From an uncultured Chlorobiaceae bacterium (GTDB lineage Bacteria > Bacteroidota > Chlorobiia > Chlorobiales > Chlorobiaceae): a stretch of DNA of 35,714 bases. Below are positions 1-35,714 of the stretch, one piece after another. Below the pieces are notes generated by a model that saw only the letters and a list, made by a program, of their open reading frames with translations, had not been told where the DNA came from and made no database searches. The stretch spans positions 1 to 35,714 of the forward strand of contig CAIJWE010000120.1 in assembly GCA_903824295.1 (NCBI GenBank). The letters are read 5' to 3'. The position numbers and the translations under genes were made by a program. The number at the start of each line of letters is the position of its first letter. Positions within the stretch are counted from its first letter, which is position 1.

Positions 1-1
1 C

Positions 2-274
2 TTTTATAACGGAGGAAAGGAGCAGTTATACCTTGGAAGTGCTGATATCATGCCGAGAAACCTTGATGATCGGGTTGAAACGCTTTTTCCTGTGTTCGAC
101 AAGGCTTTTATTCAGTCAGTCAAATCGGATCTTGAGCTAATCCTGAGTGATAACGTCAAAGCTTGGCAGATGAATGCCGACGGTATATATTCAAGGGTAA
201 ACAATGATGATCCCAAAATAAACAGTCAGGCTCTATTTTTAAATCGGGTCAATCTGAAAAAAAACTTCATGTAA
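2..274 (+). CDS. ppk: polyphosphate kinase 1, C-terminal end (partial, 5' truncated by window edge)
   Basis: The reading frame is open from base 2 to the TAA at 272-274, so this is the last ~90 residues of a longer protein. It opens with FYNGGKEQLYLGSAD followed by IMPRNLDDRVE, the well-known C-terminal signature of Ppk1 (LGSADxMxRNLxxRVE), then a FPVFD segment and the short tail expected at the end of the family. Ppk1 reversibly transfers the gamma phosphate of ATP to polyphosphate. The catalytic histidines lie upstream of the window and cannot be checked. An internal ATG at 50 gives a 74-residue open frame, but that is only the tail of this gene. The next gene, rpiB, starts 18 bases downstream on the same strand. 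Identification is from family motifs and is fairly certain; completeness is unknown. Confidence 0.88.
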   Translation, partial: FYNGGKEQLYLGSADIMPRNLDDRVETLFPVFDKAFIQSVKSDLELILSDNVKAWQMNADGIYSRVNNDDPKINSQALFLNRVNLKKNFM

Positions 275-292
275 ATTTAAAGCGAACGAACA

Positions 293-727
293 ATGAATAT
301 TGCAGTTGGAAGCGATCATGCGGGGTTTGCATTCAAAATAACGGTACTGGCATGGCTGGAGCGTAACGGTTATGCATTCACCGACATGGGACCTTACGAT
401 GAAGGGGCAGTTGATTATCCCGATTATGCCCGTAAAGTAGCCAACGCGGTTGCCGACGGGCTTTGTGATTCAGGAGTATTGCTTTGCGGTACCGGAATAG
501 GCGTTTCGATCTCTGCAAATAAAATCAGGGGAATCCGTGCGGCAGTTGCCTGCAATCCTGAATTTGCAACACTTGCCCGGCAGCATAATAATGCCAACAT
601 CATCTGTTTCTCCGCACGCTTTACCGATCAAGCCACCATTGAACAAAGTCTTCACAACTGGTTTTCCACCGATTTTGAAGGGGGAAGGCATCAGTTGAGG
701 GTGAATAAAATTGAACCATGCTGCTGA
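293..727 (+). CDS. rpiB: ribose-5-phosphate isomerase B
   Basis: The 144-residue product is full length for the RpiB/LacAB family and should interconvert ribose 5-phosphate and ribulose 5-phosphate in the cytoplasm, serving the pentose phosphate or Calvin-type carbon network. Visible motifs are the N-terminal GSDHAG substrate loop (residues 6-11), DYPDYA near 43, a Cys in VLLCGTGIG (the catalytic cysteine and anion hole, about residues 63-71), and HNNANIICFSAR (about 98-109), which is HNDAN in many homologues. The ATG at 293 has no strong Shine-Dalgarno sequence. Its last 10 bases overlap the next gene (start 718), which suggests translational coupling. A galactose-6-phosphate isomerase role (LacAB) is the alternative, but the single-subunit layout and the lack of lactose genes favour RpiB. 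Confidence 0.93.
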   Translation: MNIAVGSDHAGFAFKITVLAWLERNGYAFTDMGPYDEGAVDYPDYARKVANAVADGLCDSGVLLCGTGIGVSISANKIRGIRAAVACNPEFATLARQHNNANIICFSARFTDQATIEQSLHNWFSTDFEGGRHQLRVNKIEPCC

Positions 728-1407
728 ATGAATGTGCAGGGAGTGCTCTTGATGTAACCGCTCCGTTTTTTGCAGATGACACTTTGGCCGTGGAGGTACT
801 TGCCTTCATGCAAAAAGGGGGGCTCGAGTGTGCAGCGGTACTGCATGAGGGAAAAATCGCCGCAATGGTGACTCTGATGGATTTGTTGCCCCTGGAGCAG
901 TCCAAAAAAATAAAGGGAGTCAGCCTGAGTGAGCTTAAACTCGAAAAAGCTGAAAGTATTCGGCTTGATGAGCATTTGTTTGATATTTTTGCACGGATGC
1001 GCACCTTCTCGTCATCCCTTATCCCTGTATCAGAACAGGGCGGGAGGTATTTAGGTGTTATTGAAAAAATAATCCTTCTGGATCGTATAGCCGCTATCTT
1101 TCATTTTGGTGATGAGGCCGTGACCCTTGAGCTGAATGTGCCATCATTTGACCTGAAACTCTCAGAGGTTATTGCGGCACTTGAAAAAAACGATACAACC
1201 GTGTTGAGTTTTGGTATGTACCCAGCAACTCCTGATGGTGAGGGGATTGTCGTTACCTTCAGGCTTCAGACGCATGATCTTTTTCGTCTGGTAAAGAACC
1301 TTGAAAAATATGGTTATTCGATCCGCTATACCTCTCCATCCTTTAAGGAAAGAGATGATGAGATGCGGGAGAAGGCTCTTGAATTTATTCGGTTAATGGA
1401 AATGTAG
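718..1407 (+). CDS. CBS-domain-pair protein with ACT-like C-terminus (AcuB-like)
   Basis: The 229-residue soluble protein has two CBS-type repeats in the first ~135 residues. The first contains AAVLHEGKIAAMVTLMDLLP and the second SSLIPVSEQGGRYLGVIEK, the usual strand-helix pattern that binds adenine nucleotides. The last ~90 residues (from about 137) have alternating strands and helices with LVKNLEKYGYSIRYTSPS, resembling an ACT-type regulatory fold, so the overall layout is like AcuB. No catalytic domain is attached. The gene overlaps rpiB by 10 bases and ends one base before the amidohydrolase ATG, so the three are almost certainly one transcript. A nucleotide-sensing regulatory role is inferred from the domains only; its target is unknown. 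Confidence 0.75.
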   Translation: MLLNECAGSALDVTAPFFADDTLAVEVLAFMQKGGLECAAVLHEGKIAAMVTLMDLLPLEQSKKIKGVSLSELKLEKAESIRLDEHLFDIFARMRTFSSSLIPVSEQGGRYLGVIEKIILLDRIAAIFHFGDEAVTLELNVPSFDLKLSEVIAALEKNDTTVLSFGMYPATPDGEGIVVTFRLQTHDLFRLVKNLEKYGYSIRYTSPSFKERDDEMREKALEFIRLMEM

Positions 1408-1408
1408 T

Positions 1409-2626
1409 ATGGAAACAGAACACTTTACCAGGCTTGCTGCACGCATTCAGGATCGTGCCGCAGATATTTTTTCAGAAGTTGTTGCTTTGCGCCGCGATAT
1501 TCATCTCCATCCTGAGCTTTCGTATGAAGAGAAAAGAACAACCGCATTGATAACCGACTATCTTGTTGATCTTGGTATCACTCCGGAAAAGCCTCTGCTG
1601 GATACCGGAGTTATCGCTCTGATCCATGGAGAGCATAAGTCGAGCAAAGGCAAGGTTGTGGCCTTAAGGGCCGATATTGATGCCCTTCCGCTTCATGAAG
1701 AGAATCTGCATGATTTTTGTTCCCTTGAATCCGGAAAAATGCATGCCTGCGGGCATGACATGCATACAGCAATGCTTCTCGGTGCAGCAAAAATCCTTTC
1801 AGGAATAAAGGATGAACTCGAAGGCGATGTGCTTCTTGTTTTTCAGCCCGCCGAGGAAAAAGCGCCTGGCGGAGCAAAACCATTTCTTGACGCAGGTCTT
1901 TTCAAGCGTTATAAACCAGCAATGATTATCGGTCAGCACTGCTTTCCGAATGTTGAAACAGGGAACGTTGCCCTTTGCAAAGGAAGTTTTATGGCTGCCA
2001 CCGATGAATTGTATTTCACCGTGACAGGGCAGGGTGGTCATGCCTCTGCACCGCACAGGGCAGCCGATCCTGTTTTGGCTGCAGCTCATATCATTACCGC
2101 AGTTCAGCATCTTGTCAGCCGGGTAGTTCCCCCTCATGAACCAGCAGTGGTTTCGATAGCATCCATTCATGGAGGTAATGCACCCAATGTCATCCCGAGG
2201 CAGGTGACCATGTCGGGGACCATGAGAACCATGAACGAAGGGGTACGCTCTCTGCTGCAGGAGAGGTTACGTCAGACAGTCACGCATGTTGCAACAGGAC
2301 TTGGTGTTGAGGCTGAAGTGGAAATAAGGAAGGGTTATCCGGTTCTTTTCAACGATCTTGCTATTACCGAAAAAGCAGAGAGCATCTGTTGCGAATATCT
2401 TGGCGCAGACCATGTGCTTGAGAGTGAACCCCTCATGACTGCTGAGGACTTTGCCTACTATCTGCAGGAATGTCCTGGAACATTCTGGCAGATCGGAACA
2501 GGCTCGCTGCAACATGACAAAGGCAATACCTTGCACTCCCCGACATATAACCCCGAAGAGCGTGCCCTTGAAATTGGCAGTGGTTTGCTTGCCTATTCCG
2601 CGTTACGCCTCCTGCAGAGTGTTTGA
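1409..2626 (+). CDS. M20D family amidohydrolase (N-acyl-amino-acid / hippurate hydrolase type)
   Basis: The 405-residue enzyme has the full M20D layout. The N-terminal metal-binding half carries LRADIDALP and HACGHDMHTA (about residues 111-120, the Cys and His metal-binding motif), FQPAEE (about 147-152, catalytic Glu) and GQHCFPN. A lid/dimerisation domain follows, with GQGGHASAPH and GNAPNVIP. The C-terminal metal site is in AEDFAYYLQ and the final HSPTYNP. Such enzymes hydrolyse N-acyl or N-acetyl amino acids, and some act on indole-acetyl conjugates or N-acetyl-diaminopimelate; the natural substrate cannot be read from the sequence. Length and motifs indicate an intact gene. It is the last gene of the rpiB unit and is followed within five bases by a strong terminator. 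No signal peptide is seen, so it should act in the cytoplasm. Confidence 0.88.
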   Translation: METEHFTRLAARIQDRAADIFSEVVALRRDIHLHPELSYEEKRTTALITDYLVDLGITPEKPLLDTGVIALIHGEHKSSKGKVVALRADIDALPLHEENLHDFCSLESGKMHACGHDMHTAMLLGAAKILSGIKDELEGDVLLVFQPAEEKAPGGAKPFLDAGLFKRYKPAMIIGQHCFPNVETGNVALCKGSFMAATDELYFTVTGQGGHASAPHRAADPVLAAAHIITAVQHLVSRVVPPHEPAVVSIASIHGGNAPNVIPRQVTMSGTMRTMNEGVRSLLQERLRQTVTHVATGLGVEAEVEIRKGYPVLFNDLAITEKAESICCEYLGADHVLESEPLMTAEDFAYYLQECPGTFWQIGTGSLQHDKGNTLHSPTYNPEERALEIGSGLLAYSALRLLQSV

Positions 2627-2630
2627 GTGG

Positions 2631-2684
2631 TTTCGACATCCGTAAAAAAAGCGCCTAATGGCGCTTTTTTTACGGATATCGAAA
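2631..2684. terminator. bidirectional intrinsic terminator between convergent genes
   Basis: Inverted repeat with 25-base arms (2631-2655 and 2660-2684) and a TAAT loop. Within the stem is a GCGCC/GGCGC core flanked by an A7 run on the left and a T7 run on the right, so it works as a GC-hairpin plus U-run on either strand. The only imperfection, C2637 against A2678, becomes a G-U wobble in the minus-strand RNA. It starts 5 bases after the amidohydrolase stop and ends 4 bases before the fba stop. Confidence 0.93.
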
Positions 2685-2687
2685 GAA

Positions 2688-3662
2688 TCATGCTTTTCCG
2701 TTAGATCCAAGAACGTTGATGATTTTGTGAACGTAGAGCTTTTTGAGAGCATCACGGGCAGGTCCAAGATATTTCCTCGGATCAAACTCTTCTGGTTTTT
2801 CATCAAATACCTTGCGGATAGCGGCAGTCATGGCAAGACGACCGTCAGAATCGATATTGATTTTGCAGACCGCTGATTTGGCTGCAAGACGAAGTTGGTC
2901 TTCGCTGATACCAATTGCATCCTTCAGTTTTCCGCCATGCTCATTGATCGTTTTAACCAGCTCCTGAGGAACGGAGGAGGATCCATGCAGCACAATGGGA
3001 AATCCGGGAATACGGTGTTCAATTTCGGTAAGGATATCAAGGCGAATTTTCGGATCTTCACCTGGCTTGAATTTGAAGGCGCCGTGTGAGGTGCCAATTG
3101 AGATGGCCAGACTGTCAACACCGGTTTTAGCAACGAAATCCTCAACCTCTTCCGGTTGTGTATACGTATGATGGGCCGCTGAAACATCATCTTCAATTCC
3201 TGCCAGTACACCGAGTTCTCCCTCCACGGTGACATCGTACTGATGGGCGTAGGCAACAACTTTTTTAGTCAGTTCGATGTTATCCTCATAAGAAAGATGT
3301 GAGCCGTCAATCATCACCGAAGAGAAGCCGGAATCAATGCAGTCTTTGCAGAGTTCGAAGCTGTCTCCGTGATCAAGATGAAGTACGATAGGGATCGGAT
3401 TGCCGAGTTCAGCGGCATAAGCGACAGCCCCCTGGGCAAGATAGCGGAGCAGGGTTTCGTTGGCATAGCTTCTGGCCCCCTTTGAAACCTGCAGAATAAC
3501 GGGAGATCCGGTTTCAGCACAGGCAAGAATGATGGCCTGCATCTGCTCAAGATTATTGAAGTTGTAGGCTGGGATTGCGTAACCGCCAGTTACAGCTTTC
3601 TTGAAGAGTTCCCGACTGTTACAGAGTCCGAGCTCTTTATAACTGATTTTTTTCTTTTCCAT
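2688..3662 (-). CDS. fba: class II fructose-bisphosphate aldolase
   Basis: The 324-residue protein is a zinc-dependent class II aldolase that cleaves or forms fructose 1,6-bisphosphate from dihydroxyacetone phosphate and glyceraldehyde 3-phosphate. The early AIPAYNFNNLEQMQAI segment is typical. HLDHGDS (residues 95-101) supplies the catalytic Asp97 and zinc ligand His98. Further metal and phosphate-binding elements are VEGELGVLAG, the GTSHGAFKFKPG loop (His ligand) and VLHGSSSVP (His ligand), with KINIDSD near the C-terminus. In an autotroph the enzyme would serve gluconeogenesis and hexose synthesis. It is transcribed alone from a good promoter (3746-3774) divergent from the first protease gene and terminates at the shared hairpin. 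AAGAGAAG lies about 8 bases before the ATG. No key residue is missing. Confidence 0.95.
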   Translation of the reverse strand: MEKKKISYKELGLCNSRELFKKAVTGGYAIPAYNFNNLEQMQAIILACAETGSPVILQVSKGARSYANETLLRYLAQGAVAYAAELGNPIPIVLHLDHGDSFELCKDCIDSGFSSVMIDGSHLSYEDNIELTKKVVAYAHQYDVTVEGELGVLAGIEDDVSAAHHTYTQPEEVEDFVAKTGVDSLAISIGTSHGAFKFKPGEDPKIRLDILTEIEHRIPGFPIVLHGSSSVPQELVKTINEHGGKLKDAIGISEDQLRLAAKSAVCKINIDSDGRLAMTAAIRKVFDEKPEEFDPRKYLGPARDALKKLYVHKIINVLGSNGKA

Positions 3663-3745
3663 TGAATGCTTCTCTTTTATTTATTATTATGTGCGTTAAT
3701 TTTTCTTCAGAATCTCTGCCAGTAACGTTTTATCCCATGCTTGCC

Positions 3746-3774
3746 AATATAAATATATTCGTCCTCTTATTCAA
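3746..3774 (-). promoter_or_regulatory. sigma-70-type promoter of fba
   Basis: Reading the minus strand, TTGAAT (3774-3769), a 17-base spacer and TATATT (3751-3746) match the housekeeping consensus well. Transcription would start near 3739, giving a leader of about 77 bases before the fba ATG. Confidence 0.6.
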
Positions 3775-3821
3775 GCAGCTTGACAGCCACCGTTAAACCT
3801 TTGAATTTCCACGAAAAAAAA

Positions 3822-5894
3822 ATGGTTAGAAAAAATCTGCTTCTCATGATTGTTGCATTGGGAAGTACTGTGCCGTTATCTACAATACATGCCGGAACTA
3901 CAACTCCAGCCGTAACCGTCGTGACCTTCAGGCCAACGGCTGCCCAGGAAGAGGCAAGTAAATATATCAGTCAATATCTGATGCAGAACCACTACAGGAA
4001 GATATCAGTCAATGACTCTCTTTCTCAGCAGATACTCAATCGATACATTGACAATCTTGACGGCAGCAAAAGCTATTTTGTGGCAAGTGAAGTTGAAAGC
4101 CTTCGGCATGTATACGGAAACCGTATTGATGATGATTTTCTTGCCGGCAAGGCAAATGTCGGATTTGGAGTCTATAACTTCTTTCTTAAACGGGCCAAAG
4201 AAAAGATGCGGTTTATGAAGGCAACCGCTGATACCGTGCGTTTCAACTTTGCACAACCAGAAACCCTTGACCTCGATCGCAAGAGCGATCCCTGGCCCGC
4301 CGACAGGCGTCAACTCACCGAGTTATGGAAAAAAGAGCTGAAATACCAGTGGCTTAACCTGAAATATTCGGGAGAAAATAACAAGGGTATCCGTGAGGCT
4401 CTCACAAAAAGCTTTACGAACCGTCTGAACCTTTTGAACCGCCAGAAACCGGAAGACGCTTTCCAGGCCTATACCTACGCCCTTACAACGTCGTTTGATC
4501 CACATACAAACTATTTTTCTCCAGACGAGTATCAAAACTTTCAGATCGATATGAGTCGCTCTCTCGAGGGAATTGGGGCAAAACTGCAGACAGAAGGGGA
4601 GTTTACCGTTGTTAACGAGATTATTGCAGGAGGACCGGCATTTAAAAGCAACACACTGAAAAAAGGGGACAAAATTATTGGAGTTAGTCAGGGACGGAAC
4701 GGTGAGGTTGTTGATGTCTTTGGCTGGAGAATCAATGATGTGGTCAAATTGATACGCGGAAAGAAAAACACCATTGTCCGGCTGAAAATTCTTCCGGCAA
4801 GCCAGGGTGGACGGGGACCGGCGAAAATAGTCATGCTTTTGCGAGAGAAAGTCAACTTGCAGGAACAGGCTGCAAAGAAAAGCGTTATTCTGCAGAATGG
4901 AGAGCGGATCGGTGTTATTACGATACCTTCGTTTTATCTTGATTTCGAAGGTCAACAGCAGAACACTGGCAATTTCAACAGCACAAGCCGTGATGTTGCC
5001 CGAATTCTGAATGAACTGAATACAGAACATGTTGACGGGATTGTCATTGATCTGCGTGATAACGGAGGAGGTTCGCTTGAGGAGTCTGTGAATGTCACAG
5101 GACTGTTTATTCCTACAGGCCCTGTGGTGCAGATCAGCAACTCTTCAGGAGGAAAGATGGTGCTCAGGGACGAAGACCGAAGGGTGCTGTATAGTGGTCC
5201 GCTTGCAGTGCTTGTAAACCGTTACAGTGCATCTGCATCTGAAATATTTGCTGCAGCAATTCAGGATTACGGACGAGGTATTGTCATTGGCGAGAGAACA
5301 TTCGGAAAGGGAACTGTTCAAAGCCTCAAAAAACTTTCTGAGCTCAGATCGTTTACTTTTTTTGGCAAAAAGCCTGAACTCGGAGAGATCAAACTCACTG
5401 TTGCAAAATTTTACAGGATTTCTGGAGGCAGCACTCAGCATAAAGGTGTCGTGCCTGACATTATCATGCCTTCCATGATTGATACATCGGTTGTTGGAGA
5501 GGATACCTATAGCAGCAGTCTGCCATGGAGTACGATCTCCCGTTCATTTTATCGTCCGACAGGAGAGGTCAGCCCGGAAGAGATTGCGTTGCTCCGCCAG
5601 AGGCAGCAGGAACGCACACTGAAGAGCCGTTATTACCAGAGTTATCTGCATGACTTGAATACCCTGAACCAGATTCGCAAAAAAAAGGCAGTATCCCTTC
5701 AGGACTCGGCCTTCAAATCGGAAACAGAGCGGATAAAGCAGATTGAGGGGCAATGGATTGTGGATCAGGATTCGACCAAAAGCAAAAACAAGGATGTGCT
5801 GCTCAACCAGTCAGCCGCAGTTGTTTCTGATATGGTGGGATTTAAGGTGACCCAACGGCAAACTGTTACCCGCTCGGTGCCTTCACTGAATTAA
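3822..5894 (+). CDS. periplasmic C-terminal (tail-specific) processing protease, S41A, copy 1
   Basis: This is a 690-residue Tsp/Prc-type serine protease. The frame is open from a TTG at 3780, but the ATG at 3822 is preferred because it starts a signal peptide (MVRKNLLLM, then a hydrophobic core ending STIHA) and lines up with the paralogue at 6769. After the signal come a Tsp N-terminal domain (about 30-210, with [14 protein letters not shown] and [16 protein letters not shown]), a PDZ domain (about 230-330) and the S41 core. The Ser-Lys catalytic system is intact: SASASE with Ser471, Asp482 in QDYGRG and Lys496 in FGKGTVQ. A Tsp C-terminal extension of ~130 residues follows. Such proteases process or degrade periplasmic proteins from their C-terminus. 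The gene is divergent from fba and lies 114 bases before tatA. It is not CtpA-short type: its length matches the E. coli Tsp class. Confidence 0.9.
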   Translation: MVRKNLLLMIVALGSTVPLSTIHAGTTTPAVTVVTFRPTAAQEEASKYISQYLMQNHYRKISVNDSLSQQILNRYIDNLDGSKSYFVASEVESLRHVYGNRIDDDFLAGKANVGFGVYNFFLKRAKEKMRFMKATADTVRFNFAQPETLDLDRKSDPWPADRRQLTELWKKELKYQWLNLKYSGENNKGIREALTKSFTNRLNLLNRQKPEDAFQAYTYALTTSFDPHTNYFSPDEYQNFQIDMSRSLEGIGAKLQTEGEFTVVNEIIAGGPAFKSNTLKKGDKIIGVSQGRNGEVVDVFGWRINDVVKLIRGKKNTIVRLKILPASQGGRGPAKIVMLLREKVNLQEQAAKKSVILQNGERIGVITIPSFYLDFEGQQQNTGNFNSTSRDVARILNELNTEHVDGIVIDLRDNGGGSLEESVNVTGLFIPTGPVVQISNSSGGKMVLRDEDRRVLYSGPLAVLVNRYSASASEIFAAAIQDYGRGIVIGERTFGKGTVQSLKKLSELRSFTFFGKKPELGEIKLTVAKFYRISGGSTQHKGVVPDIIMPSMIDTSVVGEDTYSSSLPWSTISRSFYRPTGEVSPEEIALLRQRQQERTLKSRYYQSYLHDLNTLNQIRKKKAVSLQDSAFKSETERIKQIEGQWIVDQDSTKSKNKDVLLNQSAAVVSDMVGFKVTQRQTVTRSVPSLN

Positions 5895-6008
5895 TGCATA
5901 TTGAGAGAAAATCAAGCATGGCGCGTATTTTATAGATGATGAGGAGGGATACGTCGTTTTTTTGAAAATTATTTTGTCAATGACATAAAATTTTTTTGGG
6001 GGATTACC

Positions 6009-6224
6009 ATGTTTGGACTGGGTGGTCAGGAGCTGCTGCTTATCCTGTTTGTTGTTCTGTTATTTTTCGGTCCTTCAAAACTACCGGAGTTGGCCCGGGG
6101 GCTCGGCAAAGGAATGAGGGAGTTTAAAAAAGCGCAAGCTGATCTTGAAAACGAATTCAACAAGGCCGTTGATACTGTCGCTTCAAAAGATGAAGAGGAG
6201 ATATCGGCTAAAAAGAAAACATAA
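6009..6224 (+). CDS. tatA: Sec-independent protein translocase subunit TatA/E
   Basis: The 71-residue protein has the classic TatA layout: a very short N-terminus, one transmembrane helix (about residues 8-21), the [12 protein letters not shown] hinge and amphipathic helix (about 21-45), and a charged, probably disordered tail ending in lysines. TatA oligomers form the pore part of the twin-arginine pathway for folded, often cofactor-carrying proteins. The start is supported by GGGGGA six bases upstream. A possible promoter (TTGAAA 5962-5967, 18-base spacer, TAAAAT 5986-5991) sits so close that the leader would be only about 10 bases, so I do not rely on it. TatB and TatC are not in the window; TatE-like function cannot be excluded. 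The next gene follows after 8 bases. Confidence 0.93.
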
Positions 6225-6232
6225 ATAAGTAC

Positions 6233-6751
6233 ATGCGTAAAAAGATATTGTTTCTGAAAAAATATTTAAAAAATCCTCAGAGTGTCGGTTCGGTTATACC
6301 CTCTTCAGAGTTTTTAGCAAAAGCTATTTTTAAATCAATTAAAGAGCTGGATCAAACCTCTGTCATCGAGATCGGGGCAGGAACCGGAGCAATCACAAAG
6401 CATATCTCAAGCTTCAATCCATTATTGGTTGAAATTGATCAGGAGTTCTGTGCCGTTCTTCGGCAAAATTATCCCCATTTAAAGACGATCAATTCCTGTG
6501 CGTTGGAACAGTTAAAAAAAGTTGATGAGCGCTTCGGGCTGGTACTCTCAATTCCACTGATCAACAATCCGTTTAAATCGTCATTTGTCCCTATCATAAG
6601 CACGCTATACGGCAACGGCCTCCTTAAATGGTGTGTCATGTACACGTATGGCCTCAAGAATCCTCTTGGTGAAGTGGATTTCCGGAGTAAAGTTAGAAAG
6701 CGGTTTGTCATCAAGAACATCCCCCCGGCTTCTGTCTGGGTTTACTCATAA
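6233..6751 (+). CDS. small class I SAM-dependent methyltransferase (phospholipid N-methyltransferase-like)
   Basis: The 172-residue protein starts 8 bases after tatA. Residues ~13-25 (NPQSVGSVIPSS) and the SAM-binding loop VIEIGAGTGAIT (about 44-55) match the PmtA/rRNA-dimethylase-like class I fold. The conserved C-terminal NIPPASVWVYS is characteristic of small phospholipid N-methyltransferase-like proteins (NxPPAxVW). VEIDQEF carries the acidic residue that normally holds the SAM ribose. The position of the usual substrate loop reads LSIPLINNPF. It is slightly shorter than typical family members (~190) but has both ends, so it looks intact. The real substrate is not known; phosphatidylethanolamine methylation is only one possibility. 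No signal peptide is visible. Confidence 0.7.
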   Translation: MRKKILFLKKYLKNPQSVGSVIPSSEFLAKAIFKSIKELDQTSVIEIGAGTGAITKHISSFNPLLVEIDQEFCAVLRQNYPHLKTINSCALEQLKKVDERFGLVLSIPLINNPFKSSFVPIISTLYGNGLLKWCVMYTYGLKNPLGEVDFRSKVRKRFVIKNIPPASVWVYS

Positions 6752-6768
6752 GATTATCATACACGGCA

Positions 6769-8829
6769 ATGCTAAGAAGAAGTCTCTTTTTTTTCATGAT
6801 GGCATCGGGAAGTGTTTCCCCACTTTTTGCTCACAACCTGGTTGATCCAGCCGCATCTAAAAGTGCGACAGTCCTTAAGCCGACTGCTGCGCAGAAGGAG
6901 GCTGTAAACTATATCAGTAAATATCTGTTGCAGAATCACTACAGGAAGGTTTCAGTCAATGACTCCCTTTCGCAGCAGATATTTAATCGTTACATCGATA
7001 ATCTTGACGGCAGTAAGAGCTCCTTTCTGGCCAGTGATGTTGAACGTCTCAGAAAGTTGTATGGCAGCAATATTGATGACGAATTTCTTGCCGGTAAAGC
7101 AACTGCCGGATTTGACATTTACAACCTCTTTCTTAAGCGGGCCAGGGCGAAAATGCGGTATATGCGGGCTGCTGCCGATACCGTACGTCTGGATTTTTCA
7201 TCACCAGAAACCCTTGATCTTGATCGCAAGAGCGATCCATGGCCGGCTGACCAGCGGCAATTGAGCGAACTTTGGAGAAAAGAGCTGAAATACCAGTGGC
7301 TCAACCTGAAATATTCCGGAAAGAAAGACAAGGCCATTCGGGGTGTGCTTGCAAAAGGCTATAAAAGTCGTCTGAATCTTCTGAACCGCCAGAAGCCCGA
7401 AGATGCCTTTCACGCATACACGTATGCTTTGACAACCTCGTTCGATCCCCATACAAGCTATTTCTCTCCGGACGAATATCAAAACTTTCAGATTGGCATG
7501 AGCCGTTCACTCGAAGGGATTGGCGCAAAGCTCCAAACTGAAGGGGAGTATACCGTTGTCAATGAGCTGATTCCGGGAGGACCGGCCGTCAAAAGCAATA
7601 TCCTGAAAAAAGGGGATAAAATTATTGGTGTCGGTCAGGGAAAAGTTGCTGCTGTTATTGATGTCACCGGCTGGAGAATCAATGATGTGGTAAAGTTGAT
7701 CCGGGGAAAAAAAGGTACCATGGTCCGCCTGAAAATCCTCTCGGCAAGCCAGGGTGGACGCGGGCCTGAAAAAATAATCGAACTTATCCGCGACAAGGTC
7801 AACCTGCAGGAGCAGGCTGCAAAGAAACGTATTGTTGTGCAGGGCACGAAAAAAATCGGCATTATTACCATCCCGTCGTTTTACCTTGATTTTGAAGCTG
7901 AGCAGCAGAATACAGGCAATTACAACAGCACAAGCCGTGATGTCGCCCGTATTCTGGAGGAACTGAATGCTGAGCACGTTGACGGTATCGTTATTGATCT
8001 TCGTGATAATGGTGGTGGTTCGCTTGAAGAGTCTGTCAGTGTTACCGGCCTTTTTATTCCAAGTGGGCCCGTCGTTCAAATCAGTAATTCAATCGGCGGC
8101 AAAATGGTACTCAAGGACGAAGATAGCAGGGCGCAGTATGGTGGGCCGCTTGCCGTGCTGGTCAATCGTTACAGTGCTTCGGCATCAGAAATTTTTGCTG
8201 CAGCCATTCAGGATTATGGCCGCGGCGTTATTGTCGGTGAGAGAACGTTTGGCAAGGGAAGCGTTCAAAGCCTTATCAAACTCTCAAGACCAGACTCTTT
8301 GACTGGAAAACGCCCTGAGCTTGGAGAGATAAAACTTACCATTGCAAAGTTTTACAGGATATCTGGAGGCAGCACTCAGCATAAAGGGGTTGAGGCCGAT
8401 ATTATCATGCCGTCGATGATTGATATGGCCAGAATTGGCGAGGATACCTACACAAGCAGTCTGCCCTGGAGCACGCTCTCCCCATCTTATTATACAAGCA
8501 CCTCAGAGATCACCCCTGAAAAGATTACGATGCTCCGGCAAAAATTTCAGGAACGATCGGCAAAAAATCCTCTCTATCAAAGCTATCTGCGTGATTTGGA
8601 TACCCTTGATCAAATTCGTAAAAAGAAGGCGGTTTCACTTCAGGATGCGACTGCCAAATCGGAAACAGAGACGATAAAACGGATTGAGAAAGCGTGGCTC
8701 AAGGAGCCTGACTCCGCCAAAGAGCTGACGAAGGACGAAGTGCTCAACCAGTCGGTATCCGTGGTTGCCGATCTGGCAGAGATAGAGGCTTTGCACCCGC
8801 AACTCAAAACTCTGCCGTTATCGCATTAA
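6769..8829 (+). CDS. periplasmic C-terminal (tail-specific) processing protease, S41A, copy 2
   Basis: The 686-residue product is a close paralogue of the protease at 3822, alignable from end to end with only small indels. It has its own signal peptide ([15 protein letters not shown], ending near PLFA), the Tsp N-terminal domain, PDZ domain, S41 core and C-terminal extension. The catalytic residues are all present and fall at the same numbers as in copy 1: Ser471 in SASASE, Asp482 in QDYGRG and Lys496 in FGKGSVQ. Differences concentrate in the mature N-terminus, the PDZ-adjacent region and the C-terminal tail, as expected if the two have diverged in substrate. The stop TAA (8827-8829) overlaps the argH stop on the other strand. 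The ATG at 6769 has no strong ribosome-binding site. Confidence 0.9.
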
Positions 8830-10208
8830 AGCTCTTTTTTTGCCATCTCGATCTGCAGTGCAACAGATTCAAAAGAGCAACTGCCATGAGTTTTTTTTGA
8901 GTTCACACTGACATCGGCCTTGAGGCAGTCGTAGATATCCGGATCAATAGCGTCACAGAACTCCCGGAACTTTTCTACCGGGATATTCGGCAGGGTAACA
9001 TCCGAGGCAATGCTCCAGGTTACAATTTTACCGGTAATGCGGTGAGCATCGCGAAATGGAATATCACGGCGCACAAGATATTCGGCTATTTCTGTAGCAA
9101 GGCTGAGATCTTCCGCTGTCAGTTTGGCCAGTCGTTCCTCCTTCAGCTTTGTATGCTCAAGCAGTTTGGCAAAAATGGAGATACTTCCGATCGTTGTCTC
9201 CGCACTGTCGAAAAGGGGTTGCTTATCTTCCTGCATGTCGCGATTGTAGGAGAGCGGGAGCCCTTTCATAATGGTCAGCATGGCCATAAGATTCCCGTAG
9301 ACTCTTCCCGTTTTACCCCTTACCAACTCGGCGATATCAGCATTTTTTTTCTGCGGCATGATTGACGACCCCGTTGCAAAAGCATCGCTGATTTCAAGAT
9401 AGCCGAACTCATAGGAACTCCAGAGAATCAAGTCTTCTGCAAACCGTGACAGGTGCATCATGATCACGGAACAGTCGGAGATGAACTCAATGACAACGTC
9501 GCGATCACTCACTGCGTCAATACTGTTTGAAAAAAGATCGTCAAAACCAAGCAGCACAGACGTTCTTTGTGCATTAAGCGGCAGCGTGCTGCCTGCAAAA
9601 GCTGCGGCACCGAGAGGGGAGATATTGACCCTTTTCATCAGATCACGCAGCCGCTGGCGATCGCGATTGAACATGTTAAAGTAAGCCAGATAGTAGTGTC
9701 CGGCAGAAATCGGCTGGGCTCGCTGGAGGTGGGTGTAACCGAAGATGATGGTTTGTTGGTAGCACTCTGCCTTTTCAACAAGAACCCCCAAGAGCACACC
9801 AAGAGCCTCCTGCAGTTCGGTAATCTGACGACGCATGTAAAGACGGGTATCAGTCGCAACCTGATCGTTGCGGCTCCGGCCAGAGTGAAGTTTTCCGGCG
9901 ACCGCCCCAACCTTCTCCTTAAGCCGGTTTTCAATGACGGTATGAATATCCTCGTCCTCCCAATGGGGAACAAGTGTACCAGTCGAAAGCTCTTCGTCAA
10001 TCTCCCTGAGTCCTGCAATAATTTGGGACGCATCAGCAACACTGACAATATTCTCTTCGGAAAGCATGGTAACATGGGCAATAGAGCCCAGAATATCCTC
10101 ACGATAGAGCTTTTTATCGACATGAACCGACGACGAAAATAAAAGCGCGTCGCGGTCAAAGGGTAATGAAAATCGGCTCTGCCAGAGTAATTCTTTCTTG
10201 CTGCTCAT
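8826..10208 (-). CDS. argH: argininosuccinate lyase
   Basis: The 460-residue enzyme catalyses the last step of arginine synthesis, splitting argininosuccinate into arginine and fumarate. The family signature [10 protein letters not shown] (about residues 280-289, mobile catalytic loop with the serine base) is intact, as are [14 protein letters not shown] (about 107-120), [10 protein letters not shown] (His of the active site) and [10 protein letters not shown]. Length is normal for the family. It is transcribed on the minus strand like the other arg genes but separated from argG by a 2.4-kb gene on the opposite strand, so it must have its own promoter in 10209-10537. Its stop shares the four bases TTAA with the stop of the convergent protease gene, leaving no room for a terminator between them. 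Confidence 0.96.
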
Positions 10209-10537
10209 AGAGGTATTGACTTGTTTGGTAAATTTGATTATTCGGCAAGATAGTCATTTTTGTCTTTTTGCCTTGTGCTATCAAGCGAACCCTCGGCAGG
10301 TGGGGGAGCGTTTTTTACCTGCTGATTTCAAGCGAAGTGTGTCACCCTGCAAAAATTTCACGATCCGTCCTGTTTGCCTCATTTACAGGCGAATGAATGA
10401 GGTTATTCTTGGAATTAAATGGTACTATCATGTAATGGTAATGTTGCGATTTTATTTGCTGAATCTCATAACAGCAGAGGACAGGCTGGCATCTTGCTCT
10501 TGCCTTTGGGCTACCCAAAACACTACTGAACACAGCC
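10209..10537. other. divergent intergenic region between argH and the hybrid kinase
   Basis: These 329 bases should hold both divergent promoters. I see no convincing gene. A 7-base inverted repeat CCTCATT/AATGAGG (10377-10383 and 10396-10402) is operator-like. A weak plus-strand promoter candidate is TTGGAA, 16 bases, TGTAAT ending near 10436. No clear ArgR-type operator (TGAAT/ATTCA palindrome) was found. An open frame at 10198-10599 (+) crosses the region but has no recognisable motif and overlaps the kinase start. Confidence 0.4.
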
Positions 10538-12967
10538 ATGCAGGAAGAAAAAAACGATACGGTGAAAAATCGGGAGGATGTTATTCAGGCGCTCATTGAT
10601 GCCTCGCCCGGAGTTATTTGTATGATTGATGGTAACGGGCGATTTATTGCCTGGAATGGGTCTATGCGTGACGAAATACTGTCTAAAACCGACAGCGAGA
10701 TAGCTGGTAGTGATGCGATAGCTATTATTCATCCTGACGACCGACCACTGATCGAGAAAAAAATCCAAAATGTTTTGAATGAAGGTCTTGAAGAGTTTGC
10801 TGAAGCAAGGGTACTGTTTGGTGGTGGACCGAAATTTCGATGGTTTCTTTTGAAGGCAAAAAAGGTTGTTATCGGAGGTAACTCTTTTTTGATAGCGACA
10901 GGTACAGACATCGATGATCGCAGGCAGGCTGAATACGCTCTGGATATCAGCGAAAATAAATTCCGTTCTATCATTGATCAACTGGATGGAGAATTTTTTA
11001 TATGTGATTCGGACAGAATTTTTACCTATGTGTCGCCATCTTCCGAAAAGATTTCCGGCTTTATGCCGCACGAGAAGGTTGGTAAGCGCTTTACAGAGTT
11101 TCTTGTGGAAAATGATATTCCAATGGCTCTCGAAGGGTTTTCCGATACGCTCTTGAGTTCTTCACAAAAAATGGTTTTTTTGCACCGCTTGAAAAGAAAA
11201 AACGGTTCGACTTATTGGGGAGAGGTGCATGTACAACGATATCAGGGCGGTACGATTGGCATTCTTATTGACGTTACAAGACGCAAACAGTATGAATCCC
11301 TTACCCTGTTTCGCGCGCGGATTCTAAAGATGGCAGAATCCAATTCTGTGAAGGAAATCTTGAGTGCTACACTTGAAGAAGCTGAAAAGCTTACGGAAAG
11401 TACCATTGGTTTCTTCCACATTATTAATGAGGATCCCGCCTCTCCCTCTTTTTGGGTTACCTTATCGAATATTGAGCACACGATGCATGGTGTGGACGGT
11501 TACTTGCAGCACCCGCCGCTTGCCGGCGCCGGATTATGGCGTGGCACGATACCGCAGCAAGCAGTGATTACCAACGATTACAGCGCCCTTGAACATCACC
11601 GAACCGGGTGGCCGGATGATCATCCCGAAATCAGACGCACTCTTCTTGTACCGATGCTTCAGGGTGGTACGGTCATGGCAATTCTTGGAGTAGGAAACAA
11701 GGAGGACGATTATGATGACCATGATCTCACATTGCTCAGTACCCTTGCCGCTGTTGCGTGGGATATTGTCTCTCGCAAGCGTGCAGAACTGCGCATGCAG
11801 GAGATGCAGGACGCATTGATCCAGTCACAAAAAATGGATATTGTCGGGCAACTGGCCGGAGGAGTTGCCCACGATTTCAACAATATGCTTGGGGTGATTC
11901 TCGGTAATATTGAAATGGCACTCGCTCAAAAGCCGGCTCCTAATGACTCCTTGCAATACAACTTAAAGAACATTCTTGTGGCGGTCAACCGATCTGCAGA
12001 GCTTACCCGTCAACTTCTTGCCTTTGCAAGAAAGGAGACGGTGATGCCAATAGTTCTGGAACTGAATGCTTTGATCGAAAAAATTCTCACGGTCCTGCGG
12101 CAATTGATTGGTGAAAATATCACCATTATATGGAGGCCCGATACAGTTCCTGCTTTCGTAAAAGCCGATCCCTCACAACTTGACCAGATTCTCGTCAACC
12201 TTTGCGTCAATGCCCGCGATGCCATCACCAATACAGGCCGCATTGTCATCGAAATCGGCCAATCCTGTGATGGCGATATTATTGATACGCCCCATTATTT
12301 TTGCAAGGATCCCGGTGACTACGTAACAGTTTCTGTCACTGATACGGGTAACGGTATAGAAAAAGAGCATCTCCCTCATATTTTTGAGCCCTTTTTTACC
12401 ACTAAAAAAAAGGGAAAAGGTACCGGCATGGGGCTTTCGACCGTTTATGGTATTGTCAAACAGAACAAAGGATGTATTGAGTGCAGAAGCGAAAAGGGGG
12501 TGGGAACCACCTTCAGGATCCACCTGCCACGATACAAGGAGAAGATGCAGGATGAGAGTGTTGAGAATGAACAATCTTTACTCACAAAAAACTATGGTAA
12601 AGAGGTAATACTGATTGTCGAAGATGAGCCGGAAATTTTGGCTCTCTGCAAGGATGAGCTTCAAAACAAAGGATACAGGGTACTCACTGCGGCATCACCT
12701 CATGAAGCAATTTTGCTTGCCGAAGAGACGTCGGGAGTTATTGATCTCCTTTTGACCGATGTCGTCATGCCAGGAATGAACGGGTGTGATCTCTTCAAAA
12801 CGCTTCAACAGCCTAACCAGTCACTCAAAGTGCTCTTTATGTCAGGCTATTCAAGAGATATTGTCGCTCATAACAATCTGTTCGAAGAAGGAATCAATTT
12901 TATCCAGAAACCATTTTCTCTTAAATCGCTTTCCAGGATGGTACAGAATATGCTTAGTCAATCATGA
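10538..12967 (+). CDS. hybrid sensor histidine kinase (PAS-PAS-GAF-HisKA-HATPase-REC)
   Basis: The 809-residue protein has no transmembrane segment and so senses in the cytoplasm. Domains in order: PAS (about 10-125), PAS (about 135-255), GAF (about 265-420), HisKA with GGVAHDFNNML where His445 is the expected phospho-acceptor, HATPase (N box NLCVNARDA, G boxes DTGNGI and GTGMGLSTVYGI), then a C-terminal receiver (about 690-805) with phospho-acceptor Asp741 in LLTDVVMPG and Lys in QKPF. The HDFNN type of HisKA is common in such soluble hybrids. No output domain is attached, so phosphotransfer to another protein is likely. Its GAF domain resembles the one in the GGDEF protein at 25858 (shared IGFFH, AGxW and AILGVGNK elements). 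It is inserted between argG and argH on the opposite strand; no link to arginine control is visible. Confidence 0.92.
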   Translation: MQEEKNDTVKNREDVIQALIDASPGVICMIDGNGRFIAWNGSMRDEILSKTDSEIAGSDAIAIIHPDDRPLIEKKIQNVLNEGLEEFAEARVLFGGGPKFRWFLLKAKKVVIGGNSFLIATGTDIDDRRQAEYALDISENKFRSIIDQLDGEFFICDSDRIFTYVSPSSEKISGFMPHEKVGKRFTEFLVENDIPMALEGFSDTLLSSSQKMVFLHRLKRKNGSTYWGEVHVQRYQGGTIGILIDVTRRKQYESLTLFRARILKMAESNSVKEILSATLEEAEKLTESTIGFFHIINEDPASPSFWVTLSNIEHTMHGVDGYLQHPPLAGAGLWRGTIPQQAVITNDYSALEHHRTGWPDDHPEIRRTLLVPMLQGGTVMAILGVGNKEDDYDDHDLTLLSTLAAVAWDIVSRKRAELRMQEMQDALIQSQKMDIVGQLAGGVAHDFNNMLGVILGNIEMALAQKPAPNDSLQYNLKNILVAVNRSAELTRQLLAFARKETVMPIVLELNALIEKILTVLRQLIGENITIIWRPDTVPAFVKADPSQLDQILVNLCVNARDAITNTGRIVIEIGQSCDGDIIDTPHYFCKDPGDYVTVSVTDTGNGIEKEHLPHIFEPFFTTKKKGKGTGMGLSTVYGIVKQNKGCIECRSEKGVGTTFRIHLPRYKEKMQDESVENEQSLLTKNYGKEVILIVEDEPEILALCKDELQNKGYRVLTAASPHEAILLAEETSGVIDLLLTDVVMPGMNGCDLFKTLQQPNQSLKVLFMSGYSRDIVAHNNLFEEGINFIQKPFSLKSLSRMVQNMLSQS

Positions 12968-12995
12968 ATTTTTGTGGCAGGAGCAAGCCAGACGC

Positions 12996-13027
12996 CCGCG
13001 CAGGCTGGGGAAATCTGGCCTGCGCGG
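12996..13027. terminator. GC-rich stem-loop between convergent kinase and argG ends
   Basis: A perfect 10-base inverted repeat CCGCGCAGGC (12996-13005) / GCCTGCGCGG (13018-13027) with a 12-base loop sits in the 80 bases between the kinase stop and the argG stop. Neither strand has a proper T-run after it, so it may act as a weak or Rho-assisted terminator or as a 3'-end stabiliser. Confidence 0.5.
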
Positions 13028-13047
13028 ATGACTGATGGGTGCGGCTC

Positions 13048-14250
13048 TTATTTTGCGGAGTGCACTTCGCTGTAGGTTTTCAGCCCAAGTCCATAGAGGT
13101 GGATAAAGCCTGCTGCGGCCTTGTGGTTGAAGGTGTCGGCTTCGGTGTAGGTGGCAAGCTCTTCGTTGTAGAGCGAGTACGGGGAGTTGCGGCCAAGCAG
13201 GGTAACACTGCCCTTGTACAGCTTCAGGCGGACAAGACCGGTCACCGGGTTCTGTGTTTCATCGACGAAAGCGTCAAGTGCCTTTCTCATTGGCGAGAAC
13301 CAGAGTCCGTTATAGATGATGTTTGCGTAGTCCTGGCTGATGTTCTTCTTGTACTGGAAAACCGATTTTTCAAGCGTGAGGCGCTCCAGTTCGCGGTGTG
13401 CGAAGTGCAGGATGGTTGCTGCCGGGGCTTCATAAATTTCCCGTGACTTGATGCCGACAACGCGGTTTTCGATCATGTCGAGGCGTCCGACGCCATTGGC
13501 TGCACCGATTTCATTGAGGCGGATGATGAGGTCAAGGCCGCTCATCTTTTTGCCGTCAAGAGAGACGGGAATACCTTTTTCAAACTCAATCTCAACAACA
13601 GCCGGAGTGTTTGGCGCATTTTCAGGTGACGTGGTGATCTGATAGGCATCTTCGGGAGGTGCAACCATCGGATCTTCGAGCACACCGCACTCAATGCTGA
13701 TACCCCAGATGTTTTCGTCGATGGAGTAGGGGTTTTTCTTGGTAGCAGAGACCTGAATGTTGTGCTCAAGGGCATAGGCAATTTCAGATTCCCTTGAGGT
13801 GAACTCCCATTCACGCAGGGGAGCAAGTACCTTGAGGTGAGGTGCAAGTGAGGCAAAGGTCACTTCAAAGCGTACCTGGTCGTTTCCTTTTCCGGTGCAC
13901 CCATGGGCGAGCATGGTGCATCCTTCGGCAAGGGCGGTATCGACAATCGCTTTTGCAAGCAGGGGGCGTCCAAGAGCAGTCGCAAGCGGATAGACATCCT
14001 CATAGAGGGCGCCAGCCTTGAGTGCACGCCAGATGTACTCTTCAACAAACTCCTTGCGCAAATCAACAAACTGGAATTTTGAGGCGCCTGTGGAGATCGC
14101 TTTTGATTCGAGGTTTTCGATCTCTTTCTGCTGGCCAAGATTACCGGTAACGGCAACGATTTCTGCGTCATATTTGTCTTTCAGCCACTTGATCATGATG
14201 GAGGTATCGAGTCCACCGGAATAGGCTATTGCAATTTTTTCCTTGCTCAT
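13048..14250 (-). CDS. argG: argininosuccinate synthase
   Basis: The 400-residue enzyme condenses citrulline and aspartate with ATP to argininosuccinate. The N-terminal ATP-pyrophosphatase P-loop reads [11 protein letters not shown] (about residues 8-18). Other hallmarks are [14 protein letters not shown] (about 115-128), IDENIWG (about 173-179), and [19 protein letters not shown] in the C-terminal half. Length is that of the common type-1 ArgG. It lies 16 bases downstream of argR and is the last gene of the continuous arg run. The stem-loop at 12996-13027 lies beyond its stop. Start ATG has only a weak ribosome-binding site, consistent with translation coupled to argR. All key motifs are present. 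Confidence 0.96.
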
Positions 14251-14266
14251 GGTGTGTCGTGAATTA

Positions 14267-14713
14267 TCAGTTTTTGGAAAGATTTTTATGAATATAGGAT
14301 TTCAGTGCAGAAATGTTGTGCACTGAAGAGGGAATTACAAGAAGCGTGTCATCTCCCGCGATGGTGCCAAGAATCAGCGGGCTTTTGAGTTGATCGAGCC
14401 AGGATCCGACGCCGTGTGCCCTGCCTGGAAGGGTCATGATAATGATAGAGGTTTCATTGGCATTGATGGAAAGTACCTCAATCCCGACAAGCCCCTTGAT
14501 AATCTTGTCGGGATCATCATCCGCCAGAACCATTTTGTAGTTTCCGTTTGTTCTGGAGCGGATAATGCCCAGTTCGGCGCAGTCACGCGAAAGGGTGGCC
14601 TGGGCTACCACCATACCGGCATTCCGGAGCAGTTGCAAAAGGTCATGCTGATTGCCGACGTCGTGCTGATGAAGAATTTCCCTGATTTTCAGTTGCCGTG
14701 CATACTTGTTCAT
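14267..14713 (-). CDS. argR: arginine repressor ArgR
   Basis: The 148-residue protein is an ArgR-family regulator: an N-terminal winged helix (about 1-70, with [12 protein letters not shown], the recognition helix) and a C-terminal hexamerisation and arginine-binding domain (about 80-148) ending with [13 protein letters not shown], where the adjacent Asp pair binds arginine. With arginine bound it normally represses biosynthetic genes. The frame is open to an ATG at 14755, but that would overlap argF by 26 bases. The ATG at 14713 is preferred: it follows GGTGAGGGGAGA and gives the usual family length and N-terminus. It sits inside the operon it probably controls, between argF and argG, allowing autoregulation. 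No clear ARG box was recognised upstream of argC, so the operator position is unproven. Confidence 0.93.
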
Positions 14714-14725
14714 TCTCCCCTCACC
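14714..14725 (-). promoter_or_regulatory. ribosome-binding site deciding the argR start
   Basis: On the minus strand GGTGAGGGGAGA directly precedes the ATG at 14713. It favours this start over the in-frame ATG at 14755, which lies inside argF and has no comparable site. Confidence 0.55.
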
Positions 14726-14729
14726 CTTT

Positions 14730-15746
14730 TCAACTCCTGATTCTTTTTGCGGCATTCAACAGCCGGTGGGTCAGGTGAAACTTCCTGTACTCGTCATGGT
14801 TGAGGAGCTTTACAAGAAGCGCTTTCTGGACGTGCAGGCGATTTTCGGCCTCATCAAGGATGATGGAGTGAGGCCCGTCCATCACTTCTGCGCTTATCTC
14901 CTGACCTCGGTGTGCGGGCATACAGTGCATGACCACTGCACCGGGTTTTGCCTGTGCCAGCAGGGCGCTGTTAATCTGGAAAGGGGAGAAGATCCTGATG
15001 CGCTCCTCTCTCTCTTTCTCCTGCCCCATACTGGTCCAGACATCGGTATAGAGAACGTCGGCTTTGGCTACGGCCTCTTTCGGGTCGTGCAGAATTTCGA
15101 TGCGGCTGATACCCTTCTGGCGAGCGGCTTCGAGCACTCCCACGTTTGGCATGTACCCTTCCGGGCAGGCAAGCACAAAGTGAAAGGGGAGCATTCCGGC
15201 TAACTCTATCCATGAATTGGCCACATTGTTGCCATCTCCGACAAAAACCACCTTGATCCCCTCATGCCACAGCGACTTTTCGTAAAGGGTAAACGCGTCG
15301 GCCAGTACCTGGCAGGGATGCGACAGATCGGTCAGCGCATTGATGACCGGAATAGAGGCGTGCTCCGCAAGTCCTTCAATGACGGCATGATCATGCAGTC
15401 GGGCGACAATGGCGTCATTGTAGCGGGAGAGCAGTTGTGCCACATCCTGAACTGATTCGCGAGAGCCGAGGCCAATGGATTGACCATCGAGGTTGATGGC
15501 ATATCCCCCAAGCTCATGGATGCCTATTTCAAAAGAGACCCTTGTTCTCAGTGAAGGCTTGCTGAAAATCATGGCTACCGTTTTGTCGCGCAGCGGCAGA
15601 AAGGGTGCATCGGCGGAGTGCTCTCTCCTTTTTTTCTTGATATAGAGGGAGTAGTCGAACAACTCAATAATCTTGCTGCCATCAAGCGGTGAAAAACCAA
15701 GAAAATCACGTTTAGCGGGGGCCTTCCTATTTTGAACCTCTTCCAT
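14730..15746 (-). CDS. argF: ornithine carbamoyltransferase
   Basis: The 338-residue enzyme transfers the carbamoyl group of carbamoyl phosphate to ornithine to give citrulline. The carbamoyl-phosphate loop reads SKPSLRTRVSFE (SxRTR type), followed by LSRYNDAIVAR, the HPCQVLAD motif, the ornithine loop DVWTSMGQE and the catalytic HCMPAHRG. The SMG loop marks ornithine rather than aspartate or N-acetylornithine as substrate. The length is slightly above the usual ~310-330 because of a charged insertion near residue 35-45 (KKKRREHSADA). It begins 5 bases after the argB stop and ends 16 bases before argR, so the genes are cotranscribed. AGGTAAAGG just before the ATG serves as the ribosome-binding site and overlaps the argB stop. 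Confidence 0.94.
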   Translation of the reverse strand: MEEVQNRKAPAKRDFLGFSPLDGSKIIELFDYSLYIKKKRREHSADAPFLPLRDKTVAMIFSKPSLRTRVSFEIGIHELGGYAINLDGQSIGLGSRESVQDVAQLLSRYNDAIVARLHDHAVIEGLAEHASIPVINALTDLSHPCQVLADAFTLYEKSLWHEGIKVVFVGDGNNVANSWIELAGMLPFHFVLACPEGYMPNVGVLEAARQKGISRIEILHDPKEAVAKADVLYTDVWTSMGQEKEREERIRIFSPFQINSALLAQAKPGAVVMHCMPAHRGQEISAEVMDGPHSIILDEAENRLHVQKALLVKLLNHDEYRKFHLTHRLLNAAKRIRS

Positions 15747-15750
15747 GCCT

Positions 15751-16665
15751 TTACCTGTTTAAAAATTGATCACTCTCCTGCTCTGCAATAAACTGGGTAC
15801 CAACCCCTTCATGCGTGAATATTTCGAGCAGGAGCGAATGTGTTGATTTTCCGTCAATGAGATGAACTTTTCCGACCCCGCTGTCGAGCGTTTTGAATGC
15901 CGAGAGAACTTTTGGAATCATGCCGCCAGAAATGATTCCCTGTTCAATAAAGTCTGCGGCTTCGCCCTTGGTGATGGTTTTGAGAATTCTGTCGCCCACA
16001 TGAATGCCGGCGACATCACTGACGTAGATGAGCTTTTCAGCTTTCAGGGCAATGGCAATACCGCTTGCTGCATCATCAGCGTTGATGTTGTAGATATTTC
16101 CCTTATCGTCAAACCCTGTCGGGGCGATGACCGGAATCAGCCCGGCACCGCAGAGCAGATCAATGTAGCCGGTATTGATTTGCTCGACCTCACCTACCAG
16201 ACCAAGCGTTTCAGCATTCGGGTGGGGCAAAGCCTTGATGGTATCGGCATCAAGGCCGGTAACACCCACAGCTTTGCCGCCATGCTCACTGATTAACTGG
16301 ACAATATCCTGATTCACCTTGCCGGCAAGGGTCATCTGAATAACCGAGATCATCTCCTTGTCGGTAACCCTGCGTCCGTGCAGAAAGCGTGAAGCAATTC
16401 CAAGTTTCTCAGCCGTTTTGGTAATGGCGTCTCCTCCGCCGTGCACCAGCACAATCCTGATGCCTACTTTTCGCAGAAGGGTGACATTCTGGGCGAAACT
16501 GCTTTTAAGGCAGGAATCCTTCATGGCGGCGCCGCCATATTTAATCACAAAGGTTTTCCCTTCAAACTTGCGAATATAGGGTAACGCCTCAATAAGCACT
16601 GGCCCGATAGCGGCATGGGGGGCTTTTCTGGCCAAATTGAGTTCATTGCACGGTAACGTCTCCAT
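15751..16665 (-). CDS. argB: acetylglutamate kinase
   Basis: The 304-residue product phosphorylates N-acetylglutamate. Amino-acid-kinase-family motifs are VIKYGGAAM (phosphate-binding Lys and glycines, about residues 42-50), LVHGGGDAI (about 75-83), [27 protein letters not shown] (acetylglutamate and catalytic Asp region) and GGMIPK near the C-terminus. The open frame extends upstream to an ATG at 16758, but that would overlap argJ and give 31 extra residues of low-complexity basic sequence. The ATG at 16665 gives the usual ~300 residues and leaves a 35-base gap to argJ. The N-terminal extension of about 15 residues before the first helix resembles arginine-sensitive family members, so feedback inhibition is possible. 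Confidence 0.94.
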
Positions 16666-16700
16666 TGCGGAAAAATTGCTCTTGATGGTTAAGGGAAGTA

Positions 16701-17909
16701 TCAGCTTCTGTAGCTTCCGTTGATATCGACATACTCTTTGCTCAAGTCGCAGCTCCACACGGTTGCCCGCCCCGGGCCGCGGCCAAGACGGAGCGTGATG
16801 GTGTACGAATCTTTTGCCATAATCTCCGATGCCGCCGTTTCAGAGAAGTCGGCAATAAAACCCGGCTTGAGGATTGAGAGATCGTTAAAATGAAGTTCGA
16901 GTTCCTCCTGGTTAAAGGTCGCGCCAGAGCGACCCGCTGCGGCAATGATTCTGCCCCAGTTGGCATCCTCTCCGTGAATGGCTGTTTTGACAAGGCTCGA
17001 CTGTGCTATGGTTCTGGCAGCAAGCTCAGCGTCCCGATCATCTGCCGCCCCTTCGACGGTAATGGTAACCAGTTTTGTGGCACCCTCTCCATCAATGACA
17101 ATGAGCTTGGCAAGCAAGGTCATCAGCGCTTCAAGTGCCTCACAAAAATGAGCAAAATCATCACTCGCTGCCACAATTTCAGGGCCGGTGCCGCTGGCAA
17201 GAAGAGAAACCATATCGTTTGTGCTTGTGTCGCCATCGACCGTAATGGCGTTGAAACTTTTCTGGTTTGCAAGCGTCAGCGCTTTCTGAAGGAGGTCAGG
17301 AGCTATTAATGCATCAGTAGCAAGAATGGCCAGCATGGTCGCCATGTTCGGGCAAATCATGCCGGATCCTTTTGCTATGCCGCTCAAGCGGACACATCCA
17401 CCCGACAGCTCAACATCAAGCGAGAAAAATTTCGGAAAGGTATCCGTGGTCATAATGGCCTGAGCTGCATCAAGAGCTGACTCATGCTGCAGACTGGACG
17501 GAAGGGCGGCAATACCTCCAAGAACCCTCTCCATTGGCAAGAGTTGGCCAATGACGCCGGTAGAAGCCACAAGCACCTCTTCCGGGCTTATGGCAAGTTC
17601 CCTTGCAACCGCTTCAGCCATGGCCAGAGCATCATCCATCCCTTTATTGCCGGTTGCCGCATTGGCATTGCCACTGTTGCATACAAGAGCACGAATTGAG
17701 GCAGGGGAGCGCTGCAGATGGTCGCGCGAAAGCAGTACCGGAGCGGCACAGCAGATGTTCCGGGTAAAAAGTGCGGCCGCGCTTGAAGGTCGATCAGAGA
17801 CGAGCAGCATCATATCTTTGCGCTCAGCATACTTTACGGCGGCAGAGACCGCGCCTGCAGAAAAACCGGCAGGCCAGAAGTCAAGGGTTCCGTCACATTC
17901 CGCCGACAT
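16701..17909 (-). CDS. argJ: bifunctional ornithine acetyltransferase / N-acetylglutamate synthase
   Basis: ArgJ transfers the acetyl group from N-acetylornithine to glutamate, closing the acetyl cycle. The precursor self-cleaves before the Thr of [14 protein letters not shown] into alpha and beta chains. That motif is intact, as are [32 protein letters not shown] and GEDANWGRI, and the protein ends VDINGSYRS as usual. The start is uncertain. The frame is open to ATG 18044 and TTG 18053, both overlapping the argC 3' end. The ATG at 17909 gives 402 residues with the nucleophile Thr at 191, close to the family norm (about 400 and 180-200), so it is listed. It has no good ribosome-binding site, and a TTG at 17990 is another option. 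Confidence 0.92.
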
Positions 17910-18018
17910 GGGGGTGACCGATGCCGGCCAGAGAGTTACAGCAGAAAGCTCACGGATAACTTTAAGCCCTTTATGGAATTTCTCCAATGCAGTATTGGCC
18001 TGATTAATGGTTATAAAA

Positions 18019-19023
18019 TTAAAACGACAATCCGGTTGTTTCATCCAGGCCAAGCATAAGGTTCATGTTCTGGACTGCCTGTCCGGCGGCACCTTTCAAC
18101 AAGTTGTCGATGGCAGTTACAATGACCAGCGAACCGCCCGGGGTGGCATGAGCGATGTGGATATCACAAAAATTGGTATAAGCAACGTGCCTCACCTCGG
18201 TCATGGTGTCGCGCAGCCTCACAAACGGGGCCTGCTCGTAAAACTCCCTGTAGCGTTCCTTGATGCGCTCCGCATCTGCTGGACCTTCCAACTGCACGTT
18301 AAGTATGCTGTAAATACCCCTCACCAGCGAACCGATCATCGGCGTAAAGGTAAAATCAAAAGACGGGCTGGTAGCGGAGGTACCGAGAGCCTGCATGATT
18401 TCAGGAATATGCTGATGAACACCGACCTTGTAAGCCCGCATATTTTCGCTCATCTCCGAGAATGACAACTCTGTTTTATTGCTCCGTCCCGCCCCGGAAA
18501 TACCGGAAGTGGAGGTACAGTTGATGGCTCGAACCTTGATTTCACTTTCGCGGCAAGTAAAAAGCGGCGCTACACCAAGAATAATGCTTGTTGCAAAACA
18601 GCCCGGATTACTGATTGCTTTCGCCCGGATAATTTCATCACGGAACAACTCAGCCATTCCGTAGGTCATTACCGACCCGGGAGATTTGAGCTGTTTATAA
18701 AACTGCTCATGTTCGTCCCGGCTTTTCAGTCGGAAGTCGCCAGAAAGATCAATCACTGTTTTTCCTGCAGCCAGAAGGGGTGGTACAAGTTGCAACGCCT
18801 CACCGTGGGGAAGGGCAAGAAAATAAATATCACTCTCACACTCTCCGTTGTATGGCTTGTATACCTTATTGCATGAGAGGCTGGGGTAGATATCTGAAAC
18901 ACGTTTACCTGCCTGGGAATAGGCATAAAGCTCCTGCAGGTCGACTTTTGGATGATGCAGAAGCAGTCGTGTGAGCTCAGCACCGGAATAGCCGGAAGCT
19001 CCGATTATGGATACTGAATACAT
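18019..19023 (-). CDS. argC: N-acetyl-gamma-glutamyl-phosphate reductase
   Basis: The 334-residue dehydrogenase reduces N-acetylglutamyl phosphate to the semialdehyde with NADPH. The N-terminal Rossmann motif [12 protein letters not shown] starts at about residue 6. The catalytic cysteine lies in [11 protein letters not shown], and [10 protein letters not shown] and GVHQHIPEI (active-site His) follow. The C-terminus has [24 protein letters not shown], a typical closing block. The frame is open to ATG 19053, but ATG 19023 is chosen because GGAGAG sits seven bases before it and the N-terminus then begins [11 protein letters not shown] as in the family. It is the first gene of the arg run and is preceded by a promoter on the same strand at 19132-19159. 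Confidence 0.95.
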
Positions 19024-19030
19024 TGTTGAA

Positions 19031-19036
19031 CTCTCC
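19031..19036 (-). promoter_or_regulatory. ribosome-binding site deciding the argC start
   Basis: Minus-strand GGAGAG, seven bases before the ATG at 19023. The longer alternative start at 19053 has no such site. Confidence 0.6.
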
Positions 19037-19131
19037 GCTACTGGTGCCGCCATGCCGGTAATATGCTTGTAATAAACGTTTTCAATAAAAAAAGATATGT
19101 TTTCCGCAATCAGGTGTTCCGGAAGGCCGAA

Positions 19132-19159
19132 ATATTAACCTTTTTTACGTGATTTTCAA
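19132..19159 (-). promoter_or_regulatory. candidate promoter of the arg operon (upstream of argC)
   Basis: Minus-strand TTGAAA (19159-19154), 16-base spacer, TAATAT (19137-19132). It would give a leader of about 100 bases before argC. An ArgR operator was looked for here and not recognised. Confidence 0.4.
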
Positions 19160-19288
19160 GAATGCTGATTTTTTTTTTTCATCATAGTAACATACCTGCG
19201 GTTTTTTATGGCAACATCTTTTTTCTCCGTATCTTAGCAATCAAGCATTCAGAGTGCGCAGCCAAAGCGGAAACGGGAGAAATGAGAA

Positions 19289-20191
19289 ATGATTTTGAAA
19301 ACCAAAGCCACAAAAAAAGCCATGTTCAGGGTCATAAGCGGCTTGCTCTTTTTTTGCCCTGCTTTTTTATTACTGAATTGCACACCGCAGCCAGCAGGTG
19401 AAACCGCCAAAAGCGGAAGCTTGATTCTTGCTGTTGATCGCAATCTTGAGGGTATTGCTGCAATTCAGACGGAGAATTTCAGCCGTTATTATCCGGATGC
19501 GACGGTAACACTGCGGCCTGATGCATCCGGAAAAAGTCTGAAAAATCTGCTTGACGGCTCAGTAAAGGCCGCATTAATCAGCGGGACACCTGAAGCTGCG
19601 GAAGACTCTCTTTTTGCTCAACTGCAACGACCGATTCGCCGTGAACCGGTTGCCCGCGACGCCATTGTCTGCATTGTCAATGTCCGCAACACCGTCATCA
19701 CGCTCTCCATAAAAGAGCTCGGTCTCCTTTTTTCAGCACACGGGAATGGTGAAGGGATACCTCTGGTCCGGGCCGATGATTTTCGACTGCTCTCCCTTCT
19801 GGCAGCAAAAACAGGGAAAAAAAGAGGGGAGCTGCACCCCTGGTCATGCAGCAGTGACACTGAACTGATTAAAAGGGTCTCTCTTGACAGGGGAGCTGTC
19901 GGACTGCTGTTCCGTTCCTCGTTCGAAAAAGCGCTCAAAGAGGTAAACAACAACAACATCAGGATACTCCCGATCGCAACGGAGGGAAAGAAGCCATCTC
20001 TGCCGACACAGCAAAATATCTTTGAAGGCCGATACCCCCTTGTTACTCTCGTTTACTATCTCTATTATCCCGGCGATGCGCTTGCTGCAGGGTTCGGTTC
20101 ATGGCTCAGCAGTGGAGCAGGGCAGAAGGCCTTCGAAAGAAGCTCCCTTGCCCCGTACAGGCTTGTTGAACGGACAATTATTCTGAATTAA
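19289..20191 (+). CDS. PstS-like periplasmic substrate-binding lipoprotein
   Basis: The 300-residue protein has a lipoprotein signal: a basic start, a hydrophobic stretch (about residues 15-30) and a lipobox LLNC with Cys31. The rest resembles the PBP-like fold of phosphate-binding PstS proteins: LILAVDRNLEGI near the mature N-terminus, a switch segment ARDAIVCIVN (cf. AxDxxxVVVN), the ISIKEL-like segment TLSIKELGLLFS, and YPLVTLVYYLYY near the C-terminus. It is shorter and more diverged than true PstS, and no pst genes are nearby. The stop is two bases before the GTG of a LolC/E-type permease, so the two are cotranslated; a role in binding a ligand for that permease pair is speculative. An internal ATG at 19322 would also keep the signal sequence. 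Confidence 0.7.
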   Translation: MILKTKATKKAMFRVISGLLFFCPAFLLLNCTPQPAGETAKSGSLILAVDRNLEGIAAIQTENFSRYYPDATVTLRPDASGKSLKNLLDGSVKAALISGTPEAAEDSLFAQLQRPIRREPVARDAIVCIVNVRNTVITLSIKELGLLFSAHGNGEGIPLVRADDFRLLSLLAAKTGKKRGELHPWSCSSDTELIKRVSLDRGAVGLLFRSSFEKALKEVNNNNIRILPIATEGKKPSLPTQQNIFEGRYPLVTLVYYLYYPGDALAAGFGSWLSSGAGQKAFERSSLAPYRLVERTIILN

Positions 20192-20193
20192 CG

Positions 20194-21465
20194 GTGAAAC
20201 CTGAGTTCTACATAGCAAGACGCTTTGCCTTCAAACAGCGGTCAGCAACAAAGCCAACCTTTATTGTCATGGTTGCTGTTGTCGGCATCGCCGTGGGAAC
20301 GGCGGCTCTTATTCTAACCCTCTCGATTGTGAACGGATTTGCCGGCAGCGTCGAAAAAAAGCTGATCAGTTTCAGCGCCCACCTGCAGATTCGCCATCCC
20401 GACGAACAGCTTTTTCAGGAACGCCGCACCGATCTTGCAAAAATTGCCGCTCACCCGAACATTGAGAGCACATCACCCTTTCTGGAAAAAAGTTTTGTGC
20501 TCAGGAGCCGAAGCTCAGTGGGTGCTGAAACCTGGTACAGCAAGCCGATTTTGGTCAAGGGAGTCAGCGTGGAGCAGCAAAAAATCTTTCTGAAAAAATT
20601 CCTCAAGGCAGGAAGCCTTGAAAAGAGAAACAATGGCGAAGCCATTGCACTCTATGCAGGCCAGACCCTGGCCGAAAATCTTGATCTCAAGGTAGGCAAA
20701 ACGGTCATGCTTGTCGGCCTTGGAAGCAATGCAACGGGTGCCAAACTTATTGCTGGCAACAAAAACATTGTCGATATGCTCTCCTCCCTCGATCTGGAGG
20801 TAGGAGTGATACGCGGCATCTACGACACCGGGCTTCAGGAGGGATTTGATGATTTTGTGGTGATCGCCGACCTGAAAGAGCTTCAGCAGCGCTTCAATCC
20901 CATGATGATCAGCGGTTACGATGCCAATGTGCACGACCTTAACCAACTGCCGGAGACGGTCAAAGAGCTGGTCAACGCCCTCGGGTTTCCCTTTTATGGC
21001 TATACCGTTTTTGAGCGTTACGCCAACCTTTTTGAATGGCTCAAGCTCCAGAAAAACATCACGCCACTGCTCATTGTCACCATCACCATTGTGGCTGTTT
21101 TTAACATAATCTCTACGCTGCTCGTCCTGATTATTGAAAAAACCCGTGAAATCGGCATGCTCAGCGCCCTTGGCCTTGAACCCGGAAAAATCAGTGCTGT
21201 TTTTATGGCGCAGGCTTTTCTTGTCTCGCTGTCAGGGGTGGTCACCGGCAACATCCTTGCCCTTTCGCTCTCACTCTTTGAACTGCGCTTTCACCTCATC
21301 ACCCTGCCTGAAAAGAGCTATTTCATCAAATACATTCCACTGCTGATCAATCCGGTCGACTACGCCGCAGTCTCCATCGCCGTGATGGCACTAACCCTGC
21401 TCTTTGCCTTTATTCCAGCAAGGATTGCCGCCTCGCTGAAACCGGGAACCGCACTGGGAACCTGA
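20194..21465 (+). CDS. LolC/LolE-type ABC transporter permease, copy 1
   Basis: The 423-residue membrane protein has the FtsX/MacB/LolE layout: one transmembrane helix near residues 25-47, a large periplasmic domain (about 48-280), then three helices (about 285-310, 325-355 and 385-410). The segment [20 protein letters not shown] with the following GMLSALG is the typical cytoplasmic loop that contacts the LolD ATPase. The family releases outer-membrane lipoproteins from the inner membrane. Start is GTG at 20194, two bases after the preceding stop; no alternative in-frame ATG lies near the N-terminus. The next permease follows after 20 bases. No ATPase gene is in the window. The two permeases probably form a heterodimer, but which is LolC and which LolE cannot be told. 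Confidence 0.85.
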
Positions 21466-21485
21466 ATAATGTTACTCCCGATCCT

Positions 21486-22736
21486 ATGAAAACAGCTTTA
21501 TGGATTGCCCGGCGCTTCAGCTTTGCCCGAAAACGGTTCAGGGTAATCAATATTATCTCAGCAATCAGTCTCGCCGGAATCGTTCTCGGCGTCAGCACCC
21601 TCCTTGTCGTCATGAGCGTCCTGAACGGCTTCCAGAAACTGGCCCGTGACCTCTTTATCACGATCGACAGCCCTGCCCAGATTGTTCCTGTCAGCGGCAG
21701 AACCATGCAAGTCACTGACAGCCTCCTGCAATCACTACGGGCCATTGAGGGCGTCGGATCTGCCGAGCCCTTTGCCGAAGGGGAGGCTATGATGGCAACC
21801 CGGGAAAAAAGCGAACTGGTCATGGTCAAGGGAATCAGCGAAACCGCGCATCACCGCTTGATGCGTCAAACCAACACAATCCGCCCTTTTTTCACCGCGG
21901 AAACCATTGCCGTCGGAGAGCTTCTGGCCTACCGTACCAGACTTTATCCCTTCAGGGAGGTCAAAATTTTCAGTCCGGAGCTGATCTCACTTGGCCTTGA
22001 ATCGCTCTCGGAACCCTACCTGATTCCAATGCTCGCCATCCCTGAAACCTCTGTCTCGACGCTCTTTTCACTACAGAAAATATTTGATGACCGTTACGTC
22101 CTCACCTCAAGCCTCTTTGCCCGGAAAATTCTGCTCATGGGCAGCCAAGAGTTCTCAGGTATCGACATTCGGGGAAAAGAGGGTGTATCGGGTGATGCCT
22201 TCACGGGCAACCTCAGGGAGTGGCTTACACAAACCCCCCTGAAAACAAGCTTGCGGGTGCGCACACTCGAAGAAAAATACAATAACATTTTTGCCGTCAT
22301 GCAACTCGAAAAATGGGTGAGTTTCAGCGTTCTGATGCTCATTATCCTTGTGGCCGCCCTCAGCCTCACCGGAGCCCTTGCCATGACCGCCATCGACAAA
22401 CAGCGTGAACTCTTCTATCTTCGCTGCCTCGGCATGGAAAAGCCGCAGTTCATGGCCATCTTCATCATCCAGGGTGCAATGACCGGCATCGCAGGAACGG
22501 CTGCCGGAACCATCATTGCCCTAACCCTCTGTACCCTCCAGGAACTCTTCGGCATAGTGCAGCTCCCCTCAAAAAGCGCATTCATCATTCAGGCATACCC
22601 GGTCAACATTCAGGCTGGCGATTTTATTGTCGTCAGCATCACGGCCATCCTCCTCTGTTTTTTGGTAAGCCTCTATCCCGCACGAAAAGCTGCCTTGATT
22701 GCAACAAGCCGCTCGCTCGATCTCAAGACAAATTGA
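21486..22736 (+). CDS. LolC/LolE-type ABC transporter permease, copy 2
   Basis: The 416-residue protein has the same layout as its upstream neighbour: an N-terminal helix (about residues 22-48, with [19 protein letters not shown]), a periplasmic domain, and three C-terminal helices (about 278-302, 318-348 and 377-400). The segment [25 protein letters not shown] matches the place of the cytoplasmic coupling loop but is diverged from the neighbour. The two share the general family pattern yet are clearly distinct sequences, consistent with a heterodimer. Starts at ATG 21486, 20 bases after copy 1. It is the last gene of the lipoprotein-permease-permease unit. A substrate other than lipoproteins (MacB-like export) is a less likely alternative. 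Confidence 0.83.
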
Positions 22737-22945
22737 AGAGGCGCTCTCAATCAGGAAGCTTGCTGATGACAATCATCTCCGAGTGTGAACCCCCCCGGTG
22801 CACAGCAAAATTGCCTGATCGGGGGCGTCCCGTTTCTTTTGCTGCGACTTGGTATAATATTGTAAGGTATTGAGTTGAGCATACTGAGAGAAGAGAAAAC
22901 CGTTACAGCTTCAGGAGGCTGATTCGTTGTTCCGGGTGGTTTGCT

Positions 22946-25687
22946 TCAGACCGGGAGCTGATAGCGTTTTTCGCGAAACAGGCGGAGCAAAGCATCAACC
23001 ACTTCCGGGTCAAATTGCTGCACCCGATAGGTCTCAATTTCTTGAAGGGCTGCATCAAGGCCAAGGGCGGGTCGATAAGGGCGATTTGAGGCCATAGCTT
23101 CAAGCACATCGGCTACGGCAATGATGCGTGCTTCAATAAGTATCTCCTCTCCTTTCAGCCCCCGCGGATAACCGCTGCCGTCCATACGCTCGTGGTGCTC
23201 CCGGATGATTTCTGCAATTGGCAGAGGGAATTTGACATCCTTGAGGATTTGATAACCGTGTTCAGCATGAGTCTTGATGAGCTCAAACTCGATTGCTGAC
23301 AACTTACTCGGTTTGGAAAGTATCTCGGAGGGTATGCTCATTTTGCCAATGTCGTGCACCAATCCGATGAGGTGGAGCGTGTCGCTCTTCTCTTGACACC
23401 ACCCCATTTCCAGGGCTATATCCCTCGCAAGGATACCAACACGCCATTCATGACCTGCGGTGTAGGGATCATGGGCTTCCACGACTTTTGCAATTGCCCG
23501 GAGCGTGCTATGCATTGCGTTTTCCAACTGTTTTACATAGTCCCTTATCTTTTCTTCTGTAATTTTACCTTCGCTAATGTCTCGAGCGGTGACTACCGAG
23601 CCAACGATACAACCTTCCCTGTTGCGTATAGGGGCATAGTTGTAGCTTGCAAACCATGTTTCACCGCTATCCTTTCGCAGCAATCTAAATTGGTGTTCTA
23701 TACCGGCTTCACCTCGCAGAGCCCTCTGCACAGGCCAATGATCAACCGGAACAAGTTCTCCCGTCATCAGGTAGAGGTCGAGAAACTCTGGGTACTCATC
23801 AACCGTTTTGGCACACTCCTCCTTGTTTCTGAACCGGTGAACGGTTGAGAAGGCATCATTATAGTGGGTAACGTTTCCCTTGGCATCGGAGATAATAACG
23901 GAATCGCTCATATTGGTGAGAGCTGCTTCCAGTATTGACTTACCTTCTACAATCAAATGTTCTGCCTGCTTGCGTTCGGTAATGTTATCGAAGACGGCAA
24001 CAAAGTAGTCTTTTTGAACACTGTAGACAGAAATGTCAACCCAGATCATCAATGGTACGACGTAAAGCTCCATTCGTTCAGGTTGACCCGTTCTTGCAAC
24101 CCGTCCATAGATTTCAAGAATCTCAGGTTGTATTTGATGGATTCCCGGGATAAGCTCTGAAACTCTTTTGCCCTCAACCTCTCTCAGCCCGGTAATTTTT
24201 TCGAAGCTTGGGTTTACCTGTTCATAGATAAAATCAACCGGACGACCCTCTTCGAATATCATTCGGCAATAGGCAATGCCGTTGAGCATGTGGCCAAAGA
24301 GTGAACTGAATCGCTCATTACTTTCGAGAATCAGTTTTTCAGCAATCTGCTGATCGTTTATGTCCTCAATAGAGGCATAAATAAGTTCTTTCCCTTCAAT
24401 GATAATCCTGTTAATGGTTATTTCAACATCACGGATCAAGCCATCAGCCCGTTTGTGCTTTCGTATAATTCTGTTGAGTTTCGATGTTCCGACTTTCTTT
24501 GCATCATCCAGCAGGTTATCAACTGTTGATACAGAGATTTGTTCTGCCTGCATCAATTGACGTTCTTCAATCGTCCAACCATAAAACTTTGCAGCGGCAA
24601 GGTTGGCAGCCACGATATTGCGCGTAAGGGGATTGACAACCAGCATGATGGAGGTGTGGTTGTCAAAAAGCACCTTGAAGCGTTCTTTCTGTTTCTTGAG
24701 TGATTCTTCTGTATGCTTTTGTTCAGTGATATCAATAACCGTACCAATATAACGATTCACCTCTCCCTGTTTGTTGCGTAAAGGCTTGCCTCGGGACATG
24801 ATCCAGTGAACAGAACTGTCAGGATAACAGACCCGATATTCAACACTCATTTTTTGAGCTTTGTCAGCAGCTATTTGAACAGCCTGGATGGTGATCTCCC
24901 GGTCATCAGGATGAATCGTATCTGACCAGAGTTTGAACGATGGTTTTTCACAATCCTTTTTCAAACCGTACAAAGACCATAACTCGTCGGACCAGATATT
25001 TTCATTGGTTTTTAAATCCCATTGCCAAACACCAGCCTGTGCAGCTTCAAGAGCCTGCGTAAATCTGTTTTTACTCTCAAGGAGCTCCTCATCTATGCGT
25101 TTCTGCTCCGTGATATCCGAGAAGAGAATAACCAGGCTTGCATGTTCAGTCTCACTTGCTGCCGCTTCAATGCGAAAGGTGCGAAGAGAGTGAGCCGGAG
25201 GCTGGTCGGGAAGCGGAGGCAAAAGCCTCACCTCGCAGTTACCACGCACACTTTTAACGATCACGGTTTCGAGCAGGGTATCAATTGCGCAATAATCCTC
25301 TGGCAAAACAAATTGTTTAAAATGCATACCAATCAAGCTGGAGCGATCAACTCCAAGCAGCCTGGAGGACGTGAGATTCGCTTGCTCAATTTTGCTGTCC
25401 CTGCCCAAAGTCAAATAGCCGACTGGTGCAAAGTCATACAGTTCAGTGTACATCGTAAGACTTTCTTTCAGCTCAATCTTGCTTTGAGCCTGCTCTTTCT
25501 GCAGCATTTCAAGCTCTGTGTGGAGAACCTCCAGTTCATGGACAAACTCAGGCGTTGCTTCGGGTGACGGCGTCGTGCCAAGACTGGAATGCCGAGCGGT
25601 AAGGTCTTGTTTCTTCAGGCGATCTTCAGCAAGAGAGCGCAGCTCAGAAGGTGTGCCAGGGTTGCTATGCGGCTGCTTTTTTGCCAT
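22946..25687 (-). CDS. multi-PAS HD-GYP protein (c-di-GMP phosphodiesterase type)
   Basis: The 913-residue protein has no membrane segment. After a short coiled coil (about 45-85) come about five PAS modules (roughly 95-205, 215-330, 335-445, 455-570, 580-705) and a C-terminal HD-GYP domain (about 715-910). The HD pair is His778-Asp779 in VHDIGKMSIPSE, and HHERMDGSGYPRGLKGEE holds the GYP signature (839-841). HD-GYP enzymes hydrolyse c-di-GMP to pGpG/GMP and often control motility, adhesion or stress responses. The first, third and fourth PAS modules and the coiled coil resemble those in the divergent GGDEF protein at 25858, and the HD-GYP domain closely resembles the one at 30678. Start ATG at 25687 has a poor ribosome-binding site. 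It is transcribed away from the Kai cluster, with 170 bases between. Confidence 0.9.
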   Translation of the reverse strand: MAKKQPHSNPGTPSELRSLAEDRLKKQDLTARHSSLGTTPSPEATPEFVHELEVLHTELEMLQKEQAQSKIELKESLTMYTELYDFAPVGYLTLGRDSKIEQANLTSSRLLGVDRSSLIGMHFKQFVLPEDYCAIDTLLETVIVKSVRGNCEVRLLPPLPDQPPAHSLRTFRIEAAASETEHASLVILFSDITEQKRIDEELLESKNRFTQALEAAQAGVWQWDLKTNENIWSDELWSLYGLKKDCEKPSFKLWSDTIHPDDREITIQAVQIAADKAQKMSVEYRVCYPDSSVHWIMSRGKPLRNKQGEVNRYIGTVIDITEQKHTEESLKKQKERFKVLFDNHTSIMLVVNPLTRNIVAANLAAAKFYGWTIEERQLMQAEQISVSTVDNLLDDAKKVGTSKLNRIIRKHKRADGLIRDVEITINRIIIEGKELIYASIEDINDQQIAEKLILESNERFSSLFGHMLNGIAYCRMIFEEGRPVDFIYEQVNPSFEKITGLREVEGKRVSELIPGIHQIQPEILEIYGRVARTGQPERMELYVVPLMIWVDISVYSVQKDYFVAVFDNITERKQAEHLIVEGKSILEAALTNMSDSVIISDAKGNVTHYNDAFSTVHRFRNKEECAKTVDEYPEFLDLYLMTGELVPVDHWPVQRALRGEAGIEHQFRLLRKDSGETWFASYNYAPIRNREGCIVGSVVTARDISEGKITEEKIRDYVKQLENAMHSTLRAIAKVVEAHDPYTAGHEWRVGILARDIALEMGWCQEKSDTLHLIGLVHDIGKMSIPSEILSKPSKLSAIEFELIKTHAEHGYQILKDVKFPLPIAEIIREHHERMDGSGYPRGLKGEEILIEARIIAVADVLEAMASNRPYRPALGLDAALQEIETYRVQQFDPEVVDALLRLFREKRYQLPV

Positions 25688-25843
25688 GACGGGAGCTTAA
25701 ATTATTTTTTTGCATGGATAATAATGTAACTCAAGCGTTTTGAAAATAAAAAAATAAGTCAACTCTTTTCCACTACCGATTGACCTCCGGTTGAGGTTCG
25801 CAATTGCCTTTCAATCGCCAGTAAATCCAGAAATTATTACGCA

Positions 25844-25850
25844 AAGGAAG
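25844..25850 (+). promoter_or_regulatory. ribosome-binding site supporting a TTG start
   Basis: AAGGAAG seven bases before the TTG at 25858, supporting this non-ATG start for the GGDEF gene. Confidence 0.45.
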
Positions 25851-25857
25851 AGACTGT

Positions 25858-28407
25858 TTGAGCATAACAGGAACAGTGATCTATCCTGTCAACATCCAAG
25901 CCGACGATGGTATTGCCCTCAAGCAAGGCTATGCCGCTGCAAAGGTATTGTTCAAGAGAATTGTAAAAAAAAGCGTAAATTCCGTAAGATATTTGTTCTA
26001 TTGTCTGTGCACAAGCAAAAACATAGCGGTGAAAAAAAACATTAATCATGCAGATAACAACGCTTCCGATTTGCTATGCAGCGCTGAAAATCGTCTGCAG
26101 GAAGAGCTTAAAAACCGATCAGATCTATCTTCCTCATCCAGGGATGCTGTTCTGTTGTTTCAGGAGCTTTTGCTTCTCTGCAGAGAGCTTGAAGCGCAGA
26201 GAAAAAAGCTTTGTCAATCGAGAGAGCGGACCAAAAAGAGTCTGAAGCGCTACAGCGATCTGTATACTTATGCGCCTCTATGCTATTTGTCGCTGGCGCC
26301 GAATGGCAGGATACTCAAAGCCAATCGTTTTGCGGCCAAGATGTTCGCTCTTCGTCGCTCCTTCTTGATCGGAGAACGTTTTGACCGCTTTATTGTGCCC
26401 GCAGACACCCCCGTCTATAATACCCTGATGGAGCGTGCCTGTAAAAGCAGAAAGCATGAATATGGTGAAATCAGCCTTTTAGGTGGTGACGCCTTGCCCT
26501 CGCGTCATCGAAAGTTCTGTCTGGATGTCATGGTCGCCGATGACGGGAAAGAGTATCTCATGATACTTTCTGACGTGACCTACAAAAAAAAGGTCATTCA
26601 GGATTCCCTGACCGTGCTCACCGAAAGAGACGCCCATCATGTCAATGTCATCAACATGATTCGGAACGGTTACATTTTTGCCCGTGTGGTTTATGAAAAT
26701 GAAAAAGCGACTGATTTTGTCCATGAAGAGGTCAATCCTGGCTATGAGAAAATAACCGGACTCAAGAATGTCATTGGAAAGAAAATAACGGAGGTTTTTC
26801 CTGATGTAAGGCGCACTCAGCCTGAATTTATCGATAAACACCTCAGAGTATCCGAAACAGGGGATTCCGATCGGTTCACGATCTACCTTGAACCTTTGCA
26901 TAAATGGTTCGACATCTCGGTCTACAGCCAGAAAAAAGGCTTTTTCTTTGCGTTAATCGACGACATCACCGATACCAAGAATGCAGAAATAAATTTGAAG
27001 ATAAGCGAGCAGCGGTTCAGAAACATGTTTCAGGAGCATTCAGCCATTATGCTGCTCATCAATCCCGATAGCGGGTTCATTATAGAGGCGAACAGTGCCG
27101 CTACCAGATTTTACGGATGGTCGATCGAAGAGCTCCGGACTATGCGAATAGAGGAAATCATTAGCCGGACACCCGAAGAGATCAAATTTTTTTTGGAGAA
27201 ACGCTGGACAGAAGACAACAACCAGCCTCTCTATCGTCATCGCAGGGCAGACAAATCCCTTCGGGATGTTGAGGTCTACAGCAGTACCATGGTCATAGCT
27301 GGCGAAACGCTGCGCTATACTGTTGTCCATGACATTACCGAGCGGCTGCGTCACGAAATTGCCACAGCATTCTACATCTCCCTTCTGGAAGTCATCGATA
27401 CCTCGACGATAAAGCAACTTCTGCAGATGTCGATTGATAAAGCCGAATTGCTTACCGACAGTTCCATCGGTTTTTTTCACTTTGTTGACGATGACCAGAG
27501 CATGCTCACGCTGCAGCAATGGTCAACCAATACCTTAAACGTGATGTGCAAAGTAAAGGGAGACGATAATCATTATCGTGTCGATGAGGCCGGCGTCTGG
27601 GCCGATGCCCTGCGGGAAAGAAGGGTTATTATCCACAACGATTTTGCCTCACTCCCAAGTCGAAAAGGATTGTCGGAGGGCCATGCGACTGTTATCAGGG
27701 AGGTGATTATTCCGATTTTTCGTCATGAAAAAATTGTTGCAATACTTGGCGTTGGCAATAAGCTTGTAAATTATGATGAGGATGACGTTAGATTGCTTAC
27801 TATTGTTGCCGATGCAGCATGGGAAGTTGCTGCAAAAAAAATCGGTGAGGAGGAACGCATAACACTGCTCGCCCAGCAATGCCTTGTTGAGCAACTCGCC
27901 ATGCACGATTCATTGACCGGTTTGCCGAACCGGCGTCTCCTCTCAGAGCGTATAGCGCTAAGCCTGGCCCAATGTCGACGGAACAAATCCATGGCAGCCT
28001 TGATGATGTTTGATTTGGACAAATTTAAACCGGTCAACGATACCTTTGGTCATGCTGTCGGCGATATAGTGCTGCAGCAAGTGGCAACGCGCACTTTGGA
28101 AATCCTGCATCGAAGCAGTGATTCCATTGCCCGTCTCGGCGGTGATGAGTTTGTTCTTCTTATGCCGCAAATAGACGCAATATCGAATGCGGTTGCCATT
28201 GCCGAAAAAATCCTCAACAAGATAAGAGAACCGTTCATCATCGAAGGTCATACCATCAATATCTCATGCAGTATCGGTATCGCAGTTTTCCCTGATCATG
28301 GCGAAAACGAACTGACGCTGATGAGGCATGCTGACGATGCCATGTATAGTGCGAAAAAACAAGGGAGGGACAATGTAAAGGTATTTGAAGCCCTCGCAAT
28401 CCCATGA
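25858..28407 (+). CDS. PAS/GAF-containing diguanylate cyclase (GGDEF)
   Basis: The 849-residue soluble protein makes c-di-GMP by its C-terminal domain. Domains: an N-terminal coiled-coil region (about 85-125), three PAS modules (roughly 130-250, 265-375, 380-500), a GAF domain (about 505-665) and GGDEF (about 680-845). The active-site GGDEF (761-765) is intact, preceded by RSSD exactly five residues before it, the product-inhibition I-site (RxxD). DSLTGLPNR, DLDKFKPVND and SIGIAVFPDHG complete the domain. The start is uncertain: TTG 25858 has a fair ribosome-binding site (25844-25850), no ATG occurs before the first PAS module, and GTG 26029 is an alternative that drops 57 residues of unremarkable sequence. 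Its PAS modules resemble those of the divergent HD-GYP protein. It precedes kaiC on the same strand by 135 bases. Confidence 0.88.
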   Translation: MSITGTVIYPVNIQADDGIALKQGYAAAKVLFKRIVKKSVNSVRYLFYCLCTSKNIAVKKNINHADNNASDLLCSAENRLQEELKNRSDLSSSSRDAVLLFQELLLLCRELEAQRKKLCQSRERTKKSLKRYSDLYTYAPLCYLSLAPNGRILKANRFAAKMFALRRSFLIGERFDRFIVPADTPVYNTLMERACKSRKHEYGEISLLGGDALPSRHRKFCLDVMVADDGKEYLMILSDVTYKKKVIQDSLTVLTERDAHHVNVINMIRNGYIFARVVYENEKATDFVHEEVNPGYEKITGLKNVIGKKITEVFPDVRRTQPEFIDKHLRVSETGDSDRFTIYLEPLHKWFDISVYSQKKGFFFALIDDITDTKNAEINLKISEQRFRNMFQEHSAIMLLINPDSGFIIEANSAATRFYGWSIEELRTMRIEEIISRTPEEIKFFLEKRWTEDNNQPLYRHRRADKSLRDVEVYSSTMVIAGETLRYTVVHDITERLRHEIATAFYISLLEVIDTSTIKQLLQMSIDKAELLTDSSIGFFHFVDDDQSMLTLQQWSTNTLNVMCKVKGDDNHYRVDEAGVWADALRERRVIIHNDFASLPSRKGLSEGHATVIREVIIPIFRHEKIVAILGVGNKLVNYDEDDVRLLTIVADAAWEVAAKKIGEEERITLLAQQCLVEQLAMHDSLTGLPNRRLLSERIALSLAQCRRNKSMAALMMFDLDKFKPVNDTFGHAVGDIVLQQVATRTLEILHRSSDSIARLGGDEFVLLMPQIDAISNAVAIAEKILNKIREPFIIEGHTINISCSIGIAVFPDHGENELTLMRHADDAMYSAKKQGRDNVKVFEALAIP

Positions 28408-28542
28408 CAGGCATGATGGTTATTATCTGTTTTCTCTACCGGGAAGATAAATAATGGGATGCTCAAAAGCCGTGAAGGGAGGTCGTATCAAGAACATGTT
28501 ACCGCATTCTGGTCAATTGAAATCATGAAGCTGAAATACAGT

Positions 28543-30303
28543 ATGGCAAAAGCAAAAGAAAATCTGAAACCAAAGTTGACGGCGGAACAGAGGCCGCAGC
28601 TTCCCAAGGCGTTAACAGGGATTGAAGGATTAGATATCATTACCGAGGGCGGCCTGCCGAAGGGCCGGGCGTCACTCATTTGCGGAGGAGCAGGTACCGG
28701 AAAGACGTTGCTTGCCATGGAGTTTTTGCTCAGAGGTGCAACGCAATATGATGAACCCGGCGTCTTGATGGCGTTTGAAGAATCGACCAACGATCTGATC
28801 ACCAATGTCGCCTCAATCGGCTTTGACCTGCATGGGTTGATTGCAAGCAAAAAGATTGTTGTCGATTTCGTTTATATCGATCGAAATGAAATAGTTGAAG
28901 CTGGAGAGTACAACCTGGATGCCCTGTTCATCCGATTGAGTGCCGCAATTGATTCCATTGGCGCCAAACGCGTCGTCCTTGATACCATTGAATCACTCTT
29001 CAGCAACCTGCCCAATCCTGCCATTTTGCGTGCTGAATTGCGCCGTCTGTTTTTTTGGCTCAAGGAGAAGGGTGTTACAGCGGTCATTACTGCAGAAGGC
29101 GGCACCGACACCCTTTCCCGTCACGGTATAGAAGAGTACGTTTCTGACTGTGTGATTAAAGTAAGTGTCAGCATTGAGGAACGGGTTGCTTCACGAAGAT
29201 TACGTATTGTGAAATATCGCGGCACATCGCACGGCACCAATGAGTTTCCTTTCCTTATTGATGGAAATGGCATTTCTCTCATACCAATTACTTCTTCAAG
29301 TCTGGAGCACATAGTCTCAACGACGAGAGTTTCCAGCGGCATCCAAAGGTTAGACGCTATGCTTGGAGGCAACGGGTTCTTTGAGGACAGCGTCATCATG
29401 ATTTCCGGTTCGCCCGGCACGGGTAAGACCACCTTTATGGCACATTTTGCGGATGCAGCCTGTCGGCGCAATGAGCGCGTTGTCTATTTTTCCTTCGAGG
29501 AGTCGTCGGATCAAATCAAAAGAAATATGAGTTCGGTTGGGTTAAACCTCGACCATTGGGTAAAAAAAGGTCTTCTGGTCATGGAATGCAGGAGGATTAC
29601 CCAGTATGGGCTGGATATGCATTTGCTCCTGGCTCAAAAACTGATCGCCGAGCACGCCCCCAAAGTTGTCATCATGGATCCTGTTACAAGCTTTGATGAT
29701 ATTGCAAACACCAGTGACGTCAAAAGAATAGTCATGAAGTTTGTTGACCTGATGAAATCTCTTGGCATCACGATCATGTTTGGCAGCTTGACGCCGAGTG
29801 AAGTGCAATCAGATAGTTCCTCAATTAATATATCATCAATCATTGATTCATGGATTTTATTGAGGGATCTTGAAAGTAATGGGGAACGAAGTCGTACTAT
29901 CTTTGTTCTCAAGTCACGCGGCATGAGCCACTCCAATCAGGTTCGGGAATTTTTGATGACAGATCACGGCGTTGAAATATGTGATGTTTATATCGGCACA
30001 GGCGGGGTTGTAACAGGTGGAGCTCGCCTGAATATGCTGGCTCAGGAAAAGACATTGGCTCTTAAATTGCAGGAAGAGATAGAGCTTCGGCAATTTGATC
30101 TGGAAAACAAGCGGAGTGTTTTAGATTCCAGGATCGCGGCCATGCGAGCTGAATTCGCTGCCCAGGAAGCCAGCAATCTCAAAATGATTGCCCAGGAAAA
30201 AAACGCTCAAACGCAACTAAACCAGGACCGAATTGCAATGGGGATGGCACGTAACGCTGATAAACATAATGCGCCGTTAAAAGCCAAAAGGAAATCAAAA
30301 TGA
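28543..30303 (+). CDS. kaiC: KaiC-family double-domain ATPase
   Basis: The 586-residue protein has two RecA-like domains. CI carries Walker A GGAGTGKT (Lys54) and the catalytic Glu pair in FEES (79-80); CII carries GSPGTGKT (Lys295) and FEES (319-320). Both sites look active. Where cyanobacterial KaiC has phospho-sites Ser431-Thr432, this protein has Ser431-Ser432 in NISSIIDSW, at the same numbers when started at 28543. After the core there is an ~85-residue charged coiled-coil tail (from about 500, LAQEKTLALKLQEEIELRQF onward), ending in lysines, as in non-cyanobacterial KaiC types. The frame is open to ATG 28459; ATG 28543 is chosen because it leaves the usual ~25 residues before GIEGLD. 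kaiB follows after 36 bases; no kaiA is present. Autophosphorylation is plausible but unproven. Confidence 0.93.
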   Translation: MAKAKENLKPKLTAEQRPQLPKALTGIEGLDIITEGGLPKGRASLICGGAGTGKTLLAMEFLLRGATQYDEPGVLMAFEESTNDLITNVASIGFDLHGLIASKKIVVDFVYIDRNEIVEAGEYNLDALFIRLSAAIDSIGAKRVVLDTIESLFSNLPNPAILRAELRRLFFWLKEKGVTAVITAEGGTDTLSRHGIEEYVSDCVIKVSVSIEERVASRRLRIVKYRGTSHGTNEFPFLIDGNGISLIPITSSSLEHIVSTTRVSSGIQRLDAMLGGNGFFEDSVIMISGSPGTGKTTFMAHFADAACRRNERVVYFSFEESSDQIKRNMSSVGLNLDHWVKKGLLVMECRRITQYGLDMHLLLAQKLIAEHAPKVVIMDPVTSFDDIANTSDVKRIVMKFVDLMKSLGITIMFGSLTPSEVQSDSSSINISSIIDSWILLRDLESNGERSRTIFVLKSRGMSHSNQVREFLMTDHGVEICDVYIGTGGVVTGGARLNMLAQEKTLALKLQEEIELRQFDLENKRSVLDSRIAAMRAEFAAQEASNLKMIAQEKNAQTQLNQDRIAMGMARNADKHNAPLKAKRKSK

Positions 30304-30339
30304 AAGCAGGAATAGTCGATGTAACTTCAAGGCTGGCAA

Positions 30340-30675
30340 ATGAGTGATAAACCAATTGACTTAAGAGCGCATAAAAAAACCGACACGGCGAACGATCCCT
30401 CCAATAAATGGCTTTTACGGTTGTATGTGGCCGGAACTACCGTACATTCAGTGTTGGCTATTACCAATATCAAGAGGATTTGTGAAGAAAAACTGGATGG
30501 GCGGTACGTTCTTGAGGTGATTGATCTGTATCAGCAGCCTCTGTTGGCTGCCGGTCATCAGATCATTGCCATCCCGACACTCATCAAAGAGCTTCCCCCT
30601 CCTCTACGCCGTATTATCGGCGACCTGTCAGATACCGAGAAGGTACTTGTCGGTTTGGATTTGAAACCGTTATAA
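30340..30675 (+). CDS. kaiB: KaiB-like protein
   Basis: The 111-residue protein is a KaiB homologue. After a ~20-residue charged leader it has the thioredoxin-like core typical of KaiB: LRLYVAGTTVHSVLAITN, then CEEKLDGRYVLEVIDLYQQP, then IPTLIKELPPPLRRIIGDLSD and VLVGLDL. In cyanobacteria KaiB switches fold and binds the CI ring of phosphorylated KaiC, antagonising KaiA. Without KaiA here, its role would be to report or modulate the state of KaiC. The extended N-terminus distinguishes it from the ~102-residue cyanobacterial protein. It starts 36 bases after kaiC, with AAGG upstream of the ATG, and its stop lies two bases before the next ATG, so the three genes are tightly coupled. Confidence 0.93.
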   Translation: MSDKPIDLRAHKKTDTANDPSNKWLLRLYVAGTTVHSVLAITNIKRICEEKLDGRYVLEVIDLYQQPLLAAGHQIIAIPTLIKELPPPLRRIIGDLSDTEKVLVGLDLKPL

Positions 30676-30677
30676 CG

Positions 30678-31844
30678 ATGAAAGCTGCATTGAAATCCAA
30701 AGCAGAACTCTCCCGGGAAGTAGATGAGTTGCGCACTGCATTGCAGGAAGCTCAAGCAACCCTGAATGCCATTCGCGAGGGTGCTGTTGATGCTTTTGTG
30801 GGTTCCGGTACGTCTGGTGAGCATATTTACTCTCTGTCCAATGCTGACCAACCCTATCGGATATTGCTTGAGGAGATGAGTGAAGGCGCCCTGACCCTGA
30901 CGCCTGATGGTCTTATTTTATTCTGTAACAAGCGGTTTGCTGAGATGGTGAGCTCTCCCCTGAACATGGTGATTGGCAGCAACCTTCAAATCTGGGTTGA
31001 TCCTGAATATCGAACGATTCTTGAATCGCTCATGAACATGGATGCTACCGCAAAACATCGCGGTGAATTGCTGTTGGTTACCAACGATGGAGATCGACTC
31101 CCCATTTATATTTCGATTGGTAACGTTCATGTTGGCAAAGAGGCTGATATTTATTGTCTTGTAGCTACCGACCTTACCGAAGTCAAGCAGATCGAGGAGA
31201 TCGTCGCCGCTAAAAAAATGTCACAAGCTACGTTAAAAGCATCTCATGAACTGCAGCAGAGCCTGGAAGAGTCAATCAAAGCGATAGCCAATACGGTCGA
31301 ATCCCGCGATGAATATACTGCCGGCCACATGCGTCGTGTTGGGCAATTGGCCCCGGCGATTGCAAGGGAGTTGGGCTTATCGGAAGAGACTATCCATGGT
31401 ATTGAGCTGGCCTCAACTATTCATGATGTAGGGAAGATCAGTATTCCGATTGAAATTCTGACTAAGCCGGCAAAGCTCAGCAAAATCGAATATCTGTTGA
31501 TTCAAACCCATGTCGAGGCAGGCTATGACATTATGAAAAATATTGTATTTCCATGGCCGATTGCTCTTCTCATCTTGCAGCATCATGAAAGAATGGATGG
31601 AAGCGGATATCCGCAAGGACTGAAGGGTGAAGATATCTTGCTTGAGTCGAGAATTATTGCGGTGTCAGACGTCATTGAAGCTATGGCGTCTCGTCGTCCT
31701 TATCGCGCCGAGCTTGGGATTGATGCCGCACTGGCAGAAATCAAGCAAGGCCGTGGAACTCTTTATGACCAAACTGTCGTGGATGCTTGCGTAAGGCTTT
31801 TTGAAGAAAAAAGGTTTTCTTTTGCCCCAAAAAGCACTTTTTAA
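30678..31844 (+). CDS. PAS-HD-GYP protein (c-di-GMP phosphodiesterase type) in kaiBC unit
   Basis: The 388-residue protein begins with a coiled coil (about 5-35, SREVDELRTALQEAQATL) and a segment (IREGAVDAFV, then IYSL) that I recognise from the N-termini of sensor kinases found beside kaiBC in other bacteria. A PAS domain (about 60-170) follows, then HD-GYP (about 190-380) with His249-Asp250 in TIHDVGKISIP and GYP at 310-312. The output is therefore a c-di-GMP phosphodiesterase instead of a kinase. The HD-GYP domain is closely related to that of the protein at 22946. It starts two bases after kaiB, implying translational coupling and a functional link to KaiB/KaiC. No membrane segment is present. 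No strong terminator is seen behind it. Confidence 0.9.
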   Translation: MKAALKSKAELSREVDELRTALQEAQATLNAIREGAVDAFVGSGTSGEHIYSLSNADQPYRILLEEMSEGALTLTPDGLILFCNKRFAEMVSSPLNMVIGSNLQIWVDPEYRTILESLMNMDATAKHRGELLLVTNDGDRLPIYISIGNVHVGKEADIYCLVATDLTEVKQIEEIVAAKKMSQATLKASHELQQSLEESIKAIANTVESRDEYTAGHMRRVGQLAPAIARELGLSEETIHGIELASTIHDVGKISIPIEILTKPAKLSKIEYLLIQTHVEAGYDIMKNIVFPWPIALLILQHHERMDGSGYPQGLKGEDILLESRIIAVSDVIEAMASRRPYRAELGIDAALAEIKQGRGTLYDQTVVDACVRLFEEKRFSFAPKSTF

Positions 31845-31959
31845 GCTAACGCAAAAAAAAAGCATGCCGCAACAGAATCTGCTTCCGCTCACTCTGTGTG
31901 TGTAACGTCATGCGCCACACGGCACATCTTTTTTTGTCAAGATGGCTTTATCGAAGAAA

Positions 31960-32598
31960 TCATGAAAACGGATCAAACTCTGCTTTTGAGGCAAAGCAGA
32001 CCGGGCAGCTCCACTGGCAGGACAGCTCAACAAAGGGAGTGCCCTCCTTTATCCAGCTTTCAGGATCACCTTCCGCCGGATCATAGAGGTAGCCGCACTC
32101 CCGGCACATCCAGGTATTGGATTCACACTTGTTCAGGGCTGTTCCATCCTCAAGAAGCTTTCTGAAAACCACCATCTCTGACTGAGCAAAGCCCTGCGCC
32201 CGGTAAAATTGCTGTGCCGCCTCGTTATTGCGGTCGGTGAGGAGCGTGATGCGGCCGAATCCCTCGCTGCGGGCAAAATCCACAGCGTGATTGATCAGCA
32301 GGGTGCCGAGCCCCTTGTTGCGCCATGCAGGCGCAACAACCATATCTTCAAGCAAGGCGGCTTTTCGGCCAAGAACGGTACTTACCGTAAAAAGGAGCAT
32401 CACCATCCCTTCAATCACTCCATCAATTTCAACAACAAAGATCCTGCCCATTTCCGGGTTACGGATGATCATCGAGAGCGCTCGCGACTGCGCCTCAGCA
32501 TCAGGGTCAAACTCCTGCTCCTGAGCGAACAGGATTCCCAGAAGCTCGGCACACCTCGCCACATCACGCTCTTCAACTGTTCTTGTTGCGGGTATCAT
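31960..32598 (-). CDS. GNAT acetyltransferase fused to C-terminal rubredoxin domain
   Basis: The 212-residue protein has two parts. Residues ~1-150 are a GNAT acetyltransferase: LLEDMVVAPAWRNKGLGTLLI is the acetyl-CoA pyrophosphate loop (R/Q-x-x-G-x-G/A type), followed by LLTDRNNEAAQQFYRAQGF. Residues ~160-212 are a rubredoxin domain with WMCRECGYLYDPAEGDPES, then GTPF and WSCPVCFASKAEF, giving the four iron-binding cysteines (CxxC...CPxC). Rubredoxin is normally a separate ~52-residue electron carrier; the linker here is only about ten residues. The frame is also open from a GTG at 32604, two codons upstream. Neither the acetyl acceptor nor any redox partner is apparent from the neighbours. 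It is convergent with the kai unit across 115 bases. Confidence 0.85.
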   Translation of the reverse strand: MIPATRTVEERDVARCAELLGILFAQEQEFDPDAEAQSRALSMIIRNPEMGRIFVVEIDGVIEGMVMLLFTVSTVLGRKAALLEDMVVAPAWRNKGLGTLLINHAVDFARSEGFGRITLLTDRNNEAAQQFYRAQGFAQSEMVVFRKLLEDGTALNKCESNTWMCRECGYLYDPAEGDPESWIKEGTPFVELSCQWSCPVCFASKAEFDPFS

Positions 32599-32710
32599 GG
32601 TCACAACTTATGCTCTTTTATTAAAATATTCTACCCTTTCACAAGGTTCATACATGCCATCAAGTTCATGATCATTCCTTGAGATTTCAAAACTTTTTTT
32701 GTGCAACGGC

Positions 32711-33478
32711 TCACTTCTGTTGCTGTGCAATAAAGAAATACCAGCCCAGTGTCGTCGATTTCAGAAAAATTGAACTCATTTTCTTGCCGTGCAGCGTGTA
32801 GTTGAATACCCCCTGATCCTTGGTCAAAACGGTTTTAAATGCGTCGCCAAGGCTTTCGTCACCCACATCGCTGACGCTCTTGAACATGCGGTCAACATTT
32901 CTGTGTAGAACGATCATGTTATCAGAGTCGAGGGCATAAAAATAGGCGTTATCCGGCAATTTTGTATCAGAATCAAGCAGAGCTGACAGCAGACGGATCC
33001 TTACGGAGACGCCAACGGCCGCGACAACTTTTCCATTCACCATCACTGGAGTGGCAACAATCACCGAACGGTGGCCGGTCGATTTGCTGATCACCAGGTC
33101 ACCAACAACGTCCTGACCCGACATGAGTTTCGGAAAATAGTTGCGATCCTTCAAATTCTGGTCGCTTACTCCTCCAGTTTCCGTTGAAAAATAACTGCCA
33201 TCAGGCAGAGCAAACCACACCGTTGCATCGGTAGCAAGGTCATTGCTGAAACGATCAAGCAAGGGCTTGACTGATTGCCAATTGGCCGACTGGGCTTCTG
33301 AAGTCAATGCAATGACCCTTGCTGTACGCAAAACACCACCCAAATGATCTTCAGCCAGCCCCTTATAGGTGCCAAGGGTGACCTGGGGATCCAGTTTGAG
33401 TGAGGCTGATTCGGCCCGAACTGTTAACAAAAAAAACATAACGATTACAGAGATAATCAGCGAAAAAATCTTTGCCAT
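32711..33478 (-). CDS. secreted stand-alone Cache (dCache/PDC-like) sensor protein
   Basis: The 255-residue protein starts with a signal sequence (hydrophobic core about residues 4-20, likely cleavage after AESA). The rest looks like an extracytoplasmic double-Cache domain as found in chemoreceptors and kinases: a long helix (VLRTARVIALTSEAQ), FALPDGSYFSTETGG, RNYFPKLMSGQDVVGDLVISKSTG, VATPVMVNGKVVAAVGVSVR, then a distal module with NAYFYALDSDNMIVLHRN and a final STTLGWYFFIAQQ strand. No second transmembrane helix, HAMP or output domain follows, so it is a soluble periplasmic ligand-binding protein that would need a partner. It has a strong ribosome-binding site AGGAGA (33485-33490) six bases before the ATG. 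It lies alone between the GNAT-rubredoxin gene and a long intergenic region. Confidence 0.8.
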   Translation of the reverse strand: MAKIFSLIISVIVMFFLLTVRAESASLKLDPQVTLGTYKGLAEDHLGGVLRTARVIALTSEAQSANWQSVKPLLDRFSNDLATDATVWFALPDGSYFSTETGGVSDQNLKDRNYFPKLMSGQDVVGDLVISKSTGHRSVIVATPVMVNGKVVAAVGVSVRIRLLSALLDSDTKLPDNAYFYALDSDNMIVLHRNVDRMFKSVSDVGDESLGDAFKTVLTKDQGVFNYTLHGKKMSSIFLKSTTLGWYFFIAQQQK

Positions 33479-33837
33479 GAGAAATCTCCTTTCAATTATT
33501 TTATCGAAAAAGCGTTGATGTCACCAATCGGCAGCATCGACTATGTGCTCTCTGTTACGGAACGCCGCACTCTCAATTTAGCAGAATTCCTCGGTTACTG
33601 AAACCTCTTTTGATCAGCCCGGTGGTGAATGACGCGTAAAAACCGAGGGGTTTTGCTGAAACCCTTTTATTGCTCTTTCGAGCCCATGACAACAACGCTC
33701 ATCGCTAATAAAGCCGGTTTCTGATAAAAAAATGTATATCAGTGTGTTATTTGTGAATTTTAAAGCAAAAATGATTGTTATGTTTTTCTGAGTAGTGTAG
33801 GTCTGGATTTTTTGTCAACCATAATTTTGAAATAACC
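33479..33837. other. long intergenic region upstream of the Cache gene and the DUF2934-like gene
   Basis: No gene is seen in these 359 bases. It contains the Cache ribosome-binding site, an 8-base inverted repeat CCTCGGTT (33589-33596) / AACCGAGG (33641-33648), and a small hairpin GGGTTT (33648-33653) / AAACCC (33659-33664) followed by TTTTA, which resembles a weak plus-strand terminator. One copy of a 19-base near-repeat lies at 33707-33725. Confidence 0.4.
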
Positions 33838-34011
33838 ATGTCAAACGGATCAAACAAAACGGCTGAGCAATCATTGCCACAGAACGAGCGCGAGGAGCAG
33901 GTCAGACTTGCGGCCTATCAGTTGTGGGAAGCGAAAGGGAAGCAGCACGGAGCTGACAAGGAAGATTGGGCTGAGGCGGAAGATTCGCTGAATGAAAAGG
34001 TTGAAGATTGA
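33838..34011 (+). CDS. small DUF2934-like protein
   Basis: A 57-residue frame from ATG 33838 to TGA 34009-34011. The central part reads VRLAAYQLWEAKGKQHGADK then EDWAEAEDSL, matching the DUF2934 pattern (IAxxAYxLWExxGxxxGxxxxDWxxAE), with Gln-rich and acidic flanks. The family has no known function and is usually found as short free-standing proteins. The ribosome-binding site is weak. A GAGG-AAAT-CCTC hairpin (34058-34069) followed by a T-rich stretch could be its terminator. It lies alone on the plus strand between the Cache gene and a cation transporter, and is flanked by two copies of a 19-base near-repeat (33707-33725, 34096-34114). Confidence 0.75.
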   Translation: MSNGSNKTAEQSLPQNEREEQVRLAAYQLWEAKGKQHGADKEDWAEAEDSLNEKVED

Positions 34012-34129
34012 TCCGCCTTGTTCTTCTGACGCGCGAGTGTGGTACATGGATTTTGCCGAGGAAATCCTCCTTTTATTTGAAACCAGCAGATAATCAATAA
34101 AGCGGGTTTTTGATCAATTTCAGCCAGAT

Positions 34130-34162
34130 GCAGAAGGACTCATGTAACGTGGGTCTTTCTGC
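34130..34162 (+). promoter_or_regulatory. long hairpin in the leader of the GDT1-type gene
   Basis: A 12-base stem (34130-34141 with 34151-34162), fully paired as RNA with two G-U wobbles, closing a 9-base loop. It stands just before a second, terminator-like hairpin and 104 bases before the transporter ATG. It could be part of a cis-acting leader, or simply the 3' region of the DUF2934-like gene. Confidence 0.4.
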
Positions 34163-34172
34163 GTTTAGTTCA

Positions 34173-34196
34173 GGAGGACATTGCCTCCGTTTTTTT
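34173..34196 (+). terminator. terminator-like hairpin upstream of the GDT1-type gene
   Basis: GGAGG (34173-34177), 6-base loop, CCTCC (34184-34188), then G and seven T. The stem is short but the U-run is strong. It could end the DUF2934-like transcript or act as an attenuator for the transporter. Confidence 0.5.
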
Positions 34197-34265
34197 CTGC
34201 TTGCACCTCCCAATCCATTCCCCTATATTTGTCGTTTGATTTTCTACCTCTAACCCCATCTATCA

Positions 34266-34907
34266 ATGGACGCATTCTGGCTGTCGCTGGTCATGATTTT
34301 TCTGGCTGAACTTGGAGATAAAACCCAACTTGTCGCCCTGACGCTTGCAACCTGTTACAATACCAGTGTTGTGTTGTGGGGAATTTTTTGGGCAACTCTT
34401 GCCGTTCATGTTTTTTCTGCCGGTATCGGGTGGTTTATTGGCGACAAACTACCGACAGAGTGGATCCAATTTGTTGCAGGCATTGCCTTTATTGCGTTCG
34501 GCTTCTGGACGCTTCGCGGTGACACGCTTGATGACGACGGGAAAAGCTGTAAAACCGGCATACATCCCTTCTGGCTGGTCTTTTCCACCTTCTTCATGGC
34601 TGAGCTTGGCGATAAAACCATGCTCTCCACCATCACCCTTGCCTCAACCAATCCTTTTTTGCCGGTTTGGCTCGGTTCAACCATTGGTATGGTGCTTTCG
34701 GATGGGCTGGCCATTGTTGCAGGAAAAATGCTCGGAGCACGACTCCCCGAAAACATTATCAAAATTGGCGCTGCCGTCATCTTTTTTCTCTTCGGTATTT
34801 TCAGCATGTATCAGGGCGGCTCAGGATTTGCGCTCTCAATATGGGGAGCTGCCGCAGCGCTCATTGCCCTCACGGGGTATATCTTTCTACGGAAACCAAA
34901 AGTGTGA
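34266..34907 (+). CDS. GDT1/TMEM165 (UPF0016) family cation transporter
   Basis: The 213-residue membrane protein has the family's inverted two-fold repeat of three helices. Each half carries the signature Ex[19 protein letters not shown] near residue 15 and [15 protein letters not shown] near residue 116. Six to seven hydrophobic segments span the sequence, separated by a short acidic loop with DTLDDDGKS. Bacterial and eukaryotic members move Mn2+ and/or Ca2+ across membranes (MneA-type exporters), so manganese or calcium efflux is the likely role; which ion cannot be told. It stands alone on the plus strand, downstream of two hairpins that could control it. I did not find the consensus of the Mn-responsive yybP-ykoY riboswitch in the leader. 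ATG 34266 starts directly at the first helix, as usual for the family. Confidence 0.88.
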
Positions 34908-34935
34908 CATCGCTCTTTCCATCAGCGGGGTGCTT

Positions 34936-35714
34936 TTATATCCCCGCTGGGCGGTCTGACGGCCTGTTGAAGAGAAATACCGCAACACCAGCAACCATCA
35001 TGATAAAACAGAGCACCTGACCCATCGAAAAATTCAGAAAAACAAAGCCGAGCTGGGCGTCAGGTTCACGAACATATTCTATAAAAAAGCGGACAAATCC
35101 ATAACCAAAGAGGTAGGCTGCTGAGAGAAACCCTGGAAACGGGGATTTACTGCGCAAAAGCCAGAGGAGAAGAAAAAGCACAATTCCTTCAAAAAATGCT
35201 TCATAGAGCTGTGAAGGGTGGCGAAGCTGCCAGGTTGGAGCAAGCGGGAAATACATGCCGAATACCGAATCGGTCACCCGTCCATAGAGTTCGCCATTGA
35301 TAAAGTTGCCAAGACGACCGAAGGTGTAGCCAAGAGGTATGGCCGGGATAAAAAGGTCAAATGTTTCAAAAAAACCTCTTTTCTGTGAACGGGTAAACAG
35401 CAGAAGTGCAATAACGACTCCGATTACCCCGCCGTGATAAGACATACCGGTAATGCCGGAAAACCGGCACCCTCCAGGAGCAGAGACAAAGGGGATAAGT
35501 GTACCGAGAGGATCTGCGAGAAAAGAGCCCATTCCGTAGAAAAGGATATAGCCTGTACGACCACCCAGCACGACACCAACCATTGCCCAGGTCAGACCAT
35601 CACCGACAAAAGAGCGCTCAAAAGGAAGCTTTTCACTCTTGATGCGATAACGACTCAGCAGGTAGACGACTCCGAAGGCAATGACATACATCATACCATA
35701 CCAGCGAATAGCAA
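34936..35714 (-). CDS. lgt: prolipoprotein diacylglyceryl transferase (partial, 5' end beyond window)
   Basis: Lgt attaches diacylglycerol to the lipobox cysteine of prolipoproteins in the inner membrane. An ATG at 35694 opens a 252-residue frame, but the frame stays open to the window edge and the upstream codons read AIRWYG before MMYVIAF, the normal Lgt N-terminal motif (IRWYGxMY), so the true start lies outside. Other hallmarks are GGRTGY, MSYHGGVIG (the HGG motif), GRLGNFINGELYGR (catalytic Arg and family signature), LRHPSQLYEA and the terminal RFFIEYVREPD. About six transmembrane segments are visible. The gene converges on the GDT1-type gene with 28 bases between stops. Together with the LolC/E pair and the PstS-like lipoprotein it shows a working lipoprotein pathway. 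Confidence 0.95.
   Translation of the reverse strand, partial: AIRWYGMMYVIAFGVVYLLSRYRIKSEKLPFERSFVGDGLTWAMVGVVLGGRTGYILFYGMGSFLADPLGTLIPFVSAPGGCRFSGITGMSYHGGVIGVVIALLLFTRSQKRGFFETFDLFIPAIPLGYTFGRLGNFINGELYGRVTDSVFGMYFPLAPTWQLRHPSQLYEAFFEGIVLFLLLWLLRSKSPFPGFLSAAYLFGYGFVRFFIEYVREPDAQLGFVFLNFSMGQVLCFIMMVAGVAVFLFNRPSDRPAGI

Follow-up and report, generated by a model that had tools for sequence, protein, structure and literature searches.

Gene content of the locus

The window, the whole stretch of 35,714 nucleotides that was analysed, is DNA of an uncultured Chlorobiaceae bacterium and carries kaiC and kaiB homologues among genes for predicted enzymes of cyclic di-GMP (c-di-GMP) turnover (Table 1). 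The preliminary description had placed GGDEF, KaiC, KaiB and HD-GYP genes with intact motifs in a row on one strand, the last two genes 2 bases apart. ORFs, Pfam matches and a reading of the motifs confirmed the row, and the HD-GYP gene does start 2 bp past the kaiB stop (30675 to 30678). A divergent PAS-HD-GYP gene lies directly upstream, beyond the range of that description.

Table 1. Features of the kaiBC locus, in window coordinates.
Feature	Position	Strand	Evidence and remarks
PAS(multiple)-HD-GYP gene	22946..25687	-	Divergent neighbour; Pfam HD_5, E 1.7e-41
PAS-GAF-GGDEF gene	25858..28407 (maximal ORF)	+	Pfam PAS/GAF_2/GGDEF, GGDEF E 3.3e-49; genome search
GGDEF domain within PAS-GAF-GGDEF ORF	27898-28371	+	Pfam
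kaiC	28459..30303	+	Double KaiC ATPase; NCBIfam PRK09302, 667 bits
kaiB	30340..30675	+	Pfam KaiB, E 4.4e-26
MOD, N-terminal part of HD-GYP protein	30678..31214	+	Alignments A1/A4; model pLDDT 86
MOD-HD-GYP (PAS-HD-GYP) gene	30678..31844	+	Pfam PAS + HD_5, HD_5 E 2.4e-36

The true start of the GGDEF gene probably lies further inside its ORF, 25858 being merely the most upstream TTG. The kaiC start is probably at 28543, since ORFs from three relatives align from residue 29; the gap between the GGDEF gene and kaiC is therefore 51 or approximately 135 bp, depending on whether 28459 or 28543 is used. In promoter and terminator scans the counts did not leave the range of shuffled controls (11 vs 9.5, sd 3.5, and 5 vs 6.8, sd 2.2), and the scans are thus uninformative on cotranscription. 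The genome has a single KaiB-family match, no PilZ receptor gene that could be found, and five GGDEF and five HD_5 matches, three of these ten falling within 22946-31844. In a simulation performed after this cluster had been noticed, and assuming 2600 genes, three of ten random genes clustered somewhere within five consecutive genes in 0.064% of draws.

KaiC has two Pfam KaiC ATPase stretches, both with an intact Walker A motif (GGAGTGKT at residue 76, GSPGTGKT at 317) and a FEES motif (residues 106 and 346), giving the two intact P-loop domains of the Rhodobacter (Cereibacter) sphaeroides hourglass. The phosphosite pair S459/S460 is kept and aligns with a Glu-Glu pair in the sequence of 8fwi, which represents the S413E/S414E phosphomimetic of R. 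sphaeroides KaiC (PMC10076222). The protein is 47% identical to R. sphaeroides KaiC over 553 columns and has the C-terminal coiled-coil extension, the alignment with 8dba (R. sphaeroides KaiC) spanning 49-595. KaiB is 63% identical to its R. sphaeroides counterpart across 83 residues, and its best match among solved chains is 8fwj_M. This KaiC resembles the R. sphaeroides hourglass protein, and a timing and phosphorylation cycle would apply here by homology. A KaiA search that was positive in the S. elongatus control found KaiA in 0 of 86 genomes of the family, bearing out the earlier claim of a KaiBC unit without KaiA. The locus thus has KaiC and KaiB homologues in common with the cyanobacterial KaiABC-SasA-RpaA clock, but differs from it in the absence of KaiA and in a partner protein that has no KaiB-like domain match in Pfam.

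That partner, encoded after kaiB, begins with a module referred to here as MOD and continues into an HD-GYP domain; Pfam gave no HisKA/HATPase match in it. Its catalytic and metal-binding His/Asp set aligns with that of PmGH (4mcw), and H217, H249-D250, H278, H302-H303 and D331 are invariant across all ten aligned sequences. The GYP motif is present as DGSGYP. The Glu near the first His of PmGH, which we take to bear on the metal site, is replaced here by Tyr213, so two metals rather than three are predicted. The protein is accordingly a predicted c-di-GMP phosphodiesterase, sharing the His/Asp set and GYP motif with PmGH, PA4781 (4r8z) and V-cGAP3 (5z7c); it differs from all three in its MOD N-terminus, and may prefer either c-di-GMP or cGAMP. 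The PAS-GAF-GGDEF protein has an intact GGDEF motif with RxxD five residues ahead (HRSSDSIARLGGDEF), a spacing that we take to mark an I-site, and is a predicted diguanylate cyclase.

Conservation and ancestry of the unit

Counting the window, six loci of the genus are complete, and all six keep the order kaiC-kaiB-MOD-HD-GYP, with 2-3 bp between kaiB and the HD-GYP gene. Conservation of the neighbourhood in relatives had been set beforehand as a test, and kaiC-kaiB-HD-GYP passed it. The kaiC, kaiB and HD-GYP genes are under purifying selection (dN/dS 0.08-0.27). The claim that enzymes of c-di-GMP synthesis and degradation bracket the unit held in part: the linked predicted hydrolase is conserved, but the GGDEF side varies. 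In L042, the closest relative, no GGDEF gene adjoins kaiBC; an upstream GGDEF gene lies 357 bp from kaiC in L041 and 429 bp in L043, and the downstream GGDEF-family genes in L039, L041 and L043 have GGDQF in place of GGDEF. In L044 a remnant of the N-terminal part of the GGDEF protein adjoins a kaiC remnant. Genes similar to the divergent PAS-HD-GYP gene occur in L043 and, broken into two ORFs, in L041, and none was found at L042; its product is a possible associated c-di-GMP hydrolase, not constant in relatives.

KaiB is present in 8 of the 86 family genomes and fragmentary in two of these (G052 and G065), which indicates that the system is dispensable. The HD-GYP versions of Chlorobiaceae and betaproteobacteria form one group, with support of 100/100 in the KaiC tree and 100/99 in the KaiB+MOD tree, indicating horizontal transfer. 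Some Chlorobiaceae probably acquired the KaiBC unit in this way. The two trees conflict on the betaproteobacterial rows nearest to Chlorobiaceae. A separate betaproteobacterial clade is rejected by the KaiC tree (p-AU 0.0003) and not significantly by the KaiB+MOD tree (p-AU 0.056). The GC content of the unit (0.46-0.47, against 0.478 for the window) shows no useful difference and so gives no evidence of transfer.

The patchy presence, the fragments in G052 and G065 and the placement of Chlorobiaceae among betaproteobacterial rows would also be expected of co-located but functionally separate signalling genes on a horizontally acquired, partly decaying cassette. This explanation is considered very improbable, as the three genes are under purifying selection, gaps of a few bases are maintained across lineages, and MOD is confined to KaiB-bearing genomes in the two surveys described below.

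A module shared by proteins encoded after kaiB

MOD, which consists of a helix, a beta-hairpin and a PAS domain, makes up the N-terminal ~177 residues of the HD-GYP protein. Modelled alone from 70 sequences it reached a pLDDT of 86, and the PAS part of the model (approximately residues 55-172) matches PDB structures, FixL, DosP and LOV sensors among them. The first ~53 residues are hardly covered in this comparison, so no new fold is claimed. A model of the full-length protein from 10 sequences had a pLDDT of 47 and was set aside as a weak hint at most.

The protein after kaiB starts with MOD in 99 of the 117 loci read, archaea included; five of the loci had been picked for MOD, and 94 of 112 have it when these are left out. 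The set excludes L101-L103, which are copies of L040, L039 and L041, and the fragmentary L044, L045 and L100, and its 80 named loci are the best 80 of at least 581, biased to close KaiBs; one cut row was left out of the tree. The median gap between kaiB and the MOD gene is 2 bp, and 34 pairs overlap. Among the 18 loci in which MOD is missing directly after kaiB are contig-end cuts (such as L108, L113, L114 and L138), a split L135, and L171, where MOD was found one ORF further downstream. The output domain attached to MOD is a histidine kinase in 63 of the 99 loci, seven of nine proteins first labelled "other" being kinases by Pfam; in the remaining loci it is GGDEF or GGDEF-EAL, HD-GYP, a SpoIIE phosphatase, or none. 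The output class changes 11 times on the KaiB+MOD tree (17 before the Pfam relabelling of kinases), and the starred branches force at least 7 of the 11 for the kinase label. The kinase encoded after kaiCB in R. sphaeroides 2.4.1, whose KaiBC system is structurally characterised, also starts with MOD (84 bits). The proposal that the output here stands in place of a two-component kinase is thus supported, since in the majority of the other kaiBC loci read the same MOD is joined to a histidine kinase.

In a survey of 394 Bacteroidota genomes, with at most eight first-look candidates scored per genome, full-length MOD was present in 27 of the 36 genomes with KaiB and in 0 of the 358 without it; nine KaiB-bearing genomes had no full MOD. 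Full-length matches scored at least 198 bits and the next match 70 bits. Weak matches in G148 and G342 (44-46 bits) also extend into the N-terminal half. The 20 rows of alignment A1 derive from Bacteroidota loci that were subsequently searched, so the adjacency of kaiB and MOD there is partly built in; this affects neither the absence of MOD where KaiB is lacking nor the Burkholderiales survey. In the latter, which covered the order of Polynucleobacter genome G395 at a cut-off of E 1e-20, MOD was found in 5 of 250 genomes, all five among the 12 with KaiB. Weaker full-length MOD proteins follow kaiB below this cut-off in G410 and G519 (107 and 100 bits), and G654 has a very weak MOD (26 bits). 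Where no strong MOD was present, kaiB was followed by a PAS-HD-GYP gene in G495, with a 4-bp overlap, and by a GGDEF gene in G592 and G654. Fisher p values for the co-occurrence of MOD and KaiB were 2e-34 and 1e-7, with phylogeny ignored.

The PAS fold of the model and the sensors that it matched would also suit MOD proteins acting as inputs, the PAS domain sensing redox, oxygen or another ligand and modulating KaiBC while the HD-GYP domain forms a side or feedback branch. A comparable role has been suggested for the kinase of the R. sphaeroides kaiBC operon, which would pass redox signals on to KaiBC (PMC5520375). We regard this as unlikely, because MOD stays constant while the output swaps between kinase, GGDEF/EAL, HD-GYP and SpoIIE, and a c-di-GMP enzyme has no evident route to KaiC. 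Moreover, c-di-GMP had no direct action on the Kai proteins of S. elongatus in vitro, in a study that describes an altered period and phase on induced c-di-GMP degradation (PMC13001216). There is slightly less than an even chance that MOD is a dedicated KaiBC adaptor, the output receptor of KaiA-less Kai systems in bacteria and archaea, with interchangeable effectors; the HD-GYP hydrolase would be the effector in some Burkholderiales and in the green sulfur bacteria. Confined to KaiB-bearing genomes in both surveys, placed directly after kaiB and joined to exchangeable enzymes, MOD is a concrete receptor candidate for KaiBC systems without KaiA, SasA and RpaA.

Proposed working and comparison with known systems

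We see roughly an even chance that the locus encodes a KaiA-less KaiBC unit of the R. sphaeroides hourglass type, whose dedicated partner, a predicted c-di-GMP phosphodiesterase, replaces the histidine kinase and would be under KaiBC control. In R. sphaeroides, KaiC phosphorylation follows ATP/ADP, and KaiB binds the CI ring and speeds ATP hydrolysis (PMC10076222). By homology, KaiC here would autophosphorylate at S459/S460 at high ATP/ADP and be dephosphorylated on its fall, and KaiB on the CI ring would accelerate ATP hydrolysis. The near-exclusive linkage of MOD to KaiB suggests that MOD may sense the KaiB/KaiC state, directly or jointly with a PAS ligand. The HD-GYP domain would then be toggled on or off, with c-di-GMP tracking the energy or time state and no phosphorelay, while in this strain the less conserved PAS-GAF-GGDEF and divergent PAS-HD-GYP proteins may oppose that turnover or set its background level. 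If MOD is such an adaptor, a Kai timer would govern a second messenger directly through an HD-GYP hydrolase, without a two-component relay, and an ATP/ADP-set timer would be tied to c-di-GMP in anaerobic phototrophs. As the preliminary description suggested, light or dark conditions might in this way be coupled to surface or aggregation behaviour. The S. elongatus in vitro result was counted against this reading, as were the patchy occurrence of KaiB, the PilZ gene not found, the variable GGDEF neighbour, the nine of 36 Bacteroidota genomes without full MOD, the non-significant clade test with KaiB+MOD and the conflict between the two trees.

An energy or stress switch that keeps no time is a further, rather improbable explanation, in which KaiBC would report ATP/ADP and the c-di-GMP output would be a starvation or dark response. 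KaiA is absent, KaiC is closest to the R. sphaeroides protein, whose reset requires an external change in ATP/ADP, and a stress-response role of the Legionella kai operon is cited in PMC5520375. Such a switch would differ from an hourglass timer in kinetics alone, which sequence cannot separate.

The proposed hourglass-type unit shares with R. sphaeroides the kaiC-kaiB-MOD order, a third protein that begins with MOD, KaiBC without KaiA (PMC10076222), the C-terminal coiled coil and the paired phosphoserines; the third protein there is an HWE histidine kinase, whereas here it is HD-GYP. In the proto-circadian timer of Rhodopseudomonas palustris, described as kaiC-kaiB-PAS/HK (PMC4794148), the genes follow one another as they do here and the third encodes a PAS protein, but its output is a kinase. 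Loci with a GGDEF/EAL protein next to kaiBC have already been reported (PMC3164672; Thiodictyon, PMC5944118), and the c-di-GMP enzyme carries MOD in Thiohalophilus (L110) and Thiodictyon (L119). Unlike the GGDEF/EAL loci (PMC3164672), the window has HD-GYP after kaiB and the GGDEF gene upstream of kaiC. No description of MOD was found in the available portions of PMC3164672 and PMC5944118, and the literature search found no report of HD-GYP versions beside kaiBC or of the shared module. The kaiBC genes of R. sphaeroides, unlike those of the window, sit on a plasmid; a plasmid search found KaiB in 16 records, R. sphaeroides plasmid B among them.

Gene order at kaiBC in the window and its relatives

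The window, a contig of 35,714 bases, is part of a 2.85-Mb genome (G000). The preliminary description placed genes for a GGDEF protein, KaiC, KaiB and an HD-GYP protein on one strand, and this was borne out, all four lying on the forward strand at 25858-31844. KaiBC also stands without KaiA as described: no KaiA match was found in any of the 86 family genomes, and the S. elongatus control was positive. Comparison with relatives suggests that the true start of kaiC is at 28543.

Positions of features in the window and in other kaiB loci (L-numbers); MOD is the kaiB-linked N-terminal module
Feature	Locus	Position	Strand	Remark
Second PAS-HD-GYP gene	Window	22946-25687	divergent	
PAS-GAF-GGDEF gene	Window	25858-28407	+	Listed start is most upstream
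kaiC	Window	28459-30303	+	Listed start is most upstream
kaiB	Window	30340-30675	+	
PAS-HD-GYP gene	Window	30678-31844	+	Begins with MOD
GNAT-rubredoxin gene	Window	31960-32604	-	
dCache gene	Window	32711-33478	-	
Two long, similar proteins	Window	3780-5894, 6769-8829	+	
GGDQF gene	L039	9709-10863	-	Downstream of kaiBC-HD-GYP; RSSD I-site intact
GGDQF gene	L041	6504-7838	-	Downstream of kaiBC-HD-GYP; RSSD I-site intact
GGDQF gene	L043	6216-7583	-	Downstream of kaiBC-HD-GYP; RSSD I-site intact
Kai remnants	L044	1-587		
KaiB fragment and neighbour	L045	~8830-9322		
MOD-SpoIIE gene	L136	6589-8823		After kaiB-kaiB

KaiB was found in 8 of the 86 family genomes, and six loci were complete (the window and L039-L043). 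A GGDEF-family gene is in the vicinity in five of these. The window, L041 and L043 have one immediately 5' of kaiC; L039 (where the contig stops just 5' of kaiC), L040, L041 and L043 have one 3' of the HD-GYP gene. The interpretation in the preliminary description, in which KaiB/KaiC state may gate c-di-GMP turnover, is partly supported, on the side of gene linkage: the order kaiC-kaiB-HD-GYP is kept in all six loci, with 2-3 bp before the HD-GYP gene, but the closest relative, L042 (KaiC 89% identical over 586 aligned residues), has no GGDEF-family gene nearby and carries lolE immediately 5' of kaiC instead. Values of dN/dS between the window and its relatives (kaiC 0.20-0.27, kaiB 0.08-0.16, HD-GYP gene 0.18-0.25) indicate purifying selection. 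L044 (genome G052) holds a GGDEF-gene remnant, then a kaiC remnant and, where the contig ends, a fragment of kaiB, indicating that the GGDEF-kaiC adjacency was once present there and has since decayed. In L045 (genome G065) a 47-position KaiB fragment adjoins one that resembles the N-terminal part of the HD-GYP protein encoded divergently in the window; both kai loci are decaying.

The GGDEF motif is intact in the three upstream genes and in the L040 gene. In the other downstream genes, those of L041, L043 and L039 (the last also being shortened), it is replaced by GGDQF. The GGDQF proteins are perhaps c-di-GMP receptors and not cyclases, which is of interest because no PilZ match was found in G000 despite five GGDEF and five HD-GYP (Pfam HD_5) matches. 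Three of these ten genes are located at 22946-31844; in a simulation with the gene total set at an assumed 2600, only 0.064% of draws placed three of ten random genes within any one stretch of five genes.

Following the unit is a Pfam-recognised fusion of a GNAT acetyltransferase with a C-terminal rubredoxin domain, whose ortholog (86% identical) adjoins kaiBC in L042, and then a stand-alone dCache sensor-domain protein in which Pfam gives no signalling domain. The two long proteins near each other earlier in the contig resemble C-terminal processing proteases, and are perhaps a duplication.

The kaiB-linked module and its outputs

MOD, which spans the first ~177 residues of the HD-GYP protein, likewise starts the protein after kaiB in other Bacteroidota, where the remainder of that protein is usually a histidine kinase. 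Full-length MOD occurs in 27 of 394 Bacteroidota genomes, all 27 among the 36 with KaiB above the cut-off; the best Bacteroidota match outside full MOD scored 70 bits (PAS part only), versus at least 198 bits. In the order of the Polynucleobacter genome G395 (250 genomes), MOD (E up to 1e-20) was found in 5 and KaiB in 12, and KaiB adjoins MOD in 5/5. Among loci read gene by gene, MOD is in the protein after kaiB in 99 of 117 (94 of 112 without five picked for having MOD), with a median gap of 2 bp and 34 overlaps. The same holds for 68 of 77 in the set of named loci freed of duplicates (L104-L180), whose records name Bacteroidetes, Proteobacteria, Acidobacteria, Verrucomicrobia, Nitrospirae, an Anaerolineales MAG and Methanoculleus archaea. 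On plasmid B of R. sphaeroides 2.4.1, the histidine kinase after kaiCB starts with MOD (84 bits), a link between the module and the KaiA-less system that has been studied most. These comparisons are evidence for MOD as a general KaiB-linked adaptor.

The 99 MOD proteins were first labelled as histidine kinase (56), no further domain (15), HD-GYP (10), GGDEF (8), other (9) or cut off (1). Pfam recognised seven of the 'other' group as kinases (L155, L173, L166, L169, L172, L174, L175), bringing kinases to 63/99; it also showed MOD joined to a SpoIIE-type phosphatase in L136 (Actinomycetes MAG), PAS only in L153, GGDEF-EAL in L110, L119 and L124, and a GGDEF domain lacking EAL in L217. Visual inspection shows a degenerate GGDEF motif in L109, L124 and L129. 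The corrected labels require 11 output changes on the KaiB+MOD tree (98 rows); for the kinase label, starred branches force a minimum of 7. MOD alone (232-246 aa) follows kaiB in L088, L116, L117, L123, L125, L126, L127, L130, L133, L134, L140, L143, L147 and L168; these 14 loci form one group in the tree, and a kinase gene is next in some.

In G395's order, kaiC-kaiB of G495 (L207) is followed, with a 4-bp overlap with kaiB, by a PAS-HD-GYP gene without full MOD, and a GGDEF protein without strong MOD follows kaiB in G592 and G654. More than one joining thus seems to have occurred, Kai units appearing to have acquired c-di-GMP enzymes repeatedly, and G495 is likely a separate Kai/HD-GYP joining.

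Predicted working of the unit

The linkage and the exchange of effectors suggest that MOD would read the KaiB/KaiC state. MOD proteins could be imagined as inputs to Kai where the effector is a kinase, but such a role is difficult to picture for HD-GYP, EAL and SpoIIE enzymes, and this argues that MOD proteins are outputs. In the MOD model (pLDDT 86), a long helix (2-33) precedes a beta-hairpin (39-52), and the PAS domain has a terminal helix that would continue into the effector. The His/Asp set of the HD-GYP domain is kept when aligned with PmGH, an HD-GYP phosphodiesterase of known structure, and Tyr213 stands in place of the PmGH Glu near the first His; with the metal-ligand roles that we assume for PmGH and HD-GYP residues, a two-metal site is predicted.

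The alignment of the window KaiC with that of R. sphaeroides covers residues 49-595 and takes in the C-terminal coiled coil, and the two are 47% identical; the P-loops are both retained, as is the phosphoserine pair S459/S460. According to one report, R. sphaeroides KaiC is an hourglass with constitutive autophosphorylation that the ATP/ADP ratio resets, and KaiB binds its CI domain and speeds ATP hydrolysis (PMC10076222). From the KaiC similarity, the window core would work in the same way.

Published work describes operons of the kaiC-B-PAS/HK type (PMC4794148), a kaiC-kaiB-PAS kinase-receiver operon in Bradyrhizobium (PMC3899966), a diguanylate cyclase adjoining kaiCBB in Thiodictyon, with joint flotation control suggested (PMC5944118), and an S. 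elongatus clock altered, apparently indirectly, by induced c-di-GMP degradation (PMC13001216). Neither a kaiBC-HD-GYP unit nor the shared module was found described in the open-licence literature, covered mostly in part. The window unit is a variant of known KaiBC units with a predicted second-messenger output, on which KaiB/KaiC may act through MOD as a candidate general adaptor linked to KaiB.

Origin of the unit

The MOD-bearing HD-GYP forms make up one group on the KaiC tree (100/100) and the KaiB+MOD tree (100/99), comprising Chlorobiaceae and four betaproteobacterial rows: Polynucleobacter sp. JS-Safj-400b-B2, a Comamonadaceae MAG, a beta proteobacterium MAG, and G456 from the same order as that Polynucleobacter. 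Chlorobiaceae are nested inside these rows in both trees, and their nearest sister differs between them. A separate clade of the four rows was rejected for KaiC (p-AU 0.0003) and not rejected for KaiB+MOD (p-AU 0.056). The simplest reading, though no proof, is a transfer into Chlorobiaceae from a Burkholderiales-like donor. Between the window and L042, synonymous divergence is 0.22 for kaiC and 0.33 for the HD-GYP gene, versus 0.45 for lolE and 0.67 for argC, as if the kai unit had in part been swapped between lineages at a later date; kaiB, at 0.50, is not low like kaiC and the HD-GYP gene.

Follow-up and report, generated by a model that had tools for sequence, protein, structure and literature searches.

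Genes for kinases or for proteins with GGDEF/EAL domains were described behind kaiC–kaiB by De Luca et al. (2011, PMC3164672), whose text makes no mention of HD-GYP. A PAS protein has been noted in the kaiBC operon of R. sphaeroides (PMC6627678), and the R. sphaeroides kinase has been considered a possible redox input (Schmelling et al. 2017, PMC5520375). In R. sphaeroides KaiC, two hexamers are held together by the C-terminal tail, which shifts with phosphorylation (PMC10076222). Work on cyanobacterial c-di-GMP (PMC13001216) contains no kaiBC–HD-GYP operon of the type found here.

The window, meaning the whole stretch of 35,714 nucleotides analysed, makes up contig C120 in a genome of 2.85 Mb. 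Among named relatives, those nearest to the locus are Chlorobium and Chlorobiaceae MAGs, and the source is treated here as Chlorobium sp. Its kai region contains the following genes:

22946–25687, minus strand: multi-PAS HD-GYP gene, the divergent neighbour (Pfam, BLAST, profile search)
25858–28407, plus strand: PAS–GAF–GGDEF diguanylate cyclase gene (Pfam)
28459–30303, plus strand: kaiC (Pfam and NCBIfam, tail alignment)
30340–30675, plus strand: kaiB (Pfam KaiB, E = 4.4e-26)
30678–31844, plus strand: PAS–HD-GYP gene, 388 residues, ATG start, last of kaiC–kaiB–PAS-HDGYP (open reading frame; Pfam PAS_9 and HD_5)

From the GGDEF gene to the PAS–HD-GYP gene, consecutive genes are separated by 51, 36 and 2 nt. 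The kaiC product contains two ATPase domains; its CII phosphosite is Ser-Ser, and it ends in a C-terminal coiled-coil tail of about 100 residues, which aligns with that of R. sphaeroides KaiC. The GGDEF motif of the cyclase gene is intact and accompanied by an RxxD site (motif check); lying 51 nt 5' of kaiC, this gene is a probable partner of the kai cluster. The N-terminal helix and first PAS of the cyclase are similar by eye to those of the divergent HD-GYP gene (…LYxxAPxxYLxL), as if cyclase and phosphodiesterase listened to one partner. A scan of the window for promoters and terminators gave a result no better than shuffled sequence. On the other side of the cluster, 31960–32604 on the minus strand is a single open reading frame for a GNAT acetyltransferase with a C-terminal rubredoxin domain (Pfam).

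The sequence-only reading had placed a PAS–HD-GYP gene at 30678–31844 and held that a phosphodiesterase domain replaces the kinase half seen in relatives. Pfam bears out both points, finding PAS_9 at residues 70–168 (E = 3.7e-6) and HD_5 at residues 202–367 (E = 2.4e-36). No HisKA or HATPase_c is found by Pfam in the protein; HD_5 stands where relatives have these domains, so the protein is a variant of the kinase module and not a kinase. Its parts are as follows:

30699–30848, plus strand: kai-linked pre-PAS element, residues 8–57 (alignment, AlphaFold2 model, element-only profile search)
30849–31172, plus strand: PAS domain, residues 58–165 (Pfam, AlphaFold2 model)
31176–31307, plus strand: long signalling helix, residues 167–210, joining PAS and HD-GYP (AlphaFold2 model)
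31281–31778, plus strand: HD-GYP domain (HD_5 E = 2.4e-36, residue check, PDB matches)

The AlphaFold2 model, of one chain only, has a mean pLDDT of 82.7, with lower values of 63–70 per block of ten residues in the hairpin region. In it, the pre-PAS element is predicted to form a single helix (residues 8–33) followed by a β-hairpin with strands 39–44 and 47–52, and the segment IREGAVDAFV (32–41) runs from the end of the helix into the hairpin. Alignments give the element the signature AIRxGxVDALVV…YTL, with the PAS domain next. The window protein scores 77 bits against the 55-residue profile of the element, itself being among the rows of that profile.

All metal-binding and catalytic residues of the HD-GYP domain are present (Glu208, His217, His249, Asp250, Lys253, His278, His302, His303 and Asp331), comprising the HD, HDxGK, H, HH and D ligands, with the GYP motif at residues 310–312. 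The standard ligands are invariant in all seven short-form proteins of this kind, and the domain is predicted from these residues to be an active cyclic-di-GMP phosphodiesterase. Among PDB sequences it matches a 3'3'-cGAMP phosphodiesterase most closely, and cGAMP is a possible alternative substrate. The divergent neighbour has an HD-GYP domain 59% identical to that of the PAS–HD-GYP protein (BLAST), and the kai-linked element is absent from it in a profile search. An origin of the HD-GYP domain in this neighbour is unsupported, the corresponding identities being 79% for a Burkholderiaceae copy and 65% for genome G430.

We consider it probable that the protein encoded at 30678–31844 is an output protein of the KaiB–KaiC timer. 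Its N-terminal helix and β-hairpin would form a conserved element that docks on the KaiB–KaiC complex, KaiB being the likelier partner. The bound state would be relayed through the PAS domain and the long signalling helix to the predicted active HD-GYP phosphodiesterase, such that the state of KaiC sets the rate of cyclic-di-GMP breakdown. Physical contact of the element with KaiB or KaiC, the direction of control and enzymatic activity are what we infer here; within the protein, the front end is the strongest candidate for reading the clock.

Linkage of the module to kaiBC was surveyed with two queries, residues 1–180 (178 in Chlorobiaceae) for the whole module and residues 3–57 for the 55-residue pre-PAS element. 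The sample comprised 72,556 plasmids and more than 1,200 genomes from Chlorobiota/Bacteroidota and Pseudomonadota. The profiles were built from Chlorobium first and later widened with their own matches; kai genes played no part in finding these. Profile searches, limited to scoring the best candidates in each genome, underlie the census, while one contig scan with very specific patterns concerns six loci only. The census counts clusters that carry the module (46 distinct ones, 45 measured together plus Falsirhodobacter), and some KaiBC systems may do without it. A further cluster, in G502 (L133), was excluded because its kaiB is damaged and part of its module is deleted. Among the 45, L123 and L144 have equal match scores and are probably from near-identical species.

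In all 46 clusters the module lies directly 3' of kaiC–kaiB(–kaiB) on the same strand; the distance from the kaiB stop to the module start is −15 to +47 nt in 44 of them and 248 nt in the other two. The sequence-only reading had likened the front end to the input half of kaiBC-linked kinases and expected most relatives of residues 1–180 to be kinases beside kaiBC, which holds: about 35 of the 46 proteins are histidine kinases (HisKA, HWE and hybrid; Pfam and similarity), and whole-module matches in kinases reach profile E-values of about 1e-24 to 1e-50, far above chance. Ordinary PAS matches from the same searches start mostly around residue 50, with scores of 20–70 bits.

The pattern recurs at each taxonomic level. 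Among 86 Chlorobiaceae genomes a full-length module match occurs in six, with kaiB directly upstream in each. Two other Chlorobiaceae genomes have kaiB fragments only; in one relative, G052 (G052:C20:1-400, L148), the GGDEF–kaiC–kaiB order survives as a decayed remnant, with pieces of all three genes inside 400 nt of a kai locus that is decaying. The phylum (394 genomes) added 21 whole-module matches with E < 1e-23, all 3' of kaiC–kaiB(–kaiB), and every whole-module match above 100 bits in 398 Pseudomonadota genomes is also 3' of kaiC–kaiB. Among 385 Alphaproteobacteria the element alone matched five proteins (four of them new; E = 1e-17 to 1e-21), all behind kaiC–kaiB(–kaiB) and with no weaker matches down to E = 1e-4; 180 Burkholderiaceae yielded three matches, including one new one. 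Plasmid matches were confined to Pararhizobium, Rhizobium, Cereibacter and Falsirhodobacter, and in the one plasmid checked per genus the gene adjoins kaiB (4/4).

Such conserved adjacency could reflect co-expression alone. The element might be a cap for dimerisation or folding of the PAS domain, kept by travelling with the operon and making no contact with Kai proteins. Coiled-coil caps made of a helix before a PAS domain are common, and the operon seems to pass from phylum to phylum, the KaiB and HD-GYP of a Burkholderiaceae cluster being 81% and 79% identical to those of the window. A generic cap, however, would be expected away from kai genes too, and the element was found on no PAS protein away from kai genes in the sampled genomes or the 72,556 plasmids. 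The hairpin signature is also more conserved than the PAS domain that it would cap. We regard a mere cap as decidedly unlikely.

The Burkholderiaceae contig (L149 with L122, G394:C23) carries a Chlorobium-like kaiC–kaiB–kaiB–PAS-HDGYP cluster, and its identities to the window suggest transfer between the Chlorobium and Burkholderiaceae lineages. A mis-binned Chlorobium contig is an unlikely origin for it, the identities being too low and the other genes on the contig speaking against it. Several gene N-termini on this contig resemble receptor genes of the tripartite-tricarboxylate type, which are common in Burkholderiales.

Within the module, the kai-specific part is the stretch of about 50 residues before the PAS domain, as judged from alignments and searches. 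In pairs with divergent PAS domains, mean identity is 43% in the pre-PAS stretch and 29% in the PAS domain, and the former is the more conserved in 372 of 385 pairs (which are not independent). The kinase of L139 keeps the element and has a different PAS domain. The PAS domain itself is rejected as the kai-specific part, as matches starting from about residue 50 are ordinary PAS proteins; for two of these the surroundings were read and contained no kai genes. The sequence-only reading had taken the N-terminal region, a coiled coil followed by the PAS domain, as the likely Kai-facing input; this is supported, with the refinement that the kai-specific part is the pre-PAS stretch, the PAS domain alone finding ordinary PAS proteins. 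The element stays constant across HisKA, HWE and hybrid kinase, GGDEF–EAL and HD-GYP outputs.

These data also bear on whether signals run the other way, with the protein as a timer input. The PAS domain would then be a sensor of light, redox or a ligand, the N-terminus would signal to KaiB–KaiC, and the HD-GYP domain would be a second effector. PAS domains are the usual sensors, and Foldseek matches of this one include the PAS domains of LOV, FixL and DosP proteins; for the kinase of the R. sphaeroides kaiBC operon, a role in conveying redox information to KaiBC has been proposed (PMC5520375). Against this, the PAS domain is the less conserved half and is replaced in L139, and an output that varies beside a constant Kai-linked part fits a flow of signal from Kai to output. 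An input role is thus unlikely in our estimation.

KaiB is present in every cluster with the module, and all but three have a KaiC with a long C-terminal coiled-coil tail. The helix of the element might therefore pair with this KaiC tail and not with KaiB, and in R. sphaeroides KaiC a register shift of the tail signals the state of phosphorylation (PMC10076222), which would suit such a role. Three Bacteroidota clusters (L077, L084 and L085), however, keep the element next to a tail-less KaiC, and we therefore reject the tail as sole partner. Docking to the tail in place of KaiB is quite unlikely, and KaiB remains our preferred partner in the output mechanism proposed above.

The remaining outputs are enzymes of c-di-GMP turnover, apart from two clusters whose output is not visible (L070, which is short, and L127, at a contig end). 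The short PAS–HD-GYP form occurs in seven of the 46 clusters, six from Chlorobium and one from Burkholderiaceae. One cluster, in G462, has a GGDEF–EAL output and is a mirror image of the window, with HD-GYP 5' of kaiC and GGDEF–EAL behind kaiB. Another, in G430 (L125, 4910–7755), has a long module–PAS–GAF–HD-GYP protein split by a frameshift inside GAF, either a sequencing error or a broken gene. The kinase of G539 was assembled from two contig ends (L129 and L130).

In the module tree, which is unrooted and has weak deep branches, the seven short HD-GYP proteins form one clade (100/100) and G430, G462 and G470 a separate one (100/100); c-di-GMP enzymes were thus probably joined to the module at least twice. 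A swap of output with the input kept, as claimed from sequence, is supported and probably happened more than once. As to its direction, the wide distribution of kinases makes it likely that the kinase came first and HD-GYP later.

A GGDEF gene flanks the cluster, upstream or downstream and in the same direction, in five of the six Chlorobium clusters. In four Chlorobium clusters a GGDEF gene lies just 3' of the PAS–HD-GYP gene (L061, 7414–8754; L062, 7321–8691; L063, 7441–8787; L065, 4048–5214), a position at which the window has none; the GGDEF proteins of the first three have an N-terminal CHASE3 domain (Pfam). KaiB-positive Chlorobium genomes contain 3–6 GGDEF and 3–9 HD-GYP matches each. 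HD-GYP genes occur in all eight KaiB-positive Chlorobiaceae versus 16 of 78 others (Fisher p = 1.4e-5, kinship ignored), an association to which the kai operon itself supplies one HD-GYP. A search of 12 Chlorobium genomes for PilZ receptors found none.

A wider claim, to which we give even chances, is that the helix–hairpin of about 50 residues is a transferable adaptor, connecting KaiB–KaiC timers outside the cyanobacteria to whichever signalling enzyme follows it and, in Chlorobium, to cyclic-di-GMP turnover. If so, it would be unrelated to the solutions found in SasA and CikA, and in Chlorobium the timer would be plugged into this turnover through a cyclase and a phosphodiesterase whose genes surround kaiBC. 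A short constant element with a changing output would be the place to look for transfer of time from non-cyanobacterial KaiBC timers, and the HD-GYP version would be a readout that needs no phosphotransfer partner. Binding would be readily testable, as the element is present in the C. sphaeroides system with solved KaiB–KaiC structures: an HWE kinase behind kaiBC on plasmid pB of Cereibacter sphaeroides 2.4.1 is a member of the module family, and this comparison locus matches PDB entries 8dba and 8fwj.

The HD-GYP version and the shared element signature appear undescribed in the searchable literature, subscription papers aside. Among structures, PmGH (PDB 4mcw) and DvhD (PDB 9rc0) share the HD-GYP fold and motifs with the window protein, and in DvhD a PAS domain likewise precedes HD-GYP; unlike the window protein, they are not reported with kai genes, and the sequence match starts at query residue 175, leaving out the kai-linked element. 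The cyanobacterial clock output kinases SasA and CikA are similar in their way of working, each placing a clock-reading domain on a signalling enzyme. In SasA this is a KaiB-like thioredoxin domain and in CikA a pseudo-receiver. The window protein, with its predicted helix–hairpin–PAS and HD-GYP, has neither the thioredoxin-fold N-terminus nor the HisKA/HATPase of SasA, and by Pfam is without the GAF, histidine kinase and pseudo-receiver domains of CikA. The GGDEF/EAL genes of De Luca et al. (2011) are, as here, c-di-GMP enzymes directly 3' of kaiBC, but make and/or break c-di-GMP through GGDEF/EAL, whereas the window protein has HD-GYP only. The timer itself resembles the R. sphaeroides type, a tailed KaiC with an adjacent kaiB being present in both. 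The kaiBC-operon histidine kinases of Pseudomonadota and Bacteroidota share with the window protein the gene order, the helix–hairpin element and the place of the PAS domain, and differ from it in output, which is a histidine kinase in these proteins and HD-GYP in the window.
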